From contig JANXYQ010000075.1 of NCBI GenBank assembly GCA_025355995.1, positions 1 through 64,000 on the forward strand: a DNA stretch of 64,000 bases, given 5' to 3'. Both the position numbers and the translations under genes were made by a program. This document shows positions 1 to 64,000 of this stretch, in pieces. Origin of the DNA: Spirochaetaceae bacterium. Its GTDB lineage: Bacteria > Spirochaetota > Spirochaetia > Treponematales > Rectinemataceae. The notes under the pieces were generated by a model. The model was not told the origin of the DNA. It did not search any database and worked only from the letters and a program-made list of their open reading frames with translations. Every line of letters starts with the position of its first letter. Within the stretch, counting starts at the first letter, position 1.

Positions 1-185
1 TCGAGGGCCCAGGCTCGCGCGCGGTCTTCCAGGCGGCCGCCGTCCGCGGTTTCGTCGACAACTTCAACGCCTTCTCGGAATTCAATCACCGCGGCGAACG
101 ATGGCGCCTCGAATTCGGCGACCGGAACGCGGTGAAGTGGAGCTACGCCCTGAGGCGCCCGACCCGGCCTGGGGAGGCGGCATGA
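1..185 (+). CDS. C-terminal fragment of an unidentified protein
   Basis: A reading frame open from the left edge ends at a TGA at 183-185. Its last ~60 residues read like real protein (a stretch rich in Phe, Asn and Glu, then WRLEFGD and VKWSYALR), whereas the other two forward frames are Arg/Pro-rich. The stop overlaps the ATG of the acyltransferase that follows (ATGA), the coupling style used throughout this window, so the two are probably one operon. The family cannot be recognised from so short a piece. Coding status is likely, function unknown. Confidence 0.5.
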   Translation, partial: EGPGSRAVFQAAAVRGFVDNFNAFSEFNHRGERWRLEFGDRNAVKWSYALRRPTRPGEAA

Positions 186-1072
186 GGGCCGGCGAAGGCC
201 CGGGGCTCTCCGAGCTCCTGCAGGCGGTGTTCCCGGACCTGGCGGGAAACGCCCGACCCGAGACCGTGCGCGACCTGATGGTGGCCGCGGGCTCGATCTA
301 TTACGCGTTCAACTCGCCGGAGCGCAGGAAGATCGAAGCGAGCGTCAGCGACCTCCTCGGCCCGGGCGAGCGCGCGGAGGCGACCACGAGGAAGGTCTTC
401 GCCCATATCCTTGAGCACTACTTCGAGAAGCTGCTGGTCGCGAACAGGTCGCGAGGCTTCATCGACTCCTTCGTGGAGAAAAGGGTGGCCACGCTGGGTC
501 TCGAAAGCCTGGACGCGGCCCTGGCCAGAGGCAGGGGCGCGATCGCGGTCACCGCTCACTGGGGCGCGGTGGAGCTCATTCCCTCCGTCCTACTCCAGCG
601 CGGCTATCCCGTCTCGATCGTGCTCGAGGCGAGGACAGTACGGCTGCGCAAGTCCCTGGAGCGGCTCGCGGCCGGCTCCGGAGTAGAACTCATCATAGCC
701 TCGCGCGGCGACAGGGTCCTCGAGCGGATATTCGAGGCGCTGAGGATCGGGAGGGTGCTCGTGACCCAGGTCGACGAGGTCGATGCCTGGAGACGGCGCA
801 TGTCGAGGACGATCAGGCTTTTCGGGAAGTCCCTCTACTTCGACCACAGCCTCGACTTCATCGCGAAGCGTTCCGGAGCCGCCTCCGTCGGCATATTCTG
901 CCGGCGCTCGCGGGGGCTCCGCTACGAGCTTAGCTGCGAGGAGATCGCGCTCGACCCCGCGGCGGAGGACGTGGCCGTGAAGGCGATGAGGCTCTGGGAG
1001 CGCCGCACGATCGAGGAGCCGGAGCAGTGGTATCAATGGAAGAAGTGGGGCGACATGAAGGTCGAGGCGTAG
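182..1072 (+). CDS. LpxL/HtrB-like lysophospholipid acyltransferase family protein
   Basis: Predicted membrane-associated acyltransferase of 296 residues. The family's HX4E catalytic motif is visible as His126-Trp-Gly-Ala-Val-Glu131. It is followed by the usual region with a conserved Arg-rich helix and a VTQVDE segment, as in late lipid A acyltransferases and related glycolipid acyltransferases. An ATG exists in frame at 101, but it would run far into the preceding gene. The ATG at 182 gives a 4-base ATGA overlap and a normal family length, so I use it. Substrate is open: many spirochaetes lack classical lipid A, so a glycolipid or lysophospholipid acceptor is as likely. A strong terminator follows directly. 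Confidence 0.75.
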   Translation: MRAGEGPGLSELLQAVFPDLAGNARPETVRDLMVAAGSIYYAFNSPERRKIEASVSDLLGPGERAEATTRKVFAHILEHYFEKLLVANRSRGFIDSFVEKRVATLGLESLDAALARGRGAIAVTAHWGAVELIPSVLLQRGYPVSIVLEARTVRLRKSLERLAAGSGVELIIASRGDRVLERIFEALRIGRVLVTQVDEVDAWRRRMSRTIRLFGKSLYFDHSLDFIAKRSGAASVGIFCRRSRGLRYELSCEEIALDPAAEDVAVKAMRLWERRTIEEPEQWYQWKKWGDMKVEA

Positions 1073-1094
1073 GCCTAGGGCGACATGACCGGAA

Positions 1095-1127
1095 GGGCGG
1101 CGCCTTAAGGCGCCGCCCAGTTTTTTT
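1095..1127 (+). terminator. Rho-independent terminator
   Basis: A perfect 10-bp G+C-rich stem (arms 1095-1104 and 1109-1118) with a TTAA loop is followed after two bases by seven T residues at 1121-1127. It lies just after the acyltransferase stop, is oriented for the plus strand, and separates it from the convergent porin gene. On the minus strand there is no T-run, so it acts mainly for the plus-strand operon. Confidence 0.9.
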
Positions 1128-1143
1128 AAATATTTAGCTTGAT

Positions 1144-2280
1144 TTAGAAGTTAGCCTTGACGAGGACGGGAAACTGGAGGTTGGCCTTGTCGCTGTAGTT
1201 CACGCCGGCCATGAGCTCGCCCTTGCCGATCGGGAACACCAGGTCGGCGCCCAGCATCGTCGTGCCGCTCGCGTAGGACGAAAAGACATTGTTCTTGGCC
1301 CCATCGTCGAAGGCGCCGTAGGCGCGCAGCTTGATCTGGGGGATCACGAGATAGGAGACTTCGCCTTCGACATAGGTCGTCGCCTTGGCGCCGCTATTGG
1401 CGGTGAAGCTGAGATCGGCCGAAACGTCGGCCCAGAAGGGGCCGTTGCCGTATTCGACTATCGCGACGGCGCCGTAGTTGGCGTTGTACATGCGGACGGC
1501 GGCGGTAGCGCTCAGGCCCTTGAGGCCGACGTACTGGAAGCCGGCGCTGACGAAGGACTTGGCGAGATCGTCGCTCGCGGAGGCCTCTGTCGAGCTGTAG
1601 AGGCCGAACTGGGAATTGACGATGACCTTCCCGAAGCCGGGCATGAGGTAATAGGCATCGAAGCCGGCGTGGTTGAGGGTCGGCTTGGTGCCGTCCTCGA
1701 CGAAGACGCCGGCGACGCTGAGGCCTTCGACGGGCCAGGCCTGGACGAGGAGCCCCGTCTTGCTGTTCAAGAAGGAATAGCCCTTGTTGACGTACAGCTG
1801 ATCGGTCGCGACCTTGCCGAGATAGATGTTGCCGGTGTTCTCGACGACCTGGTAATCGGCCACGCTTAGGAGGCCGCCCGTAACCTTGATCATGCCGTCG
1901 AGGAGCTTGGCGTAACCCATCGCGTAGGAGATCGCCGGCGGGATCACGGCGGCGGTCACCGGGGCCTTGGCGTTGGCGGCGGCGGTGGTGTCGACAGTGC
2001 CCGAGACGCCATTGAGGAAGAGGTTGGCGATACCGGATGTCGTGCCGCTAGCGTCCGCCTGGAGCCGGGCCTTGAAGCCGAACATGTCGTCGGGAGCCGC
2101 GAAGGAGAGGTTGAGACGGATGCGGTCGTCGAATTTGGATGCGATAGTGCCGTCGGTAGCCACGTTGGTCCGGCCGCCTACCCGGTAGTAGCCGCCAATC
2201 GAGAGCTGGGCGAAGGCGGGGACGAGGCCGAGTGCGAGGGCCGCGCCGACGATGAGCGCGCGAGAGAGTGAATGCTTCAT
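1144..2280 (-). CDS. Outer-membrane porin-like beta-barrel protein
   Basis: A 378-residue exported protein. The N-terminus is a classic signal peptide (Met-Lys-His, hydrophobic core, AFA-Q cleavage site) and is followed by repeated amphipathic strands rich in Gly, Tyr and Ala. It ends in Phe, the usual C-terminal residue of outer-membrane barrels. The ATG at 2280 is chosen because AGGAGG lies five bases upstream; the longer frame from 2319 would add a charged, non-secretory leader. No family name can be given from sequence alone. It is monocistronic and divergent from the EAL-GGDEF gene. A TATAAG hexamer at 2346-2351 (minus strand) could be its -10 box. It is probably a general or solute-specific porin. 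Confidence 0.7.
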   Translation of the reverse strand: MKHSLSRALIVGAALALGLVPAFAQLSIGGYYRVGGRTNVATDGTIASKFDDRIRLNLSFAAPDDMFGFKARLQADASGTTSGIANLFLNGVSGTVDTTAAANAKAPVTAAVIPPAISYAMGYAKLLDGMIKVTGGLLSVADYQVVENTGNIYLGKVATDQLYVNKGYSFLNSKTGLLVQAWPVEGLSVAGVFVEDGTKPTLNHAGFDAYYLMPGFGKVIVNSQFGLYSSTEASASDDLAKSFVSAGFQYVGLKGLSATAAVRMYNANYGAVAIVEYGNGPFWADVSADLSFTANSGAKATTYVEGEVSYLVIPQIKLRAYGAFDDGAKNNVFSSYASGTTMLGADLVFPIGKGELMAGVNYSDKANLQFPVLVKANF

Positions 2281-2425
2281 TGGATCCTCCTGATCTGTCT
2301 TGCGTGCGATTCGAACCACCCGCAGGATGACAGGGATCCATTCGCCTTATATTCGGATGGCGTTAGATTTTCGAATCGAATTAATAAAAAGCCGTTAATC
2401 GGATAATTTCCGGGGAAAGCCGGTT

Positions 2426-2457
2426 GAACCAATACCTAACGGTATCCTTACGAGAAT
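2426..2457 (+). promoter_or_regulatory. Pho-box-like repeats and GAGAAT -10 upstream of EAL-GGDEF gene
   Basis: Three half-sites (GAAC 2426, TAAC 2437, TTAC 2448) are spaced exactly 11 bp apart. A GAGAAT hexamer at 2452-2457 follows the middle repeat by 11 bp. The arrangement matches activator boxes of OmpR/PhoB-type regulators, where the direct repeats replace the -35 element. The same layout recurs at other genes in this window. A start near 2464 would leave a leader of about 50 nt. The regulator's identity is inferred, not shown. Confidence 0.5.
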
Positions 2458-2512
2458 CTGCCGTCGACGGCCCCATCTTTTCGCGGGGAAATACCCGAGG
2501 AGCGCGACGACG

Positions 2513-4345
2513 ATGACCGATACCTGGGAGACCGCCCTCAAAGCCTTTCGCTTCGCCTTCCAGCCCATAGCCCGGTCCTCGGACGGACGGGCCTACGGCT
2601 ACGAAGCCCTGCTGCGCGGATATAAGGAAGCCGGATTCCACGGAATCGCCTCCGTATTCGACTGCGCCTACATCGACGGCGTGCTCCTCGAGCTCGACGA
2701 GGGCCTACGCGCGAAAGCCTTCGCGGATTTCGTCGATCGGGCGCCGGAGGGGACCAAGCTCTTCTACAACATCGATAACCGATTTTTCAGGTCGACCGAT
2801 CGCGCGATGGGCGCCATGGCGAGGCAGGCCGAGCGCCTCGGCCTGCCGGCGTCGCGCATAGTCCTGGAGATCTCCGAGCGCCACGAGCTCGAAGGCGATA
2901 TCGGGTTCGAGAGGGCGATCTCGCAATGCCGCGCGGCCGGCTTCCGCATCGCGATCGACGATTTCGGCTCGGGCTTCGCGGGATTGAAGCTCCTCCATAT
3001 ATCCGAGCCGGATATCATCAAGATCGATCGCCATTTCATCGCCGGCTCGGGCGATGAGCCGCGCAAGGCAGCCTTCCTGGAGAAGATCGTCGGCATGGCC
3101 CACCTGATGGGCGTCCCCGTCGTGGCGGAGGGCGTAGAGATTGAGTCGGAGCTCGGCGTCTGCGTGGAGGCGGGCTGCGACATGATCCAGGGTTTTCTCC
3201 TGGCGAGGCCCGAGCGCAGCCAGGACGGCTTCAAGCCGGCCTTCCCGGTGCTCGCCCTCACCAAGGCCGAGGCGCGCCGCGGCCGCGCGAAGGCAGCCTC
3301 TATCGCCCAATCCAGGGTGCGCCACGTCGAGCCGGTCCGCGCCTCCTGCGCCTTCATCGAAGTCCTCGACCGATTCCGGAAGGAGCCGGGGCTCGACATC
3401 CTGCCGGTCGTCGACGACTCCGACGAGCCGGTCGGCGTCTACCTCGAGCGCGATTTCCGCCAATACGTCTATTCGCCCTTCGGCATCGCCATCCTTGGGC
3501 ATCTGGGCGCCGGGACCGGCGCCGCCACCTTCCTGCGCAAGGCACCGATCGCGTCGTCGACCTTCGATCTCGCGCGGGTCCTCGAGGTCTTCGGCTCCAT
3601 GCCCGCCTCGGGCGGCGTCGTCCTGACCCGCGACTCCCGCTACGCGGGCCTCCTGCCCGCGGCGGAGCTGCTGTCTCTCATCGCCGAGAGGGAGCTCTCC
3701 GAGGCTCGCGACCAGAATCCCCTCACGCGCCTGCCGGGCAACCTGCGGGTCGCGGAGGTGATCGCCGAGCGCATGGCCGATACGGCGCGGGGCCGAGCCT
3801 TCACCTACTTCGATTTCGACGATTTCAAGCCCTTCAACGACCGGTACGGCTTCCGCCTCGGGGACAGGGTCATCCAGCTCTTCGCCGACATCTTGAGGTC
3901 CATCTTCACCCGATCGAACGCCTTCGTGGGGCACCTAGGAGGCGATGACTTTTTCGCCTTCTCGTACGCGGACTCGGTCGAGCTGGCTCTCGCTCCCGTG
4001 TCCGAGGCCTCGAAGCGATTCCGCCACGAGGCCGCCTCGTTCTATTCGGCGGAGGACAGGAACCGCGGCTGGATACTCGGGCGCGACCGCTCCGGCGAAG
4101 AGAGGAAGATGCCCCTCATAGGCGTCAGCGCCGCCGTAGCCTTCATGGACGAAGGCATCCGCCTCGACGCTGAATCCCTCTCCGACGCCCTCGCGCTGCT
4201 CAAGAAGGAGGCGAAGCTCGCCCCTTCGCATAGCTCGTCTCGGGTTTTCTCGAAGACGGAGGGCGAAAGCTGCCTGGAGAGGACGGGAGTCGGGGGCTCG
4301 GGTCCCGCCTTCGCGGTCTTCGCGCCCGCCCTGCGCGCCTTCTAA
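2513..4345 (+). CDS. EAL-CBS-GGDEF cyclic-di-GMP signalling protein
   Basis: A 610-residue cytosolic protein with an N-terminal EAL phosphodiesterase domain (about 1-240), a paired CBS-like regulatory region (about 245-385) and a C-terminal GGDEF domain (about 400-575). The EAL motifs look intact: YEALLRG, YNIDN, LEISER, DDFGSG, IIKIDRHF, AEGVE and QGFLLARP. The GGDEF signature reads LGGDDFF, with Asp in place of the Glu, so cyclase activity is uncertain and the domain may bind or sense nucleotide. There are no membrane segments. The likely main activity is c-di-GMP hydrolysis gated by nucleotide binding at the CBS pair. It is preceded by 11-bp-spaced repeats, which suggests joint control with the phosphate-related genes. 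Confidence 0.85.
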   Translation: MTDTWETALKAFRFAFQPIARSSDGRAYGYEALLRGYKEAGFHGIASVFDCAYIDGVLLELDEGLRAKAFADFVDRAPEGTKLFYNIDNRFFRSTDRAMGAMARQAERLGLPASRIVLEISERHELEGDIGFERAISQCRAAGFRIAIDDFGSGFAGLKLLHISEPDIIKIDRHFIAGSGDEPRKAAFLEKIVGMAHLMGVPVVAEGVEIESELGVCVEAGCDMIQGFLLARPERSQDGFKPAFPVLALTKAEARRGRAKAASIAQSRVRHVEPVRASCAFIEVLDRFRKEPGLDILPVVDDSDEPVGVYLERDFRQYVYSPFGIAILGHLGAGTGAATFLRKAPIASSTFDLARVLEVFGSMPASGGVVLTRDSRYAGLLPAAELLSLIAERELSEARDQNPLTRLPGNLRVAEVIAERMADTARGRAFTYFDFDDFKPFNDRYGFRLGDRVIQLFADILRSIFTRSNAFVGHLGGDDFFAFSYADSVELALAPVSEASKRFRHEAASFYSAEDRNRGWILGRDRSGEERKMPLIGVSAAVAFMDEGIRLDAESLSDALALLKKEAKLAPSHSSSRVFSKTEGESCLERTGVGGSGPAFAVFAPALRAF

Positions 4346-4353
4346 TGCTGAAT

Positions 4354-4392
4354 TGACCGGGACTTAACCGGGAATTAACGCCGGTCGAGAAT
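4354..4392 (+). promoter_or_regulatory. Pho-box-like triple repeat and -10 upstream of phosphoesterase operon
   Basis: TGAC at 4354, TAAC at 4365 and TAAC at 4376 form three half-sites spaced 11 bp apart; the first two 11-mers share a CCGGGA core. GAGAAT at 4387-4392 would be the -10. A start near 4399 leaves only about six untranslated bases before the ATG at 4406. This is the clearest of the series. Confidence 0.55.
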
Positions 4393-4405
4393 CCTATCCC
4401 GCAGG

Positions 4406-5383
4406 ATGAAGAAGCGAAAGATGGCGATACTGTCCTCGTCGATGGCCGACATCGCGGCGCATAGCCCCTTCGAGGCCCTCGGGCCCGAGTCGCATTACGT
4501 CATCGCCGCGGACCTGCGCATGGGGGACGGCGGCAAGAAGGACGAGCTCGAGGGAGCGAGGAAGGCCGTCTTCTCCGTGCTCGGCCGCTGGTACCTGCCC
4601 CGCGGCTACACCCTCGTCCTGAACGGCGACGTCGAGGACCTCCGCGACTTTTGGCTCAAGGATATACTCGCAGCCTGGCCCAAGATGTACGCCCTCTTCG
4701 ACGCCTTCTCGGAGGGCGGCCGATTGCGCAAGATCGTCGGGGAGCGGGACCTCGCCCTCCTGCGCCTCGGCTCCTACCCCTATGAGCTCTCCCACGGCCT
4801 CAGGCTGGACGGGCCCAAGAACTCGATCCTCCTGCTGCACGGCCATCAGGCCTCGCCCCCCTATGCGGGGCGCGACTACCTGTCGGACTACATGCAGCGC
4901 TATCTCCACAGGGCGATGAGGCGCGAGCGGCGCCTCCCGGAGGACGACAAGCGAGAGCGCTACAAGACGGAGCAGCGCCTCTACCGCTCGGCCTCCCGTC
5001 TCGGGATAGTGGCGATAGAAGGGCATACGAGGCGGCCCCTCTTCGAATCCCTCACGAAGAGGGAAATCGTACGGGCCGAGATCGATAGGCTCCTAGGCGA
5101 GGCCCCCGGCCCCAGGCCGCCCAGCCTCTTCTGCCCGGGCCGGATACTGGGCGCCAAGGGACTGCGCCTCCTCGAGATCGAGGGTGACTCCCTCCGCTCG
5201 GTGCGCTGGGGCCGGGCGGAGAAGAAGAAGTCCTCGCGCCGGACCGTGGTATCCCCCGGCTTCTCCGACGTCCAGCCGGATTTCCTCGAGGGGACGCCTT
5301 ACGCGCGCTTCGAGCTGCGCTCCGCGTCGATCTCCGGCCTCCTCGATAGAGTCGATCGATTCGCCAACAAGGGAGACGAATGA
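4406..5383 (+). CDS. Degenerate calcineurin-like phosphoesterase paralogue (likely pseudoenzyme)
   Basis: A 325-residue tandem paralogue of the next gene, alignable over nearly its whole length. Metal-binding residues of the calcineurin fold have been replaced. The DLH of block 1 is Asp36-Leu-Arg38. The GNHD block reads Gly112-Glu-Arg-Asp115. The last His of the GHTHR block is Arg (GHTRR). The GDVEDL and HGHQAS blocks remain. Loss of these ligands argues against a normal two-metal centre, while the intact frame and coupling to the active copy argue for a retained structural or regulatory role, perhaps as a heterodimer partner. Its stop overlaps the next start (ATGA). Confidence 0.75.
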   Translation: MKKRKMAILSSSMADIAAHSPFEALGPESHYVIAADLRMGDGGKKDELEGARKAVFSVLGRWYLPRGYTLVLNGDVEDLRDFWLKDILAAWPKMYALFDAFSEGGRLRKIVGERDLALLRLGSYPYELSHGLRLDGPKNSILLLHGHQASPPYAGRDYLSDYMQRYLHRAMRRERRLPEDDKRERYKTEQRLYRSASRLGIVAIEGHTRRPLFESLTKREIVRAEIDRLLGEAPGPRPPSLFCPGRILGAKGLRLLEIEGDSLRSVRWGRAEKKKSSRRTVVSPGFSDVQPDFLEGTPYARFELRSASISGLLDRVDRFANKGDE

Positions 5384-6447
5384 TGAACTTCTCCGATTTC
5401 CTCGGCGGATTCCGGGAATTCCTGGAAGCCAGCCCCGTCCTTCGGATCGAGGACGGCGAGCGTTACGTGTTCATGAGCGACCTGCACATGGGCGACGGCG
5501 GGGACAGCGACGACCTCCAGCCCAACCGCGAGCTCGCGTCGACCGTCCTCGCCCGCTGGTACCTCGAGAGGGGTTATACGCTTATCCTCGGCGGCGACAT
5601 CGAGGACCTGCAAAAATTCAAGGCCGGCCCGATACGGAGAGCCTGGGGCGGGCTCTACGAGATTTTCGACGCCTTCGCCGCACGCGGCGCGCTCTGGAAG
5701 CTCGTGGGCAACCATGACCTCGCCCTCCTCCGGGAGAAGGAGCGCCGCTACCCGCTCCATCACGGCCTCGTGCTCGAGCGGAACGGGCGCAGGATATTCT
5801 GCTTCCACGGCCACCAGGCGTCCAGACTCTTCGCAAAATACATGTATATCAGCGATTTTGTCGTGCGCTATCTCTCGAAGCCCATGAAATACAAGAACGC
5901 GAGCATCTCGAGCGACTCGCGGCAGCGCTTCAAAGCAGAGCGCCGCATCTACCGGGCGTCCAAGAGGCTCGCCCTCGTCTCGATCTGCGGTCACACGCAC
6001 AGGCCCCTCTTCGAGTCCCTCTCGAAGTATGACAGCCTGCGCTGGTCAATAGAGGAGCTCCTGCGCGAGTACCCTGGCGCCTCCCCGGACCGCAAGGCGA
6101 GGATAGCGCAGCTCGTGGACCTGTACAGCAAGGAGTGCTCGCGCCTCGGAAAGGCGGAGCTCCGCTGGGGGCTCTCGAAGAGCCTGTACGAGGAGAAGTC
6201 CCTCCTCATACCCTGCGTCTTCAACTCCGGCTGCGCGACGGGGAAGCACGGCATGACCGCCATCGAGATCGAGGGAGGCCGAATCGGCCTCGTTCACTGG
6301 GCGAGGGAAGGCAGCGCCAGGCCCTACCTCCTCGAGGAGGCCCTGATGAAGGACTCGATAGACGGGACCGCCTTCTCGCGGTATCTGCTCAAGCAGGCCG
6401 ACCTGGATTACGTGTTCGCGCGCATCGATCTGCTGGGGAAGGAGTGA
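5380..6447 (+). CDS. Calcineurin-like metallophosphoesterase
   Basis: A 355-residue cytosolic metallophosphoesterase with all canonical blocks: SDLHMGD (Asp34, His36), GGDIED, VGNHDLALL, FHGHQAS and ICGHTHRP. This pattern fits a two-metal hydrolase distantly like LpxH/YfcE-type enzymes, but the substrate cannot be read from sequence. It is longer than LpxH because of an insert of about 60 residues with a CNSGCATGKHG segment after the GHTH block. It is co-transcribed with its degenerate paralogue upstream and a DedA protein downstream, behind a Pho-like promoter. That context makes a phospholipid or sugar-phosphate diester/monoester substrate plausible. Confidence 0.8.
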   Translation: MMNFSDFLGGFREFLEASPVLRIEDGERYVFMSDLHMGDGGDSDDLQPNRELASTVLARWYLERGYTLILGGDIEDLQKFKAGPIRRAWGGLYEIFDAFAARGALWKLVGNHDLALLREKERRYPLHHGLVLERNGRRIFCFHGHQASRLFAKYMYISDFVVRYLSKPMKYKNASISSDSRQRFKAERRIYRASKRLALVSICGHTHRPLFESLSKYDSLRWSIEELLREYPGASPDRKARIAQLVDLYSKECSRLGKAELRWGLSKSLYEEKSLLIPCVFNSGCATGKHGMTAIEIEGGRIGLVHWAREGSARPYLLEEALMKDSIDGTAFSRYLLKQADLDYVFARIDLLGKE

Positions 6448-6452
6448 AGGCC

Positions 6453-7100
6453 ATGCCCCCACACGCGAACTCCCTGCTCGGGCTGCTCCCTCCCTTCATC
6501 GCCGACTACCCCTTGCCCTGCGCCTTCTTGTTCCTCATGGTCTTCGGCTTCACCACCCCGATCTGCGAGGAAATCGCGCTGGCCCTCGTGGGCGCCACGA
6601 TGAGCGCCACCGGGACGAGCCTGCCCCTGGCCATCGCCCTCGCCCTCGTCGCCCTCCTCATCCAGGACTCGGCGGGCTTCCATCTCGCCCGGGCCTTCGG
6701 CTCCAAAATCATCAGGCACAGGCTACTGGCCCGGATCTTCAAGCCGAGGGGCATCGAGGCGGCGGAGCGCTATATCTCGCGCCGCGGTCCCATCGTCGTC
6801 TTCGCGTCCCGCTTCGTCGTCGGGATGCGGTCGGGCGCCATCTACGGATCGGGGCTCCTCGGCATGAGCTGGAAGCGCTTCATCCTATTCGACTCCCTCG
6901 CGGCAGTCATCATGGTCCCCGCCTGGCTCTTCGCCGGCTATTCGCTCGGCGCTAGCTTCGACTCCGCGGCGGGCCGATTGGGAGCCCTGCTCGGCGTCGT
7001 CGGCCCGGCGGCCGCCGTCGTCGGATCCATCCTCGTCTTTCTCGGAGTCAGGGCCGATCGGTCCAGGCTCGAGGCCGAGCTTATCCCGACCCCGATGTGA
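6453..7100 (+). CDS. DedA/VTT-domain membrane protein
   Basis: A 215-residue integral membrane protein of the DedA (SNARE-associated/VTT) family, which includes undecaprenyl-phosphate and phosphatidyl flippases. Visible family features are the TPICEEIAL entry segment, the central FGSKIIRHR loop and the FASRFVVGMRSGAIYGSGLLGM region, with its conserved Arg and small residues, followed by two hydrophobic helices. AAGGAG at 6439-6444 sits eight bases before the ATG at 6453, which sets the start. It follows the phosphoesterase by five bases, so it is the third gene of that operon. Its 3' end overlaps the convergent ATPase gene by 20 bp. Confidence 0.8.
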   Translation: MPPHANSLLGLLPPFIADYPLPCAFLFLMVFGFTTPICEEIALALVGATMSATGTSLPLAIALALVALLIQDSAGFHLARAFGSKIIRHRLLARIFKPRGIEAAERYISRRGPIVVFASRFVVGMRSGAIYGSGLLGMSWKRFILFDSLAAVIMVPAWLFAGYSLGASFDSAAGRLGALLGVVGPAAAVVGSILVFLGVRADRSRLEAELIPTPM

Positions 7101-7614
7101 ACCAGCGCACGACTCCCACCTTGTTCCTGGCCCCGTTGAAGATCATGCCGCCGTTCCAGTACTCGAGGGCGGCGATGAGGCTGTTGCCGCCGTCGGTCTC
7201 GTCGCTCCCGGGCCCGCGGTAGCTCGCGAGGGCCAGGAATGCGTCGAAGTCCTCCTCGAACAGGGCCGTCTGCCTTTTCCTGAAGAAGTCGTTCCACTCG
7301 TCCAGCAGGACGAAGCCCTCGCCCTCGTCCTCCACGATGAACCGCGCGCGCTTGCGCAGGTCGTACCAGACCCGCAGGCGCTTGGCGGGGTCGTTGCGGT
7401 TGCCGTGCTTGATCCCGTTCTTGATGATCTCGGAGAGCTGCTGCTCGAGGAGATTGCCCTCCTGGAAGGCTTCGGGGCAATCGGCGAGGATCAGCGCGGT
7501 GAACTCGCGGATCTTGGAGAAGTCGCTGGGGAATACGACGTATCGCATGCCCTGGGCGTCGAAGAGCTCGTTGCGCTCGTCGACTATCAGCTTCCTGACG
7601 ATCAGCCGCTTCAT
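7081..7614 (-). CDS. Anti-sigma-factor-type ATP-binding (HATPase) protein
   Basis: A 177-residue GHKL-fold protein, probably a serine kinase of the RsbW/SpoIIAB type or a related HATPase regulator. The N box is QQLSEIIKNGIKHGN, and DEGEGF is the G1-like box. The rest, including WNDFF and GGNSLIAALEYW, is less typical, so this is a divergent member. It is translationally coupled to the STAS gene (ATGA overlap at 7611-7614) and divergent from a PP2C phosphatase, which completes a partner-switching set: antagonist, kinase, phosphatase. No sigma factor is adjacent, so the output partner is unknown. A start further upstream would run through the STAS gene and is rejected. Confidence 0.75.
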   Translation of the reverse strand: MKRLIVRKLIVDERNELFDAQGMRYVVFPSDFSKIREFTALILADCPEAFQEGNLLEQQLSEIIKNGIKHGNRNDPAKRLRVWYDLRKRARFIVEDEGEGFVLLDEWNDFFRKRQTALFEEDFDAFLALASYRGPGSDETDGGNSLIAALEYWNGGMIFNGARNKVGVVRWFTSGSG

Positions 7615-7928
7615 GGCCGCGCCTCCTCTCGCATGAGGAGTATGATGTTCGACATCTTGAGTACCTTCCTCGGCGAGCCGTCGATCCCGCGGAAACGGAG
7701 CTCGCAGCCCCGCCTCTTGCCTTCCTGGAGGATCCTGATGAGGGCTCCGACGCCCGTGCTGTCTAGGTAGGCGACCTCGGTGAGGTCGAAGCGGAGCCTC
7801 GCGGCCCCGCCCGCGATGCGCGACAGCATCGCCTTCGCGAAGTCCGGCGCCGAATACAGGTCGCAGTCGCCCTTCATCGTGACGTTCTCGAAACCGCCCT
7901 GGTCGCGGGCGCCGATCATCCATTCCAT
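7611..7928 (-). CDS. STAS-domain anti-sigma factor antagonist
   Basis: A 105-residue single STAS domain. The phosphorylatable serine lies in the canonical YLDSTGVGALIR motif, preceded by the LRFDLTEVAYLD strand. As in RsbV/SpoIIAA proteins, phosphorylation by the downstream HATPase protein would release the kinase's target, and the PP2C phosphatase divergently encoded from 8043 would reverse it. It is the first gene of a two-gene minus-strand operon. Confidence 0.85.
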   Translation of the reverse strand: MEWMIGARDQGGFENVTMKGDCDLYSAPDFAKAMLSRIAGGAARLRFDLTEVAYLDSTGVGALIRILQEGKRRGCELRFRGIDGSPRKVLKMSNIILLMREEARP

Positions 7929-8003
7929 GCTTTTCGATGTAGCCGATGGGGGCGGCGCATGGCAAGCGCCGGGAAAGAAAAACGCGGATATCTCACGCGG
8001 GAT

Positions 8004-8034
8004 TAACGCGATCGTAACGCGGCGGGCCGAGAAT
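8004..8034 (+). promoter_or_regulatory. Pho-box-like repeats and -10 upstream of CBS-PP2C gene
   Basis: TAAC at 8004 and 8015 are 11 bp apart, with a weaker TCAC a further 11 bp upstream (7993). GAGAAT at 8029-8034 follows the second repeat by 10 bp. Only eight bases separate the -10 from the ATG at 8043 and no Shine-Dalgarno sequence is present, so the transcript is probably leaderless. Confidence 0.5.
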
Positions 8035-8042
8035 GCCGAACG

Positions 8043-9221
8043 ATGAACGGAAAAGCGATACTAGAGAAATCGGGAACCGTCCGCATGTACAGCTCATCCG
8101 CCTTGCATGCGGCTAGGTATCCGTATTTCGTCCGCGCCGACTCCAACCTCCTGCGCATGGCCGACGAGCTCCAGCGGGAGCCTTCCCTCCCCGCCGTGGC
8201 CGTCGTGGACGACTCGGGCCGGGTGCTCGGCATAGTGCGCAGGGACAGGCTCTTCGCCCTCCTCGGAAAGCCCTTCGGGAGGGAAGTCCTGCGAAGGAGC
8301 CTCGTGGCGGAGCTCGTCGAGGAGGTCCTCTACTTCGACGCCCACGCCGACCTGTTCGCCGTCGCCGAGCGGATGCTGCCGGGCGCCCGGGCGTCCGCGG
8401 GGAGCGAGGGAGGGGACTTCTGCGTCCTCGTCGGAGAGGAGGGCCGCTTCCTGGCTTTGCTCGCCTCCCAGGACCTGGCCAACTACCTCTCGCGCATGAC
8501 GCAGGACGACATAGAGCTGGCGGGCAGGCTGCAGGAGCGGCTCCTCGCCGGCGAGGGACTCGAGGACGGAGGCGTGTGGCGCGTCGAGGCCTGGTCTCGC
8601 CCGGCCAAGGGCGTGGGTGGCGACTTCTATTTTACGAAGAGGCTGGACGACGGGAGGATCTTCCTCGCCCTGTGCGACGTATCGGGCAAAGGCGTGGCCG
8701 CCTCCCTCATCGTGTCCATGGTCTGGGGCATGCTCAGGATGTTCGACTATCGGCGCGGCCTGCGCGAGCTCGTGCTCGGCCTCAACGAGTCGGTCGTGGC
8801 GACCTTCCACATGGAGAAGTACCTGACGGGGATCTTCCTCGTCTACGATCCTTCGGAACGGCGCATCCAATGCGCGGACATGGGCCACTCGCATAGCGTA
8901 GTATTCCGCCGCGGCCAGCCCCGCTCGCTCAAGGGCCCGCGCGGCAACTTGCCGATCGGGGTCGAGTCCGCCCTCGATCCCGCGATCTACCCGTACCGTC
9001 TCGAGCCGGGCGACGCCCTCCTTCTGTACAGCGACGGCATAGTGGAACAGGAGGACTCGGCCGCGGCGGAGTTCGGCGAGAGACGGCTCATCGCGACAGC
9101 CTCTTCGGCGATAGGTCGCGGTGCGAGACTTCGCGAGATCCTTCCGACAGCCCTGGACTCGCACCGCGGCGGGACCCCTCAGCAGGACGACATGAGCTTC
9201 CTCTTGCTGTCGATTTTTTAG
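8043..9221 (+). CDS. CBS-domain PP2C (SpoIIE/RsbU-type) serine phosphatase
   Basis: A 392-residue cytosolic protein with a tandem CBS-like sensory region at the N-terminus (about 15-150) and a SpoIIE/RsbU PP2C phosphatase domain (about 175-392). Metal-binding and family motifs are VGGDFY, LCDVSGKGVAASL, ADMGHSHSV, LYSDGIVEQED and the terminal QQDDMSFLLL. It would dephosphorylate the STAS protein encoded divergently, closing a partner switch. The CBS pair suggests control by adenine nucleotides or a related ligand. The start lacks a Shine-Dalgarno sequence and lies eight bases from a -10-like hexamer. Confidence 0.85.
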   Translation: MNGKAILEKSGTVRMYSSSALHAARYPYFVRADSNLLRMADELQREPSLPAVAVVDDSGRVLGIVRRDRLFALLGKPFGREVLRRSLVAELVEEVLYFDAHADLFAVAERMLPGARASAGSEGGDFCVLVGEEGRFLALLASQDLANYLSRMTQDDIELAGRLQERLLAGEGLEDGGVWRVEAWSRPAKGVGGDFYFTKRLDDGRIFLALCDVSGKGVAASLIVSMVWGMLRMFDYRRGLRELVLGLNESVVATFHMEKYLTGIFLVYDPSERRIQCADMGHSHSVVFRRGQPRSLKGPRGNLPIGVESALDPAIYPYRLEPGDALLLYSDGIVEQEDSAAAEFGERRLIATASSAIGRGARLREILPTALDSHRGGTPQQDDMSFLLLSIF

Positions 9222-9229
9222 CTGCGCCC

Positions 9230-9260
9230 TAACCGAATACTAACTATCTGCTGCCAGTGT
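9230..9260 (+). promoter_or_regulatory. Pho-box-like repeats upstream of arsC
   Basis: TAAC at 9230-9233 and 9241-9244 are 11 bp apart, and the flanks are also alike (CTAACCGAATA and CTAACTATCTG). The hexamer 10 bp further on, CAGTGT at 9255-9260, is a poor -10. GGCGGAGG then precedes the ATG at 9277. The repeat is clear; the core promoter is uncertain. Confidence 0.45.
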
Positions 9261-9276
9261 TAGGGCGGAGGCCTAT

Positions 9277-9699
9277 ATGACCAAAGTGCTCTTCCTCTGC
9301 GTCCACAATTCCGCCCGCAGCCAGATGGCCGAGGCCTTCCTGAAAAAATTCGGAAGGGACCGCTTCGAGGCCGAGAGCGCTGGTCTCGAGCCGGGCAAGC
9401 TCAATCCTTACGTCATACGCGCCATGGCCGAAAAGGGCATAGATATTTCGCGCAACCCGACGAAGAACGTCTTCGACCTCTTCGAGGCGAAGCGAGTCTA
9501 CCAGGTAGTCGTCAGCGTCTGCTCCGCCGAGGCGGCCGAGAAGTGCCCGATCTTTCCCGGGCTTTCCGCAAAGCTGCACTGGCCCTTCCCCGATCCCTCG
9601 TCCTTGACCGGAAACGACGATGAGATCATGGCCGGAGTAAGGCGGGTCAGGGATCAGATCGAGGAAGCGGTGAAGGAATTCGCGGCGAAATATCGCTGA
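9277..9699 (+). CDS. arsC: Arsenate reductase, low-molecular-weight phosphatase type
   Basis: A 140-residue cytosolic protein of the LMW protein-tyrosine-phosphatase fold. The N-terminal [13 protein letters not shown] loop contains the CX5R catalytic site in the form typical of thioredoxin-linked arsenate reductases, and WPFPDPS near the C-terminus carries the acid Asp. Another Cys in the [14 protein letters not shown] segment would be the redox pair that passes the disulfide to thioredoxin. A tyrosine phosphatase role cannot be excluded, but the NSARSQ form favours ArsC. It stands alone between two signalling and phosphonate operons. Arsenate enters through phosphate systems, so Pho-type control would make sense. 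Confidence 0.8.
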
Positions 9700-9721
9700 G
9701 GACCTCGCAGACGGCGGCCCC

Positions 9722-9770
9722 GAGCGCGCGAGAATTCGCTTAGCTCGCGCGCTTATCATCGAAATCTCAT
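9722..9770 (+). promoter_or_regulatory. Hairpin and weak repeat in the phnG leader region
   Basis: A perfect 10-bp stem (arms 9723-9732 and 9744-9753) with an 11-base loop lies between arsC and phnG. No T-run follows, so intrinsic termination is doubtful; it may be an mRNA-stability or attenuator element. Immediately after it, TTATCAT (9753-9759) and ATCTCAT (9764-9770) are 11 bp apart and resemble the enteric Pho-box heptamer. They do not match the TAAC repeats elsewhere in the window. No convincing -10 is seen. Confidence 0.3.
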
Positions 9771-9833
9771 CCAATCGAAACGCTACCCGAACGATCGAAA
9801 GTCAATGTTCCTGCACTCAAGAGAGGCCGAAGC

Positions 9834-10265
9834 ATGGAAAGATCGCGAAGGACGAGGATTCTGATCGAGGGTTCCCCCGAGCTTAGGATCGAGCTCAGCC
9901 GCTGCGTCGCCGAGCGGCGATCTGTCGCGGCGGTGGACGAGCCCCGAGGCGGGCTCGCGATGATCAAAATGCGCGAGACCGCGAAGAACGGCCTCTTCTA
10001 TATCGGCGAGCTCCTCGTCACCGAGGCGAAGGTGCAGATCGAGGGGCGCATCGGCATCGGGATTATCGCGGGAGACGAGCCCGAGGCCGCGCGGGACTTG
10101 GCGATCGTCGACGCCGCCTGCAACGCGGGCCTCGCGGAAACCGAGGGGTGGGAAGGCCTGCTGATCGAGGAGGAGGCTAGGATCGATGCCCGCGAAAGGG
10201 CGGAAGCCGCGCGCGTCGCGAGGACCAAGGTCGCCTTCGAGTCGATGGATCGGGGCGGGGCATGA
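9834..10265 (+). CDS. phnG: C-P lyase core subunit PhnG
   Basis: A 143-residue protein recognised as PhnG by the segments KMRETAKNGLFYIGELLVTE and GIIAGDEPEAARDLAIVDAA and by its place at the head of phnGHIJKML. PhnG with PhnH, PhnI and PhnJ forms the carbon-phosphorus lyase core; PhnI, helped by PhnG and PhnH, couples the phosphonate to ribose with release of adenine. GAGAGG seven bases upstream sets the start. Its stop overlaps the phnH start (ATGA). Confidence 0.9.
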   Translation: MERSRRTRILIEGSPELRIELSRCVAERRSVAAVDEPRGGLAMIKMRETAKNGLFYIGELLVTEAKVQIEGRIGIGIIAGDEPEAARDLAIVDAACNAGLAETEGWEGLLIEEEARIDARERAEAARVARTKVAFESMDRGGA

Positions 10266-10843
10266 GGCTTGATCCCGTGCTCGACCTCCAATTGGCCTTC
10301 AGACAGATCCTCGCCGCGATGGCGAGCCCGGGAAAGATAGCGGACCTGGGGCGCGAGGCGGGGCTCCTCGACCTGGACGTGCGCTTCAACAAGGGACTCC
10401 TCCTCGTGGCCCTCGCCCTGCTCGATGGGGAGACGAGCTTCTGCGTCGCTTCGGCGGAGTCGGAGGCCCACGCCAGGATCATCTCTCAGCTGACCTACGC
10501 GAGGGCCGCGGCGCCGGGCGAGGCGGATTTCATTTTCGCCATCGGCGCAGGCTACGCCGCGGAGGCGATAGCCTCCGCCAAGATCGGGACCCTCATCGAT
10601 CCTCACCTCGGCGCCACCCTCGTCGTCGAGGTCCGATCATTGGAAGAAGCGGGACCGTTTACGCTCTCCGGCCCCGGGATCGAGTCCTCGGCAAGCCTCG
10701 GAGTCGGCCTCGAGCCGGGCTGGGTCGCCGAGAGGGCCGCGAGGAACATCGAGTATCCGCTCGGGGTCGACCTGCTTTTCGTGGACGCCCTTTCGCGGCT
10801 CGCCGCCCTCCCTAGGACCACGATAGTCCGGGCGGGAGTCTGA
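10262..10843 (+). CDS. phnH: C-P lyase core subunit PhnH
   Basis: A 193-residue PhnH homologue: RQILAAMASPGKIADL near the N-terminus is the family's Phe/Arg-Gln-x-x-x-Met-x-x-Pro-Gly block. It continues with a degenerate PLP-transferase-like fold seen in the LTYARAA and FAIGAGYAAEA region. PhnH has no independent catalytic activity; it is part of the PhnGHIJ core and is needed for nucleoside-phosphonate formation. It is coupled to phnG upstream and to phnI (one base gap) downstream. Confidence 0.9.
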   Translation: MRLDPVLDLQLAFRQILAAMASPGKIADLGREAGLLDLDVRFNKGLLLVALALLDGETSFCVASAESEAHARIISQLTYARAAAPGEADFIFAIGAGYAAEAIASAKIGTLIDPHLGATLVVEVRSLEEAGPFTLSGPGIESSASLGVGLEPGWVAERAARNIEYPLGVDLLFVDALSRLAALPRTTIVRAGV

Positions 10844-10844
10844 G

Positions 10845-11987
10845 ATGGGATACATAGCTGTCAGGGGCGGGGCGGAGGCCATCGAAGCCTCGATCGAGCG
10901 CCTCAAGTACGAGCGGCTTCGGAAGGGCCGGGCGCTCGATGTCGGCGCCGCGGAGGCGGGGCTTCGCGCCCTCGTGGACCAGGTGATGGCCGAGGCGAGC
11001 CTCTACGACGAGGGCATCGCGGCCCTCTCGATCAAGCAGGCCGAGGGCAGCCCCGAGGAAGCGGTCTTCCTCATGCGCGCCTACCGCTCCACGCTCCCTC
11101 GGTCCCACTACGCCCTCGCCGTCGACACCCGGGCCATGCGGGTCGAGCGGCGCATCTCGGCGAGCTTCAAGGATATTCCCGGCGGGCAGCTGCTCGGAGC
11201 CTCCGCCGATTACACGCATCGGCTCATCGACCCTAGCCTCCGGGGCGAGACCGACGAGGGCGCAGTCGCCTGGGTCGAGGAATACCTGGGCCGCGTCGCT
11301 ATAGACGCGTGCGATACGAACGAGGCGAGCGAGGACTCGGCGGCGTCGCGGCCTGAAGCGCCGCCGGCCTCCGCGATCGACTACGTGCGGAGCCTGGGCC
11401 TCATCGAGGAAAGGCAGATGGACGATGCCGAGCCCAGGGACGTCACAAAAAAAGCGATCGAATTCCCGGCCTCCCGCTCGGAGCGCCTCCAGATACTCGC
11501 GCGCGGCCAGACCGGCGCCGTCACGGCCCTTGGCTACGCAGCCCTGCGCGGCTACGGCGCGACCCTCCACCCGACGGTCGGGGAGCTGCGCGTCGGCCGC
11601 GTCGCCGTATACGTGCCCGACCCCTTCGCCGCCGGCTCGGCCAAGGGGGACGGCGACGCCTATTACGTCGGCGAGCTGCGCATCACGGCGGTGGAGACCC
11701 TCGTCCCGGTCCAGGTCCACAAGGGCAGGGGCAAGACCGAGATCGAATTCGTGCTGGGCTTCGGCGCCTGCTTCGGGCAGAACGAGACCAAGGCCATCGC
11801 CATGAGCCTCCTGGATCAGTGCCTCGAGTCGGGCGACAAGCGATCGGCCGTCCAAGACGAGGAGTTCGTCCTCCTCCACGTGGATTCGGTCGAGGCGACT
11901 GGCTTCATCTCGCATCTCAAGCTGCCGCACTACGTCACCTTCCAGTCGAAGCTGGACAGCCTCCGCAAGGCGAGGGGAGCGAAATGA
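10845..11987 (+). CDS. phnI: C-P lyase core subunit PhnI
   Basis: A 380-residue PhnI, close to the family's usual length (about 355-370). Recognisable blocks include MGYIAVRGGAEAI at the start, VKAI-like motifs replaced by LRALVDQVMAEASLYDE, the SHYALAVDTRAMRVERRIS segment, and LSYAALRGYG-like and LSVGELRVG-like strands near 11540-11600. The protein acts as the nucleosidase-type core subunit that displaces adenine from ATP to give alpha-ribosyl-1-phosphonate triphosphate. A run of seven A residues near 11445 lies in a Thr-Lys-Lys codon context. Coupled to phnJ by ATGA. Confidence 0.9.
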   Translation: MGYIAVRGGAEAIEASIERLKYERLRKGRALDVGAAEAGLRALVDQVMAEASLYDEGIAALSIKQAEGSPEEAVFLMRAYRSTLPRSHYALAVDTRAMRVERRISASFKDIPGGQLLGASADYTHRLIDPSLRGETDEGAVAWVEEYLGRVAIDACDTNEASEDSAASRPEAPPASAIDYVRSLGLIEERQMDDAEPRDVTKKAIEFPASRSERLQILARGQTGAVTALGYAALRGYGATLHPTVGELRVGRVAVYVPDPFAAGSAKGDGDAYYVGELRITAVETLVPVQVHKGRGKTEIEFVLGFGACFGQNETKAIAMSLLDQCLESGDKRSAVQDEEFVLLHVDSVEATGFISHLKLPHYVTFQSKLDSLRKARGAK

Positions 11988-12853
11988 ACCGCGAGCGATT
12001 GTACAACTTCGCCTTCTTCGACGAAGGCTCGAAGCGCGAGGTGCGGAGGGCCATCCTCAAGGCAGTGGCGATCCCGGGCTATCAAGTCCCCTTCGCGTCG
12101 CGGGAGATGCCCATCGCCAGGGGCTGGGGCACCGGGGGGCTGCAGATCACCCTTTCCCTCGTGGGAAAGGAGGACGTGATCAAGGTGATCGACCAGGGAG
12201 CGGACGAGTCGGTCAACGCGGTCAGCATCAAGCGCCTGGTGGTCGGGACGACCGGAATCCGCACCACCGACGACGCGCGGGAGGCGACTATCATCCAGTC
12301 CCGCCACCGCATCCCCGAATTCCCGCTCGCTCGCGGCCAGATCCTCGTCCTTCAGGTGCCCATGCCGGAGCCCCTGCGCTTCGTCGAATCGAGCGAGTAC
12401 GCGACCAAGCGTCTGCACGCCGAGAAGGAGTACTCCGGAGCCTACCTGGCCCTCTTCGAGGAGATCATGAAGTACGGCCGCGTCGCCACCGGGGCCGATC
12501 ATCCCGTCCTCGTGCACGACCGCTACGTGATGGCCCCGAGCCCCATTCCCCGCTTCGACAACCCGAAGATGATGCGCTGCGAGGCCCTCATCCTCCTGGG
12601 CGCGGGGCGGGAGAAGAAGATCTACGCGGTTCCCCCGTTCACGAAGGTCGCGTCGCTCGATTTCGAGGACCACCCCTTCGAGGTCGAGTCCCTCGAAGGC
12701 CGGCGCTGCCGACGCTGCGGGGCGAGGGAGGTGTTCATGGACGAGATCATCGACGACGCCTCGGGCGGGGCGGAATACCAATGCAACGACGCGAGCTATT
12801 GCGCGTCGCGGACGAGAGCTCGAGCGGGCGCTCCCGCAAGCGGGGGCGGATGA
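11984..12853 (+). CDS. phnJ: C-P lyase radical SAM subunit PhnJ
   Basis: A 289-residue PhnJ, the subunit that cleaves the C-P bond with a [4Fe-4S] cluster and S-adenosylmethionine. The diagnostic cysteines are all present: CX2CX21C at Cys242, Cys245 and Cys267, then Cys273 five residues on, one position offset from the E. coli enzyme (241/244/266/272). The N-terminal MNRERLYNFAFFDEGSKRE block and FASREMPIARGWGTGG are also typical. The ATG at 11984 overlaps the phnI stop. The last ~15 residues are a low-complexity tail before the overlap with phnK. Confidence 0.95.
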   Translation: MNRERLYNFAFFDEGSKREVRRAILKAVAIPGYQVPFASREMPIARGWGTGGLQITLSLVGKEDVIKVIDQGADESVNAVSIKRLVVGTTGIRTTDDAREATIIQSRHRIPEFPLARGQILVLQVPMPEPLRFVESSEYATKRLHAEKEYSGAYLALFEEIMKYGRVATGADHPVLVHDRYVMAPSPIPRFDNPKMMRCEALILLGAGREKKIYAVPPFTKVASLDFEDHPFEVESLEGRRCRRCGAREVFMDEIIDDASGGAEYQCNDASYCASRTRARAGAPASGGG

Positions 12854-13701
12854 TGGCGGCCGAGTACGACGTGAGCGCCCTCAGGGTCGAGGGGCTTTGG
12901 AAGTGGTTCGGGCCGCGCTGCCCCCGATGCTCTACAGGCCGGGAGGAAGCGCTGGAGCGGAACTACTGCCCCGACTGCGGGACGGTCTACGCCCTCCGCG
13001 ACCTCTCCTTCAGGCTCTTCGAGGGAGAGGTCCTCGGCGTGGTGGGGGAGAGCGGGTCCGGCAAATCGACCATCCTCAACTGCCTCTATTACGACATGGA
13101 GCCGAGCGCCGGCGCGGCCTACCTCTCGAGCTTCGAAGGAGGGGAGTCTGACGTCTTCTCCGTATCGGCCCAGGCCAAGAGGACGGTCCGCAACACCCTG
13201 CTCGGCAAGGTCTATCAAAATGCGCTCCTGGGACTCAAGATGGGCTTCTCCTCGATATCGAACGTGGCGGAGAAGCTCATAGCCTCGGGGGACCGGAACG
13301 CCTCGAGGATGGAGGCCCGCGCGGTCGAGCTCCTCGGCCACGTCAACATCCCCCCCTACCGCATGAGGGAGAACCCCGAGTTCTTCTCGGGCGGGATGCA
13401 GCAGCGCGTGCAGATCGCCAAGGCCCTCTCCAACAACCCTCCCGTCCTCCTCCTCGACGAGGTGACCACGGGGCTGGACCTATCGGTTCAGGCGAAGGTC
13501 CTCGACCTCGTGAAGCAGATCCAGCGCGAGCTCGGGATCAGCATGCTCCTTGTCTCCCACGACCTCGGGGTGGTGAGGATGCTGGCGGACCGTACCGTAG
13601 TGATGCTCAACGGCAAGGTCGTCGAGGCGGGCTTGACCGACCAGATACTCGAGGATCCCCAAGAACCATACACGCAGGAGCTCGTCCACTCGATGCTTTG
13701 A
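12850..13701 (+). CDS. phnK: C-P lyase ABC-type ATPase PhnK with zinc-ribbon insert
   Basis: A 283-residue soluble ABC ATPase that docks on the C-P lyase core rather than on a membrane permease. It has Walker A GESGSGKST, Q-loop region VYQNALLG, signature FSGGMQQRVQIAKAL and Walker B LLLDEVTTGLD. Unlike the enteric protein, a CX2C-X12-CX2C segment (CPRC...CPDC, about residues 22-41) is inserted between the first strand and the Walker A loop, which looks like a small zinc ribbon. The D-loop reads DEVTTGLD instead of DEPTxGLD. The start is ATG 12850 or 12853; the first gives the usual ATGA overlap. Confidence 0.9.
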   Translation: MMAAEYDVSALRVEGLWKWFGPRCPRCSTGREEALERNYCPDCGTVYALRDLSFRLFEGEVLGVVGESGSGKSTILNCLYYDMEPSAGAAYLSSFEGGESDVFSVSAQAKRTVRNTLLGKVYQNALLGLKMGFSSISNVAEKLIASGDRNASRMEARAVELLGHVNIPPYRMRENPEFFSGGMQQRVQIAKALSNNPPVLLLDEVTTGLDLSVQAKVLDLVKQIQRELGISMLLVSHDLGVVRMLADRTVVMLNGKVVEAGLTDQILEDPQEPYTQELVHSML

Positions 13702-13718
13702 AAAAGGAAGGCGGCAGC

Positions 13719-14897
13719 ATGTACGCGATAACGAACGGGGAAATAGTCGCCGAGGACGAGATCCTCACGGGTATGGATCTGATAGTCGAGGACGACACGA
13801 TCGCGGACATCGTGCCGAGCGGGAGCCTTCGCCTCGGACACGGCCAGGAGATCGACGCTCGAGGGAAATTCGTGATGCCGGGCTTCATCGACATCCACGC
13901 GGACTACATCGAGCGCATGGCCGCGCCGCGCCCGACCAGCCTCATGGATTTCTCCTTGAGCCTGCGCGAGGCGGAGCGAGAGCTGGCCACCCACGGCATC
14001 ACCACCATGTTCCATTCCCTCGCCCTCTTCGACCACCTGGTTTTCGACTCGAACCCCATCCGAGACCCCGAGAACACCAAGCGCTTCATTGACATCATCG
14101 AGGCCTCGCATGCTTCGCGGCACCTGATACGCCATAGGTTCCACGCCAGGTTCGAGATAGATAACCTCCGGCGGGTCGAGGAGATCAGCGGCTACATCAG
14201 GGACGGGAGGGTTCACCTTATATCCTTCATGGACCACACGCCGGGACAGGGGCAATATCGCGACCTCGAGATGTACCGTGGGACCATAAAGGGCTACCGC
14301 GACCTCAGCGACGACGAGATCGACAGGGCTATCGCGAGCCTCCAGGGCAGGGCCAAGCTCGAAGAGTCGACGATCCGCGGGATCGCGGTGCTCGCCATAG
14401 CGAACGGCATAGCCGTGGCCTCGCACGACGACGATACGGCCGAGAAGCTGGCCTACGTCCGGGACTTGGGCGCCACGATAAGCGAATTTCCGGTCACCCT
14501 CGAGGCGGCGCGCGAGGCGAGGCGGCTCGGAATGAGCACCGTGATAGGAGCGCCCAACGTCCTCCTCGGCGGCTCGCACTCCGGCAACCTATCGGCGAAG
14601 GAAGCCGTGCTAGACGGATCGGCGGACATACTCTGCAGCGACTACTACCCCGCGGCCATACTGCACGCCGTGTTCCGGCTCGCGGAGGACGCGGGGCTCG
14701 GCCTCCCGGCGGCTACGAGGCTCGCCACCCTGAATCCCGCGGCGGCGGTCAAGATGGGCGACGAGTTCGGCTCACTGGTCCCGGGCAAGAAGGCCGACAT
14801 CCTCCTCGTGGAGAGGGCCGAGGACGGCTTCCCGGCGGTGACGACGGTTGTCGTCGACGGCGGGATTATCATGACCACAAATTACAGGAAGGCATGA
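13719..14897 (+). CDS. phnM: Alpha-D-ribose 1-methylphosphonate 5-triphosphate diphosphatase PhnM
   Basis: A 392-residue amidohydrolase-superfamily enzyme that removes pyrophosphate from the ribosyl-phosphonate triphosphate. Signatures: [16 protein letters not shown] (first metal block), [22 protein letters not shown] and [15 protein letters not shown], all characteristic of PhnM. AGGAAGG at 13705-13711 seven bases upstream supports the ATG at 13719; a TTG at 13698 that overlaps the phnK stop is an alternative adding seven residues. Gene order places phnM before phnL, unlike E. coli. Confidence 0.93.
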
Positions 14898-15523
14898 TGG
14901 AAAAGAAGTTGACTGAAGCGCCCCTCGTGCACGAGGGATCGGCGCTCGAGAACGTGAGCCTCGGGGCCTACACCGAGCTGGGCGAGCGCGGCTACTACGA
15001 GAACGTCGAGCTCGGGGATTACTCGTACACCGGTCCCAACTGCTTCCTTCAGAACGCGGTCGTAGGCAAATTCGCGAACATAGCCGCGGCCGTGCGCATT
15101 GGCCCCACGATGCATCCCATGGACAGGCCGACCCTCCATCACTTCACCTATAGGCGCGTCATGTTCGGCATGGCCGACCGCGACGACGAGGAATTCTTCG
15201 CCCGGAGGAAATCGGCGGTGGCCCGCATCGGCCACGACACCTGGATCGGGCACGGGGCCATCATCATGCCCGGCGTGACCGTCGGCGACGGGGCGGTCGT
15301 CGGCTCCGGGGCTGTGGTCACGAAGGACGTCCCGCACTTCGCCGTGGTCGTCGGCGTGCCGGCCAAGAGGATCAAGGACCGCTTCCCCGCGGAGATCGCG
15401 GCCGCCATGGCTAGGATAGCCTGGTGGGACTGGCCCTACGAGGTCATCAAGGCGCGGCTCGCCGACTTTTGCGGGGGCTTCGAGGACTTCGCCCGCGCGT
15501 ACGACCCGGGAGACGAAGCCTGA
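14894..15523 (+). CDS. Phosphonate-associated hexapeptide-repeat transferase-like protein
   Basis: A 209-residue left-handed beta-helix protein of the hexapeptide acyltransferase type often found in phn operons. Repeats are visible as [33 protein letters not shown] and [29 protein letters not shown], ending with [13 protein letters not shown] catalytic-type His lies in [17 protein letters not shown]. Such proteins resemble xenobiotic/chloramphenicol acetyltransferases. By analogy with PhnO they might acetylate aminoalkylphosphonates, but this is untested. Coupled to phnM (ATGA) and to phnL (TGATG). Confidence 0.85.
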
Positions 15524-16251
15524 TGGACGCGATGCTCGCGATCGAGGGCCTGGGCAAGACCTTCTCCGTCCACCAGCTCGGCAAGCGCATCAAGGCCTGC
15601 GAGGGAATCGACCTGGCCGTGGCCGCGGGAGAATTCATCGGGATCACAGGAAGGAGCGGCTCCGGCAAGTCGACTATCCTGAAGCTGATCTATCGAAGCT
15701 ATCTCCCGCAGAAGGGGCGGGCCTGGTACCGCTCGGAGCGCTTCGGGCCGATCGACCTCTTCCAGACCAGCGAGCGCCAGATCCTCTACCTGCGGAGGCG
15801 CGAGATAGGCTACGTCAGCCAGTTCCTCAACCTCGTGCCCCGGACTACCGCCAGGGACTCGATCGAGCAGGCGGCCCTCGAGGTGGGGATGGGGAGCGAG
15901 CGCGCCAGGGAGGAGGCCGAGAGGATGCTGCGGCATTTCGAGCTGGACGAGGAGCTCTGGGACAGCTACGCGAGCACTTTCTCGGGTGGCGAGAAGCTCA
16001 GGCTCAATGTGGCCCGAGCCATGGTCAAGCATCCGAGGCTCCTCCTTCTCGACGAGCCGACCGCCAGCCTCGACGAGCGCTCTAAGGGAAAGGTGAGGGA
16101 GCTCATCGGGAAGCTCAAGGCCGAGGGCACAACGATGCTCGGCATTTTCCACGATCTCCGGTTCATGGAGGGCCTCTGCGACCGCGAGTACGGCATGGGC
16201 CTCGGGCGCTTCGTTTCCGACGCGCTCCCGGTCGCGGGGGCGCCGCCGTGA
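15523..16251 (+). CDS. phnL: C-P lyase ABC-type ATPase PhnL
   Basis: A 242-residue soluble ABC ATPase, partner of PhnK on the C-P lyase core. Walker A GRSGSGKST, the VSQFLNLVPRTTA Q-loop region, signature FSGGEKLRLNVARAM and Walker B LLLLDEPTASLD are intact, and the MLAIEGLGKTFSVHQLGKRI start is typical of PhnL. The ATG at 15523 shares one base with the preceding TGA. No zinc-ribbon insert like that of PhnK is present. Confidence 0.92.
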   Translation: MDAMLAIEGLGKTFSVHQLGKRIKACEGIDLAVAAGEFIGITGRSGSGKSTILKLIYRSYLPQKGRAWYRSERFGPIDLFQTSERQILYLRRREIGYVSQFLNLVPRTTARDSIEQAALEVGMGSERAREEAERMLRHFELDEELWDSYASTFSGGEKLRLNVARAMVKHPRLLLLDEPTASLDERSKGKVRELIGKLKAEGTTMLGIFHDLRFMEGLCDREYGMGLGRFVSDALPVAGAPP

Positions 16252-17900
16252 TCGGCGACCTCCACGTCCACACGAATCGCTCGGACGGTTCCTATGCGCC
16301 GAGGGAGGCCGTGCTCCTGGCGAAGGAGCGGGGCCTCTCGTATATCGGGATAGTCGACCACGATACGACGGCGGGCCTCGAGGAGGCGATCGCCCTCGGC
16401 CTCAAGCTCGGAGTGATCGTCCTCCCGGGCGTCGAGATTTCCGCCTACGATTTTAAGCGGGGGCGCAAGGCTCACGTCCTGGGCTATGGTTATTCGTCCC
16501 CCGCGGTCAATATCGAGGCTCTTTGCGCCCCGATTCTCGAGGCGCGCGACGCCATGACGAGGAAGCAGGTGGCGACCCTGGTCGCCGCGGGCTACCCGAT
16601 ATCGATCGAAGAGGTAGTACATGCCTCTGGAGGGGCGGCGACGCTCTATAAGCAGCACATCATGGCCGTGCTCCAAAGTAAGGGGCTCGCGGATGGCATG
16701 TACGGGCGAACCTACGACGGGCTCTTCAAGTCAGGCGGTATCTGCTCGGGGGATATCCGCTACGCCGATGCCTTCGACGCCCTGCGTGCAATCCGCGCCG
16801 ACGGCGGGGTCGCCGTCCTCGCCCATCCCGGCCAGCTCGATTCCTGGGAGCTCCTGGACGAGCTCCTCGAGGCGGGCCTGGGCGGCATCGAGCTCTACCA
16901 CGAGAGCCATTCCCTCGCGGATCACCGAAGGGTGATCGCGCTCGCCAAAGCGCGGCCCGGCCTGGCCTTGACCGGGGGCAGCGACGACCACGGCTCCCTC
17001 GGCTCGATGCACGCGATGGGCGACATACGCGCGCCTTTCGGAGCCCTCGAGGCCCTGGGTTGCCGGCCCGCCCTTCCCTACGGCTTCGTCGAGGGCCTCG
17101 TCCGCGAGGCCGGGTCGATCTTGCGCAAAGCCGCGGCCGGCTCCATGGAAATCGAGCTAAAAGGAGGCGACCGCCGCGACCTGGTCACGCGATACGATGG
17201 GATCGTCCAGGATTATCTCGTCTCGGGCATCTCCACGCGCCATCCCGGCCACGCCTTCCTCGCCGAGGAGGCAATCTTTCAGGGGGGTCGGCCAGGCGGT
17301 CAGGCGGATTCTTTCGAAATCGGCCCCGTATGGATAATAGACCCCATAGACGGCACCACGAATTTCGCCTGCTCGGGCCGAGACTTCGCGATATCGGTAG
17401 CCCTCTACGAGGACGGGCAGCCGCGGGTCGGATTCGTCTACGACGCGATGGCGGACGAGATGTACGCGGCTGCGACCGGGGAAGGAGCCTATCTCAACGG
17501 CGCCCGTCTAGGCCCCGCCGGCAGGGCTCCGACGATCGACGGCGCCCTCGTGGACCTGAGCATGGATTCTTGCCGCGTCCTCAAAGGATTCGACGGCGCG
17601 GATCCCGAAGCCCTCGCCCTGGCGGGAAGCGGTCACCGCGCCCTCGGCTGCGCCTCGCTCGATATCTGCAGGATAGCCCGGGGCTCCCTCGACGTGTACC
17701 TTTCGGCCAAGCTCTGCCCCTGGGACTACGCGGCCGCCGATATCGTACTCGCCGAGGCGGGCGGCGCCTCGACGATCCGCTTCCTGCCCGGGGATGAGCG
17801 TGGCATGCGCTCCCGCCGATTCTACGCGGCGGCGGGTACGCCGGCCATGCTGGCCGACGCGATGGGCATCCTCTTCTATCCCTCGCGCGCGCGAAATTAA
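16248..17900 (+). CDS. Fused PHP-type cyclic phosphodiesterase and inositol-monophosphatase-family protein
   Basis: A 550-residue two-domain protein starting at a GTG that overlaps the phnL stop. Residues 1 to about 270 are a PHP domain with metal ligands in DLHVHTNRSDGS, VDHDTT, GVEIS, AHPGQ and SDDHG. It resembles the PHP enzymes (PhnPP type) that open ribosyl 1,2-cyclic phosphate, the C-P lyase product. Residues about 280-550 are an inositol-monophosphatase-type domain with AEEA, DPIDGTTNF and WDYAAADIVLAEAGG. phnN and phnP are absent from the window, so the fusion probably completes the pathway by hydrolysing the cyclic phosphate and then a sugar phosphate. The exact order and products are inferred. 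Confidence 0.85.
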   Translation: MIGDLHVHTNRSDGSYAPREAVLLAKERGLSYIGIVDHDTTAGLEEAIALGLKLGVIVLPGVEISAYDFKRGRKAHVLGYGYSSPAVNIEALCAPILEARDAMTRKQVATLVAAGYPISIEEVVHASGGAATLYKQHIMAVLQSKGLADGMYGRTYDGLFKSGGICSGDIRYADAFDALRAIRADGGVAVLAHPGQLDSWELLDELLEAGLGGIELYHESHSLADHRRVIALAKARPGLALTGGSDDHGSLGSMHAMGDIRAPFGALEALGCRPALPYGFVEGLVREAGSILRKAAAGSMEIELKGGDRRDLVTRYDGIVQDYLVSGISTRHPGHAFLAEEAIFQGGRPGGQADSFEIGPVWIIDPIDGTTNFACSGRDFAISVALYEDGQPRVGFVYDAMADEMYAAATGEGAYLNGARLGPAGRAPTIDGALVDLSMDSCRVLKGFDGADPEALALAGSGHRALGCASLDICRIARGSLDVYLSAKLCPWDYAAADIVLAEAGGASTIRFLPGDERGMRSRRFYAAAGTPAMLADAMGILFYPSRARN

Positions 17901-17907
17901 TCGATTG

Positions 17908-17964
17908 CTAAGACGTTCCGACCCCTTTCCTAACAATAGTTCCTTAACATCACGGTGAAATCTC
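17908..17964 (+). promoter_or_regulatory. TAAC-type repeats upstream of phnD
   Basis: CTAAG (17908), CGACC (17919) and CTAAC (17930) are spaced 11 bp apart; a TTAAC at 17944 is 14 bp further on. This is a looser version of the direct repeats seen at other genes. No strong -10 is evident between 17949 and the AGGAGG that precedes the phnD start. phnDCE therefore probably has its own promoter distinct from that of phnG. Confidence 0.4.
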
Positions 17965-17978
17965 ATTAGGAGGCAAAG

Positions 17979-19016
17979 ATGAAAAAGGCACTCATCGTCC
18001 TATCGCTCGCGCTCGCGGTCCTTGGCGGGGCTTTCGCGGCTCCCAAGCAGTTGACCGTGGTCTGGTACCCGAACAACTCCGGAGAGGACTGGAAGGCCGG
18101 CCGCCAGTCCATGGACGACATCATCGCCAAGGCTACCGGCATTTCCGTCGTCGATAAGCTCACTACCGACTACGTCATCGCCATTGAGGCCATCGCTACC
18201 GGCAACGCCGCCATCTGCTATCCGGGCGCCGTCGGCTACATCCAGGCCAGCCAGAAGAACCCCAAGGTAGTGCCCCTCGTCACGATCTCCAGCGCCAAGG
18301 GGACCCTCGACGACTCGGTATACTATAGCCGCATAGCGGTGCGGATCGGGGATGCCGCCCAGTACATGAAGAACGGCGCCTACTCCATCGAAAACATCAA
18401 GGGCAGGGTCATGTCCTTCGTCTCCTCCAGCTCGACCTCGGGCTTCATGGTCCCCGCCACCCTCGTCAAGTCCTACTTCGGCAAGCAGATGGGCTGGACC
18501 GACCAGAAGGTCGAGGACCTCTTCCTCGAGGGCGGCAGCGACAAGTTCTTCTCCAACGTGGTATTCGGCCAGTCGCACCAGGGCTCGATCTACAACGTCC
18601 TCGCCGGCAAGGCAGATGTCTGCGCGGTGGACGACTCCGACGTCGACTCCTACTTCGACCTCGTCGCAGGCAAGGCCAACGCCGCGGGCGCGATCTATGC
18701 GGTGAAGCAGGGCGCGGCCGCTCCCTTCGACACCGTCCCCGGCACAGCCTTCGTCGTGCTGACCTCGTCGACGGTCAGGCAGGCTCCGATCATCGTCAAT
18801 CGCGACCTCATAACCGACGCCCAGTTCAAGGCACTTCGCGCCGCCCTCACCTCGGACTCCACGACCAACAACCCGAAGATCTTCACGCCCAAGGATTTCA
18901 AGGACGAGAGCGGCAATCCCTATAAGGGACTGTGGTCCAAGGCGGAGGGCAGCAAGATCCGCTTCCTCCCCGTCGAGGCCGCCTGGTACGACGATATCCG
19001 CGCCCTGATGAAATAA
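17979..19016 (+). CDS. phnD: Phosphonate/phosphite ABC transporter substrate-binding protein
   Basis: A 345-residue periplasmic binding protein. The first ~21 residues are a signal peptide (MKKALIVLS, hydrophobic core, AFA-A). The mature start KQLTVVWYPNNSGEDWKAGR and the motifs AICYPGAVGYIQA and SFVSSSSTSGFMVPATLV (the oxyanion-binding Ser-Ser-Ser-Thr-Ser loop) mark the PhnD/PtxB family. AGGAGG seven bases upstream sets the start. With phnC and two phnE genes it forms a high-affinity importer that feeds the C-P lyase encoded upstream. Ligand (phosphonate, phosphite or phosphate) cannot be fixed by sequence. Confidence 0.9.
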   Translation: MKKALIVLSLALAVLGGAFAAPKQLTVVWYPNNSGEDWKAGRQSMDDIIAKATGISVVDKLTTDYVIAIEAIATGNAAICYPGAVGYIQASQKNPKVVPLVTISSAKGTLDDSVYYSRIAVRIGDAAQYMKNGAYSIENIKGRVMSFVSSSSTSGFMVPATLVKSYFGKQMGWTDQKVEDLFLEGGSDKFFSNVVFGQSHQGSIYNVLAGKADVCAVDDSDVDSYFDLVAGKANAAGAIYAVKQGAAAPFDTVPGTAFVVLTSSTVRQAPIIVNRDLITDAQFKALRAALTSDSTTNNPKIFTPKDFKDESGNPYKGLWSKAEGSKIRFLPVEAAWYDDIRALMK

Positions 19017-19025
19017 GCGGAAGGG

Positions 19026-19055
19026 AAGCCCGAGAGGCGAAGGCTTCTCGGGCTT
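19026..19055 (+). promoter_or_regulatory. Intercistronic hairpin between phnD and phnC
   Basis: Perfect 10-bp inverted repeat (arms 19026-19035 and 19046-19055) with a 10-base loop, not followed by T residues. Such hairpins after a binding-protein gene typically protect the upstream mRNA from 3' decay and give more binding protein than permease. Confidence 0.7.
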
Positions 19056-19071
19056 GCCTATGGGAGCCTCG

Positions 19072-19845
19072 ATGGCGATTCTGACGATCAAGAGCCTGAC
19101 GAAATATTACAAGGACCTGCGAGCGCTCTCCGAGGTATCCCTGAAAGTCAAGGCCGGGGAATTCGTGACCGTGATCGGTCGCTCGGGGGCGGGAAAGTCC
19201 ACGCTGCTCCGCTGCGTGAACCGGATGATCGAGCCCAGCTCGGGATTGATCGAGTTCGACGGGATCGACATGCGATCCCTGGGAAGGCGGGACCTGCGCA
19301 AGGCGCGGACGCGGATCGGCATGATATTCCAGCACTTCAACCTCGTGCCCAGGCAGACCGTCATCGAGAACGTCCTGCACGGCCGCCTCGGCTACAAGTC
19401 GACGCTGCAGGGCTCCTTCGGGATCTACAGCGACGAGGAGAAAAGCCATGCCGTCGACGTCCTCGCGCGGCTCGGCCTCGCAGAGCAGATGCACAAGCGC
19501 TGCGACCAGCTCTCGGGCGGGCAGAAGCAGAGGGTCGGCATCGCGCGCTCCCTGGTCCAGGACCCGAGGCTCATCCTCTGCGACGAGCCGATAGCCTCTT
19601 TGGACCCGAGCTCGGCCAAGACCATCATGGATCACCTGCATCGCATCTCCCGCGATATGAAGATAACCATACTGATGAACCTCCATCAGGTTGATGTCGC
19701 CATCAAGTATTCGGACAGGATCATCGGGATCCGCGAGGGCGGAATCGTCTTCGACGACGAGCCGAGGAGGCTCAAGAAGAAGATAGTGGCCGAGATCTAC
19801 GGCTCCGACGCCGACGACATACTCTTCGAGGAGTCCCCGGAATGA
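19072..19845 (+). CDS. phnC: Phosphonate ABC transporter ATP-binding protein
   Basis: A 257-residue ABC ATPase: Walker A GRSGAGKST, Q-loop IFQHFNLV, signature LSGGQKQRVGIARSL, Walker B LILCDEPIASLD, switch His in MNLHQVDVA. The LDP-SSAK and HQVDVA pattern is that of PhnC. GGGAG five bases before the ATG at 19072 sets the start; an upstream in-frame ATG (at 19060) lies within or next to the hairpin. Coupled to phnE1 by ATGA. Confidence 0.92.
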   Translation: MAILTIKSLTKYYKDLRALSEVSLKVKAGEFVTVIGRSGAGKSTLLRCVNRMIEPSSGLIEFDGIDMRSLGRRDLRKARTRIGMIFQHFNLVPRQTVIENVLHGRLGYKSTLQGSFGIYSDEEKSHAVDVLARLGLAEQMHKRCDQLSGGQKQRVGIARSLVQDPRLILCDEPIASLDPSSAKTIMDHLHRISRDMKITILMNLHQVDVAIKYSDRIIGIREGGIVFDDEPRRLKKKIVAEIYGSDADDILFEESPE

Positions 19846-20642
19846 CCTCGATCATCGAGGTCCGGAGGATGTTCCGGCGCCGGGAGGCGATCGCTCTGGC
19901 GAGCTTCGCCCTCCTCGCCGTCCTGACCCTTGGCTCGTCCATCATTACGTCCTTCGATTGGCCATCCTGCCTAAGGTCCTTTCCAAAGGCCTTTTCCTGG
20001 CTGGCGGCCAATTTCATCCCGAACGGCAAGGCCCTGGCCAACGCGCCGAAAATACTCGCCCGGCTGGCGGAGACAGTGCTCGTGTCCGTCATGGCCACCG
20101 TTGTCGCGGCGGCGCTCGCCTTTCTCATGGCCCTGCTCGGATCGAAGACCACGCGGCCGCACCCCGTCGCCTCGGGCCTCGTCCGCCTCGTCGCCTCCCT
20201 GTGCAGGAACATTCCGGTAGTGGCCTGGGCCATGATCTTCCTCCTATCCTTCGGCCAGAACGTCCTGACCGGGCTCCTCGCCCTCTTCATCGGCACCTTC
20301 GGCTTCCTCACGCGGGCCTTCATGGAGACCGTGGACGAGTCGGCGGAGAGCAGCGTCGAGGCGCTCTGGGCATCGGGGGCTCCCTGGGCCGCCACCGTGA
20401 TGCAGGCCGTCGTGCCCTCGGTGATGCCGCAGGTAGCGAGCTGGATGCTCTACATGGTGGAGACCAACATCCGAGACGCGACCCTGGTCGGGATCCTGAC
20501 CGGCACCGGAATCGGCTTCCTCTTCGACCTCTACTACAAGAGCCTGAACTTCTCCTCCGCGGCCTTCGTCGTGATCTGCATAGTCGCGGTGGTGATACTG
20601 ATAGAGGCGGGATCGAACGCGCTTCGGAGAGTGATCCTGTGA
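19842..20642 (+). CDS. phnE: Phosphonate ABC transporter permease, first copy
   Basis: A 266-residue inner-membrane permease with about six hydrophobic segments. The cytoplasmic EAA loop is ESSVEALWASGAPWAATVMQAVVP, the coupling helix that contacts PhnC. RNIPVVAWAMIF is a PhnE hallmark. The gene is one of two adjacent phnE genes; the products presumably form a heterodimer. The stop overlaps the GTG of the second copy (GTGA). Confidence 0.9.
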   Translation: MTSIIEVRRMFRRREAIALASFALLAVLTLGSSIITSFDWPSCLRSFPKAFSWLAANFIPNGKALANAPKILARLAETVLVSVMATVVAAALAFLMALLGSKTTRPHPVASGLVRLVASLCRNIPVVAWAMIFLLSFGQNVLTGLLALFIGTFGFLTRAFMETVDESAESSVEALWASGAPWAATVMQAVVPSVMPQVASWMLYMVETNIRDATLVGILTGTGIGFLFDLYYKSLNFSSAAFVVICIVAVVILIEAGSNALRRVIL

Positions 20643-21457
20643 CGACCGGGAGAGACAGGATACGGCTGCGCAAGCCGACCGCCTCGAGCGTCGCCCTCGA
20701 CCTGACCTTCCTCGCGTTGGTTGGCTTGTCCGTCTTCGGGTTCTTCGCGATCGACACGAAGGGCCTGAAGACTGGCCCTGCCGCGGCCAAGCTCCTCTCG
20801 GACCTCGTGAAGATGTTCGCGCACCCGGTGGCCAAGCACTTCAGCCTCGCGGAGGCGATATGGGCGATGCTCCTGACCCTCGGACTCGCCTTCCTGACCA
20901 CGCTGCTGGGCGCCTTCCTCGCTATCATCCTGAGTTCCTTCGCCGCCAAGAACCTGAGCAAGCCTGCCGTATCGAATGCGCTGAAGCTCCTAGTCGCCTT
21001 CGTCCGCGCGGTGCCGACCATCCTGTGGGTCCTGATCTTCGCGATCGGGGCCGGGCTCGGAAGCGTCGCCGCCGTAGTCGGCATGACCTTCCATTCCTTC
21101 GCATACCTCCTCAAGGCCTATTCCGAATCCTTCGAGGAGGTCGGCGGCGACGTCGTCGAGGCTCTCAAGGCCTCGGGGGCCAACTGGACCCAGATAGTCT
21201 GCCAGGCCGTCGTCCCCTCCTCCATGAGCTATATCGTTTCGTGGACCTTCATGCGCTTCGAGATCAATTTCGCCAACGCGGTCGCCATGGGCGCGGCCGC
21301 CGGGGCGGGAGGCATCGGCTACGAGCTCTTCATGGCCTCGGGCTTCTATTTCAACATCGGGGAAGTCGGCTTTATCACGTATCTCATCCTGTTCGTCGCT
21401 ATCCTCCTCGAGCTCGGCGCCATGCGGCTCAAGGCGCGACAGCACGTGCAGCGATGA
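20639..21457 (+). CDS. phnE: Phosphonate ABC transporter permease, second copy
   Basis: A 272-residue permease starting at GTG 20639 with a short basic N-terminal tail, then about six membrane segments. The EAA loop is GDVVEALKASGANWTQIVCQAVVPSS, and VRAVPTILWVLIFAIGAGLG is typical of PhnE. It shares family motifs with the upstream permease but is clearly diverged, so the pair is an old duplication that forms a heterodimeric channel with PhnC and PhnD. Confidence 0.9.
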   Translation: MTTGRDRIRLRKPTASSVALDLTFLALVGLSVFGFFAIDTKGLKTGPAAAKLLSDLVKMFAHPVAKHFSLAEAIWAMLLTLGLAFLTTLLGAFLAIILSSFAAKNLSKPAVSNALKLLVAFVRAVPTILWVLIFAIGAGLGSVAAVVGMTFHSFAYLLKAYSESFEEVGGDVVEALKASGANWTQIVCQAVVPSSMSYIVSWTFMRFEINFANAVAMGAAAGAGGIGYELFMASGFYFNIGEVGFITYLILFVAILLELGAMRLKARQHVQR

Positions 21458-21471
21458 TGGAGGGATCCACG

Positions 21472-22179
21472 ATGCCAATTCGCGCCATCATCCTCGCAAC
21501 CTTCGCCTTGACCCTCTCGGTCAACGAGGCTCGGGCCGAGGATCCCGCCCTGACGCTCAGGTACCAGGGCTTCGACGCCGATGGGAGGGCGAGCCGCGGC
21601 GCGTCGCTGATTCTTCGAGGCGAGGGCGGGAAGACGATCGGTCTGTATCGGGAAGACGGGTCGAACGACCAGCGCTTCGAGCTCACGGACGATGCCGGGC
21701 GATTGACGACCCGCGTCAGCGGTCCCGGCGAAGGCATGATCTTTTCCGCGCTTTTCAGGCCGGCAGAGGGCCGAGTGTTCGTCAAGGCGGACGGCGCCGC
21801 TGCGAAGGGCTGGAAGCCGGCGCTCGGCGACGGGAACGCCGGTCTGTTCTTCATACTCCCGAGGCTTCTCGACCTGCGAGCGGGGAAATCCAGGGCCGCC
21901 TACACAATAGTCAGGGGAGAGGACGGCAAGCGCGCCACCTTCCTCTTCGATTGCCTCGGGTCCACGAAGATACTCGTGTGGGGAGAGGTCCAGGATGTCT
22001 ACGATGTGCGGATGGAGCTCGGCGACGGTCTCCTGCATCTTTTCTGGCCTTATGCCTATCACTATTACTTTCGCGTCAGCGACTCGATCATGCTCCGATA
22101 CGAGGGGCCGAATGCGGAACGCCGCATGGTGCGGTTGGACCTCCTGTCGGCGGAGAGCTCCCTGCTGGCTTTTCGCTGA
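21472..22179 (+). CDS. Exported protein of unknown function at the end of the phnDCEE cluster
   Basis: A 235-residue protein with a signal peptide (MPIRAIILATFALTLSVNEARA-E). The mature part is beta-rich, has no recognised motif and contains an aromatic-rich segment FWPYAYHYYFRVSD near the C-terminus. GGAGGG at 21459-21464, seven bases before the ATG at 21472, sets the start; ATGs at 21454 and 21457 are less well placed. It follows phnE by 14 bases and so is probably co-transcribed with the transporter. I do not recognise the family. A periplasmic role in phosphonate or phosphate-ester handling is only suggested by position. Confidence 0.7.
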   Translation: MPIRAIILATFALTLSVNEARAEDPALTLRYQGFDADGRASRGASLILRGEGGKTIGLYREDGSNDQRFELTDDAGRLTTRVSGPGEGMIFSALFRPAEGRVFVKADGAAAKGWKPALGDGNAGLFFILPRLLDLRAGKSRAAYTIVRGEDGKRATFLFDCLGSTKILVWGEVQDVYDVRMELGDGLLHLFWPYAYHYYFRVSDSIMLRYEGPNAERRMVRLDLLSAESSLLAFR

Positions 22180-22194
22180 CTCATCCATCCTTTG

Positions 22195-22227
22195 TTAATA
22201 ATGAGTTAATTCCAAATGGCGGAGAAT
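22195..22227 (+). promoter_or_regulatory. Pho-box-like repeats and -10 upstream of small coiled-coil gene
   Basis: TTAA at 22195 and 22206 are 11 bp apart. GAGAAT at 22222-22227 is the same hexamer found at three other sites. It predicts a leader of about 65 nt before the ATG at 22299, which has its own TTGGAGG ribosome site. Confidence 0.5.
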
Positions 22228-22298
22228 ATGCCGACGGAAAAAATGCATAATAGAAATACAAATCTCAAACGCGCAAGGTCAAGTTGGAGGAAACCTCT

Positions 22299-22598
22299 AT
22301 GAGCAAATCGATTTCGAGCGTGCTGGATGCGTCCAGGAAATTCCTGGAGAAAAACGAGAAGTCCAATTTGAGCCTCAAGCAGGCTTTGGCCGCCTTATCC
22401 GATGCCGAGAAGGCCTGCGCCGAATTGTCCTCGCTCAAGACCAAGCTGGCCGCCTTGACGGAGGCCAGGAAGGATGCGGTGCTCGCCCTCGAGGATGCCC
22501 TGGCGAGGGTCAAGCTGGAGAAGAAGCTGAAGTCGAAAGAAGCGAAGGTCCAGGCCAAGCTGGCTGACCTGGCCTCATCCGTCGGCGTTGCTAGATAG
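22299..22598 (+). CDS. Small lysine-rich coiled-coil protein
   Basis: A 99-residue cytosolic protein with no signal peptide, almost entirely predicted helix and with a leucine/alanine heptad pattern from about residue 24 to 92. It has more Lys than Glu, so it is net basic. TTGGAGG precedes the ATG at 22299; the TTG inside that ribosome site is not taken as a start. I do not recognise a family. The strong ribosome site and the regulatory repeats it shares with the phosphate-related genes support a real, regulated gene. It overlaps the convergent methyltransferase by 8 bp. Confidence 0.65.
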   Translation: MSKSISSVLDASRKFLEKNEKSNLSLKQALAALSDAEKACAELSSLKTKLAALTEARKDAVLALEDALARVKLEKKLKSKEAKVQAKLADLASSVGVAR

Positions 22599-23247
22599 CG
22601 GACTCGGCGGTCGCGGCGAGGACGGAAAAGTACCTGCTCGCGCCTGGCCGCTCGATCTCGTCGTCGAGCTTCATGTTCCTTAGCTCGAAGGCCGAGAGCA
22701 GAGAGCGCAGCTCTCCCTCGTCCAGGTAGCAGTGGGGGAGCAGGGCGCCCCCCTCTTCGACCTTCATCCTAACTCGGGCATCGTCGGTTGCGCCCTCGCC
22801 GCCGAAGAAATAGGGGGACTCCCTCGAGATGAAGTTAGCGAAGAACTCGCCCCCCGGGGCGAGGACCCTGCGAGCCTGGGCGATCGAGTCTTCGAGGCCC
22901 CGGAAATCGCAATGGTAAATCGATCGGAAGGCGAGGACGCAATCGAAGGCTCCGTCTAGGAAGGGGAGATCTCGCAAGTCCCCCTGCGCGGTGAGCACTT
23001 CGAGGCGCTCGGCGGAAGCCTGCTCCCGAAGCCTGGCGAGCCCGATTTCCGAAAGGTCGAAGCCCGTGACCGCGAAGCCGGCGCGGGCGAAGAGGAGGGC
23101 ATGCCTTCCGAGGCCGCAACCCAGGTCGAGCACTCGAGAGTATCCGGCCTCGGTCCAGCGCGCGAGCAGGTCGCGTACTTCCTCGGCCGGCTCGAGCCAA
23201 TAGGCCTCGGCGATTTTGTCCCAGGCCCATGGTTTCGTCTGGATCAT
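22591..23247 (-). CDS. Class I SAM-dependent methyltransferase
   Basis: A 218-residue cytosolic methyltransferase. Motif I LDLGCGLGRHALLFARAG, post-I VTGFDLSEIGL, motif II FDCVLAFRSIYHC and motif III VLAPGGEFF are intact. The C-terminal third is family-variable, so the acceptor is unknown; it could be a small molecule or lipid. GAGGAG six bases upstream supports the ATG at 23247. It has 11-bp-spaced TAAC/TAGC repeats upstream on its own strand, overlapping the 3' end of the GH123-like gene. Confidence 0.8.
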   Translation of the reverse strand: MIQTKPWAWDKIAEAYWLEPAEEVRDLLARWTEAGYSRVLDLGCGLGRHALLFARAGFAVTGFDLSEIGLARLREQASAERLEVLTAQGDLRDLPFLDGAFDCVLAFRSIYHCDFRGLEDSIAQARRVLAPGGEFFANFISRESPYFFGGEGATDDARVRMKVEEGGALLPHCYLDEGELRSLLSAFELRNMKLDDEIERPGASRYFSVLAATAESAI

Positions 23248-23315
23248 CGGACGCTCCTCGCGCGGGCATCGCGCCGCCGCGATGAGGAGTCTATAGGCTA
23301 TCGCCTGCCTGCGGT

Positions 23316-23330
23316 GTTAGGAATGGGCTA
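23316..23330 (-). promoter_or_regulatory. TAAC-type repeat upstream of methyltransferase gene
   Basis: On the minus strand TAGC (23330-23327) and TAAC (23319-23316) lie 11 bp apart. No strong -10 is seen; a CTATAG-like stretch near 23291-23296 is a candidate. The repeat overlaps the last codons and stop of the GH123-like gene, so part of the signal could be coincidental. Confidence 0.35.
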
Positions 23331-25017
23331 ATTCCGCCTTCGGCTCCAGCAACTCCAGCATCCGCCCATGGCATCTCGAAAAGGCCTCGTCATCGGTCGT
23401 GAACGCACCCGGCCTCGGGATTATTTCCTTCGCGCTCAACAGCGCCTCGACTCCCCCGGGAACCGGGGCGGCTCCCGCGTAGGCCCTCCTCAATAGGCAC
23501 AGCAGATCGTAATCCTCGAAGGCGTCCCGCATGAGGTGGGCGCGGATCGAAGCGTAGGGCAGGGACTTCCCGTCGAGCGCGGGATAGAAGAGGACTCCGT
23601 CCCCGTTCGTCCAGGGAAAGGTCTCCGTCGTCTCCCAGGGATTCCTCCGCCATAGGTCGACCGCCCAATAGAGGAATCCGTCCGCTCCTTGCTTGAACAG
23701 CCACCACCCCAGGGCTCGGTGCGCCGTGCCGTACCAATCGATGCGGAAATTGTCGGGAAAGCCTCGGAAGGCGTTCTGGACGCAGGCGTAGGCCCAGACT
23801 TCCTCGCCGAGCGCGTGGCGCCGCTCGGCGAAGGAGGCGTCCAGTTGGTGGAGGTTGGGGACCCATATCCCGACGCGGCCCGCGAGTCCCCTCTCGGCCG
23901 CCTTCGTCGTCCCGTAGGTGACCAGGTTGCGGATCGCCGGCGCATGCTGCCTGATCGCCTCGTAGCGCTCCCGGAGCGCGGCGATCTCGAAGGGCGAGGG
24001 CTCGTCGTAAAAATAGAAATAGAATTTGTCGACCCACTTTTTCCCGACGATGTGGGCGTTGATCAGCTCCAAGATCGGGCCGAATTCCTCATGGATATCC
24101 CGGGGACTCGTCCCCCACGATATCGGGAGCTTGAGCTCGAAGCAGGTGATGCCCTGGCCCAGCCAATACTCGGCCCGGGCGTCGAAGGCCTCCCAATCCG
24201 CCGATATGGGGCCGTCCTCGCCCCGGGAGAAGACTTCGAGCGGATGAAGGTCGACCCTATTCGAGAATCGATAGGCGAGGGCGAGATAGGGGAGCTGCCC
24301 CTCGAGCTCGGCGTTCCAGTTCGCGCCGTAATAGCGCTCTTCGCCCGCGTTCTCCCCGCGGAAGTTTATCGAAGTCTTGAGGAAGCTCGTAGCGGGCAGG
24401 ACGACGTCGTAGACCCTCAGCTTGACGGGGAGGGCCGCCTCCCTCCCATCGCCGTCGATGACGGAAACGGAGCCGGCATAATTCCCCGGCTTCGCCGAGC
24501 GCGGAACGCGGACCGTGTACCAGAGGCCTTGGCACTCCCCCGGCGCGAGGGAGAATTCGGTGCGGGGGAGGATGGGGTCGGGGAATAACCCGGTGCGGTG
24601 GAAGCCCCTTATGCTTGGCCTGCGCAAAGGAACGTATCCGATGACGCCCAACTCCGGCCTCAGGGTCTCGCCCTCCGGCCCGGTCAAATCCCTCGCCTCC
24701 AGGCGAAAGCCGACCTCGCCGGAGGCTCCCGCCCTATACAGGAGCTGGGCCGATTCCGCCTCTCCCCTCGCGGCCGACAATTCCACGTCGCTCCGGTAGG
24801 ATCTCGTCGGGAGCTCGTCCCGAAGCAGCACGAGGGTCGGCGGCAGGGCGATCAGGCTTCCGCGCGCCGGGGCTTCGCCGGCCTTCCGCGCGTCGACGAG
24901 GCCGTATCTCCCCCCGCGGAGACTCGCGCAGGAGGAGAGGCCGGCCAGGCAGGTGGCGAGGGCGAGGCAGACCGCCTTCGCGCGCCTCCCCCTCCCTATT
25001 TCTCGATCCAGCTCCAC
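23317..25017 (-). CDS. GH123/DUF4091-like glycoside hydrolase lipoprotein
   Basis: A 566-residue predicted lipoprotein. A signal with lipobox LSSC follows a basic n-region if translation starts at the GTG at 25017, which overlaps the upstream gene by 22 bp. The middle and C-terminal parts fit the DUF4091/GH123 group: a beta-sandwich N-domain (about 60-260), then a TIM barrel with FYFYFYDEPSPFE carrying the Asp-Glu catalytic pair, RYGxT-like and IWVPN strands, WAY and GADGFLYWAVDLWRR-NPWE. GH123 enzymes are beta-N-acetylgalactosaminidases, but the wider group is poorly characterised. Likely anchored in a membrane and acting on glycans in the periplasm or outside. Confidence 0.8.
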   Translation of the reverse strand: MELDREIGRGRRAKAVCLALATCLAGLSSCASLRGGRYGLVDARKAGEAPARGSLIALPPTLVLLRDELPTRSYRSDVELSAARGEAESAQLLYRAGASGEVGFRLEARDLTGPEGETLRPELGVIGYVPLRRPSIRGFHRTGLFPDPILPRTEFSLAPGECQGLWYTVRVPRSAKPGNYAGSVSVIDGDGREAALPVKLRVYDVVLPATSFLKTSINFRGENAGEERYYGANWNAELEGQLPYLALAYRFSNRVDLHPLEVFSRGEDGPISADWEAFDARAEYWLGQGITCFELKLPISWGTSPRDIHEEFGPILELINAHIVGKKWVDKFYFYFYDEPSPFEIAALRERYEAIRQHAPAIRNLVTYGTTKAAERGLAGRVGIWVPNLHQLDASFAERRHALGEEVWAYACVQNAFRGFPDNFRIDWYGTAHRALGWWLFKQGADGFLYWAVDLWRRNPWETTETFPWTNGDGVLFYPALDGKSLPYASIRAHLMRDAFEDYDLLCLLRRAYAGAAPVPGGVEALLSAKEIIPRPGAFTTDDEAFSRCHGRMLELLEPKAELAHS

Positions 25018-25286
25018 GCGGTGACCTTGAGCCTGTTCTTTCGCTTGAGCCTCGTCTTCTGGATGTTGGTCCTGATGTACTGCTCGAGATAGGGATAGGG
25101 CTTCGAGGGAGTGTCTATCGTGGTGAATAGGATGGTCTTGGAATCCGCGGCGACGTCCGTGCCCTCGGAATCCGAGGCCTCCCAATGGAAATAGAAGCCC
25201 TCGGCCCGTCTCTCGATCTCCACGAGGGCGGTGCCCCCGGTGGCGTAGCGGTCGCCGGATATATGCAATGTAGCTTTGGCTTTGAT
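24996..25286 (-). CDS. Small protein of unknown function with a non-canonical start
   Basis: Encodes about 96 residues if started at ATC 25286, or 90 if started at TTG 25268. The ATC has AAGGAG six bases upstream; the TTG has no ribosome site nearby and no ATG or GTG exists in frame up to the pyrD stop. The protein has no signal peptide, is rich in charged and aromatic residues (GFYFHWEASDSEG, PYPYLEQYIRT) and ends in a very basic segment (KTRLKRKNRLK). Family not recognised. It lies between pyrD and the lipoprotein gene, whose start it overlaps by 22 bp. Confidence 0.55.
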   Translation of the reverse strand: MKAKATLHISGDRYATGGTALVEIERRAEGFYFHWEASDSEGTDVAADSKTILFTTIDTPSKPYPYLEQYIRTNIQKTRLKRKNRLKVTAWSWIEK

Positions 25287-25320
25287 CCTGTTCTCCTTGC
25301 CCCGAGGGCCCAGGCGCCGA

Positions 25321-26253
25321 TTATACTTCCAAAAGGGCGGGGATGTCTTGGATCCTCTCGACTCCCTGGGCCCGCATCCATTCCTCGATCCCCCCGAGGA
25401 CGCCCATGGCGCAGCGCGGGTCGACGAAGGTTCCCGTGCCCACCTGGACGGCTCTCGCCCCGGCGAGGAGGTATTGCAGGGCGTCGCCCGAGCTCATGAT
25501 GCCGCCCAGCCCGATCACGGGGATGCCGACAGCGCGCGAGGCCCTGTAGCAGCAGGCGACCCCGACGGGGCGGATCGCGGGGCCCGAGAGCCCGCCCGAT
25601 CCCATCGCGAGGACGGGCCTTCTCTTGCCGACGTCGATGACCATGCCCACGAGGGTGTTGATGCAGGATATCGCGTCGGCGCCTCCCGCCTCGGCCGCCT
25701 TGGCGATTCCGGCGATGTCCGTTACGTTGGGGGTGAGCTTGACGACGATGGGCCGCCTGGTCCTGTCGCGCAACGCGCGCGTTAGGCGCTCGATCTGCGC
25801 GGCGTCGGTGCCGAAGGCCAGGCCGCCGTGTTTCACGTTGGGGCAGGACAGGTTGATCTCGTAGCCGTCGACGCCGGCGCGCGGGCCGGTTCCCGCCGCG
25901 GCTTCGATCCTCTCCAGGACCTCGAGGTACTCCTCCTCGGTCGCGCCGGCGACGTTCACGAAAACGGCGCAGCGCCGCCCCCGCAGGCCAGGGAGCTTGC
26001 CCGCGATGAAGGCCTCGACGCCGGGATTGGCCAGGCCTATCGAGTTGAGCATGCCCGAGGGAGTCTCCACGATGCGCGGCACCGGATTGCCGGTCCTGGG
26101 GGCGAGGGTCACCGCCTTCGTATAAAGGGCGCCCAAGGCGTCGACGTCGACCAGCTCCTCGTACTCGGAGCCGTAGCCGAAGGTGCCCGAGGCGAGGCCG
26201 ACTGGATTCGCGAGCTCGAGGCCGCCGATACTCACCCTGAGGTCGGGTTTCAT
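25321..26253 (-). CDS. pyrD: Dihydroorotate dehydrogenase catalytic subunit (type 1B)
   Basis: A 310-residue FMN enzyme of pyrimidine synthesis. The signatures are NPVGLASGTFGYG, GNPVPRIVETPSGMLNSIGLANPG, YEINLSCPNV with the catalytic Cys of the class 1 active site, and IPVIGLGGIMSSGDALQYLLAGA. It is cytosolic and NAD-linked through PyrK, whose gene immediately precedes it with an ATGA overlap. The ATG at 26253 gives the standard N-terminus (MKPDLRVSIGGLELANP). The pyrD-pyrK pair is typical of organisms using the PyrDB-PyrK heterotetramer. Confidence 0.95.
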   Translation of the reverse strand: MKPDLRVSIGGLELANPVGLASGTFGYGSEYEELVDVDALGALYTKAVTLAPRTGNPVPRIVETPSGMLNSIGLANPGVEAFIAGKLPGLRGRRCAVFVNVAGATEEEYLEVLERIEAAAGTGPRAGVDGYEINLSCPNVKHGGLAFGTDAAQIERLTRALRDRTRRPIVVKLTPNVTDIAGIAKAAEAGGADAISCINTLVGMVIDVGKRRPVLAMGSGGLSGPAIRPVGVACCYRASRAVGIPVIGLGGIMSSGDALQYLLAGARAVQVGTGTFVDPRCAMGVLGGIEEWMRAQGVERIQDIPALLEV

Positions 26254-27062
26254 CTCCCGCCCGCCCAATCTATCTCGGACGCCTCGAAGACGGGGCCGTC
26301 CGAGCAGGCCCGCAGGTAGCCCGAGCCGTCCGCGCGGGGGAGGGCGCAGCCCATGCAGGCGCCGACCCCACAGGCCATCCACTGCTCCGCGGAGAGGCTT
26401 GCGCCCCAGCCGCGCGCGGCCGCGAGGGCGGCGAGGGCGACGAGCATGGGAGCGGGCCCGCAGCCGTACAGCCGGACCCTACCCTCTGGCGCGTTCGCGG
26501 CTATCCAGTCTACGGGGGTGCCGCGGAAGCCCGAGGAGCCGTCGTCGGTGCAGACGACGGCTCCGGGCGGCAGGGGGATGGAGGGGAGGAGGGAAGCCGA
26601 GCGGACGCCGAGGACGAGGCGGGGCGCGATCGGTCCGCCGGCCTCCGAAAGCGCGGCGGCGAGGAATAGCAGCGGCCCGAGGCCGATTCCGCCGCCCGCC
26701 AGGATAGGCGTCTCGCCCTCCGCGGGCGGGGGAAAGCTGTTGCCGAGGGGAGCTAGTATGTCGACGCGCGACCCGGGCGCGAGCTCCGCGAGGAGCCGCG
26801 TGGCGCCCCCTCGGAGCTGGTAGACTATTCCGGCCCTCGCCCCCCGGCCGACGGAGGCGCGCCGATAGCTCGAAAAGGCGAAGGGCCTGCGGAGCAGGGG
26901 ATCGCTGAAGGGAGAAACCCTGAGCGTCAGGAACTGCCCCGGCAGCGGCTCGCCGGCGGCCGTCACGGCCATGGCCGGGACGAGGTCCCAGGACAGGACG
27001 AGCTCTCGCCAGGATTCCGCGACGGCCCGGTTTTCCAGGATTTCGGCCTCGAATTGCCTCAG
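26250..27062 (-). CDS. pyrK: Dihydroorotate dehydrogenase electron-transfer subunit, probable CTG start
   Basis: A 270-residue iron-sulfur flavoprotein that passes electrons from PyrD to NAD. FAD site RRPFAFSSY, NAD-binding ILAGGGIGLGPLLFLA and YGCGPAPM, and a [2Fe-2S] cluster at CGVGACMGC plus a later Cys (LRACSDG). The first in-frame ATG (26972) would cut away the N-terminal strand that the family needs (a segment like AEILENRAVAESWRELVLSW before PGQF). Frame continues up to a CTG at 27062 placed six bases after GGGAGG, and no ATG, GTG or TTG lies between. I therefore take CTG as the start. Confidence 0.85.
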   Translation of the reverse strand: MRQFEAEILENRAVAESWRELVLSWDLVPAMAVTAAGEPLPGQFLTLRVSPFSDPLLRRPFAFSSYRRASVGRGARAGIVYQLRGGATRLLAELAPGSRVDILAPLGNSFPPPAEGETPILAGGGIGLGPLLFLAAALSEAGGPIAPRLVLGVRSASLLPSIPLPPGAVVCTDDGSSGFRGTPVDWIAANAPEGRVRLYGCGPAPMLVALAALAAARGWGASLSAEQWMACGVGACMGCALPRADGSGYLRACSDGPVFEASEIDWAGGR

Positions 27063-27145
27063 TGCACGCCTCCCTCTCCGTTTCGGGCTACCATAGACAG
27101 ACCAACCCCCCTTGTCAATGCGGCTATACGCCGAGATATCTCTGA

Positions 27146-27151
27146 TATATT
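27146..27151 (+). promoter_or_regulatory. -10-like TATATT directly before pepP start
   Basis: TATATT ends nine bases before the ATG at 27161, with A/T-rich sequence and no Shine-Dalgarno. If used as the -10 it would give an almost leaderless mRNA. Confidence 0.35.
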
Positions 27152-27160
27152 AATAAAAGC

Positions 27161-28285
27161 ATGAACCAAGAAGAATCCGAGGCCAAGCGAATTCCTTACC
27201 GGCCCGAGCTCGCTCAGGCCCTGGCTATGTCCCTGGACGAGGCCTCCCTGGACGCCCTGCTCGTCACGAGCGACGCCAACCAGCGCTTTCTCGAGGGCTA
27301 CACGGGGGCCGAATGCTACCTCCTCGCCTCGGGCCCGGGAAGCTGGCTCGTCGCGGACTCGCGTTATACGGAACAGGCTCGCGGCGAATGCGGCAGGGCC
27401 CGAATCGTCCAGCATCGCGATCCCTGCCCGCCCTACGACGAGGTGATCGCGGGCCTCGCCGCCGAGGCGGGCTTCAGGCGCGTAGGCTTCGAGAAGGCGC
27501 GCCTGAGCTACGCGCAGTACGAGGCCCTGCGGGCCCAGGCGGAGGGGCGGGGGATCGAGCTCGTCCCCACCGAAGGCATAGTCGAGAGGCTCCGGGCGGT
27601 GAAGACCGCCGATGAGATATCCCTCATCCGCAGGGCTTGCGAGATCGCCGATCGCGCCCTCGAGGCCTCCCTCGGCGAGCTCCGCGAGGGAATCTCCGAA
27701 CTCGAGTTCGCGCGCCTCCTCGAGGCCTCCATGTTCGCCGCGGGCGCCGAGGGGCCGGGCTTCGACACGATAGCGGCCTTCGGCGCCCGCCCGGCCCTGC
27801 CCCACGCCGTGCCCCGAACCGACTCGAGGCTCGAGAAGGGCGATTTCGTCCTCCTCGACTTCGGCGCCCTGGTCGGGGGCTACCACTCGGACATCACGCG
27901 TACCCTCGTGTTCGGCAAGGCGAGCGCGGAGCAGAGGAAGGTCTACGCGGCCGTGCTCGAGTCCCAGGCGCTGGGCGTCGAGGCCATGGTCGCGGGCGCG
28001 TCGGGCAAGGCGCCCGACGCGGTCGCCCGCGGGAGCATCGCCGCCTCGGGCTATCCGGAGTTCGGCTACGGCGTCGGCCACGGCGTCGGCCTCGAGATCC
28101 ACGAGCTGCCCTTCATGTCCCGCCGCTGCGCCGAGACCCTCGCGCCGGGCATGGCGATAACCTGCGAGCCGGGCATCTACCTGCCGGGCTGGGGCGGGGT
28201 CCGCATCGAGGATACCGTGCTGATCCGCGAGGGGGGGCCGGAGCGCCTGACGCGCTTCCCGAAGGGCGCGCTGCTCGAGCTATAG
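27161..28285 (+). CDS. pepP: Xaa-Pro aminopeptidase (M24B family)
   Basis: A 374-residue cytosolic metallopeptidase. The creatinase-type N-domain (about 15-150) is followed by the pita-bread fold with all five metal ligands: LLDFGALVGGYHSDITRT (two Asp), GVGHGVGLEIHE (His), TCEPGIYLPGWGG (Glu) and VRIEDTVL (Glu). It removes N-terminal residues ahead of proline in peptides. Length and motifs match the short YqhT/PepQ-like group, so pepP versus pepQ naming is tentative. Overlaps the convergent SGNH gene by 6 bp. Confidence 0.9.
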   Translation: MNQEESEAKRIPYRPELAQALAMSLDEASLDALLVTSDANQRFLEGYTGAECYLLASGPGSWLVADSRYTEQARGECGRARIVQHRDPCPPYDEVIAGLAAEAGFRRVGFEKARLSYAQYEALRAQAEGRGIELVPTEGIVERLRAVKTADEISLIRRACEIADRALEASLGELREGISELEFARLLEASMFAAGAEGPGFDTIAAFGARPALPHAVPRTDSRLEKGDFVLLDFGALVGGYHSDITRTLVFGKASAEQRKVYAAVLESQALGVEAMVAGASGKAPDAVARGSIAASGYPEFGYGVGHGVGLEIHELPFMSRRCAETLAPGMAITCEPGIYLPGWGGVRIEDTVLIREGGPERLTRFPKGALLEL

Positions 28286-29176
28286 CGGTCTCGGCGAGCG
28301 GAGGAAGGACTCGGCGAGGTCGGCGGCCATCATGGCGCCGTGGGTGTTGAGGTGAACCCCGTCCACGAGGATATGGAAGCGGTTGGAGGCGGAGATCTCG
28401 TCCAGGCTCTTGCCGAGATAGCGCTGCATGCGGCCCGCCCTCATAGCCGCCGCCCCGAAGTCCCGGAAACCGAGGGGGCGCTCCGTGGTCGGAGGCAAGC
28501 CCTCGATGTAGGAGCAGAGGCGCTCCCGCAGCGGCAGATACTCGACTCCCTCGTCCTTGGCCACGCTCTTGATGATCATCGAGTAGTCCTCGGTCCGCAG
28601 GTAGGCGTAGTGCCCCGGTTCCTCGCCGATCGGGGGGATCGAGAAGAGGGCGATGCGCGCCCTGGTCTCCCGCTTCAGGGTGCGGACGATGCCGACGAGG
28701 TTCTCGCGGAAGAAGTAGGGGCTGGGCCTCTCGGGCAGGCGCTTAACGGCCATGTAGCCGAGGGCGGCCTGGAAGCCGAAGGTGGCGTTGACGTCGTTGG
28801 TCCCGACGAGGACGGTCACCGCGTCCGGGTCGAGGGCGACTATGTCCTCCATCCTCTGCGCGAGGTTGTAGGCGAGCTCCCCGTTCACCCCGGCGTTAAC
28901 GAAGTCCCATTCGGGCAGCCTCGCCTCAAGCATCGAGACGTAGTCGACGCTCACCGCCCCCCTCGTGATGGAGTCGCCGGCGCAGACCGCCACGCGGCGC
29001 TCCCTGGCGACCTCGCAGGAATTGGGCGCGAGGGACTCGCGCGCGATTCCTTCGCGAAAGGCCTTGGGATTGTTGGGGGCGAGGTCGTAGCCCGCCCGCG
29101 ATAGGAATATAACCGATATGAAAAAGAGGAGGAGGGCGCCGAAGAGGATGAGGTCGAACAGGCTGAAGGAGATCAT
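28280..29176 (-). CDS. Membrane-anchored SGNH/GDSL hydrolase
   Basis: A 298-residue protein with one N-terminal membrane helix (about residues 5-27), then an extracytoplasmic SGNH esterase/lipase domain. Block I CAGDSITRG (catalytic Ser), block III VGTNDVN (oxyanion Asn) and block V DGVHLNTHG (Asp and His) are all present, so it should be active. Typical substrates are acyl or acetyl esters on lipids and glycans. It is coupled to the preceding metalloprotein gene by ATGA, indicating a two-gene operon. Confidence 0.85.
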   Translation of the reverse strand: MISFSLFDLILFGALLLFFISVIFLSRAGYDLAPNNPKAFREGIARESLAPNSCEVARERRVAVCAGDSITRGAVSVDYVSMLEARLPEWDFVNAGVNGELAYNLAQRMEDIVALDPDAVTVLVGTNDVNATFGFQAALGYMAVKRLPERPSPYFFRENLVGIVRTLKRETRARIALFSIPPIGEEPGHYAYLRTEDYSMIIKSVAKDEGVEYLPLRERLCSYIEGLPPTTERPLGFRDFGAAAMRAGRMQRYLGKSLDEISASNRFHILVDGVHLNTHGAMMAADLAESFLRSPRPL

Positions 29177-29988
29177 TCGGCCTCCGTCGCGTCGCCGCGC
29201 CCGTCGAGGGTGGCGAGGGCCCTCTCGACCTCGGCGAGCCGGTCGCGCAGGCTCCGTATCGTGCGCTGCAGCCTCTCCTTCTCCTTGGCGAGGCGCTCGG
29301 CCGTCTCCTCGGGCGGCTGGGCGGCCGCGAAGCGCGACCGCACTGCCGCGGGGCTTAGCCCCCCGCGCAGGGCCTCCAGGGCCTCGGCCCTGACGCCCGG
29401 GTCGCGGATGCCCGCCGCCATGCGCATCCCGTCCCAGCCAACGTCGGGATCGACCCGGTAGGCAGCGGCCTTGGCGGCCGAGGAGGCGGTGGAGCGCGGC
29501 ACCCCGAGGGCGCGGTCGACGTAGTCCTCGAAGCGGGCCTTGAATTTCCGGCAGAGGGTCTGGGCCTCGATCATGAGGCGCCCGAACTCGAGCATGACAC
29601 GGCCGTTCTCGGCTATGCAGGCGCCGCGTATCTTGCCCGTGAGCTCGATGAACTCGCTCTCGGTGTCGAAGACGTTCCGGTAGTGGCCCTTGGACTCGGC
29701 CTCCAGCAGCAGGTCGTGGAAGATGGACCAGAACTCGTTCGTGTGCGCCCTCCCCGAGGAGACGCCGCCCTTGCGCTCGCAGTGCAGGTGGTGGGCGTAC
29801 TCGTGGATGGCCGTGTAGACGAGTTGGTCGTCAGAGTCGAAGTTGCGGTTGTGGATGATGATCTCGCGGCTCTGCGGCTTGTAGAGTCCATTGACGACCG
29901 TGCTCTCCTTGCCCGAGAAGATGAGTGAGAATTCGGTCTTCGGGTCGGCTAGGTCGAGGAGGATCGCCCGGACGCGGTCTTGGTTCAT
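29173..29988 (-). CDS. HEXXH metalloprotein (SprT-like) with C-terminal coiled coil
   Basis: A 271-residue soluble protein. TAIHEYAHHLHCE contains the HEXXH zinc-binding/catalytic motif inside a domain that starts with a short beta segment (EIIIHNRNF) and extends through HTNEFWSIFHDLLLEA. The C-terminal ~50 residues (AERLAKEKERLQRTIRSLRDRLAEVERA) form a clear coiled coil. There is no signal peptide, so it is probably cytosolic. The best fit is a SprT/WLM-like minimal gluzincin, but the family is not certain and the substrate is unknown. First gene of an operon with the SGNH hydrolase. Confidence 0.65.
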   Translation of the reverse strand: MNQDRVRAILLDLADPKTEFSLIFSGKESTVVNGLYKPQSREIIIHNRNFDSDDQLVYTAIHEYAHHLHCERKGGVSSGRAHTNEFWSIFHDLLLEAESKGHYRNVFDTESEFIELTGKIRGACIAENGRVMLEFGRLMIEAQTLCRKFKARFEDYVDRALGVPRSTASSAAKAAAYRVDPDVGWDGMRMAAGIRDPGVRAEALEALRGGLSPAAVRSRFAAAQPPEETAERLAKEKERLQRTIRSLRDRLAEVERALATLDGRGDATEAE

Positions 29989-30059
29989 GCCTCGGCTATC
30001 CTATAGGTATACGGCCCGGGTTTCAATCGGCGCGGCCCGGCGTCGGCGTTGCTGGGGAT

Positions 30060-31613
30060 ATGGAGCTACCGTCCCTGGGCCGCGCTGGAGCCGCCCTCCT
30101 CGCCCTCGCCGTCCTCGCGCAGCGGCCCTGCGCGTTTGCCGAAGGCGCGTCCAGGGCCTTCGCCGATTCTTCCCTCGAGGCGGGCGCCGGCTCGGGCGCC
30201 CTCGCCATGAGGCTCGGCCTGGACGGCGACGCCGCGTACGCGGCCCTCGGCCTCGAGGCCAAGGGCGGGGAACGCGCCCTGCTCGGCGCCCTCCGCCTCG
30301 GGTCCGAGGCGGGGCCGGGAGCCCATATCGCCGCCGGCCCGGGCTCGGCCTCGGGCCTCTTCAGGCTCCTCGCCGATCCCACCTCTCCTGCCGCCCTCGC
30401 CCTCGGGGCTCCCGTCGAGCTGGACAGGAGCCTCGAGTCCAGGAGCTCGACCCTCGAGCTCGGGTCGGGACCGCTGTCCATTTTCGCCCTCGCCGGAGGG
30501 AGCGGAATGCATCGGGAGCTCGAGTCGGCCGTGGCGGGCCTTTCCTGGACCCGATCCGAGCGCGGCGGCGGTGTCGCCGCCCTGGCCGCCGCCTCGTTCG
30601 CGGGGGCCGCGCCGCCGTCCTCGGGCTGGAGGCCCGATCCCTCCTCGGCCCCCGCGATGGCTGCGACGGACGCCTACGATCCCTGCCTCTCGGTCGCCCT
30701 CGCCGGGGAGAGGCGAGGCGAAACCGGCGCCGCGCTCGCGGGCCTCGCCCTCTCCTACGGGCGCTTGGTTGGCCCGGGCCTCGGCTTGAGGCTGGAGGCG
30801 CGCGAAGGCGCGGGTCCCTTAAGCCTGAGACTCGCCGCGGGCGCGGCGGGATCCGCTTTCCGCGAGCTGGCCGGGCCGCGCCAGCGGCGCCTCCTCGACG
30901 CCTCGGCCTCGGCCCGCCTCGCCCTGCGCCGCGCCTCCTCCCTCTCCGCATCGGCCGAGGCGCAGGCGAGGGGCGAGAGTCTCCTCTACGGGCCGTCGTG
31001 GGGACTGAAGGGCAGCCTGAGGCTGCTGCTACCGTTAAGCTCGGCCGCCGGCGGCGCGATAGATACGATCCTCGAGGGCGAGAGCCCCTGCGAGGGCCCG
31101 AGTGGGGGGTCCTGGTCCCTTGCCCTCGTCCGCGCGTCCGATTCGCCCGGAGCATCTGGCGCTCCCCCCTCCTCGAGCTCCGTCAGGCTCTGTGGAGTCC
31201 TCCGATGGGAAGCTTCCTTCTCCGGGCTGGGAATCTCCCTCATGACCGAATCGGCGGGGAAGGGCGGGCTTCCCTCCGTGAGCCTCGACCTGTCCCTCGA
31301 TGCTTTCGACAAGGGGAAGGCGAGCTCGCCCGTCGTCGCGAGGGGGGGGATTTGCGCCGAGCTTCCCTTCGGAACGGGAGCCTCCCTGCGCCTGGGACTC
31401 GCCCTGCCGGAGGCCGGGGCGCGCCTCGAGCCGGTGGCCCGGAATGCGGGCGCCCGGGATGTGTGGGGGTCTACCCGCCTCAGCCTGCGCTACCGCTGCT
31501 CGTTCGACCTGGCTTCCTCGACGGAGAGGAGGCGGCCCAGGTCGAGGAGCTCCGGCCCGCCCTCGCCCGGCCCGCCGAAGGCGAGCTCTATCGCCCAACG
31601 CGCCGCGTCGTAG
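30060..31613 (+). CDS. Exported beta-rich protein, probable outer-membrane barrel, with read-through tail
   Basis: A 517-residue protein with a signal peptide at its N-terminus (SLGRAGAALLALAVLAQ, cleavage near CAFA-E). The mature part is dominated by Ala, Gly, Leu and Ser in alternating strands, as in low-complexity outer-membrane proteins. LSLRYRCSF ends at 31505 and looks like a terminal barrel strand with its C-terminal Phe. The frame then runs 36 more codons, Arg/Pro/Ser-rich, across the 3' end of the convergent gene. Start: ATG 30060; the GCTGGGGAT upstream is only a weak ribosome site. I do not recognise a family. Coding is likely because the N-terminus is a good secretion signal. Confidence 0.55.
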   Translation: MELPSLGRAGAALLALAVLAQRPCAFAEGASRAFADSSLEAGAGSGALAMRLGLDGDAAYAALGLEAKGGERALLGALRLGSEAGPGAHIAAGPGSASGLFRLLADPTSPAALALGAPVELDRSLESRSSTLELGSGPLSIFALAGGSGMHRELESAVAGLSWTRSERGGGVAALAAASFAGAAPPSSGWRPDPSSAPAMAATDAYDPCLSVALAGERRGETGAALAGLALSYGRLVGPGLGLRLEAREGAGPLSLRLAAGAAGSAFRELAGPRQRRLLDASASARLALRRASSLSASAEAQARGESLLYGPSWGLKGSLRLLLPLSSAAGGAIDTILEGESPCEGPSGGSWSLALVRASDSPGASGAPPSSSSVRLCGVLRWEASFSGLGISLMTESAGKGGLPSVSLDLSLDAFDKGKASSPVVARGGICAELPFGTGASLRLGLALPEAGARLEPVARNAGARDVWGSTRLSLRYRCSFDLASSTERRRPRSRSSGPPSPGPPKASSIAQRAAS

Positions 31614-32227
31614 ATCCGCGGCCCCCGCTCGCTGCCGACGAGGGCGTCGACAATGCCCGAGTCGCTCGTGGCGACGACGGAGCCTTCCGGCGCCGACTTG
31701 AGCGGCGCGTCGGCGCTCCTCTCGAGGCTCACCTCGGCCGCTATGCCCCGCCCAGCCAGGAGCGCGCGGAAGAGGGAGGCGTGGCCGGCGCTGCCGGGCA
31801 GGGGGGAGTCCAGGTAGACGGCGAGGGAACTGGGCTCGAGCCGGGCCAGGCGATCGGCGAGGATGGCCACCGCCCGCTCGAAGAGGGCCTTGTTCGCGAT
31901 CCGCCCGTAGGAGCCGCCGACGTCCCGCACCAGGCCGTCGCTTCCGACGAACAGCGGCCTTCCCGCGAGGTAGTGCATCACCGTCAAGGCCTGGTTGTGG
32001 CCATCGACGAACAGGGCCCAGCCGCGGGCCTCCGTGGCCAGGAGCGCGGCCCTCGCCGCGGAGGCCGCCCGGGAGGCGACCCCGCGGAAGAGGATCATGC
32101 GCTCGTCCTTGGTCATCTGGTGCTTGTCGCCCACGAGCTTGAGGGCGGCCGCGACCGCGTAACCGCGGTCGAGGAGCCAGCGATAGTCCGTCGCCGCCCG
32201 CGCGAGGGGAGGGGAGGCCGCGTGCAT
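31490..32227 (-). CDS. DUF434-like conserved protein
   Basis: A 245-residue soluble protein. The first half (DYRWLLDRGYAVAAALKLVGDKHQMTKDERMILFRGV) and the second (FVDGHNQALTVMHYLAGRPLFVGSDGLVRDVGGSYGRI, then VATSDSGIVDAL) match a conserved archaeal/bacterial family of unknown function with a probable nuclease-like Asp-rich domain. There is no membrane segment. It is 16 bases downstream of the HpcH/HpaI-like aldolase gene and so is probably in its operon. Its 3' end overlaps the convergent exported-protein gene by 124 bp. Confidence 0.75.
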   Translation of the reverse strand: MHAASPPLARAATDYRWLLDRGYAVAAALKLVGDKHQMTKDERMILFRGVASRAASAARAALLATEARGWALFVDGHNQALTVMHYLAGRPLFVGSDGLVRDVGGSYGRIANKALFERAVAILADRLARLEPSSLAVYLDSPLPGSAGHASLFRALLAGRGIAAEVSLERSADAPLKSAPEGSVVATSDSGIVDALVGSERGPRIYDAARWAIELAFGGPGEGGPELLDLGRLLSVEEARSNEQR

Positions 32228-32243
32228 GCCCTGGTCTCCCAGC

Positions 32244-33035
32244 CTAGGCGGGGACGGGCAGGCCGCTCAGGCGCCTCGCCCTCAGCTTGGCGAGGCGCGC
32301 CAGCTCGGACTCGAGCATGATGTCGCCGATCTCCTTCTTGGAGAGGATATAGAGTTCCTCGAACCTAAGGGCCTCTTCCAGGGCCTCGGGGCCCGAGAGC
32401 ATGCTCTCGCGCGGGAGGATCACCTTGCGCGTCTCGATGCACTCGGCGTCCTCGACCATTCCGGGGTCGATGCGGAAGCCGGCCACGGTCGCGCCGCTGA
32501 TGCTTCCGCCCACGGTGAAGGAGAGCCCGTGCACTCTCGCCCGCGCGCCAACCAGGCGCAGGAGGCAGGCGACGAAGGCGCTGTCGGGGGTGATAGCCTC
32601 GTCGAGGTAGGAGGCGCTCAGGTCCGTCCTACCGAGGGTGACGCCGTCGATGAAGCCGGCGGCGAGCTCGAGGATGCCCTCGATCTGCTCGATGGCGCCC
32701 TTGGTCTCGATGTTGATGGCCAGGCTTACCTTGTGGCTCCCGTAGACGCCCTTGTACGCCTCGATGAATTTCTTCAGCCCGAAGCGGCTCTCCACCATCG
32801 GGGCGATGAGTCCGTCCACGCCGAGCTCGAGCGAGTCCTTGATGTCCCTGACCGCCTCGACGCCTCCGATCTTCAGGAAGAGCCGGACCCCTGCCTTCTC
32901 CGTCAGCCTGCGCAGCCGCGCGAGGTCCGTGAAGCTGGAGCCCTCGGCCTCGAATTCGGCCTTGATCCCCCGCAGCCCATAGGTATCCCTCAGGAACAGC
33001 ATCTGATCGTACAATTCGTTCTCGACGCCGAACAT
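32244..33035 (-). CDS. HpcH/HpaI aldolase / citrate-lyase-beta-like protein
   Basis: A 263-residue TIM-barrel protein of the phosphoenolpyruvate/pyruvate domain superfamily. Family-type strands are LRGIKAEFEAEGSS, LFLKIGGVEAV, GVDGLIAPMVES, LAINIETKGAIEQIEGIL (the metal-binding Glu) and FIDGVTLGRTDLSASY. These suggest a class II pyruvate-type aldolase or a lyase on a CoA-ester. GGAGGG near the ATG at 33035 supports the start. It is followed by the DUF434-like gene. No transporter or catabolic neighbour points to a substrate. Confidence 0.75.
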   Translation of the reverse strand: MFGVENELYDQMLFLRDTYGLRGIKAEFEAEGSSFTDLARLRRLTEKAGVRLFLKIGGVEAVRDIKDSLELGVDGLIAPMVESRFGLKKFIEAYKGVYGSHKVSLAINIETKGAIEQIEGILELAAGFIDGVTLGRTDLSASYLDEAITPDSAFVACLLRLVGARARVHGLSFTVGGSISGATVAGFRIDPGMVEDAECIETRKVILPRESMLSGPEALEEALRFEELYILSKKEIGDIMLESELARLAKLRARRLSGLPVPA

Positions 33036-33132
33036 AGGCCCTCCGTCCCTTATATTCTCGATGCCCGAAGGCCTTTCGATGATGGAAAAAGGGCGGGACG
33101 GGGGGCCGTTCGACCTCGGCTATCCGAGCGCC

Positions 33133-34377
33133 CTAGAGGTAGGCTTCCTCTCCGTGCTCTATCAGGTCGAGCCCGGCGAGCTCCTCCTTCTCGGAGACGC
33201 GCACCTTCGCGATCTTGTTGATGACCCAGAGCATGAAGAGCGTGAAGGCGAAGGCGTAGGCCGCCGTCCCGAGGGCGGCGACCGCCTGCTTTGCCAGCAG
33301 CTCGCCATGGCCGTCCACGAGGCCCGAGGCGAGGAGGCCGGGATCGCGGGCGGGGAGGGTCATCGCGGCCGTGCCGAACACTCCGAGAAGGATGGTGCCG
33401 AGGAAGCCCCCCACGCCGTGGACGCCGAAGACGTCGAGGGCGTCGTCGAGGCCGGCCTTGTTTTTGATGCCGACCGCCGCGTAGCAGGTGCAGGAGGCCA
33501 GCACGCCGATGATGACCGCCGAGGGCGTGGATACGAAACCGGCGCAGGGGGTGATCGTCGCGAGACCGGCCACCGAGCCCGTGAGGAAACCGAGGAACCT
33601 CGGCTTGCGCGTGAATATCCAGTCGAGGAGGAGCCAGGTGGGGCCCGCGAAGGAGGCGGCGAGGTCGGTATTCAGGAAGGCGAGGCCCGTGATCCTGTCG
33701 ACGCCGAACTCCGAGCCGGCGTTGAAGCCGTACCAGCCGAACCACAGGATGGCGGTGCCGAGGGCGACGAGGGGCAGGCTGTGCAGTCCCTTGTCGGCGG
33801 ACCTGCGCTTCCCCACGTAGATGACGCTCGCGAGGGCCGCGAAGCCCGCCGAGGTGTGGACTACGATGCCGCCCGCGAAGTCGCGGACTCCCCAGGCGGC
33901 CATGATGCCGCCGCCCCAGACCATGTGCACGAGGGGGAAGTAGACCAGGACGAGCCAGGCCACGAGGAAGAGCAGATAGGCAGGGAAACGGACGCGGTTC
34001 GCGAAGGCGCCCGTGATGAGGGCCGGCGTGATGATCGCGAACATCATCTGGTAGGCGACGAAGACGATGAGCGGCACGCCCGGGTTCATGGGGCTCGGCG
34101 ACATCAGGTCGACGCCCTTCAGGAAGGCCATGTCGAGGTTGCCGATTATGCCTCCCAGGTCGCCGTGGCCGAGCGAGCCGGAAAAGCACATCGAGTAGCC
34201 GAAGATGAACCAGATGACGGTCGTCACGCCGAGGGAAATGAAGCTCTGGAACATGATCGTCAGGACGTTCTTGCGGCCCACGAGGCCGCCGTAGAAGAAG
34301 GCGAGGCCGGGCGTCATGAACATGACGAGGGCGGTCGCTATGAGCATGAACCCGGTGCTGCCGGTGTCTATTGGCAT
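33133..34377 (-). CDS. amt: Ammonium transporter
   Basis: A 414-residue inner-membrane channel with eleven hydrophobic helices. AmtB/Rh hallmarks: LMFMTPGLAFFYGGLVGRKNVL (first pore helix), VHMVWGGGIMAAWGVRDFAGGIVVHTSAG (containing the first pore His and the DFAGG motif), and DVFGVHGVGGFLGTILLG with the second pore His. AGGAG seven bases before the ATG at 34377 sets the start. No glnK/glnB is adjacent in this window. Confidence 0.95.
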   Translation of the reverse strand: MPIDTGSTGFMLIATALVMFMTPGLAFFYGGLVGRKNVLTIMFQSFISLGVTTVIWFIFGYSMCFSGSLGHGDLGGIIGNLDMAFLKGVDLMSPSPMNPGVPLIVFVAYQMMFAIITPALITGAFANRVRFPAYLLFLVAWLVLVYFPLVHMVWGGGIMAAWGVRDFAGGIVVHTSAGFAALASVIYVGKRRSADKGLHSLPLVALGTAILWFGWYGFNAGSEFGVDRITGLAFLNTDLAASFAGPTWLLLDWIFTRKPRFLGFLTGSVAGLATITPCAGFVSTPSAVIIGVLASCTCYAAVGIKNKAGLDDALDVFGVHGVGGFLGTILLGVFGTAAMTLPARDPGLLASGLVDGHGELLAKQAVAALGTAAYAFAFTLFMLWVINKIAKVRVSEKEELAGLDLIEHGEEAYL

Positions 34378-34445
34378 TGAGGAACTCCTTGTCTAGCCTC
34401 GGGGCTTGCCGAGGGCGGGGGCGATTGCTCGAGGACGGGGATGGG

Positions 34446-34868
34446 CTAGGCTTGGGCCGGAGGGGCCCGGGGCGAGGAGGCCGGACCGGGCGGCCATCGG
34501 CATAGGCTCGATCCGGGCGAGAACAGCAGGCGCTCCGCGAGGCCGGGAAGGGGCGCGTCGGAGGCCGGGCTCGCGGAATATCCGATCGAGACGATGAGGG
34601 CGGGGCCGATCGCGGTCGGGAGGGCGGCGGGTGGGGATTCGCGGGCGGGAAGGACGAATTGTATCGGGATGGCGAGGCGCCCCAAGGCCTCCTCGATCGC
34701 CGAGACGAGGCGGGAAGCGTCGAACTCCAGGAACAGGGAGGGAATGAAGGCGGCGGCCAACAGGACGAGGAGGAGGAAGGGGCCGGCGCGGTCCTCACGC
34801 GGAGCGTCGCGCGGAGCTTCGCGCGAGGGCGCGCGCCGCGGAATTCCTGGTCCGATGATCCCGTTCAT
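34446..34868 (-). CDS. Possible small membrane protein, uncertain
   Basis: A 140-codon frame upstream of amt on the same strand. It has one convincing hydrophobic segment (FLLLVLLAAAFIPSLFL) flanked by Arg/Pro-rich regions. No ribosome site precedes the ATG at 34868, and the C-terminal third is Pro/Ser-rich low-complexity sequence. It could be a real single-pass protein or a G+C-rich chance frame. The stretch it occupies (34446-34868) holds no better candidate on either strand. Confidence 0.3.
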   Translation of the reverse strand: MNGIIGPGIPRRAPSREAPRDAPREDRAGPFLLLVLLAAAFIPSLFLEFDASRLVSAIEEALGRLAIPIQFVLPARESPPAALPTAIGPALIVSIGYSASPASDAPLPGLAERLLFSPGSSLCRWPPGPASSPRAPPAQA

Positions 34869-35004
34869 GAGGTTACGGAATAGTATGCCGCCTTCTCGAA
34901 AACGCCTAACGAAATCGCACCGCATTAATATGCGCGGGCAGCGCATATCCATTTATCGGGGCTTCCGTGCTATCCTTCGAGAGACAGCTGGAGGAGGGTT
35001 CGGC

Positions 35005-36000
35005 ATGATCCGAAATCAGTGGTACGTGGTCCTCGAATCGAGCGAAGTGGGAAAGAGTCCCGTCGGTTTCATGAGGATGGGCGAGCGGATGGTCTTCTGG
35101 CGCGACGAGTCGGGCAGGGTCGTCTGCCACATCGACAAATGCGCCCACCGCGGCGCCTCCCTGGTCCCGGGCGCGGTGCTGCATGGAAGCGGCGGCTCCC
35201 GCCTCCAATGCCCCTTCCATGGCATCGAGTACGACTCCTCCGGGCGCGCTACCGCGATTCCCGCGAACGGGAGGGCGGCCCTCGTGCCGGAGGGCTTTCG
35301 CCTCTCCACCCTGCCCACCCACGAGGCCCGGGGCTTCATCTGGATCTGGTGGGCCGCCGTCGGCTCGGCGCCGCCCGCCCCCCCGAAATTCTTCGACGAC
35401 ATTCCCGAGGGCCTATCCTGGTCCACCCGCCGGGATCCCTGGGACAACCACTACAGCCGCGCGATCGAGAACCAGCTCGACATGGCCCACCTGCCCTTCG
35501 TCCACCGCGACTCCATCGGCAGGGGAGGCCGCACGGTCGTAGATGGCCCCGGCCTCGCGTTCGGCGCCCTCGGCTCGAGCGAGCCCGATCTCCTCGTCTA
35601 CGTCTACAACCGCCTCGACGACGGCAGCCCCCCCAAGGCGGTCGACCAGGTCTCGAGGCCGAGGCCGGACTCGGGCCAGAAGCTCGAGTTCCGCTTCCCC
35701 AACCTCTGGCAGAACTACATAAACGAGAGGCTGCGCATCCTGGCGGCCTTCGTGCCCATCGACGAGGAGAGGACCCTCATGTACCTGCGCTTCTACCAGG
35801 GCTTCATGCGGGTCCCGGTGCTGCGCTCCCTCGCGCACGCGGCCGGGAACGCGATGAACCTCTACATCGCCCGCCAGGACCGCCGCATCGTGAATACCCA
35901 GCTGCCCAAGGCCGCCGGCCAAGGCTCGGGCGAGCTTCTCTTCCCCGGGGACGCGGCGATCATGGAGTACCGCAAGATGCGGGTCAGGGCGGGGGGATGA
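35005..36000 (+). CDS. Rieske non-heme iron oxygenase, alpha-subunit-like
   Basis: A 331-residue protein with an N-terminal Rieske [2Fe-2S] domain: CAHRG and CPFHG give the CXH...CXXH ligand set (about residues 47-75). The catalytic domain carries the mononuclear iron motif NQLDMAHLPFVH (Asp/His ligands), as in the PaO/vanillate-demethylase/KSH-like single-component oxygenases. There is no signal peptide. GGAGGAGG upstream sets the ATG at 35005. Coupled by ATGA to a UbiA-family gene, so the pair probably modifies and prenylates, or otherwise jointly processes, one substrate. Reductase partner not seen nearby. Confidence 0.85.
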   Translation: MIRNQWYVVLESSEVGKSPVGFMRMGERMVFWRDESGRVVCHIDKCAHRGASLVPGAVLHGSGGSRLQCPFHGIEYDSSGRATAIPANGRAALVPEGFRLSTLPTHEARGFIWIWWAAVGSAPPAPPKFFDDIPEGLSWSTRRDPWDNHYSRAIENQLDMAHLPFVHRDSIGRGGRTVVDGPGLAFGALGSSEPDLLVYVYNRLDDGSPPKAVDQVSRPRPDSGQKLEFRFPNLWQNYINERLRILAAFVPIDEERTLMYLRFYQGFMRVPVLRSLAHAAGNAMNLYIARQDRRIVNTQLPKAAGQGSGELLFPGDAAIMEYRKMRVRAGG

Positions 36001-36905
36001 CGCTCAGGCAATTCTTCGGGGTGGTGGAGCTGAGGACCAAGGTCGTTTCGCTCTCCACCTTCGCGGCGGCCACCCTCTACGCCTTGCGCGAAACCGACAG
36101 GCTCGACCTCGGTACCCTCGCCCTGGCCCTGCCCGCCGTGCTCCTCGTCGACATGGGCACCACCGCCTTCAACAGCTTCTTCGACTGGTGGAGGGGAGTC
36201 GATCGCCACGCGGCCCAGAGGGAGGCGGACAAGGTTATAATCTCGGAGGGCGTGCCCGCCCTCGCCGCGCTGATAGTCGCCGCGTGCTGCTACGCCCTGG
36301 CTATGTGCCTCGGGCTCGCCCTCGCCCTGCGATCCGGGGCCTGGGTCGTCGGACTGGGCCTGCCCTGCCTCGCCGCCGGCTTCCTGTACAACGGGGGACC
36401 CCTGCCCCTGTCGCGCACGCCTTTCGGCGAGCTCGTCGCGGGCGCCTTCCTCGGCACCGCCCTCTTTATGGTCGCCTACAGGCTCCAGGCGGGGGGCTGG
36501 GGCTCGAGGCCCCTCCTGGCCTCGCTTCCCGGCGCCCTCTTCATCGCCTCGATCCTCGCGGTGAACAACGCCTGCGACATACAGGGCGACGCTCTCGCCG
36601 GGCGCAGGACCCTCGCCGTGCTCCTCGGGCCGAGGCGGGCCGCCCTTCTGCCCGCCGCCCTCGTGGCCTCGTCGATTGCCGCCGCGATCGGCCTGTCCGT
36701 CCCGGGCATCCTGCCCGCGGCCGTCGCTCCCGCCACTGCCGCCGCGGCCCTCGTCTCGATACCGCTTTTCTCGGGCCTGGCCAAGCGCGGCTTCTCTCAC
36801 GCGACGAAGAGCGCGAGCATGCGTGGCATCCTCGGCGCTTTCTGCGTCTATAGCCTCGGCTACCTGGCCGGCCTCGCCTGGGCGATCCTGGGTATTGGCG
36901 CGTAA
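35997..36905 (+). CDS. UbiA-family prenyltransferase (MenA-like)
   Basis: A 302-residue integral membrane protein with about nine hydrophobic helices. The two Asp-rich prenyl-diphosphate motifs are present: NSFFDWWRGVD (first) and NNACDIQGDALAGRRTL (second). The layout resembles 1,4-dihydroxy-2-naphthoate prenyltransferase MenA more than UbiA itself, but no other menaquinone gene is seen here and it travels with a Rieske oxygenase. So the aromatic acceptor is open. Overlaps the convergent IMPase gene by 46 bp. Confidence 0.8.
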   Translation: MTLRQFFGVVELRTKVVSLSTFAAATLYALRETDRLDLGTLALALPAVLLVDMGTTAFNSFFDWWRGVDRHAAQREADKVIISEGVPALAALIVAACCYALAMCLGLALALRSGAWVVGLGLPCLAAGFLYNGGPLPLSRTPFGELVAGAFLGTALFMVAYRLQAGGWGSRPLLASLPGALFIASILAVNNACDIQGDALAGRRTLAVLLGPRRAALLPAALVASSIAAAIGLSVPGILPAAVAPATAAAALVSIPLFSGLAKRGFSHATKSASMRGILGAFCVYSLGYLAGLAWAILGIGA

Positions 36906-37729
36906 AAAGGCGCTATGAGGCCGCGCAGCTCCTCGGCGGCGCCCGGCGCGCCGGTCACGAGGCTCGCGCTGTCGAAGGGGTCGTAGGCTCCGCCCCCGAT
37001 GGCGGACACCGGGCAGCCCGTCTCCGCCAGGAGCAATAGGGCCGCGCCGACGTCGTAGGGCTCGAGGTCCACTTCCCAGAAGGCTTGGAGCCTGCCCGCC
37101 GCCACCGAGCACAGGTCGAGGGCAGCCGAGCCGAGCCGCCTGATATCCAGGGCGGCCGCGCTCACCGCGGCGGCCGAGGCGTAGAAGGCTTCGGCGGTAT
37201 CCGACGAGCGGTAGGGCGTGCCCGTGCACACCAGGCTCCTGCGCAGGCTCATCGGCGCGACGGGAGCCAGCCGCCGCGCGGGACCGGCCCGTCCCTCCTC
37301 CCAGGCGCCGCCGCCGCGGATAGCCCAGAGCCATTCGCCCGCCGGCGGCCGGTGCACGAGGCCGAGGATCGGCCTTTCGGCCCCTCCGGAGCCGCGCTCG
37401 AAGATGGCGACCGACACGCAGAACCAGTCGAGGCCGGCCACGTAATTCGTCGTGCCGTCCAGGGGATCGACTACCCAGGTCAGCTCGCCGCGGCTCCTCT
37501 CGCCTTCTTCGCCGTAGAAGGCGGAGCCGGGGACCAGGCGTTTCAGCGCCGAGGAGAGGCGGCGCTCCGACTCGACGTCGACGAAGCTCACGAGGTCCTT
37601 GGCGGCCTTTTCGTCCGCCCAGCCCGCCGGCCGCCGCCGCCATTCCGACAGCTGGAAGGCGCCGACCTCGGCGATCGCTTGGCGCGTTCTTTCTAGCAGT
37701 AGCGCTGGCTCGATCATGGGCCAGAGCAT
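36860..37729 (-). CDS. Inositol-monophosphatase-family phosphatase
   Basis: A 289-residue Mg2+/Li+-type sugar-phosphate phosphatase: YGEEGE (metal Glu), VDPLDGTTNYVAG, and the C-terminal EPYDVGAALLLLAETG that corresponds to WDxAAxxL. The substitution of WD by YD is unusual but keeps the Asp ligand. It is a stand-alone relative of the IMPase half of the phn-operon fusion protein. Start at 37729 has a weak GGAAAG; an internal ATG at 37717 is an alternative. Likely cytosolic, acting on inositol phosphate or related sugar phosphates. Confidence 0.85.
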   Translation of the reverse strand: MLWPMIEPALLLERTRQAIAEVGAFQLSEWRRRPAGWADEKAAKDLVSFVDVESERRLSSALKRLVPGSAFYGEEGERSRGELTWVVDPLDGTTNYVAGLDWFCVSVAIFERGSGGAERPILGLVHRPPAGEWLWAIRGGGAWEEGRAGPARRLAPVAPMSLRRSLVCTGTPYRSSDTAEAFYASAAAVSAAALDIRRLGSAALDLCSVAAGRLQAFWEVDLEPYDVGAALLLLAETGCPVSAIGGGAYDPFDSASLVTGAPGAAEELRGLIAPFYAPIPRIAQARPAR

Positions 37730-37751
37730 AGTCTTTCCGCCGCGATATCGC

Positions 37752-37757
37752 TACTAT
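37752..37757 (+). promoter_or_regulatory. -10-like TACTAT directly before pncA start
   Basis: TACTAT ends nine bases before the ATG at 37767. No Shine-Dalgarno sequence lies in between, consistent with a leaderless pncA-pncB transcript. Confidence 0.4.
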
Positions 37758-37766
37758 TGCCCCAAG

Positions 37767-38408
37767 ATGAACAACGCGGTGCTGGATAGAAAGCGCGACG
37801 CCCTTCTCGTCGTCGACCTGCAAAACGATTTCTGTGCGGGCGGCTCCTTGGCCGTCGAGGGGGGGGACCAGGTCGTCGCGCCGATAAACCGCATCCTGCC
37901 CCTGTTCGACAACATAGCGTTTACCCAGGACTGGCATCCCGCGGACCACGTCTCCTTCGCCTCGGCCTGGCCGGGCAGGAGCCTGTACGACAGCGTCGAG
38001 GCCGACGGCATCCCCCAGGTCCTCTGGCCGGACCACTGCGTCCAGGGCAGCCGGGGCGCCGCCTTTCATCAGAGCCTCGAGACCGACAGGGCCTCCGTCA
38101 TCCTCCGCAAGGGAGCGAGGGCGCGCCTGGATTCCTATTCCGCCTTCTTCGAGAACGACCGCAGCACGCCGACCGGCCTCGACGGCTGGCTCCGCGGCAT
38201 CGGCGCCTCCGAGCTCTACGTCGCTGGCCTCGCCACGGATTTCTGCGTCTTCTTCACGGTCCTCGACGCCCTCCGCCTCGGCTACAAGGTGCGAGTCCTC
38301 GAGGATGCGATCCGCGCCGTGGACATCCCGCCCGGCGGCGCCGCGCGCGCCCTCGGCACGATGCGGAGGGAGCGCGCAGCCTTCATCGATTCGAGGACCC
38401 TGGGATGA
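37767..38408 (+). CDS. pncA: Nicotinamidase
   Basis: A 213-residue cysteine hydrolase that converts nicotinamide to nicotinate for NAD salvage. The catalytic triad is visible: Asp in VVDLQNDF, Lys in LRKGARA, Cys in ATDFCVFFT; metal ligands lie in QDWHPADH. The start at 37767 fits the family N-terminus; longer readings would enter the divergent IMPase gene. It is coupled to pncB by ATGA, so the two steps are made together. Confidence 0.93.
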   Translation: MNNAVLDRKRDALLVVDLQNDFCAGGSLAVEGGDQVVAPINRILPLFDNIAFTQDWHPADHVSFASAWPGRSLYDSVEADGIPQVLWPDHCVQGSRGAAFHQSLETDRASVILRKGARARLDSYSAFFENDRSTPTGLDGWLRGIGASELYVAGLATDFCVFFTVLDALRLGYKVRVLEDAIRAVDIPPGGAARALGTMRRERAAFIDSRTLG

Positions 38409-39865
38409 GCGGCGCGACCTGCACCGACTCCGGGGCGGTGACGAGCGCCCTCTTCGCGGACTTCTACGAGCTCACGATGGCCCAGGGCTACTGGAAGCTG
38501 GGCCGCGGCGGCCGCGCCGTCTTCGACGTCTTCTTCCGCCGCCACCCCTTCGGCGGCGGCTATTCCCTCTTCGCCGGCCTCGAGCCCCTCCTGCGCGACC
38601 TCGAGTCCCTCCGCTTCTCGGGCCAGGACCTCGCCTACCTCGAGTCGCTGGGCATGTTCGAGCGGGGCTTCCTCGACTACCTCGCGGACTTCCGCTTCCG
38701 GGGCGACATATGGTCGGTAAGCGAGGGAGAGATCGTCTTTCCCCAAGGACCCTTGGCGCGCGTCCACGCCGATATGATAGAGGCCCAGATCATCGAGGGC
38801 CTCGTCCTCAACCGCCTCAACTTCGGCAGCCTAGTCGCCACCAAGACGGCCCGCGTCTGGCGCGCCTCGGGCTACGGCCACGTCATGGAATTCGGCCTGC
38901 GCAGGGCCCAGGGCCCCGACGGCGCCATCACCGCCTCGCGCTCCTCCTTCATCGGGGGCGCCGACGGGACTTCCAACACCCTCGCCGGCAAGCTGTTCGG
39001 CATCCCCGTCATGGGTACCATGGCCCACTCATGGGTCATGTCCTTCGACGACGAGCGCGAGGCCTTCGACGCCTACGCGGGGATCTATCCCGATTCCACG
39101 TCCTTCCTCATCGACACCTACAACACCCTGGATAGCGGCATAAAGAACGCGATAGCCTCGGGCAGGCTCCTGGCCGCGAAGGGCAAGCGCTTCGGCGTGC
39201 GGCTCGACTCGGGCGACATAGACTACCTCTCGCGCGAGGTGCGAAGGGAGCTCGACGCCGCGGGGCTTGGGGACGCATACATCGTCGTCTCCAACGAGCT
39301 CGACGAGGACATCATCGAGCACCTGGTTTCAGCCAACGCGCCTGTCGACTCCTGGGGCGTCGGCACCAAGCTCGTCACCGGCGGCGGGGAGGCCTCCTTC
39401 CCCGGCGTGTACAAGCTCGCCGCGGTCGAGCGCGCGGGCAAGGTCGAGCCCACGATGAAATTCTCCGACAACCCCGACAAGTCGACCAACCCCGGCGTCA
39501 AGCAGGTCTGGCGGCTGTACGGGGACGACGGCCTGTCCCTCGCGGACCTCATGACCCTCGAGGACGAGGTTCCGAGGGCGGGCGAGGAGCTCGTCCTGCA
39601 CCACCCCTCGGCCGACTGGCGCCGCCTGCGCCTGAGGCCCGCGGAGGCGAGGCCCCTCCTCTCCAAGGTCATGGAGGGAGGCAGGCCCTGCGCCGAATTC
39701 CCCGCGTTGGCCGACATCAGGGCGGGCCTGCGCAGCCGCCTCGAGCGCTTCGACTCGACCTACCTGCGCCTGCTCAATCCCCACGTCTACAAGGTCTCGA
39801 TATCCTCCGAGCTGCGCGACCTCAAGCTGGGCTTTATCGGGAAGTACATGCAGGATGGCAGGTAG
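38405..39865 (+). CDS. pncB: Nicotinate phosphoribosyltransferase
   Basis: A 486-residue enzyme joining nicotinate and PRPP to give nicotinate mononucleotide, second step of the salvage route begun by pncA. Markers: LFADFYELTMAQGYWK at the N-terminus, EFGLRRAQG (phosphate-binding block with Arg), GTSNTLAGKLFGIPVMGTMAHSWV with the His that is phosphorylated in the ATP-driven cycle, and GVRLDSGDIDYLS. Length fits the long form. The gene ends 190 bp before the next. Confidence 0.95.
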   Translation: MSGATCTDSGAVTSALFADFYELTMAQGYWKLGRGGRAVFDVFFRRHPFGGGYSLFAGLEPLLRDLESLRFSGQDLAYLESLGMFERGFLDYLADFRFRGDIWSVSEGEIVFPQGPLARVHADMIEAQIIEGLVLNRLNFGSLVATKTARVWRASGYGHVMEFGLRRAQGPDGAITASRSSFIGGADGTSNTLAGKLFGIPVMGTMAHSWVMSFDDEREAFDAYAGIYPDSTSFLIDTYNTLDSGIKNAIASGRLLAAKGKRFGVRLDSGDIDYLSREVRRELDAAGLGDAYIVVSNELDEDIIEHLVSANAPVDSWGVGTKLVTGGGEASFPGVYKLAAVERAGKVEPTMKFSDNPDKSTNPGVKQVWRLYGDDGLSLADLMTLEDEVPRAGEELVLHHPSADWRRLRLRPAEARPLLSKVMEGGRPCAEFPALADIRAGLRSRLERFDSTYLRLLNPHVYKVSISSELRDLKLGFIGKYMQDGR

Positions 39866-40056
39866 GGGGGAGCGCCGTTTCTCTTGATCCGCCCCCTCAA
39901 TACGTTCCGCGCGCTCAATCTCATCCTTGCCCTCCATAATGCTCGATAATACGAATATACGGACGAAGCGGGGGAAAAAGGGAGACGTCCACGATCCCGA
40001 ACGGACTTGACGCGAAGCCCATACCAAATAGAATTGGGGCTAGCGAGGAGCGACGG

Positions 40057-42585
40057 ATGGGCGCTGCGGGAAAAAAAAGAGTGATCCTCCTCGTCGAGGA
40101 TGAGGCTCTCATCGCCTTGAGCGAAAAACGCGCGCTCGAGAAATACGGGTACGAAGTATCCGTCGCCGCCTCCGGCGAGGAGGCGATCGAGGCCGCCTTC
40201 GGGAACGCCGCCTTGGACCTCGTGCTCATGGACATAAATCTCGGCCCGGGGCTGGACGGCACCCAAGTCGCCGAGAGAATACTCCGCGATCGCGAAATTC
40301 CGATCATCTTCGTCTCCTCCCACAGCGAGAGGGGAATCGTCGAGAAGACCGAGAGAATCACCTCCTACGGCTATGTGCTGAAAAGCTCCAGCATCACCGT
40401 CCTGGACGCCTCCATCAAGATGGCCTTCAAGCTTTTCGACGCGAACCGGGCCCTCAAGGAGAGCGAGGAGAAATTCCGGATACTCTCCGAACGATCCGGC
40501 GAGGGCATATACATAATGAAAGACGCGATTTTCACGTATGTAAATCCGAGGTTCGGGGCCATCTTCGGCTATTCCCCCGGCGAGCTGACGGATAAATTGG
40601 GGCCGAAGGGCTTGATCCGCATCGAGGATTTCGGCCTCGTGATGGATCGCTATGAAAAGATGCTGGAAGGCGACCGCGAGCAATACCTGACTTCCTGCCG
40701 GGGAGTCAGGAAGGACGGGAGCGCGATCGATATCGAAGTCTCCGGCAACGTCTTCGTCTATCAGGATCAGCGGGCCGTCATGGGAACGGTCAAGGACGTC
40801 ACACAGAGCAAGCGCGTTCAAAGGGCCCTCGAAAAAAGCGAGAAGCTCTATCGCTCCATCCTCGACGCTTCTCCAGACGGAATCGCGATCCTGGATGCGG
40901 CCGGAAATATCGCCATGTATTCCCAGAGGCTGCTGTCCATGTTCGGCTACGCCGAGGGTCAGGACCTGCGCGGCCATTTCATCGGCGAGTTCATCAGCCC
41001 CGAAGATCTCAATAAGGCGATTTCCAATTTTTCGAGGAGGATGGGCGGAACCGAGCGAAGCCTGAGCGAATACCGCGGCTTGAAGAAGGACGGCTCGATC
41101 GTCGATATCGAGGTGAACGGGGCGATAATCAAGAACGAGGACGACGATGCCAGCGAGATGGTGATAATCGTCAGGGACATATCGCAGCGAGTCCTGACCG
41201 AGCTCGCCTTGCGGAAGAGCGAGGACGGCTATCGCAGGCTATTCGAGGATGCGGGCATAGGCATCGCCTATTTCAGCCCCGAAGGCAGGATAATTTCCAT
41301 AAACCGGTCCGCGGCCAGGGACCTGGGCGAGGATCCGGATGCCCTGGCGGGGAAATCCATATTCGAGCTATTCCCGAGACCGATCGTCGATACCTATTTC
41401 GACCATATTCGACAGGCCCTGCTATCGGACATGGTAAATATAAACGAGGACTACGTCGATCTGCCGACGGGAAGGAAATACCTGCTCGGCATATTCAAGA
41501 AGATGCGCGATCCCGACGGCCGCGTGTCGGGCGTACAGGTCATCCTCAAGGATTTAAGCGCCCACAAGGATCTGGAGAGCCGGCTGTCGGCCGAGAACGG
41601 GTTGCTGCGCGCCATCACGACGCACGCGCGGGACGCCATCATCCTGATGGACGGCCAAGGCCTCGTCAGGTATTGGAATCCGGCGGCGGAGAATATTTTC
41701 GGATACGCCCCGCACGAGGCCTTGGGCAGGAATGCCCACGATTTTCTGGCGCCGGAGCGGTACAAGGCCAGATACGAGTCCGCCCTCGCGCGCTTTCTCG
41801 CGTCGGGTCAGGGCAGCGCCGTCGGGACGATAACGGAGATGGAGGCATTCGTAAAGACGGGCGAGGAGATATCGATCGAAATGGCCCTATCCGGAGTGAA
41901 GACCCCCGATGGCTGGTTCTCGGTCGGTATAATCAGGGACATCACGAAGAGGAAGCAGGTCGAGGCCATGCTCCAAGGCCTGCTCGAGCGGCAGGAACTG
42001 ATGATGAAAGAAGTCCATCATCGCATCAAGAACAACATGAATACGATCCAGAGCCTCTTGGATCTCCAAGCCGGGACGCTGGACGACTCGTCCGCGGTCC
42101 TAGCGCTCCGGGAGGCCTCGAGCCGGGTCGGGAGCATGATGGTATTGTACGACAAGCTCTATAGGTCCCCGGATATCGACTCGGTCTCCGTCGGGGAGTA
42201 CCTGCCCTCGCTTATCGAGGAAATTTACAGCAACTTCCCGGATAGCCGCACTACCGAGATCAGGATCGAAGTCGAAGACATCTCGCTGGGGCCCGCTAAG
42301 CTCCAGCCTCTCGGGATAATAATAAACGAGCTGCTGACGAACGTAATGAAATACGCTTTCAAGGGTCGCCCGAAAGGATCGATCGAGGTTTTGGCGGCCC
42401 TGCGGGGCAGGCTCGTCCATCTGGAAATAAGGGACGATGGGGTCGGCATGCCGGAGGACATCGATTTCTCCAAATCCACCGGATTCGGGATGACACTGAT
42501 CTATTACTTGACTAAGCAACTGAATGGCGACATAAGGATCGAGCGCGGGAAGGGAACGAGCATCGTCTTGGAATTCGCGAATTGA
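40057..42585 (+). CDS. Hybrid REC-PAS4-HisKA_2 sensor histidine kinase
   Basis: An 842-residue soluble kinase. A receiver domain comes first (about 9-125: VEDEALIAL acid pocket, phospho-Asp in LVLMDINLG, Lys in YVLKSS). Four PAS domains follow (about 135-640), several ending with the DVT/DIS/DIT motif of PAC subdomains. The HisKA_2-type dimerisation helix has EVHHRIKNNMN (phosphoacceptor His about residue 653), and a HATPase domain closes the protein (NELLTNVMKYAF, RDDGVGM, GFGMTLI). No membrane segment. An N-terminal receiver suggests it relays or tunes a signal from another kinase. GAGGAG precedes the start. Confidence 0.9.
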   Translation: MGAAGKKRVILLVEDEALIALSEKRALEKYGYEVSVAASGEEAIEAAFGNAALDLVLMDINLGPGLDGTQVAERILRDREIPIIFVSSHSERGIVEKTERITSYGYVLKSSSITVLDASIKMAFKLFDANRALKESEEKFRILSERSGEGIYIMKDAIFTYVNPRFGAIFGYSPGELTDKLGPKGLIRIEDFGLVMDRYEKMLEGDREQYLTSCRGVRKDGSAIDIEVSGNVFVYQDQRAVMGTVKDVTQSKRVQRALEKSEKLYRSILDASPDGIAILDAAGNIAMYSQRLLSMFGYAEGQDLRGHFIGEFISPEDLNKAISNFSRRMGGTERSLSEYRGLKKDGSIVDIEVNGAIIKNEDDDASEMVIIVRDISQRVLTELALRKSEDGYRRLFEDAGIGIAYFSPEGRIISINRSAARDLGEDPDALAGKSIFELFPRPIVDTYFDHIRQALLSDMVNINEDYVDLPTGRKYLLGIFKKMRDPDGRVSGVQVILKDLSAHKDLESRLSAENGLLRAITTHARDAIILMDGQGLVRYWNPAAENIFGYAPHEALGRNAHDFLAPERYKARYESALARFLASGQGSAVGTITEMEAFVKTGEEISIEMALSGVKTPDGWFSVGIIRDITKRKQVEAMLQGLLERQELMMKEVHHRIKNNMNTIQSLLDLQAGTLDDSSAVLALREASSRVGSMMVLYDKLYRSPDIDSVSVGEYLPSLIEEIYSNFPDSRTTEIRIEVEDISLGPAKLQPLGIIINELLTNVMKYAFKGRPKGSIEVLAALRGRLVHLEIRDDGVGMPEDIDFSKSTGFGMTLIYYLTKQLNGDIRIERGKGTSIVLEFAN

Positions 42586-42605
42586 TACTCAACGGAGGAG
42601 AATCG

Positions 42606-43451
42606 GTGAGAAAATACCTGTTCCTAGCCGCCCTGGCCCTTGTCGCCGCCCAGGCCTTTCCCGAATGGCTGCACATGAAGGACCTCAGGGTCGCCGTGCT
42701 CGACGTCGTGTCGCGGGTCCCGGGCGAGGCCATCGACACAGCTACCCTCACCGAAATGCTGCAGGTAGCCCTCGTCGACCGTGACGAATTCCGGATCGTG
42801 GAGCGGTCCCTACTCGACAAGATAGTCAAGGAGCAGGAGTTCGAGGTGACTGGCCTCACCGAGGGCCAGGCCGCCAAGATCGGCCAGTTGGCGGGGGCCG
42901 ACAAGGTCATGCTGGTGTCGCTCGCCAAGTTCGCCGACAAATACCTGATCATCGTAAAAGGCATCGATACCAAGACGGGCATCGTCGACCTGAGCGACCA
43001 GGTCCTGAGCTACACCCTCGGCGGCTTCATAGATGTATTCCCGGTGCTCGCCGATCGCCTGGTACGCAAGGCCCGCGGCGAGGCCGTGGCGACCTACAAG
43101 ATCCCGCTCGAGCAGGCTCAGCCCGGCCCCGGGACGGCCGGCCAGGGCGCCGCGGCCTCCCCCGCGGGGGAGGTCGCGGGCATAGGCGGCGACTATGCCG
43201 CTGCGGGATTCAATCCCGACGGCAGCGCCTACGAAGGCAGCTGCGCCGTGACCCTCAAGGGCGATGGCACCTACGGCTTCGAATGGGAGGTCGGCGGGTC
43301 CTCCTACGTCGGGATCGGCCGGATGCAAAACGGCCTCATCGTCGTCGATTGGGGCGATACCTATCCGGTGATCTACCGCGTGCAGCAGGGCGGCAAGGTC
43401 TTGGCGGGAACCTGGGCCGACGGCGCGGCCTCCGAGAAACTCACCAGGTAG
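42606..43451 (+). CDS. CsgG/HfaB-like exported protein with C-terminal beta domain
   Basis: A 281-residue exported protein. It has a signal peptide (RKYLFLAALALVAAQAFP). Residues about 30-165 match the CsgG/HfaB-type alpha/beta domain (RVAVLDV, MLQVALVDRDEFRIVERSLLDKIVKEQEF, AKIGQLAGADKVMLVSL), then a Pro/Ala/Gly linker. The C-terminal ~95 residues form a Gly/Trp-rich beta domain (YGFEWEVGG, IVVDWGDTYPVIYRV). GTG at 42606 preceded by GGAGGAG is the start; upstream codons would only add a non-secretory leader. Not acylated (no lipobox), so probably periplasmic. Follows the kinase by 20 bp and may share its operon. Confidence 0.8.
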   Translation: MRKYLFLAALALVAAQAFPEWLHMKDLRVAVLDVVSRVPGEAIDTATLTEMLQVALVDRDEFRIVERSLLDKIVKEQEFEVTGLTEGQAAKIGQLAGADKVMLVSLAKFADKYLIIVKGIDTKTGIVDLSDQVLSYTLGGFIDVFPVLADRLVRKARGEAVATYKIPLEQAQPGPGTAGQGAAASPAGEVAGIGGDYAAAGFNPDGSAYEGSCAVTLKGDGTYGFEWEVGGSSYVGIGRMQNGLIVVDWGDTYPVIYRVQQGGKVLAGTWADGAASEKLTR

Positions 43452-43463
43452 GGTTCGAAGGCA

Positions 43464-43502
43464 CGCGGGATCGGCTAATCCCGGGCTGGGCTTTTCCCCT
43501 GT
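43464..43502 (+). terminator. Weak terminator-like hairpin after the CsgG-like gene
   Basis: A short stem (CGGGAT and ATCCCG) is followed by GGGCTGGGCTTTTCCCC. The T-run is only four bases, so termination is partial at best. Confidence 0.3.
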
Positions 43503-43541
43503 ATTTGCGGTGAGGTCCTTAGTATATTCCCTATATATTAT

Positions 43542-43557
43542 CAACCATATATGGTTG
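43542..43557. promoter_or_regulatory. Perfect 16-bp palindrome upstream of DUF5666-like gene
   Basis: CAACCATATATGGTTG is a perfect inverted repeat without a loop. It lies between a TATA-rich stretch (43522-43540) that could hold the -10 and the AGGAGG-like ribosome site of the next gene. Its position fits an operator for a small dimeric repressor of that gene. Confidence 0.45.
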
Positions 43558-43572
43558 GATAGGGAGGCCTCC

Positions 43573-44223
43573 TTGAAGCTCTCTTCAGTCCGCCCCGCTC
43601 GCCTTGCGAAGGCGATGATCATGTACGTTTTCCTGATTACGCCGGTGGCACTCCTCTCCGCGCAGAAGGCGATGACGGGTCCGGCTCCCGCGGCGGCTCC
43701 GGCCGGCCCCTCGCCGATCTCGGGCCTCATCGTCTCGATCGACGGCGGGGCGATAGTCCTGTCTGGAACCGCCTCGGGCACTGCGAGGATACTGCTCAAA
43801 GCCGACACGCAGTTCTTCGCCCGCCAGGCCGCGACCCTCGCCTCCATCAAGCCGGGCGAGGCCCTCGGGGTGGCCGCCGACAGGGAGGCGGACGGGAGCC
43901 TTGCCGCGACGGCCATCAAGGTATTCCCGCCCGAGATTTGGCAGCGCGCCCGGAAGGGGCAGTTCCCGATGGCCTCGGGCCAGGTGATGACGAACGCCGA
44001 GGTCGACAGGGTCGTGGACAAGGTAGAGGGGCGGGTCGTGTACTTGAAGTACGAGATGCTGAGCGTCGCTGTCTCGGTGCCTTCGAACGCGGAGATACGC
44101 CGGACCCTCCCGCTCAAGGTCGCCGACCTCACGCCCGGCATGAGGGTGAGCGTCCGGCTGGCCGCGACGACGGACGGGTCCCTGGTCGCCGCGATGGTCA
44201 GCATGGACCTTCCGGCCAAATAG
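43573..44223 (+). CDS. Exported DUF5666-like protein
   Basis: A 216-residue protein starting at TTG 43573, five bases after AGGGAGG; an upstream ATG-less reading is less likely. A hydrophobic secretion signal (MIMYVFLITPVALLSAQ) is followed by a Pro/Ala linker and two or three small OB-like beta units (ISGLIVSIDGGAIVLSGTASG, SIKPGEALGVAADREADGSLAATAIKV, LTPGMRVSVRLAATTDGSLVAAMVSM), as in DUF5666 proteins. Function unknown. A perfect palindrome upstream suggests specific repression. Confidence 0.7.
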   Translation: MKLSSVRPARLAKAMIMYVFLITPVALLSAQKAMTGPAPAAAPAGPSPISGLIVSIDGGAIVLSGTASGTARILLKADTQFFARQAATLASIKPGEALGVAADREADGSLAATAIKVFPPEIWQRARKGQFPMASGQVMTNAEVDRVVDKVEGRVVYLKYEMLSVAVSVPSNAEIRRTLPLKVADLTPGMRVSVRLAATTDGSLVAAMVSMDLPAK

Positions 44224-44240
44224 GCTCTCCCCGCAAGGGA

Positions 44241-45647
44241 CTACGCTTTCTCGGCCAGGTTCCTCACCCAGCGCTCCTTGGCCAGCCACCAGAAGGCCGT
44301 GGCCGTCTTGCCCAGGTCCGATAGCTTGGCGAGCCCGAAGAGGGCGACCGGTCCGAGGCTCGTCCACCCCGCGAGACCGAAGGCTATAGGAAGGAAGACC
44401 GCGTAGGTCACGCCTACGTCCACCCATACCCCCATGGCCGTGTCGCCGCCGGCCCGCGAGAGGGCGAATTGCGCGTTGAGCAGGGTCCAGATCGGTATGT
44501 ACGCCGAGATGACGAGGACGAGGCCCTTGGTCACGACCTGCGCGTCGGGGCTCAAATTCCCGAACACAATGGGAATGAGGAAGGTCGAGGCCGCGGCTGC
44601 GGCGCCCACGATGAGGCCGAAGGCGAAGGAGCCGAAGAGGATCCACCGCCCCTTTTCGCGGGCCTCCTCGAGCCTGCCCGCCCCGAGGGTGGAGCCTATG
44701 ATGACGCTCGTGGCGGTGATCACGGCACCGAAGGCCATGAAGAATATGTTGGCGATAGTCCAGCCGGCCCCCATGCCCGCCACCGTCTCCGCCCCTCCTC
44801 GGCCGTTGTAGAGGGCGGTGATCACCGTCTCCGAGAGGACCCAGGCCGTCTCCGAGAAGAACATCATCGCGGACTTGCCGAGGATGCCCTTGAACAGGCG
44901 CGCGTCGACGCGGAAAAGCTCGCGCGGGCGGAAGGCGAAGGCGGGCTTGCGGGCGGCGGCGTAGGCGAGGAAGGCGGCGGCCTCCGCGAATCGTGCGATG
45001 TCGGTGGCTAGTGCGGCGCCGCCCACCTCCAGGCGGGGCGCGCCGAGCTCGCCGTATATGAGGACCCAATTGAGCAGTGTGCAGAGGGCGGCGGCGGCCG
45101 AGGAGACGACGAGTGGCGCCTTGGTCTTCCCGACGTCGCGGTACGAGGAGCCGAGGGCGGCCGCGACGGCGAAGGGCGCGAAGCTCGGCGTAGCGAGCCT
45201 GAGGAAGCGGGCCCCCTCCGCCACTATCGCCCCGCCCTGGCTGTTCCCCCTCACCATAAGGCCGATGAGGGCCTCGGGCGCGAGGAGGCAGAGGCAGGAG
45301 TAGGCGGCCGCGATCGCGAGGGCGACTATCAGCTTGAAGCGCAGGCTCTGCCTCATGCCCTCCTCGTCGCTGGCGCCGCGGTGCTGCGAGAGAAAGATGC
45401 CCCCGGCCATGCAGGCGGCGTTCACCACGATGATGTAGACGAAGTTGATCTGGTTGGCCACGTTGACCGCGGCCATCTTCACGTCGCCCAGGCCCGCCAC
45501 CATGAAATTGTCCACGAGGGAGATCAGGCTCGTGATCACCATCTGGAGCATGACGGGCACGACGATGCCGAGGGCCTCCCTGTAGAAGGACCCCGGTCCG
45601 AGGGCGGGCGATCCGCGGAGGAAGGAGGGGCGGAGCTCGTCTTTCAT
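44241..45647 (-). CDS. MATE-family efflux transporter
   Basis: A 468-residue inner-membrane protein with about twelve hydrophobic helices in two related halves, typical of MATE Na+/H+-drug antiporters: VVPVMLQMVITSLISLVDNFMVAGLGDVKMAAVNVANQ in the first, and SETVITALYNGRGGAETVAGMG in the second. Substrate cannot be assigned. It starts six bases after the kup stop on the same strand, so the two are co-transcribed. Confidence 0.9.
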   Translation of the reverse strand: MKDELRPSFLRGSPALGPGSFYREALGIVVPVMLQMVITSLISLVDNFMVAGLGDVKMAAVNVANQINFVYIIVVNAACMAGGIFLSQHRGASDEEGMRQSLRFKLIVALAIAAAYSCLCLLAPEALIGLMVRGNSQGGAIVAEGARFLRLATPSFAPFAVAAALGSSYRDVGKTKAPLVVSSAAAALCTLLNWVLIYGELGAPRLEVGGAALATDIARFAEAAAFLAYAAARKPAFAFRPRELFRVDARLFKGILGKSAMMFFSETAWVLSETVITALYNGRGGAETVAGMGAGWTIANIFFMAFGAVITATSVIIGSTLGAGRLEEAREKGRWILFGSFAFGLIVGAAAAASTFLIPIVFGNLSPDAQVVTKGLVLVISAYIPIWTLLNAQFALSRAGGDTAMGVWVDVGVTYAVFLPIAFGLAGWTSLGPVALFGLAKLSDLGKTATAFWWLAKERWVRNLAEKA

Positions 45648-45653
45648 GGATCC

Positions 45654-47537
45654 CTACAGCTCCGTCTTCGCGCCGATCTCGACGACGCTGTCCGGCGGCA
45701 TGCGGAAGAAGTCCGTCGGGCTCACCGCGTTGTTGAAGAGGAAGGTGAACAGGCGCTTGCGCCATCTCATCATGCCGTTCCTCTTCCGCCCGACCACTAT
45801 CGACTCGCGGCCCATGAAGTAGGTGATCCTGCTCTGGTCCGAGGCGAGGCCGGGTACGTCGAGGCCCGATACGGCCTTGGGCACGTCCGGCATCTCGCTG
45901 AAGCCGAAGCGGAGGAGTACGTGCCAGATGCCCGCCTCGTAGCCGAGTATTTCGGCGCGCTTGGCCTCGTCCACGTAGGGCTCGTCCTGGGTCTGGACCG
46001 AGAGCACGATCGTGCGCTCGTGGAGGACGCGGTTGTGCTTGAGGTTGTGCAGCAGGGCCTTCGGCACTCCCTTGGGGTCGACCGTCAGGAAGATGGCCGT
46101 CCCCGGGACGCGGACGGGCGGGTCGAGGGCTATGCTGGAGGCGAAGAGCTCCGGCGATAGCCGATATGCCTGGATCCGCTGGCTGAAGAGCCTGCGGCCG
46201 TCCTTCCAGGTTTTCATGAGGACGAATATCAGGGTCGCGAAGACGACGACGATCCATCCGCCGGATACGATCTTGGTGAGATTGGAAAGGAAGAGGGCCC
46301 CGTCTATCGCCAGGAAAAGGAGGGCGAGGGGGACGAGGAGAGCGAGCCTCATCTTGGCCATGCGCCGACCCAGGAAGATCATGAGGTAGGTGGTTATCAG
46401 CATGTCCACGGACACGGCGATGCCGTAGGCGTTCGCCAGGCTGCTCGACTTCTTGAAGCCGAGGACGAGCCCCACGGTGCCGAGGAGGAGGCACCAGTTG
46501 ATGAAGGGAACGTAGACCTGGCCGATGGTGGAATCCGATGTGTGGCGGACCTGTATGCGCGGCCAGAGCCCCAGCTGCACCATCTGCCTGGCTATCGAGA
46601 AGGCGCCCGATATCACCGCCTGCGAGGCGATTATCGTCGCCATCGTCGCGAGCGCGACGAGCGGGTAGAGGGCCCAGGAGGGCGCGAGGCGGTAGAAGAG
46701 ATTCTCTACCCGGTCGGGGTGGGTCAGGAGGAAGGCTCCCTGCCCGACATAGTTGAGGATGAGGGCGGGATAGACGAGGAAGAACCAGGCCCTGCGTATG
46801 GGAGAGCGCCCGAAGTGGCCGAGGTCGGCGTACATGACCTCGGCTCCCGTCAGCGCGAGGAAGACGGAGCCGAGGACCGCGAAGCTCAGGGCCCGCTCGC
46901 GCACGAGGAAGCGGGAGGCGTGGATCGGATTGAGGGCCGCTAGGATGCCCGGGTTCGAAACGATCGACGAGAAACCGAGGATCGCTATGACGACGAACCA
47001 CAGGGAGATCAGCGGGCCGAACACGCGCCCGACCTTGGCCGTGCCCCGCGCTTGCATGGGGAAGAGGGCGATGAGCACGACGATCGCCAAGGGCTCGACG
47101 TAGGGCATGAATCGGGGGGTGATGACCTCCAGGCCCTCGATGGCAGATAGCACCGAGACCGCAGGCGTGATCATCCCGTCGCTGTAGAGCAGGGCGGCCC
47201 CGACAATCCCGAGGATGGCCACGAAGCCGGCGCGCCGCTTCGAGTCCTTCGGGATGTAGCGCGATACCAGGCTCACGAGGGCGAGGATCCCTCCCTCGCC
47301 CTTGTTGTCCGCGCGGAGGACGAATCCGAGGTACTTCACGCAAACGACGAGGCTCAGGGTCCAGATCAGGAGGGAGACAATGCCGAGAATGTTGTCGGCC
47401 TGGACGGCTATGCCGTGCTTGGGGGAGAAGCACTCCCTGAGCGCGTAAAGGGGGGAGGTGCCGATGTCGCCGAAAACCACTCCGATGGCGCCGATCGCGA
47501 GTGTCAGCTGGTGTCCACTGCCCTCGTTGTTGCCCAC
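45654..47537 (-). CDS. kup: Kup-type potassium uptake protein
   Basis: A 627-residue K+/H+ symporter: the family start IGAIGVVFGDIGTSPLYALRECF, LRADNKGEGGILAL and GDGMITPAVSVLSAIEG-like LLYSDGMITPAVSVLSAIEG are diagnostic; twelve membrane helices are followed by a ~180-residue cytosolic tail ending in GAKTEL. GTG at 47537 is chosen because it leaves the usual short N-terminal tail. A TTG at 47573 is possible but adds a basic leader. No strong ribosome site is seen for either. First gene of an operon with the MATE gene. Confidence 0.92.
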   Translation of the reverse strand: MGNNEGSGHQLTLAIGAIGVVFGDIGTSPLYALRECFSPKHGIAVQADNILGIVSLLIWTLSLVVCVKYLGFVLRADNKGEGGILALVSLVSRYIPKDSKRRAGFVAILGIVGAALLYSDGMITPAVSVLSAIEGLEVITPRFMPYVEPLAIVVLIALFPMQARGTAKVGRVFGPLISLWFVVIAILGFSSIVSNPGILAALNPIHASRFLVRERALSFAVLGSVFLALTGAEVMYADLGHFGRSPIRRAWFFLVYPALILNYVGQGAFLLTHPDRVENLFYRLAPSWALYPLVALATMATIIASQAVISGAFSIARQMVQLGLWPRIQVRHTSDSTIGQVYVPFINWCLLLGTVGLVLGFKKSSSLANAYGIAVSVDMLITTYLMIFLGRRMAKMRLALLVPLALLFLAIDGALFLSNLTKIVSGGWIVVVFATLIFVLMKTWKDGRRLFSQRIQAYRLSPELFASSIALDPPVRVPGTAIFLTVDPKGVPKALLHNLKHNRVLHERTIVLSVQTQDEPYVDEAKRAEILGYEAGIWHVLLRFGFSEMPDVPKAVSGLDVPGLASDQSRITYFMGRESIVVGRKRNGMMRWRKRLFTFLFNNAVSPTDFFRMPPDSVVEIGAKTEL

Positions 47538-47641
47538 CCGGCCACTGTAGCCCGGCGACCTTGGCTTGCGCAACGGTCGGCGAATTTCGCGGCCCTTGCG
47601 CCTGGGCGCGCTAACGACTATGGTTTACGCGGGGGAACCAC

Positions 47642-48118
47642 ATGGATGCAAGCATCGTCGCAGCCTTCAGTCAGGCGGCAAAGAGCACCTTCCGCGATAT
47701 GTTCGGGCTCGAGGCCGCCGAATCCGGGTCTCACGTCCTGGGCGGCTCAGAGGACCACGGCTGGGACCTGACCGGGCTCGTGGGACTGGCGGGGCAGGCG
47801 CAGGGCGTCATCGCGATACGGCTCACCCAAGCCCTCGTCGCGGGCCTGCTCGCGGGATCCGGAGTCGCCGCCGGCGGCGACGAGGAGCGCGGGCAGCTCG
47901 AGGGTGGCCTCGTCGGCGAGATGACCAACATCATCGCCGGTACGGCCATCTCCGCCATCCACGGCCTCGACATGGAGATCGCGCCGCCCGTCGTCATCCG
48001 CGGCCCCAACCACAGGATAGGCTGGCCGGCCATCGCTCCCGTCGTCGCCCTCTCCTTCACCCTCTCCAGAGGGGGGGCCGCGGGCGGGTTCGAGGTGGAC
48101 CTCTGCATTAGGCATTAA
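47642..48118 (+). CDS. cheX: CheX-like chemotaxis phosphatase
   Basis: A 158-residue CheC/CheX/FliY-family protein. The central helix GGLVGEMTNIIAGTAISA carries the conserved Glu and Asn (ExxN) that insert into the active site of CheY-P and hydrolyse its phosphate. One such motif only, and a short length, point to CheX rather than CheC. CheX is common in spirochaetes, where it terminates the CheY signal. No other chemotaxis gene is adjacent. GGGGGA precedes the ATG. Confidence 0.75.
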   Translation: MDASIVAAFSQAAKSTFRDMFGLEAAESGSHVLGGSEDHGWDLTGLVGLAGQAQGVIAIRLTQALVAGLLAGSGVAAGGDEERGQLEGGLVGEMTNIIAGTAISAIHGLDMEIAPPVVIRGPNHRIGWPAIAPVVALSFTLSRGGAAGGFEVDLCIRH

Positions 48119-48152
48119 CCCGTCCCGCCTTTGCTCCGCGTCCGCCCGGTAG

Positions 48153-48158
48153 TATATT
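48153..48158 (+). promoter_or_regulatory. -10-like TATATT directly before lplA start
   Basis: TATATT ends nine bases before the ATG at 48168; TTGCTC 16 bp further upstream (48131-48136) could be the -35. No Shine-Dalgarno is present, so this first gene of the pyruvate dehydrogenase operon may be read from a leaderless mRNA. Confidence 0.45.
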
Positions 48159-48167
48159 CGTTTCTGC

Positions 48168-49130
48168 ATGTATGACCTAGCGTTGCGCGCCGCAGGGGGC
48201 GACCCGATACTCAATCTAGCCCTCGAGGAGAGCCTCCTCGAGAGAGGTATTCGCGACGATAGTCGCGGCGACGATAGTCGCGGCGACGCCGGCGACGATA
48301 GTCGCGGCGACGCCGGCGCCAGCGCGGTCCTCGTCTACGTGAACGACCCTTGCGTCGTCGTCGGGCGAAACCAGAATCCCTGGGTCGAGGTCTCGCCCCG
48401 CTCCCCCCTCCCCGTCCTGCGGCGGGTCTCCGGCGGAGGGGCCGTGTATCACGACCGGGGCAACCTCAACTGGAGCATCCTCGTCCCCCGCTCGCGGCAC
48501 GACCCCGAGGCGGAGCTGCGCCTCGTCGCGGCCGCCCTGCGGTCGCTCGGCGTCGAGACGGTCTCGGGCCGGCGGGGCGGCCTCTTCGTCGCGGACGCGG
48601 GTCCCTGGAAGGGCGCCAAGCTGTCGGGCACTGCGCGCAGGCTCACCGCGTCCCGCGTCCTCCATCACGGCACCCTCCTCGTCGACGCCGACCTCTCCCG
48701 CCTCGCCTCCTGCCTCGGAGGCATCGAGGCCGAGCGTTCCAAGGCCCTCCCCTCGGTCCGGTCTACGAGCGTCAACCTGAGCGACCTCGTCCCGGGCCTC
48801 CGCGTGGAGGACGCCGCCCTCGCGATCGCGCGAGCGCTCTCGGCGGCCGAGAGCGAGAGCGCGGAGGCACTGGCCGACCCTGGCTACGCCGCGGCGGCTG
48901 CGCTGAGGCTGGCAGGATGGGAATGGACCTGGGGAGCGACCCCCGCCTTCGCGCTCGGCCTCCCCTGGAGCGGGGGCAGGGCGAGCATCGAGATCAAGTC
49001 AGGCATCGTCGTCTCGGCATCGGGACAAGGCGCGGAGAGTTTGCGGGGGATGGCCGGCCGGCGCTTCGGCTACGGCCTACCCGAGGCGGCCATCGGCGCG
49101 CTCGAAGGCAGCGGAGAATTTTCTCAATAG
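48168..49130 (+). CDS. lplA: Lipoate-protein ligase A family protein
   Basis: A 320-residue ligase that attaches lipoate to E2 proteins. Signatures: LRRVSGGGAVYHDRGNLNWSILVP (lipoyl-AMP loop), the catalytic Lys in GAKLSGTARR, and VLHHGTLLVD. It leads the operon that encodes the pyruvate dehydrogenase E1, E2 and E3, so the E2 lipoyl domain is its likely target. Between the N-terminal helix LALEESLLE and the first strand VLVYVNDPCVVVGRNQNP sits an unusual repetitive insert of Asp-Asp-Ser-Arg-Gly units (about residues 29-50) encoded by tandem repeats. Confidence 0.9.
   Translation: MYDLALRAAGGDPILNLALEESLLERGIRDDSRGDDSRGDAGDDSRGDAGASAVLVYVNDPCVVVGRNQNPWVEVSPRSPLPVLRRVSGGGAVYHDRGNLNWSILVPRSRHDPEAELRLVAAALRSLGVETVSGRRGGLFVADAGPWKGAKLSGTARRLTASRVLHHGTLLVDADLSRLASCLGGIEAERSKALPSVRSTSVNLSDLVPGLRVEDAALAIARALSAAESESAEALADPGYAAAAALRLAGWEWTWGATPAFALGLPWSGGRASIEIKSGIVVSASGQGAESLRGMAGRRFGYGLPEAAIGALEGSGEFSQ
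48251..48313 (+). repeat. In-frame tandem repeat in lplA
   Basis: The 15-base unit GCGACGATAGTCGCG occurs at 48251, 48266 and 48290, with the 9-base unit GCGACGCCG after the second and third copies. Each 15-mer is itself a near-perfect hairpin (GCGAC and GTCGC arms). All units are multiples of three, so copy changes keep the frame. Confidence 0.85.
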
Positions 49131-49139
49131 GAGATATGA

Positions 49140-49586
49140 ATGGAGTACAACGAGATCCTCGAGAGGGCCCTCGCATTGATCGGCGGGGGCAGTCCCGCCC
49201 TTTTCACGACCGTCGGCGAGGCCGGCTATCCGCACTCGCGCTGGATGGTGCCCTGCGCCCTCCCGCGGCTGAAGGGTAGGATCTTCGCCGTGACCGCGCG
49301 GGGCTTCCCGAAGACTGCGGAGGTCGAGGCGGACCCTCGCGTCTCGTGGGTGTTCCAGGCTGCCGATTTTTCCGAGGTGACGACCATCAGGGGCAGGGCG
49401 CGCGTAGTCGACGATCCCTCCTTCGCCGCCGAGGTGGTGAAGGCGATCGGCCCCAACCTCTCCGTCTTCTGGCGGCTCAACAAGGATCCCTCCTCGATCC
49501 GCGTGATAGAGACCGAGATCGAGTCGGCGTCCATCCTCCTTCCCCTGCGCGCCGAGCGATTCTCGGCTGAGCCGAATCATGGATGA
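49140..49586 (+). CDS. PNPOx-like FMN-binding split-barrel protein
   Basis: A 148-residue single-domain protein of the pyridoxamine-phosphate-oxidase-like group (general-stress-protein-26 type): PALFTTVGEAGYPHSRWMVP, IFAVTARGFPKTAEVEADPRVSWVFQ and VTTIRGRARVVDDP give the split barrel that binds FMN. Function in this operon (between lplA and pdhA) is unclear; a flavin or redox role is possible. AATAGGAG precedes the ATG at 49140. Its 3' end overlaps pdhA by 8 bp. Confidence 0.8.
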   Translation: MEYNEILERALALIGGGSPALFTTVGEAGYPHSRWMVPCALPRLKGRIFAVTARGFPKTAEVEADPRVSWVFQAADFSEVTTIRGRARVVDDPSFAAEVVKAIGPNLSVFWRLNKDPSSIRVIETEIESASILLPLRAERFSAEPNHG

Positions 49587-50550
49587 TTCCCTCTTGGCGC
49601 TGCTCGAGAGCATGCAGCTGATCAGGGCCTTCGAGGAGAAGGCGGGCATGATGTACGGCCTGCGCAAGATAGGCGGATTCTGCCACCTCTATACGGGGCA
49701 GGAGGCGGTGGCGGTCGGAGCCGTCTCGGTCCTCGACCTCGGGAGGGACTACGTGCTGACCGGGTACAGGGACCACGGCCATGCGCTCGCCCTCGGCATG
49801 GATCCCGGGGCCATCATGGCCGAGCTCTTCGGCAAGGCGACCGGCGTCTCCCGCGGCAAGGGCGGCTCGATGCACCTCTTCGACCCCGCCAAGCGGATGC
49901 TCGGCGGCAACGGCATCGTAGGCGCCCAGATACCCGTGGCTACCGGAGTAGCCCTCGCCCAAGCCTATCGCGGCGACGGCGGCGTCACGCTCTGCTTCTT
50001 CGGCGACGGCGCCTTCCATCAAGGCGCGCTCCACGAGAGCCTCAACCTCGCGAAGGTCTGGTCCCTGCCCATCGTGTACGTCGTGGAGAACAACCAGTGG
50101 GGCATGGGCACGAACTGGAAGCGCGTCTCCTCGGAGGAGGACTTCACGCTCACCGTCGCGGGCTACGGCATGAAGGGCCTCTCCTGCGACGGCATGGACC
50201 TGGCGAGCGTGCGAGGAGCCCTGCGCGAGGCGGTCGACCGCGCGCGGACGGCCAGGGAGCCCTGCCTCGTCGAGGCGCGCACCTATCGCTACAAGGGCCA
50301 CTCGATGAGCGACCCGCAGAAGTACCGCAGCCGCGACGATGTCGAGGAGTACCGCAAGCGCGACCCGATCGACGCCCTCAAGGGCAGGATGACGGACTCG
50401 GGCGAGCTGACCGAGGCCCGGTGGGCGGAGATAGCCGCCCGGGTCGACGCCAAGGTGGAGGCGGCGGTCGCCTTCGCGGAGGCCTCGCCCGAGCCCGCCT
50501 CCGGCGAGCTCTATACCGACGTATACTCCTCGCCGCGAGCGGCGGGGTAG
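49579..50550 (+). CDS. pdhA: Pyruvate dehydrogenase E1 component, alpha subunit
   Basis: A 323-residue TPP-dependent dehydrogenase subunit. The TPP/Mg2+ motif runs from GDGAFHQGALHESLNLA to VVENN, and RGKGGSMHLFD and YRYKGHSMSDPQKYR (phosphorylation-loop region in higher organisms) are family markers. It pairs with the E1 beta subunit encoded next to decarboxylate pyruvate (or acetoin or a branched-chain keto acid; sequence favours pyruvate/acetoin type) and pass acetyl to E2. Confidence 0.92.
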   Translation: MDDSLLALLESMQLIRAFEEKAGMMYGLRKIGGFCHLYTGQEAVAVGAVSVLDLGRDYVLTGYRDHGHALALGMDPGAIMAELFGKATGVSRGKGGSMHLFDPAKRMLGGNGIVGAQIPVATGVALAQAYRGDGGVTLCFFGDGAFHQGALHESLNLAKVWSLPIVYVVENNQWGMGTNWKRVSSEEDFTLTVAGYGMKGLSCDGMDLASVRGALREAVDRARTAREPCLVEARTYRYKGHSMSDPQKYRSRDDVEEYRKRDPIDALKGRMTDSGELTEARWAEIAARVDAKVEAAVAFAEASPEPASGELYTDVYSSPRAAG

Positions 50551-50558
50551 GGGGAGCG

Positions 50559-51542
50559 ATGTCGGTAATAACCTACCGCGAGGCCCTGGGCAGGGCCCTC
50601 GACGAGGAGATGGCCAGGGACGGGCGTGTGTTCCTGATGGGCGAGGAGGTCGGGGAGTACGACGGCGCCTACAAGGTGTCGAAGGGCCTGCTGGCGAAAT
50701 ACGGGCCGGACAGGGTGCGCGACACGCCGATCGCCGAGCTCGGCTTCACGGGAGCCGGCGTCGGCGCCGCCATCGCGGGCCTCAGGCCGGTCGTCGAATG
50801 GATGACGCACAACTTCGCCCTCCTCGCGATGGACCAGGTGATCAACGAGGCGGCCAAGATGCGCTACATGTCGGGCGGCCAGCTGTCGGTGCCCATAGTG
50901 TTCCGTGGCCCCAATGGCCCCGCGGAATATCTTGCGAGCCAGCATTCGCAGTCCTTCGCGAGCTTCTGGGCGCATGTGCCGGGCCTCAAGGTCCTCGCGC
51001 CTTCGACCCCCGCAGACGCCTACGGCTTGCTGAAAAGCGCTATCCGCGACGACGACCCCGTGGTCTTCCTCGAGAGCGAGATGATGTACGGGTGGAAGGG
51101 CGAGGTGAGCGACCAGGAATTCCTGGTTCCCTTCGGCAAGGCGGCCGTCGCCCGGCCCGGGCGGGACCTCACGATAATCTCCTTCTCGAAGCCGGCGCGC
51201 GCGGCGCTCGAGGCCGCCGACGCCCTCGCGGGCCGCGGCATCGAGGCCGAGGTCCTGGACCTCCGCAGCATCAGGCCCCTCGACGAGGCAGCCTTGTACG
51301 AATCGGTCAGGCGGACGGGGCGCTGCGTCGTCGTCGACGAGTCCTGGCCCTTCGCGAGCGTGGGCTCCCACGTCGCTTATCTAGTATCGCGCGAATGCTT
51401 CGATCGCCTCGACGCTCCGGTGGCCTTGGTTTCCGGGGAGGACGTGCCGATGCCCTACAACCACGCGCTCGAGCTCGCGGCCCAACCCTTGGCGGCCAAG
51501 ATCGAGGCCGCGGCCCTGCGCGCTCTCTACCGGGAGGTATAG
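50559..51542 (+). CDS. pdhB: Pyruvate dehydrogenase E1 component, beta subunit
   Basis: A 327-residue transketolase-like subunit: MSVITYREALGRALDEEMARD, FLMGEEVGEYDGAYKVSKGLL, DTPIAELGFTGAGVGAA and RPVVEWMTHNFALLAMDQVINEAAK are standard PdhB blocks. GGGGAG a few bases upstream sets the ATG at 50559. With PdhA it forms the alpha2beta2 E1. Gap of eight bases to pdhA and one base to the E2 gene. Confidence 0.93.
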   Translation: MSVITYREALGRALDEEMARDGRVFLMGEEVGEYDGAYKVSKGLLAKYGPDRVRDTPIAELGFTGAGVGAAIAGLRPVVEWMTHNFALLAMDQVINEAAKMRYMSGGQLSVPIVFRGPNGPAEYLASQHSQSFASFWAHVPGLKVLAPSTPADAYGLLKSAIRDDDPVVFLESEMMYGWKGEVSDQEFLVPFGKAAVARPGRDLTIISFSKPARAALEAADALAGRGIEAEVLDLRSIRPLDEAALYESVRRTGRCVVVDESWPFASVGSHVAYLVSRECFDRLDAPVALVSGEDVPMPYNHALELAAQPLAAKIEAAALRALYREV

Positions 51543-51543
51543 G

Positions 51544-52821
51544 ATGGCCGAAAGGCTTCTCATGATGGCCCTCTCCCCGACCATGGCCGAGGGTACGATA
51601 ACCAAATGGAAGGTCGCCGAGGGTTCCGCCTTCAAGGCAGGCTCGGTGCTCTGCGAGGTCGAGACAGACAAGGCGAGCATGGACTACGAGGCGTCCAAGG
51701 ACGCCGTCCTCCTCAAGATCCTCGTAGGCGAGGGAGGGAAGGCGGCCGTTGGCATGGGCATAGCCGTCATCGGGGCCGCGGGCGAGGATCCAGGCCCCCT
51801 GTCCGCGGCCGCGCCTGGCGTACCCGCGCCGCCTCCCCTGCCAGCCGCGCCCGCGCTGCCGAAGCCTTCGGCAGCGCCGCCTTCGCCCAAGGCCCCGGAG
51901 CCGGCTAGGGAGGCCGTCCCCGCCGTCGAGGCGCCAGGCGGGGGGGGGCCTTCCGCCCCGGCTTCCTATCCGCCCTCCTCGCCGCTCGCCCGCTCCCTCG
52001 CCCGTGAGCTCGGGGTGGACCTCCGCTACGCGAGGGGCTCCGGCCCCGGCGGCCGCGTCGTGGAGAGGGACGTGCGCGAGCTCGCGTCGCGCGGCCCCGC
52101 GGCGGGGCCTTCCGGCTCCCGACCCCTTCCGGCCGGGGCGGCCGACCGCAGGGTGCCCGTATCGGGAAAGCGCGCGGTCATCGCCAGGCGCCTCTCCGAG
52201 TCCTTCTTCACCGCCCCGCACTTCTATCTGAAACGGCGGGCGGACGTCGGCTCCCTCCTGGCCCTGCGCGAAGGCGCGAACGCCGGCCGCGAGAAGCCGA
52301 TTTCTCTCAACGCGTTCCTGGTCAAGCTCTGCGCCGAGGCGATCGTCCGCCACCCCTACATGAATTCGGGATGGGAGGGCGACGCTATAACCGAGCGCTC
52401 CTCCGTGGACATCGGCCTCGCGGTGGCCCTGCCCGACGGCCTCATCACGCCCGTCGTCAGGGACTGCGCGCGAAAAGGCGTCGCGGCGATAGACGAGGAG
52501 CTGTCGGCCCTCATCGCCAAGGCTCGGGACAGGGGCCTCGCTCCCTCCGAGTACGAGGGCGCGGGCTTCACGATCAGCAATCTCGGGAGCTACGGGGTGG
52601 AGGAGTTCACCGCGATCATCAACCCGCCGGGCTCGGCGATACTCGCCGTGGGCGCGGCCCTCATAGAGCCTTGGGTCCGCGAGGACGGCTCCGTCGGCGC
52701 GAGGCGCGCGATGGCCCTCACCCTCGGCTGCGACCATCGAGTCATTGACGGAGCGGCCGGCGCGCGTTTCCTCGCGACCCTGGCCTCCTTCGTCGAGGAT
52801 CCCGGCAAGGCCCTGCTCTAA
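51544..52821 (+). CDS. pdhC: Pyruvate dehydrogenase E2, dihydrolipoamide acetyltransferase
   Basis: A 425-residue E2. It has a single N-terminal lipoyl domain (about 1-78) with lipoyl-Lys in EVETDKASMDYE, an Ala/Pro-rich linker, a peripheral-subunit-binding domain (PLARSLARELGVDLRYARGSGPGGRVVERDV, about 145-180), and a catalytic CAT domain ending with GCDHRVIDGAAGARFL (active-site His and Asp). The linker gene segment contains a run of nine G at 51940-51948. Substrate of LplA encoded at the head of the operon. Confidence 0.93.
   Translation: MAERLLMMALSPTMAEGTITKWKVAEGSAFKAGSVLCEVETDKASMDYEASKDAVLLKILVGEGGKAAVGMGIAVIGAAGEDPGPLSAAAPGVPAPPPLPAAPALPKPSAAPPSPKAPEPAREAVPAVEAPGGGGPSAPASYPPSSPLARSLARELGVDLRYARGSGPGGRVVERDVRELASRGPAAGPSGSRPLPAGAADRRVPVSGKRAVIARRLSESFFTAPHFYLKRRADVGSLLALREGANAGREKPISLNAFLVKLCAEAIVRHPYMNSGWEGDAITERSSVDIGLAVALPDGLITPVVRDCARKGVAAIDEELSALIAKARDRGLAPSEYEGAGFTISNLGSYGVEEFTAIINPPGSAILAVGAALIEPWVREDGSVGARRAMALTLGCDHRVIDGAAGARFLATLASFVEDPGKALL
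51940..51948 (+). repeat. G9 homopolymer in the E2 linker
   Basis: Nine consecutive G residues encode glycines in the flexible linker of the E2 gene. Slippage here would shift the frame upstream of the catalytic domain. Confidence 0.9.
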
Positions 52822-52837
52822 AACAAGGAGACTTCAG

Positions 52838-54283
52838 ATGCCTGATAAAGATTACGACCTCGTCGTCATTGGAGCGGGGCCCGGCGGCTATGTCTGCGCG
52901 ATTCGGGCGGCCCAGCTCGGCTTGTCGGTCGCCGTCGTCGAGAAGGACGCGCCGGGAGGGGTCTGCCTCAACGTCGGCTGCATCCCTTCGAAGGCCCTGA
53001 TACACCAGGCCTCGCTCTTCATCGAGGGACGGGCGGCCATCGAAGCCGCAGGCGGCAAGGTCGACCTAAGTGGCTTCGATTACGAGAGGGTCTGGAAGCG
53101 GTCCCGCGACGCCGCCGACAGGCTCTCGAAGGGCGTCCGCTTCCTGTTGAAAAAGAACGGCGTGGACTACGTCGAGGGAGCCGCCCGCCTTTCGGGGTCG
53201 CGCGAGGTCGAGGTCGCCGGCGCCGGCGCCGCTGGTCCCCGCGGACTCTCGGCGAAGGCCGTCGTCCTCGCGACGGGCTCTCGGCCGCGCGCCCTGCCCG
53301 GCTTCGACTTCGATGAGGACAAAATACTGTCGTCCACGGGGCTCCTCATGTCGCGCAACCTCCCGAAGCGATTGGCTATCCTCGGCGCAGGCGCGATCGG
53401 CATGGAGACCGCCTATATCATGGGGGCCTTCGGGGTGGAGGTGACGGTGATAGAGCTCTTGGACAGGATCCTCCCCATCGAGGACGAGGAGTCGGCCGCG
53501 ATCATCGCGGCGGCCTTCGCCAAGCGCGGGACGAAGTTGCTCACCGGTACCTCAGCTCAAGGAGTGGCGCGCGCGGGCGACGTCCTCTCCCTCAAGCTGA
53601 AGGCCAAATCTGGTCCAGAGGCCAGCCCCGGCGAGGAGCGGAGCCTGGAGGCAGACCGCGTCCTCGTATCGATAGGGCGCAGCCCCAATACGGGGGAGCT
53701 CGGGCTCGAAGAGCTCGGCGTCCGGCTCGAGAAGGGCTACGTCTCGGTCGGGGACTACCAGGAGAGCTCGGCGTCCGGCATTTACGCGATCGGGGATATC
53801 GTCGCGACTCCGCTGCTGGCTCACGTCGCCTCTAAAGAGGGCGAGATAGCCGCCGAACGCATCGCCCAGCTCGTTAAAGGCGGGCCTCCTCCTTCCGAAA
53901 AGCGCGTGGATCCCCTCTTCGTGCCGAGCGCCGTCTACTGCGAACCCGAGCTCGGGAGCTTCGGCCTCTCCGAGGCCAAAGCCAAGGTCGAGGGCAGGAC
54001 TGTCAGCATGGCTCGCTTTCCCTACCGGGGCGTAGGCAAGGCCGTGGCTACGGGGCTGCCCGAGGGACAGGCCAAGATCCTCTTCGATCCTCGGACTCGG
54101 GCCATCCTGGGCGCCACGATAGTAGGGGCGGGCGCCACCGAGCTGATCCACGAGCTCCTGCTCGCCTCGAGGGCCGAACTCCTACTCGACGACGTCGCCG
54201 ACCTGATCCACGCCCATCCGACCCTCTCGGAGCTCGTGATGGAGGGGGCCAGGGCGGGATTGGGACGCGCTGTACATATTTAA
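52838..54283 (+). CDS. lpd: Dihydrolipoyl dehydrogenase (E3)
   Basis: A 481-residue FAD disulfide oxidoreductase. FAD-binding VVIGAGPGGYVCAIRAAQLG, redox-active CLNVGCIPSKAL, NAD-binding AILGAGAIGMETAYIMGAFG, second FAD block GIYAIGDIV, and C-terminal dimer-interface His-Glu in HAHPTLSELV. AAGGAG seven bases before the ATG at 52838 sets the start. Reoxidises the lipoyl group of the E2 encoded upstream; last gene of the lplA-pdh operon. Confidence 0.95.
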   Translation: MPDKDYDLVVIGAGPGGYVCAIRAAQLGLSVAVVEKDAPGGVCLNVGCIPSKALIHQASLFIEGRAAIEAAGGKVDLSGFDYERVWKRSRDAADRLSKGVRFLLKKNGVDYVEGAARLSGSREVEVAGAGAAGPRGLSAKAVVLATGSRPRALPGFDFDEDKILSSTGLLMSRNLPKRLAILGAGAIGMETAYIMGAFGVEVTVIELLDRILPIEDEESAAIIAAAFAKRGTKLLTGTSAQGVARAGDVLSLKLKAKSGPEASPGEERSLEADRVLVSIGRSPNTGELGLEELGVRLEKGYVSVGDYQESSASGIYAIGDIVATPLLAHVASKEGEIAAERIAQLVKGGPPPSEKRVDPLFVPSAVYCEPELGSFGLSEAKAKVEGRTVSMARFPYRGVGKAVATGLPEGQAKILFDPRTRAILGATIVGAGATELIHELLLASRAELLLDDVADLIHAHPTLSELVMEGARAGLGRAVHI

Positions 54284-54498
54284 CGCTTTTCGCGCAGATG
54301 CGTAAAACCGCTCGAAAACGTACTAGGCGCGGAAGACCTTTATGCAGTATATTGCATTCAAGCTGATCGGGAGCCCTTCGGTTCGTTAGTATCAGCCCTC
54401 GCTCGCGGTCGGTGAACCGGGGGCGAGAGCACTGCCGATTTTTAGAATAGTACTGAAAATCCGGCACTTGCCCCCATCTCTTTTCTTTAAGGATTCAC
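54284..54498 (+). promoter_or_regulatory. Long structured leader of the DEAD-box helicase gene
   Basis: TATATT at 54348-54353 is a good -10 candidate, giving a leader of about 139 nt. It contains a hairpin at 54434-54465 (arms GCCGATTTT and AAAATCCGGC, one bulge) and further G+C-rich pairing around 54400-54425, then a pyrimidine-rich tract and AAGGA before the ATG. Long structured leaders are usual for cold-induced or autoregulated RNA helicases. No clear terminator for the preceding pdh operon is seen in 54284-54347. Confidence 0.45.
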
Positions 54499-56013
54499 AT
54501 GACCGACCAAACATTCGCCTCCCTCGGCCTCGCCGAGAGCATTCTGTCCGCCCTCGAGCGACAGGGCTACGAAACCCCCACTCCCATCCAGACGGCATCC
54601 ATCCCTTCCCTCCTCGCCGGCCGCGACCTCCTGGGCTGCGCGCAGACGGGCACGGGCAAGACCGCCGCCTTCGCGTTGCCGATAATCCAGCGCCTTTCGG
54701 CCATGGCCGTCAGGCCCGCGCCCAAGAGCTGCCGCGCCCTCGTCGTCGCCCCGACCCGCGAGCTCGCCGCCCAGATCGATTCCAGCTTCGCCGCCTACGG
54801 CGCCAATTCGCGGCTCACGCACACCGTCGTCTACGGCGGGGTCGGCAAGGCCCCCCAGGTCAAGGCCATAGGCCGGGGCGTCGACGTCCTCGTAGCCACG
54901 CCCGGCCGCCTCCTCGACCTCCACAATCAGGGCGTCGTGCGCCTCGACGCGGTCGAGATCGTCGTCCTCGATGAGGCCGACCGCATGCTCGACATGGGCT
55001 TCATCAGGGACGTCAAGCGCATCATGGCCCTCATACCGAAGAACCGGCAGACCCTCCTCTTCTCCGCCACCATGCCCAACGACATCTCGGGACTCGCCAA
55101 CTCGATCCTGCGCGATCCGGTCCGCGTCTCCGTGACGCCGGACAAGCCCACCGTCGAGCTCATCGACCAGAAGGTTGCCTTCGTCGAGAAGGGCGAGAAG
55201 CGGGCCTTCCTCGCGGCCCTCATAAACGCCCAGGGGGACGAGCGCGCGATCGTCTTCACCCGGACCAAGCACGGGGCCGACAAGCTCGCGAAGGCCCTGA
55301 GCGTCGGCGGCATCCCCGCCGAGGCCATCCATGCCAACAAGAGCCAGAACAACAGGACTCGCACGATGGACGGCTTCCGCGCCGGAAACCTCCGGGTCCT
55401 CGTCGCCACCGACCTCGCCGCGCGCGGAATCGACGTCGACGGCATCAGCCACGTCTACAACTACGAGCTCCCCGAGGTGGCCGAGACCTACGTCCACCGC
55501 ATCGGGCGAACCGCGCGGGCGGGCGCCTCAGGCTGCGCCATCGCCCTCTGCGACCGCGAGGAGCGCCCCCTGCTTAAGGCGATCGAGAAGCTGCTGCGCA
55601 CGAGCGTGCCGGTAGCCTCGGGCCCCCTCTTCGACCAGGTGGCCGCGGACGCGAGGAAGACCATGATCGCCGAGGCGGCCGCCATCCGTGCCGATCCGCG
55701 CCTCGCGGCGCGCGAGGCCGCCGAGCGCGACCGCGAGCGCAGCTTCGACCCCCGGAACAGGACCAAGACGGGCCGTCGACCCGAGGGTCGCCCCGAGGCG
55801 CGCTCCGAGAGCAGGAGCTCTTCCACCGGCGCGGCCGGCAGGGTCGTGGCGAAGAGGGGCAGTTTGACTTCCTCGTCCTCAGGCGCTACATTTTCAAGCA
55901 AGGAGTCCAACCATGGAAATAGGTTCGATCGGAGCCCAAGCGGCCGTTCCCCTTCAGGCGGCGCCTCGCGAGAGCGAAGCGGCGGAGCGCGCTCCGGACA
56001 ACGAAGCCGCTGA
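54499..56013 (+). CDS. DEAD-box RNA helicase (RhlE-like)
   Basis: A 504-residue ATP-dependent RNA helicase. Q motif GYETPTPIQTASIP, motif I AQTGTGKTAAF, Ia PTRELAAQ, Ib TPGRLLD, II VLDEADRMLDMGF, III FSATMP, V VATDLAARGIDVDG and VI HRIGRTARAG are all intact. The C-terminal ~90 residues are basic, Arg/Gly/Ser-rich and disordered, the usual RNA-binding tail of RhlE proteins. The last 101 bases overlap a separate small gene in another frame. Likely role in RNA remodelling, ribosome assembly or decay at low temperature. Confidence 0.93.
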   Translation: MTDQTFASLGLAESILSALERQGYETPTPIQTASIPSLLAGRDLLGCAQTGTGKTAAFALPIIQRLSAMAVRPAPKSCRALVVAPTRELAAQIDSSFAAYGANSRLTHTVVYGGVGKAPQVKAIGRGVDVLVATPGRLLDLHNQGVVRLDAVEIVVLDEADRMLDMGFIRDVKRIMALIPKNRQTLLFSATMPNDISGLANSILRDPVRVSVTPDKPTVELIDQKVAFVEKGEKRAFLAALINAQGDERAIVFTRTKHGADKLAKALSVGGIPAEAIHANKSQNNRTRTMDGFRAGNLRVLVATDLAARGIDVDGISHVYNYELPEVAETYVHRIGRTARAGASGCAIALCDREERPLLKAIEKLLRTSVPVASGPLFDQVAADARKTMIAEAAAIRADPRLAAREAAERDRERSFDPRNRTKTGRRPEGRPEARSESRSSSTGAAGRVVAKRGSLTSSSSGATFSSKESNHGNRFDRSPSGRSPSGGASRERSGGARSGQRSR

Positions 56014-56086
56014 AGCCCCCAAGGTAGCCCAGGCTAAGGCCCCGCTGCCGGCCGATGTCGGCACTATAATCGACACCCAAGCCTAG
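55913..56086 (+). CDS. Small 57-residue protein overlapping the helicase 3' end
   Basis: Starts at ATG 55913 with a textbook AAGGAG seven bases upstream, in a frame different from the helicase, and stops at TAG 56086. The protein begins MEIGSIGAQAAVPLQ, has an Ala/Glu/Pro-rich middle and ends GTIIDTQA. The ends resemble the small YjfB-like (putative motility) proteins, but the match is weak. TACATT at 55887-55892 could be its own -10. A large hairpin follows its stop. Helicase overlap 101 bp. Confidence 0.55.
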   Translation: MEIGSIGAQAAVPLQAAPRESEAAERAPDNEAAEAPKVAQAKAPLPADVGTIIDTQA

Positions 56087-56103
56087 CCAGCCCATAGACA
56101 GAT

Positions 56104-56161
56104 ACGGCCGGGTCCCCTCCCGCGGCAAGCGCAGTGCTTGCCCAAGAGGGGGCCCGGCCGT
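56104..56161 (+). terminator. Large nested hairpin after the small gene
   Basis: A 16-bp stem (arms 56104-56119 and 56146-56161, one G-U pair) encloses a second perfect 7-bp stem (GGCAAGC and GCTTGCC). There is no long T-run after it. It probably ends or stabilises the helicase/small-gene transcript and isolates the next leader. Confidence 0.6.
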
Positions 56162-56189
56162 TATCATATCCGAACGATTCCTCACTCAA

Positions 56190-56311
56190 CGGTCGGGATA
56201 GAAACACAGGTCCGGTAGGTAGTCCGGCAGGCCCTCTCGCGAAGGCCCGAGTAACCACCGTCGTCGACGGCGTCCATTCCCCTCCCGGGATAATACTACC
56301 CGGAGGGCGCC
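56190..56311 (+). promoter_or_regulatory. Candidate yjdF-type riboswitch leader with sequestered ribosome site
   Basis: This 120-base leader precedes a YjdF-family gene. Its last element is a hairpin at 56280-56307 (left arm CCCTCCCGGG, right arm CCCGGAGGG, one bulged C, nine-base loop). The GGAGGG ribosome site (56302-56307) lies wholly inside the right arm. Upstream are a direct repeat (GTCCGGTAG/GTCCGGCAG) and a small stem CCGTC/GACGG (56258-56270). YjdF genes are known to be controlled by a riboswitch class that binds aza-aromatic compounds. The match to that class is inferred from gene context and layout, not from aligned consensus. Confidence 0.45.
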
Positions 56312-56722
56312 ATGGTCGCCATTTTCATCGTGTATTTCGAGGGCCCCTTCTGGGTCGGCGTCTTGGAGTCCGAGGACGAGGGTCGTCTCGTCGTGGCGAG
56401 GCAGGTCTTCGGCTCGGAGCCCAGCAACCCCGAGCTCCTCGAATTCATGCTGTACCGCTTTTCCGAGATGCCCAGGTCCAGGCCGAGGGAGAGCCAATGC
56501 CCACTCCCTCGCGCCGCGGCGAACCCGAAGCGGGCGCAGAGGGAAGCCCGGCGCGCCCAGGCTAAGCCTCCCTCGACCAGGTCCCAAGCCGCCCTATCGG
56601 CGGCCCTGGAGGAGGGCAAGTCCGAGCGTCGGGCTATTTCCCGTGCGGATCGTCGCCTCGAGGCCGAGCGCCGCTTCGAGCTCCGGACCGAGAAGAGGAA
56701 GAGGCGGCGCGACGGACACTAG
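56312..56722 (+). CDS. yjdF: YjdF-family (DUF2992) RNA-binding protein
   Basis: A 136-residue protein. The N-terminal VYFEGPFWVGVLE and VVARQVFGSEPSNPELLEFML are the family signature, and the C-terminus is highly basic (NPKRAQREARRAQ, then a KRKRRRDGH end), as in YjdF proteins, which are otherwise mainly known from Firmicutes. Cellular role unknown, presumed RNA or nucleic-acid binding in a response to aromatic toxins. The ribosome site is locked in a hairpin. Overlaps the convergent pseudouridine synthase gene by 89 bp. Confidence 0.85.
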   Translation: MVAIFIVYFEGPFWVGVLESEDEGRLVVARQVFGSEPSNPELLEFMLYRFSEMPRSRPRESQCPLPRAAANPKRAQREARRAQAKPPSTRSQAALSAALEEGKSERRAISRADRRLEAERRFELRTEKRKRRRDGH

Positions 56723-57650
56723 ATTTCGTCGGGGCCTCGCGGCGACGCGGCTTGGGCTTCGCCTCTCCCTCGGCCTCCCTCTCGTTTAGGTGGGGCCTGT
56801 GCGGCTTGTCCGGCCCGCCGAGCGGGGCTCGCGCCGCCTTGATCGCCGCCTCGAATTCGGGAGGGGGAGGGCTCTCTATCCGCAGAGTGTCCCGGCCGGG
56901 CAGCTTGAGCTCGATGGCCCGCGCGTGGAGTGCGAGGCGCCCCAGGTCGTTGCGTCCCGATCCGTAGCGCTCGTCCCCGATCACCGGATGGCCGGAATCG
57001 GCGAGGTGGACCCGGATCTGGTGCTTTCGGCCGGTCTCCAGGGCGAGCTCGAGGAGGCTCAGGCCCGCTCCCTTGCCGATTACTCGCCAGCGCGTTATCG
57101 CCCGCTTCGCGAGCTTGTCCTTGGGCTCGGCGGCGTAGACTTCGCCGGCCTTGTTCTCCTTGAGCCAGGAATCGAAGACCCCCGATCCCTCATCCATGGA
57201 TCCCTCGACCAGGGCAACGTAGAGCCGTTGGGAGACGAGCTCGTCCCAGCCTTCCATGAGGAGCTTCTTGGTCCTGCCGTCGACGGCGAAGATCACGATG
57301 CCCGAGGTGTCGCGGTCTATCCTGTGGACGACCGCGGCCCTCCCCTTGGAGTTGTGTCGCGCAACGTGCTCGGTGGCTACGTCTAGGAGGCAGCGAGCGC
57401 GGGACCCCTCCGGCGCGATGACGGGGAGGCCGACGGGCTTGTCGAAGGCGAGGACGAGGTCGTCCTCGTACACGAGGCGAGCCGCCCCGGGGCGGAGCTT
57501 GGGCGTGGCCGCCGCTCTCTCCCGCTGCGTCTCGTCCCGCTCCCTGGTTTCCTGGCGGGGCGGCCTGGCGTTGGGCGCGTTCGCGCCCGTCTTGGGATGC
57601 CCCGGCGCCCCCGGGGGGATATAGGGCTTTCGCTTCTTCTTTGCCGGCAT
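56634..57650 (-). CDS. RluA-family pseudouridine synthase
   Basis: A 338-residue RNA-modifying enzyme. The catalytic Asp lies in HRIDRDTSGIVIFA, and ETGRKHQIRVHLADSGHPVIGDERYG is the second conserved block. VYEDDLVLAFDKPVGLPV opens the catalytic domain. N- and C-terminal extensions of about 60 residues are basic and low-complexity; no S4 domain is evident. Target (rRNA or tRNA uridine) unknown. Confidence 0.9.
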   Translation of the reverse strand: MPAKKKRKPYIPPGAPGHPKTGANAPNARPPRQETRERDETQRERAAATPKLRPGAARLVYEDDLVLAFDKPVGLPVIAPEGSRARCLLDVATEHVARHNSKGRAAVVHRIDRDTSGIVIFAVDGRTKKLLMEGWDELVSQRLYVALVEGSMDEGSGVFDSWLKENKAGEVYAAEPKDKLAKRAITRWRVIGKGAGLSLLELALETGRKHQIRVHLADSGHPVIGDERYGSGRNDLGRLALHARAIELKLPGRDTLRIESPPPPEFEAAIKAARAPLGGPDKPHRPHLNEREAEGEAKPKPRRREAPTKSSVRRAASSSSRSGARSGARPRGDDPHGK

Positions 57651-57668
57651 GGGGCCAGTATACGCTTT

Positions 57669-58277
57669 TTACGGGGAGGCGGGATAGCGCGGGCCCTTCG
57701 ATCGCTCCGGCCGCTTGAAGACGGTCAGAGGTCCCTTGGCGGAGAGGCGGTCCAGGAGGGCGCCCGCCTCGGTGTCGACGACGAGGTCCTCGAGCTGCTC
57801 GCCCGCGAGGAAGCCCTCCGCGACCATGGCGGCCAGGAAGGCCAGGAGGGGAGCGTAGTATCCCGCGACGTCGAGCACCCCTACGGGCTTGTCGTGATAG
57901 CCGATGCCTCGCCAGGTCCAGGCCTCGAAGAGCTCGTCGAGGGTGCCTATGCCGCCGGGCAGGGCGACGAAGGCGTCGGCCGAATCGTACATCGTGGATT
58001 TGCGCTCGTGCATGTCCGCGGCCACGATGAGCTCGGTAAGCTCCACGTGGTCGACCAGCTCGTAGAGCTTGCGCGGGATGACTCCGGTCACCTCGCCGCC
58101 CCCTGCGAGCGCCGCCCTGGCCAGGATGCCCATGGTGCCGACGTCGCCGCCGCCGTATACGAGCCGTATCCCGCGGCGCGCGAGCTCCTTTCCCAGGGCG
58201 TCGGCGGCCAGGGCGTACTCCGGGCGGACGCCGTTGCTGGAGCCGCAGAACACGCACAATGAGCGAATTGTCATCAT
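57669..58277 (-). CDS. LOG-family protein (nucleotide 5'-monophosphate phosphoribohydrolase)
   Basis: A 202-residue Rossmann-like protein of the TIGR00730/LOG group. The diagnostic PGGIGTLDELFEAWTW (PGGxGTxxE) and the N-terminal VFCGSSNGVRPEYALAA motif are intact. Members cleave the base from AMP-type nucleotides or make cytokinin-like bases. Two adjacent ATGs (58277, 58274) are possible. TATACT seven bases upstream and no ribosome site suggest a leaderless mRNA. It starts upstream of the RluA gene region and ends 18 bases from it. Confidence 0.85.
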   Translation of the reverse strand: MMTIRSLCVFCGSSNGVRPEYALAADALGKELARRGIRLVYGGGDVGTMGILARAALAGGGEVTGVIPRKLYELVDHVELTELIVAADMHERKSTMYDSADAFVALPGGIGTLDELFEAWTWRGIGYHDKPVGVLDVAGYYAPLLAFLAAMVAEGFLAGEQLEDLVVDTEAGALLDRLSAKGPLTVFKRPERSKGPRYPASP

Positions 58278-58284
58278 AACTGCG

Positions 58285-58290
58285 AGTATA
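58285..58290 (-). promoter_or_regulatory. -10-like TATACT directly before LOG gene
   Basis: On the minus strand TATACT ends seven bases before the first ATG at 58277, and no Shine-Dalgarno intervenes, so translation would start at or next to the transcript end. Confidence 0.4.
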
Positions 58291-58384
58291 GCCGCGGCCC
58301 ACCCGGTCGGCAACGCGATCGGCTGCGTCGGCGCCGAGGGAGGGCGGCTTGATCGGCGGAGCTAGTTGCTCCATGATTAGGTAA

Positions 58385-59953
58385 ATGAAAAACGTATCAA
58401 AAAAAAACGCCGCCAGGCGTCCTTCATGGGCGCGGGTCCTTCTTCTCGGCGCCTATGCCGCCCTTGCCTCGGCCGGCGAGCCTCTAGTGGCCGAACCTTC
58501 ATCCATAAAGGTAGTCTGCGACGACAATTACCCTCCCTACTCCTTCCTCGGGGCCGACGGCGAGCTCGAGGGAATCGTACCCGATCATTGGAAGGCCTGG
58601 GAAAAGGCGACCGGGATATCGGTGGAGCTGCGCGGGCTTCCCTGGGCCGCGGCCCTCCAAGCCATCGGGCTCGACCAGGCGGACGTCATCGACACCATCT
58701 TCGAGACTCCCTCGAGGCAGTTGCATTACGATTTCACCCCGGCCTACGCGAGCATCGAAGTGCCCGTATTCATCCACAAATCGATTTCCGGCATCGCCTC
58801 CGTGGGCGACTTGAAGGGCTTCAAGGTAGCCGTCAAGTCGGGAGACGCCGCCATCAGCGAGCTACTGGGCCGAGGAGTCGCGGAGCTCGCGCCCTACGGC
58901 AGCTACGAGGAGATCGTCGACGCGGCGGCGAGGCTCGAGGCCCGCATATTCTGCATCGACAAGCCTCCCGCCCTCTACTTCCTGTATAAGCGGGGGATCG
59001 ACCGGGATTTCCGCATCGCCTTCGTGTTGAATCGGGGCGCCTTCCACAGGGCGGTCAAGAAGGAGAGGCGCGAGCTGTTCGACCTGGTCGAGAGGGGTTT
59101 CGAGGAAGTTCCCGCCTCCGCCTACGCGGCGATAGACAGGAAGTGGCTAGGCTCGGACATCTCCCGCATGCTGGACCTGCGCGCCTTCGAGCTCGGGGTC
59201 GGCGCCTTCCTCCTCCTCCTCGTCTTCCTCTTCGCCACCGCCTGGATCCTGCGGCGCCGCGTCCGCTCGGCGACAGCCGAGCTCCGCGAGAAGGTCGCCC
59301 TCCTCGAGCAGAGCGAGGAGCGGAACCGAACCTCCATAGCCGAGAAGGAAGTGCTGCTCAAGGAGATCCACCACCGGGTCAAGAACAACATGCAGATAAT
59401 ATCGAGCCTCATCCAGCTGAAGGCCGGGGCGGCGCGCCTCGCCGAGGACAAGGGCTTCATCGAGGACATCCAACAGCGTATACAGGCCATGGCCCAGCTC
59501 CACGAGCTCCTGTACCACTCGAAGGACTTCGGCTCCATAGACGCGGCGGAATACCTCGACGCGATCTCCCAGGAGCTGTCGCTCGGCTACGCCTGGCCGG
59601 AGCTTTCCTGCTCCTCGGTATCCCTGCCCATGGGGATCGACGAGGCCCTTCCCCTGGGCCTCGCAACCGGGGAGCTTCTCATCAACGCGCTCAAGCACGC
59701 CTATCCCGCCCGCACGCGAGGCCCCGTGCGGGCGGGCCTCCGGCGGGAGGGCGGGAATATCGTGCTTCGAGTCGAGGACGAGGGCACCGGGCTCCCCTCC
59801 GGAGTGGATCCCTCGACAGCCTCGAGCATGGGCTTCACGATCGTCAGGGGCCTCGCCTCCCAGCTTCGCGCCGAGCTTTCATTCGGCGGCCCGCCCGGCT
59901 TCTGGGCGGAGCTGAGCTTCCCCCGCCCCGGGGGGAAGGGCATCGCGCACTAA
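58385..59953 (+). CDS. Periplasmic-binding-domain sensor histidine kinase (HisKA_2)
   Basis: A 522-residue membrane kinase. A signal/anchor region (about 1-36) is followed by a periplasmic amino-acid-binding-type domain (SBP_bac_3, about 40-255: VVCDDNYPPYSF, GLPWAAALQAIGLDQADVI, DFTPAYASIEVPVFI), one membrane helix (about 270-290), a HisKA_2 helix with EIHHRVKNNMQ (phospho-His about residue 328) and a C-terminal HATPase domain (GELLINALKHAY, VEDEGTGLP, GFTIVRGLA). It should sense a small periplasmic solute; a response regulator is not adjacent. An A9 run lies in the first codons. Ends 4 bp into the convergent gene. Confidence 0.9.
   Translation: MKNVSKKNAARRPSWARVLLLGAYAALASAGEPLVAEPSSIKVVCDDNYPPYSFLGADGELEGIVPDHWKAWEKATGISVELRGLPWAAALQAIGLDQADVIDTIFETPSRQLHYDFTPAYASIEVPVFIHKSISGIASVGDLKGFKVAVKSGDAAISELLGRGVAELAPYGSYEEIVDAAARLEARIFCIDKPPALYFLYKRGIDRDFRIAFVLNRGAFHRAVKKERRELFDLVERGFEEVPASAYAAIDRKWLGSDISRMLDLRAFELGVGAFLLLLVFLFATAWILRRRVRSATAELREKVALLEQSEERNRTSIAEKEVLLKEIHHRVKNNMQIISSLIQLKAGAARLAEDKGFIEDIQQRIQAMAQLHELLYHSKDFGSIDAAEYLDAISQELSLGYAWPELSCSSVSLPMGIDEALPLGLATGELLINALKHAYPARTRGPVRAGLRREGGNIVLRVEDEGTGLPSGVDPSTASSMGFTIVRGLASQLRAELSFGGPPGFWAELSFPRPGGKGIAH
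58399..58407 (+). repeat. A9 homopolymer near the start of the sensor kinase
   Basis: Nine A residues encode the Lys-Lys/Asn stretch at codons 6-8. Replication slippage would frameshift the whole kinase. Confidence 0.85.
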
Positions 59954-61272
59954 TACGACAATCCGGTATTGAGGATGACCTCGATATGGTCGAGGGGCGC
60001 CGAGGAGCCGAGGTCCATCCCGACCGTGCAGCGGATCAGGAAGTTCGATATAGCGTCTATGAACAGTACGATGTCCGCGCCCGCGCCCAATCGCAGGTCG
60101 GAGGCGCCGCTGAAGGCCCGGCTCGAGGGAAGCACGACGCCGACGTCCGCGAAGGGTAGCAGTTGCAGGTCCAGCACCTTCTTCCAGGGGAGGACGTCGA
60201 TCGCGAGGCTCTGGTTCAGGTAGGCCCCTGCGACTCCGCTCATCGTGCTGTCCTTGATTCCCCGCAGCCACGATCCGAGCCCCGTGGGCTCGTCGTTGAT
60301 GTCGTACTGGGCGTGCGCGCGGCCGTAGTAGGCGAGGAACTTCCAGGGAAGGTACCAGGAGACCGTGGACCCGAGCTCGCCCGTGGTGCCGAATACGTCG
60401 TTGCGGTCCAGGCCGCTCGCCGTCGCGTAGGCGTTGGCGTCGAAGCCCTTCCGGAAGTTACCGGCCCAGTCGACCCGGCCGAACCCGACGGTATTTGTCG
60501 CCGATACGCCGAACAGATCGCGGTTGAAGGAGCTATCGCCGAGGAAGTCCTCGAAACCGAAGCTCGAGTACGCGATGAGCTCCGGCTTGTAGTACCAATC
60601 GCCCGCGAGGTTGAAGGTCGTGCTCAGGTCGGCGTTGACCTTATAGCAGGCCCAGTCCGCCAGCAGCGCTTCGCCGACTATGTTCTGGTTCTCCTGGCGA
60701 TCGAAGAGGAAGTCGAGGGTCAGGGGCAGGCCCGCCGCGATGAGGTTGCTGATCTTCGGATGGATCCGCCATTTGCCGACGCCCGTGGCGCCATCGCGAT
60801 CCCGCAAGACGAGGTAGGTGTCGAGATACCAGTTCGTCATCGTGCCGAAGGCGTTGTCGTAGTGAGTCTCGACGCCGAGCTCGAATCCTGAATTGGAGTC
60901 GTATGACGGGTAGGGAAGGGGAAAGAGCGAGAATGCATCGACGACCTCAATGGTTATCGCGTGCCTCGTCCTTCCGTCCGCCGTTTCGCCTATCGCGTCG
61001 ACGAGCTCGACGGACTTGAATACGCGGTCGTTGACCAAGTCCTGGCGCTTCCGGTCGAGGAAGGCGGACAAGGCCGCGGGCGAGGGGAATTCCGCGCCCT
61101 CGCGGAGCGCGGGGGCAATGGAGAGGAAATTCCTCATGGCCCGCTCGGTGGTCGCGCCGGTGATCCTGAAGTCGATGCTTCCGATGACTTGGACGGATTC
61201 CTGCGAGAAGGCGATCGGCGCGAGGGCCATGCCCAGCACGGCGACGAGATAAGCGATCTTGAGCTTCTTCAT
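59950..61272 (-). CDS. POTRA/Omp85-like outer-membrane protein
   Basis: A 440-residue exported protein: signal peptide (MKKLKIAYLVAVLGMALAPIAFSQ), a single POTRA-like N-terminal module (about 30-110, with IDFRITGATTERAM and a VFKSVELVDAIG strand), then a barrel of amphipathic strands ending in VILNTGLSY. This fits a short BamA/TamA-family or D15-like surface antigen. Much shorter than BamA, so it is not the main assembly factor. GGAGGG six bases before ATG 61272. Co-directional with the GH38 gene, which starts beyond the right edge of the window and ends 25 bases upstream. Confidence 0.7.
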   Translation of the reverse strand: MKKLKIAYLVAVLGMALAPIAFSQESVQVIGSIDFRITGATTERAMRNFLSIAPALREGAEFPSPAALSAFLDRKRQDLVNDRVFKSVELVDAIGETADGRTRHAITIEVVDAFSLFPLPYPSYDSNSGFELGVETHYDNAFGTMTNWYLDTYLVLRDRDGATGVGKWRIHPKISNLIAAGLPLTLDFLFDRQENQNIVGEALLADWACYKVNADLSTTFNLAGDWYYKPELIAYSSFGFEDFLGDSSFNRDLFGVSATNTVGFGRVDWAGNFRKGFDANAYATASGLDRNDVFGTTGELGSTVSWYLPWKFLAYYGRAHAQYDINDEPTGLGSWLRGIKDSTMSGVAGAYLNQSLAIDVLPWKKVLDLQLLPFADVGVVLPSSRAFSGASDLRLGAGADIVLFIDAISNFLIRCTVGMDLGSSAPLDHIEVILNTGLSY

Positions 61273-61297
61273 GCTTGGCCCTCCGGAATTCTGGCTG

Positions 61298-64000
61298 CTA
61301 GCTTCGCCCCGCGAACCTCAGGCGGAGCGTCTTTATCTCGAACGGTCGGAAATCCAGGACGATACGCTTCCCGGCGAGGGCCAGCGGCGCCCCTCCGCGC
61401 TCGAGCATGTCGGTCTCGAGGGCGAGGGCGATGGGAAGCGAGATATCGATCGCGCAACGCGCCGCCGACCCCAGGCTCTCGTACAGGCGGAGCACTGCGT
61501 CGCCCGACCCGTCCTCGGCGGGCTTGACGGTCTCGAGGACGATCGCGGGATCGTCGATGGCGAAAAAAGAGCGTTCCGGCGCCCCGCCGGAACGAGGAGT
61601 CGACGTCGTAGGCGGGCAATTCAGGGCGTAACCCTCTCGTACGAGGCCGCTCTCCGCGAAAGAGCCGTTCCACGGATAGATCGCGTAGACGAATTCCTGG
61701 CTTCCCCGGTCGGCCGCCATATCGGGGACGAAGGCCGACTTCAGCAGGGTCAGGGAGATGCAGCTTCCCGAAACGCTCACGCCGTACTTGCAGTCGTTCA
61801 GGACCGCGAAGCCCCTGCGGCTCTCCGCTAGGGCCGTCCATCGCTGCTGACAGACCTCGTAACGGTCGGCGTCGTGCCTCCGGTTGCGGTGAGTGGGGCG
61901 ACGCACGTGGCCGAACTGGATCTCGCTGATGGCCTCCTCGGCGCGGATGGTCACGGGGAAGGCGACCTTGAGGAGCTTGTGGTCCTCCCTCCACTCGATT
62001 CTCGTTCGGAACTCGACCCTGGCTGAGCCCCGGCGCAGCCAAATCTCCTGGACGAGGTCCGAGCCCGCGAGGGCGCGCTCGACTCGAAGGACGGCGAATA
62101 GGGGGCCCGACGCGACGACGCCGATCGAGGCATGCCCCTCGAGGGCCACCGGGACGCTCTCGTACATGCTGTCGATGTTCCAGGCGTCGTAGTTGGTCGT
62201 CACGTCCCTGTACATCCTGAAATCGTTGCAAGGCTCCGCCGCGAGCTCGCGCCCCCCCGCCTTGTCGAACACGCTCGAGAGGGCGCCGCGCTCGTCGAGC
62301 GCCACGCGGATGAGGCCGTTCTCGAGGGAGCGGCCATCCGCCCCGGCGATCGCGATTGCCTCGCCGCCCGGTCCGTCGGTCCCGCGGCCCGCCCCCTCGA
62401 CGCCGTGGGCGAGGTAGGCGGTCGTCCAGCCGCAGGAGGGCAGGGCGAGCTCCGCGTAGGCAGTGCCGCCGGATGCCTGGACCGGCAGCTCGGAGCCGTC
62501 GGCCGCGAAGGCCGAGCTCAGGCCGGGGGGCAGGGCGACTAGCTCCCTCCTCGTCCAGGAGAGCGAGTTGAAGGCTCGCAACGCGCGCGTCTCCGCGCCT
62601 TCGCGCGGCGCGCGTGGGGCCACGTCCGTTCGCGTCTCCGCGCTCGTCGCGCCGAAAGAGCGCCGGGCCGAGTCGGCTACGCCCTCCGCGCAGGCTCGCA
62701 CTTCGCCCAGCTCCGCCTCGGCCTCCTCGTGGACCCGGCGGATCGAGGTGCCGGTGACGATATCGTGGAAATGGTTGAAGAGCAGGCGCTTCCAGCTCGC
62801 GTCGATCGCGGCTCGGGGATACTCGAAGTCTCCCAAGGCCGAGGCGAGGGTCCCCCAGAGCTCGGCCTCGCGCATCGCGAGCTCGGCCTTGCGGTTCGCG
62901 CGCTTGGTACGGGCTTGCGAGGTGTAGGTCCCGCGGTGCTCGGTAAAGTAGAGCTCGCCGACGTAGGAATTCCCGGGCTCGCCGTTCCGCTCGATCTCCT
63001 CGAAGAACTCGAGGGGTCCGCCCATCCTCGCCTTCGGGCTGCCCTCGAGGTCTACCAGCCGCCTCGCGGCCTCGAGCATGACCCGGGAGGGGCCGCCGCC
63101 GCCGTCGCCGTAGCCGAAGGGGAAGAGATAGAGAGAGATGCCGTCCTTCTGTATCCGATCGGTCTCCCACCTCTTCGCGAAGGTAGCCGGATCGATCGAC
63201 GAGTTGCATTTGCGGTAGACGTGCGAGAGGACTCGCGAGCCGTCGAGTCCCTGCCACATGAAGGTCGTGTAGGGGAAGGGGTCCGAGTCGTTGTAGTCGT
63301 CGATGAGCTTCTTCGTCGCGAAATAGTCGACGCCGCAGGACTTCATGATCTGGGGCAGGGCGGCCGAGAATCCGAAAGTGTCGGGGAGCCAAAGGAGGCG
63401 GGTCGCCTTCCCGAGCTCCTCCTCGAAGAACCTGCGCCCGAAAATGAACTGCCTGACGAGGCTCTCCCCCATGGGGATATTCGTGTCCGGCTCGAGCCAC
63501 ATCCCTCCCTCGGCCAGAATCCGTCCCGAGGCGACGTTGGCGAGGACGCGATCGTAGATCTCGGGATAGCTCTCCTTGAGCATCAGGTACAGGGGGGCTT
63601 GGCAGAAGAAGTACTTGTACTCGGGGTACTCCTCCAGGAGGGCGAGCTGGGTGGACATCGTGCGGGCGGACTTGCGCAGGGTCTCTTCCCTCGGCCACTG
63701 CCATGCCAGGTCTAGGTGGGACTGCCCGAAGACCTGGAAGGTGGGCGCGGTGGGCCCGTTGGCGCGGGCGAGGAGGGGCTTGAGCCTCTCGCGCCCCGCG
63801 GCGAAGCTCCGGCGCCGCCCTTCGGGGCCCTGCTCGAAGTCGACGATTCGCGTGAAATCCCTGAGGCCGTCATCGATCTCCGAGACGCGGAGGCTGCTCC
63901 CGGGAAGCGCGTTGCGGAGCCTGTAGAGGGTCTCCGCGTCCACCCAGAGCAGGAAGGCCGCGTCGTCCCAGGCGCCGAAGCCGCTTTCGGCGACCACCCG
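61298..64000 (-). CDS. GH38 alpha-mannosidase, 5'-truncated by window edge
   Basis: At least 900 residues, open to the right edge. The GH38 domain begins with FQVFGQSHLDLAWQWPREET (zinc-binding His-x-Asp) and carries RLLWLPDTFGFSAALPQIM with the nucleophile Asp. A second zinc His is expected in LLFNHFHDIVTGTSIRRV, and the C-terminal half is a large beta-sandwich domain. The catalytic features look intact. A visible ATG at 63997 may not be the start, since the usual N-terminal domain continues upstream. Probable role is hydrolysis of alpha-mannosides; it has no visible export signal in the part seen. Confidence 0.9.
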   Translation of the reverse strand, partial: RVVAESGFGAWDDAAFLLWVDAETLYRLRNALPGSSLRVSEIDDGLRDFTRIVDFEQGPEGRRRSFAAGRERLKPLLARANGPTAPTFQVFGQSHLDLAWQWPREETLRKSARTMSTQLALLEEYPEYKYFFCQAPLYLMLKESYPEIYDRVLANVASGRILAEGGMWLEPDTNIPMGESLVRQFIFGRRFFEEELGKATRLLWLPDTFGFSAALPQIMKSCGVDYFATKKLIDDYNDSDPFPYTTFMWQGLDGSRVLSHVYRKCNSSIDPATFAKRWETDRIQKDGISLYLFPFGYGDGGGGPSRVMLEAARRLVDLEGSPKARMGGPLEFFEEIERNGEPGNSYVGELYFTEHRGTYTSQARTKRANRKAELAMREAELWGTLASALGDFEYPRAAIDASWKRLLFNHFHDIVTGTSIRRVHEEAEAELGEVRACAEGVADSARRSFGATSAETRTDVAPRAPREGAETRALRAFNSLSWTRRELVALPPGLSSAFAADGSELPVQASGGTAYAELALPSCGWTTAYLAHGVEGAGRGTDGPGGEAIAIAGADGRSLENGLIRVALDERGALSSVFDKAGGRELAAEPCNDFRMYRDVTTNYDAWNIDSMYESVPVALEGHASIGVVASGPLFAVLRVERALAGSDLVQEIWLRRGSARVEFRTRIEWREDHKLLKVAFPVTIRAEEAISEIQFGHVRRPTHRNRRHDADRYEVCQQRWTALAESRRGFAVLNDCKYGVSVSGSCISLTLLKSAFVPDMAADRGSQEFVYAIYPWNGSFAESGLVREGYALNCPPTTSTPRSGGAPERSFFAIDDPAIVLETVKPAEDGSGDAVLRLYESLGSAARCAIDISLPIALALETDMLERGGAPLALAGKRIVLDFRPFEIKTLRLRFAGRS

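Follow-up and report, generated by a model that had tools for sequence, protein, structure and literature searches.

At one locus in the genome of a Spirochaetaceae bacterium two metallophosphoesterase paralogues, here termed MPE1 and MPE2, lie side by side, the first with an altered and the second with a canonical active site. This raises the question of whether the altered copy is a conserved pseudoenzyme, perhaps a partner of its neighbour, or a decaying duplicate. The window analysed is a single stretch of 64,000 nucleotides (G000:C5:1-64000), taken from an assembly of 4.5 Mb in 138 contigs that is 95 % complete, and contains the two genes at the following positions:

4406..5383, + strand: MPE1, altered metallophosphoesterase (ligand table, clade and AlphaFold2 model)
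5380..6447, + strand: MPE2, canonical metallophosphoesterase paralogue with every ligand present

Both open reading frames are intact and co-directional, and the encoded proteins share 40 % amino acid identity and can be aligned along their length, in agreement with an earlier note that had described two adjacent, full-length-alignable paralogues, the first of them free of frameshifts. The ATG of MPE2 (5380) and the TGA stop codon of MPE1 (5381-5383) overlap in an ATGA, which is consistent with the translational coupling that had also been proposed for the pair. Approximately 41 residues that follow the GHTHR block in MPE2 are missing from MPE1. As the altered copies of two other genera retain at least part of this region, the loss is specific to the genus of MPE1. 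MPE2 passes the cut-off of the Pfam Metallophos model marginally (21.9 bits; cut-off 21.5), and an NCBIfam search, LpxH included, gave no real match for this protein. No Pfam or NCBIfam model matched MPE1, no sequence relatives of either protein were found in the PDB, and a plasmid search returned no matches.

Alterations in the active site of MPE1

The metal ligands can be assigned by reference to LpxH, where Mn1 is bound by D8, H10, D41 and H197, and Mn2 by D41, N79, H114 and H195 (PMC5016852). The His of the GNHD block does not itself bind metal, and in LpxH an Arg naturally occupies this position (PMC5016852). The three substitutions previously read in the first copy, DLH to DLR, GNHD to GERD and GHTHR to GHTRR, are found in the alignment exactly as claimed (D36-L-R38, G112-E-R-D115 and G206-H-T-R-R210), while D75 of GD, H145 of HGHQ and H207, the first His of GHT, are unchanged. 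The Mn1-site His residues are replaced by R38 and R209, the Asn by E113 and the proton-donor His by R114. In LpxH numbering, MPE1 has thus lost both Mn1 His residues (H10 and H197) and carries Glu for N79, with the remaining Mn2 ligands kept. All seven metal ligands expected of a competent metallophosphoesterase are present in MPE2, which is canonical as had been stated, but not in MPE1.

The ligand columns were read in the family alignment and subsequently in all further matches of an order-wide search, together comprising 131 other homologue sequences. The seven ligands are kept by all of these with readable positions, bar one with Gln for His and one decayed, misaligned fragment, while in two further homologues only the Asp of GNHD varies. 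Given this order-wide conservation, the ligand changes in MPE1 are beyond chance. Four proteins lose ligands together, and these are the only altered sequences known; they include MPE1 and the following three, found in Spirochaetaceae bacterium UBA1306 (G001), Spirochaetaceae bacterium GL140_3_metabat_44 (G004) and G005:

L039:9040-10014: altered copy of G001, the same-genus orthologue of MPE1
L041:6542-7624: altered copy of G004
L043:3158-3871: altered copy of G005, partial

Using MPE2 numbering, H36 is replaced in the altered copies by R, R or G, N111 by E, H112 by R, and H207 by R, R, G and G, while D34, D73, E75, D113, H143-G-H-Q and H205 are kept. One genus has Arg at both Mn1 His positions and two other genera have Gly, so that the feature they have in common here is a loss rather than the gain of one new residue. 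GERD is common to the altered copies wherever it is readable. On the basis of the LpxH assignment, the altered clade lacks both Mn1 His residues and holds the Mn2 set with Asn replaced by Glu. Through this set (D, E, H, H) a single metal could be coordinated and a different chemistry supported. All altered copies retain it, together with HGHQ and the Asp of GERD, and the fold of MPE1 is predicted to be intact. It is nevertheless unlikely that MPE1 is an active one-metal enzyme (D75, E113, H145 and H207) with changed chemistry or substrate, as catalysis in the superfamily involves two metals and the Arg or Gly residues at the Mn1 positions point to loss rather than to a new catalytic residue. 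Furthermore, the H10N substitution alone abolishes Mn1 binding in LpxH, which then no longer captures lipid X and is expected to be inactive (PMC5016852).

Predicted fold and similarity to known systems

In their AlphaFold2 models and in the alignment, respectively, MPE1 and MPE2 share the two-sheet sandwich and the D-x-H, GD, GNH, H and GHxH order of the calcineurin-like metallophosphoesterase superfamily. The nearest solved folds to the AlphaFold2 model of MPE1 (pLDDT 83.2; pTM 0.87) are those of LpxH, YfcE and Vps29. LpxH is the closest in each case, with Z 15.3 and rmsd 3.9 over 207 residues for MPE1, and Z 15.5 and rmsd 4.0 over 206 residues for MPE2. The ligand order is the same and an Arg follows the Asn/Glu position in both LpxH and MPE1. 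However, LpxH carries GNRD where MPE2 has GNHD, and MPE1 is distinguished from it by the missing Mn1 His pair. Neither LpxH (TIGR01854) nor LpxC (PF03331) was matched in G000, G001, G004 and G005, and a role of the pair in lipid A synthesis is therefore ruled out. A betaine-lipid pathway was likewise rejected, with no match to DUF3419/BtaA.

The metallophosphoesterase fold has been retained after the loss of catalysis in Vps29 and the eukaryotic DNA polymerase B-subunits (PMC9234464, PMC4996933). The metallophosphoesterase site of Vps29, one of the folds closest to MPE1 (Z about 13), is described as inactive (PMC9234464). However, Vps29 and the B-subunits are eukaryotic scaffolds, whereas MPE1 is bacterial, associated with a Pho-box-like element and overlaps an active-looking paralogue. 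A literature search for bacterial metallophosphoesterase pseudoenzymes yielded nothing relevant, a weak indication of absence given the partial coverage of the search.

Conservation and selection of the altered copies

The altered copies occur in four genomes belonging to three genera of one spirochaete family. In a tree constructed without the ligand columns they form a single clade (support 100/99) on a long branch, and MPE1 shares 58 % amino acid identity and identical altered motifs with its G001 orthologue. Constraining the two window copies as sisters made the tree 120 log units worse (p-AU 4e-93), and the reading of the tandem pair as a recent duplication is thus ruled out. A split of the altered clade from MPE2 inside the clade of these genera and G060 was not rejected (p-AU 0.37).

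By a counting method, dN/dS was 0.41 for MPE1; MPE2 gave 0.21 and a neighbouring gene 0.24. Pairwise codon likelihood, allowing for base composition, rejected omega = 1 for MPE1 (2dlnL 205) and favoured an omega near or below 0.05; as synonymous sites are nearly saturated, only the rejection of neutrality is relied upon here. The MPE1 protein changes at approximately twice the rate of MPE2, though it is constrained. This faster change and the residues lost in its genus would fit a decaying recent duplicate of MPE2, an explanation which is highly improbable when set against the same-motif orthologue in another species, the clade across three genera, the rejection of neutrality and the rejected sisterhood of the window copies. 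A real decayed remnant of the family also looks different: at L224 (G032:C11:382004; also L053 6183-7175) only a fragment containing GHTHRPLFES is still recognisable. This G032 sequence, considered as an altered copy outside the clade, proved to be such a decayed fragment, and provides a useful contrast with the conserved altered clade.

The dN/dS check on the first copy, set beforehand, therefore strongly rejected neutrality, and the copy is neither missing nor broken in close relatives. MPE1 combines an altered site held across species with purifying selection, as is characteristic of conserved pseudoenzymes. The G001 orthologue, the three-genus clade and the rejection of omega = 1 thus support the suggestion of the earlier note that the first copy is conserved and pseudoenzyme-like, and not a duplicate in decay. 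As judged from the sequences, it is very likely that MPE1 is conserved and is not a canonical two-metal enzyme.

Gene order around the altered copies

A scan of the named genomes identified only two loci, those of G001 and G004. Directly behind the G001 altered copy lies a gene that we take to be DUF3108-like, which gave no Pfam match; the gene after it is a different canonical paralogue (MPE2'), and the MPE2 orthologue of this genome is located elsewhere, away from the altered copy. The order in G004 is MPE2, a PHP-domain gene, the altered copy and pstSCAB-phoU-phoB, where the pst gene names beyond PstS were assigned from sequence and homology. Downstream of the altered copy of G005 come a PstS-like gene and a PF04185 phosphoesterase, while the region on its opposite side falls past the contig end. 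A canonical copy is therefore adjacent or one gene away in 3/3 genomes where this is visible, with varying identity and order. The strict inactive/active tandem arrangement is not conserved, with one gene intervening in both G001 and G004. Members of the family are found in 11/30 genomes of the spirochaete family, 7/11 of which have canonical copies only, although such absences are soft since G001 reaches a completeness of only 79 % and some of the assemblies are in fragments.

The inconstant adjacency to one particular canonical copy would suit a protein that acts alone. MPE1 could then bind a ligand or act as a sensor within the Pho response on its own, without contacting MPE2, and their co-expression would reflect a shared regulon only. 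The altered genes adjoin pst genes in G004 and G005, and an Arg occupies the LpxH Arg80 product-binding position in all readable altered copies. This explanation is nonetheless rather doubtful, as a canonical copy lies close by in every genome where this can be judged, and the overlapping genes of the window link the translation of MPE1 with that of MPE2.

A Pho-box-like element upstream of the gene pair

The most informative feature of the locus, which is new here and absent from the earlier note, is a Pho-box-like element upstream of MPE1. A genome pattern search at ≤1 mismatch returned three matches only, preceding MPE1, the arsC-phn operon and pstS:

4353..4379, + strand: Pho-box-like element TTGACCGGGACTTAACCGGGAATTAAC, three perfect repeats with an 11-bp period, ending 26 bp before the start of MPE1
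9218..9244, + strand: second Pho-box-like element, 1 mismatch, upstream of the arsC-phn operon
C116:1151-1177: third Pho-box-like element, preceding pstS and a pstC-like gene

The sequence TTGACCGGGACTTAACCGGGAATTAAC is the sole window match at ≤2 mismatches (expected 0.00). PhoB binds 11-bp direct repeats (PMC2648988), and the MPE1-MPE2 operon has such repeats in common with pst and other phosphate genes, as expected of Pho regulon members. Across the order, scores of ≥11 of 15 in the 115 bases upstream of the start were obtained for 19/61 family members; of randomly chosen places in these loci, approximately 0.45 % reached this level. High box scores occur in 16/37 MPE2-like genes and 3/24 of the rest, a division drawn post hoc among related, non-independent sequences. 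The pst genes adjoin not only the altered copies of G004 and G005 but also canonical copies in several genera. No direct box was found upstream of the G004 altered gene, whose transcription could instead start at the MPE2 promoter. Two further pairs of TTAAC-type repeats were observed in the window at 22194-22209 and 23316-23331, both on the - strand.

The repeat word TTAAC differs from the CTGTCAT word of E. coli (PMC2648988), and the element could belong to another regulator, with the operon not controlled by phosphate. This is improbable, as the element precedes pstS, arsC-phn and, elsewhere in the genome, the MPE1 operon only, and pst genes adjoin relatives of the pair. Pho control of the MPE1-MPE2 operon is thus strongly favoured by the upstream repeats, and the two genes very probably form a phosphate-starvation operon inside a phosphate-acquisition island.

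Genomic context of the gene pair

The genes surrounding MPE1 and MPE2 include the following:

3-182: end of a PlsC-like gene, preceding the LpxL-type acyltransferase gene
101..1072, + strand: LpxL-type acyltransferase (PF03279, 1.6e-12)
2513..4345, + strand: EAL-CBS-GGDEF signalling protein (Pfam)
6453..7100, + strand: VTT/DedA-family membrane protein (PF09335, 5e-12), next gene, probable operon
7081..7614, - strand: RsbW-like HATPase protein (Pfam of G004 homologues, NCBIfam; exact start inferred)
7611-7928, - strand: STAS protein, partner-switch cluster
8043-9221, + strand: CBS-SpoIIE phosphatase, partner-switch cluster
9277..14897, + strand: arsC-like gene, phnG, phnH, phnI, phnJ, phnK and phnM, C-P lyase operon

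The VTT/DedA gene starts 5 bp past the MPE2 stop codon, with the DedA and UptA models below cut-off. The EAL-CBS-GGDEF gene also occurs near MPE2 relatives in five other loci, and the RsbW/STAS/SpoIIE partner-switch cluster (RsbW homologue) beside MPE2 relatives in six. Weaker TTAAC-type repeats with an 11-bp period are found at 2425-2451, before the EAL-CBS-GGDEF gene (2513), and at 7992-8018, before the CBS-SpoIIE gene (8043). The c-di-GMP and partner-switch signalling proteins may form part of the same phosphate response. Among the C-P lyase genes, NCBIfam matches were above cut-off for PhnG, PhnH and PhnM and below it for PhnK and ArsC, while Pfam matches were obtained for PhnI, PhnJ and Phosphonate-bd. 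The arsC-phn operon continues with phn transport genes as far as about position 21 kb of the window. The stretch from 9277 to 22179 comprises a complete-looking C-P lyase operon (phnG-phnM), transport genes and a PHP-inositol-phosphatase fusion (16248-17900); its last gene is DUF3108-like, and a homologue of this gene follows the altered phosphoesterase in G001.

The PlsC-like and LpxL-type genes have the same order as near the G001 altered copy (compared with L039 and L047), and in the window (3-1072) they occur where neither LpxC nor LpxH was detected. At L152 a PlsC-like acyltransferase gene (2-1033, - strand), resembling that beside the G001 altered copy, is divergent from pstS (1259-2089, + strand) with a Pho-box-like element in between, an arrangement hinting at lipid remodelling under phosphate stress. 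PlcP is a Pho-regulated, Mn-dependent metallophosphoesterase of membrane lipid remodelling that is induced by phosphate limitation (PMC8528852, PMC8231724). MPE2, compared with PlcP at the level of regulation and fold, resembles it in predicted Pho control and fold, and acyltransferase genes and a DedA-type protein lie nearby. A PlcP-like role is suggested by the combination of a Pho-controlled metallophosphoesterase, PlsC-/LpxL-type genes without a lipid A pathway and a DedA-type neighbour. However, an Agt-type glycosyltransferase partner is not established for MPE2, and an inactive partner is not described for PlcP (PMC8528852, PMC8231724). By this analogy MPE2 is a candidate PlcP-like phospholipase, though an unlikely one.

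A possible role for MPE1 and MPE2

The explanation we prefer regards MPE1 as a conserved pseudoenzyme with the calcineurin-like fold, which would be produced together with the active-looking MPE2 from one Pho promoter. MPE1 would be incapable of two-metal phosphoester hydrolysis and would serve one of the canonical family members as a regulator or as a subunit without catalytic activity of its own. Its altered pocket would probably bind phosphate or a phosphoester, and MPE1 would probably contact MPE2. The latter may release phosphate for reuse from a phosphoester inside the cell, possibly from a phospholipid in the manner of PlcP. The best guess for MPE1, a plausible one in line with the regulatory subunit considered in the earlier note, is that it assists or controls MPE2 without being a catalyst itself, and the prospect that MPE1 partners or regulates MPE2 or its paralogues is put at a little under even. 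The gene overlap and the canonical copy that is always near where visible suggest such a partnership, while the differences in canonical neighbour and gene order between genomes argue against it. It is equally possible that MPE1 works with the PHP or DUF3108-like neighbours instead, and a past tandem duplication alone could have brought about the nearness of MPE1 to canonical copies. The more specific proposal, that a Mn1-less enzyme has become a sensor of phosphate or phosphoesters which, when phosphate is scarce, would bind its active paralogue and control it, must be considered rather unlikely.

Metallophosphoesterase pseudoenzymes are already known as a kind, and inactive folds are best known from eukaryotes (Vps29 and DNA polymerase B-subunits), but the MPE1 family is new. 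A half-dismantled bacterial site alongside an active-looking paralogue, under a probable phosphate-starvation promoter, provides a tractable pair in which to follow the conversion of a dead phosphatase into a subunit or sensor. The Pho-box-like element ties an uncharacterised metallophosphoesterase family to the phosphate regulon and defines a testable phosphate regulon for these little-studied spirochaetes. If MPE1 is indeed such a sensor, the Pho response of these bacteria would include a regulatory subunit derived from a phosphatase.
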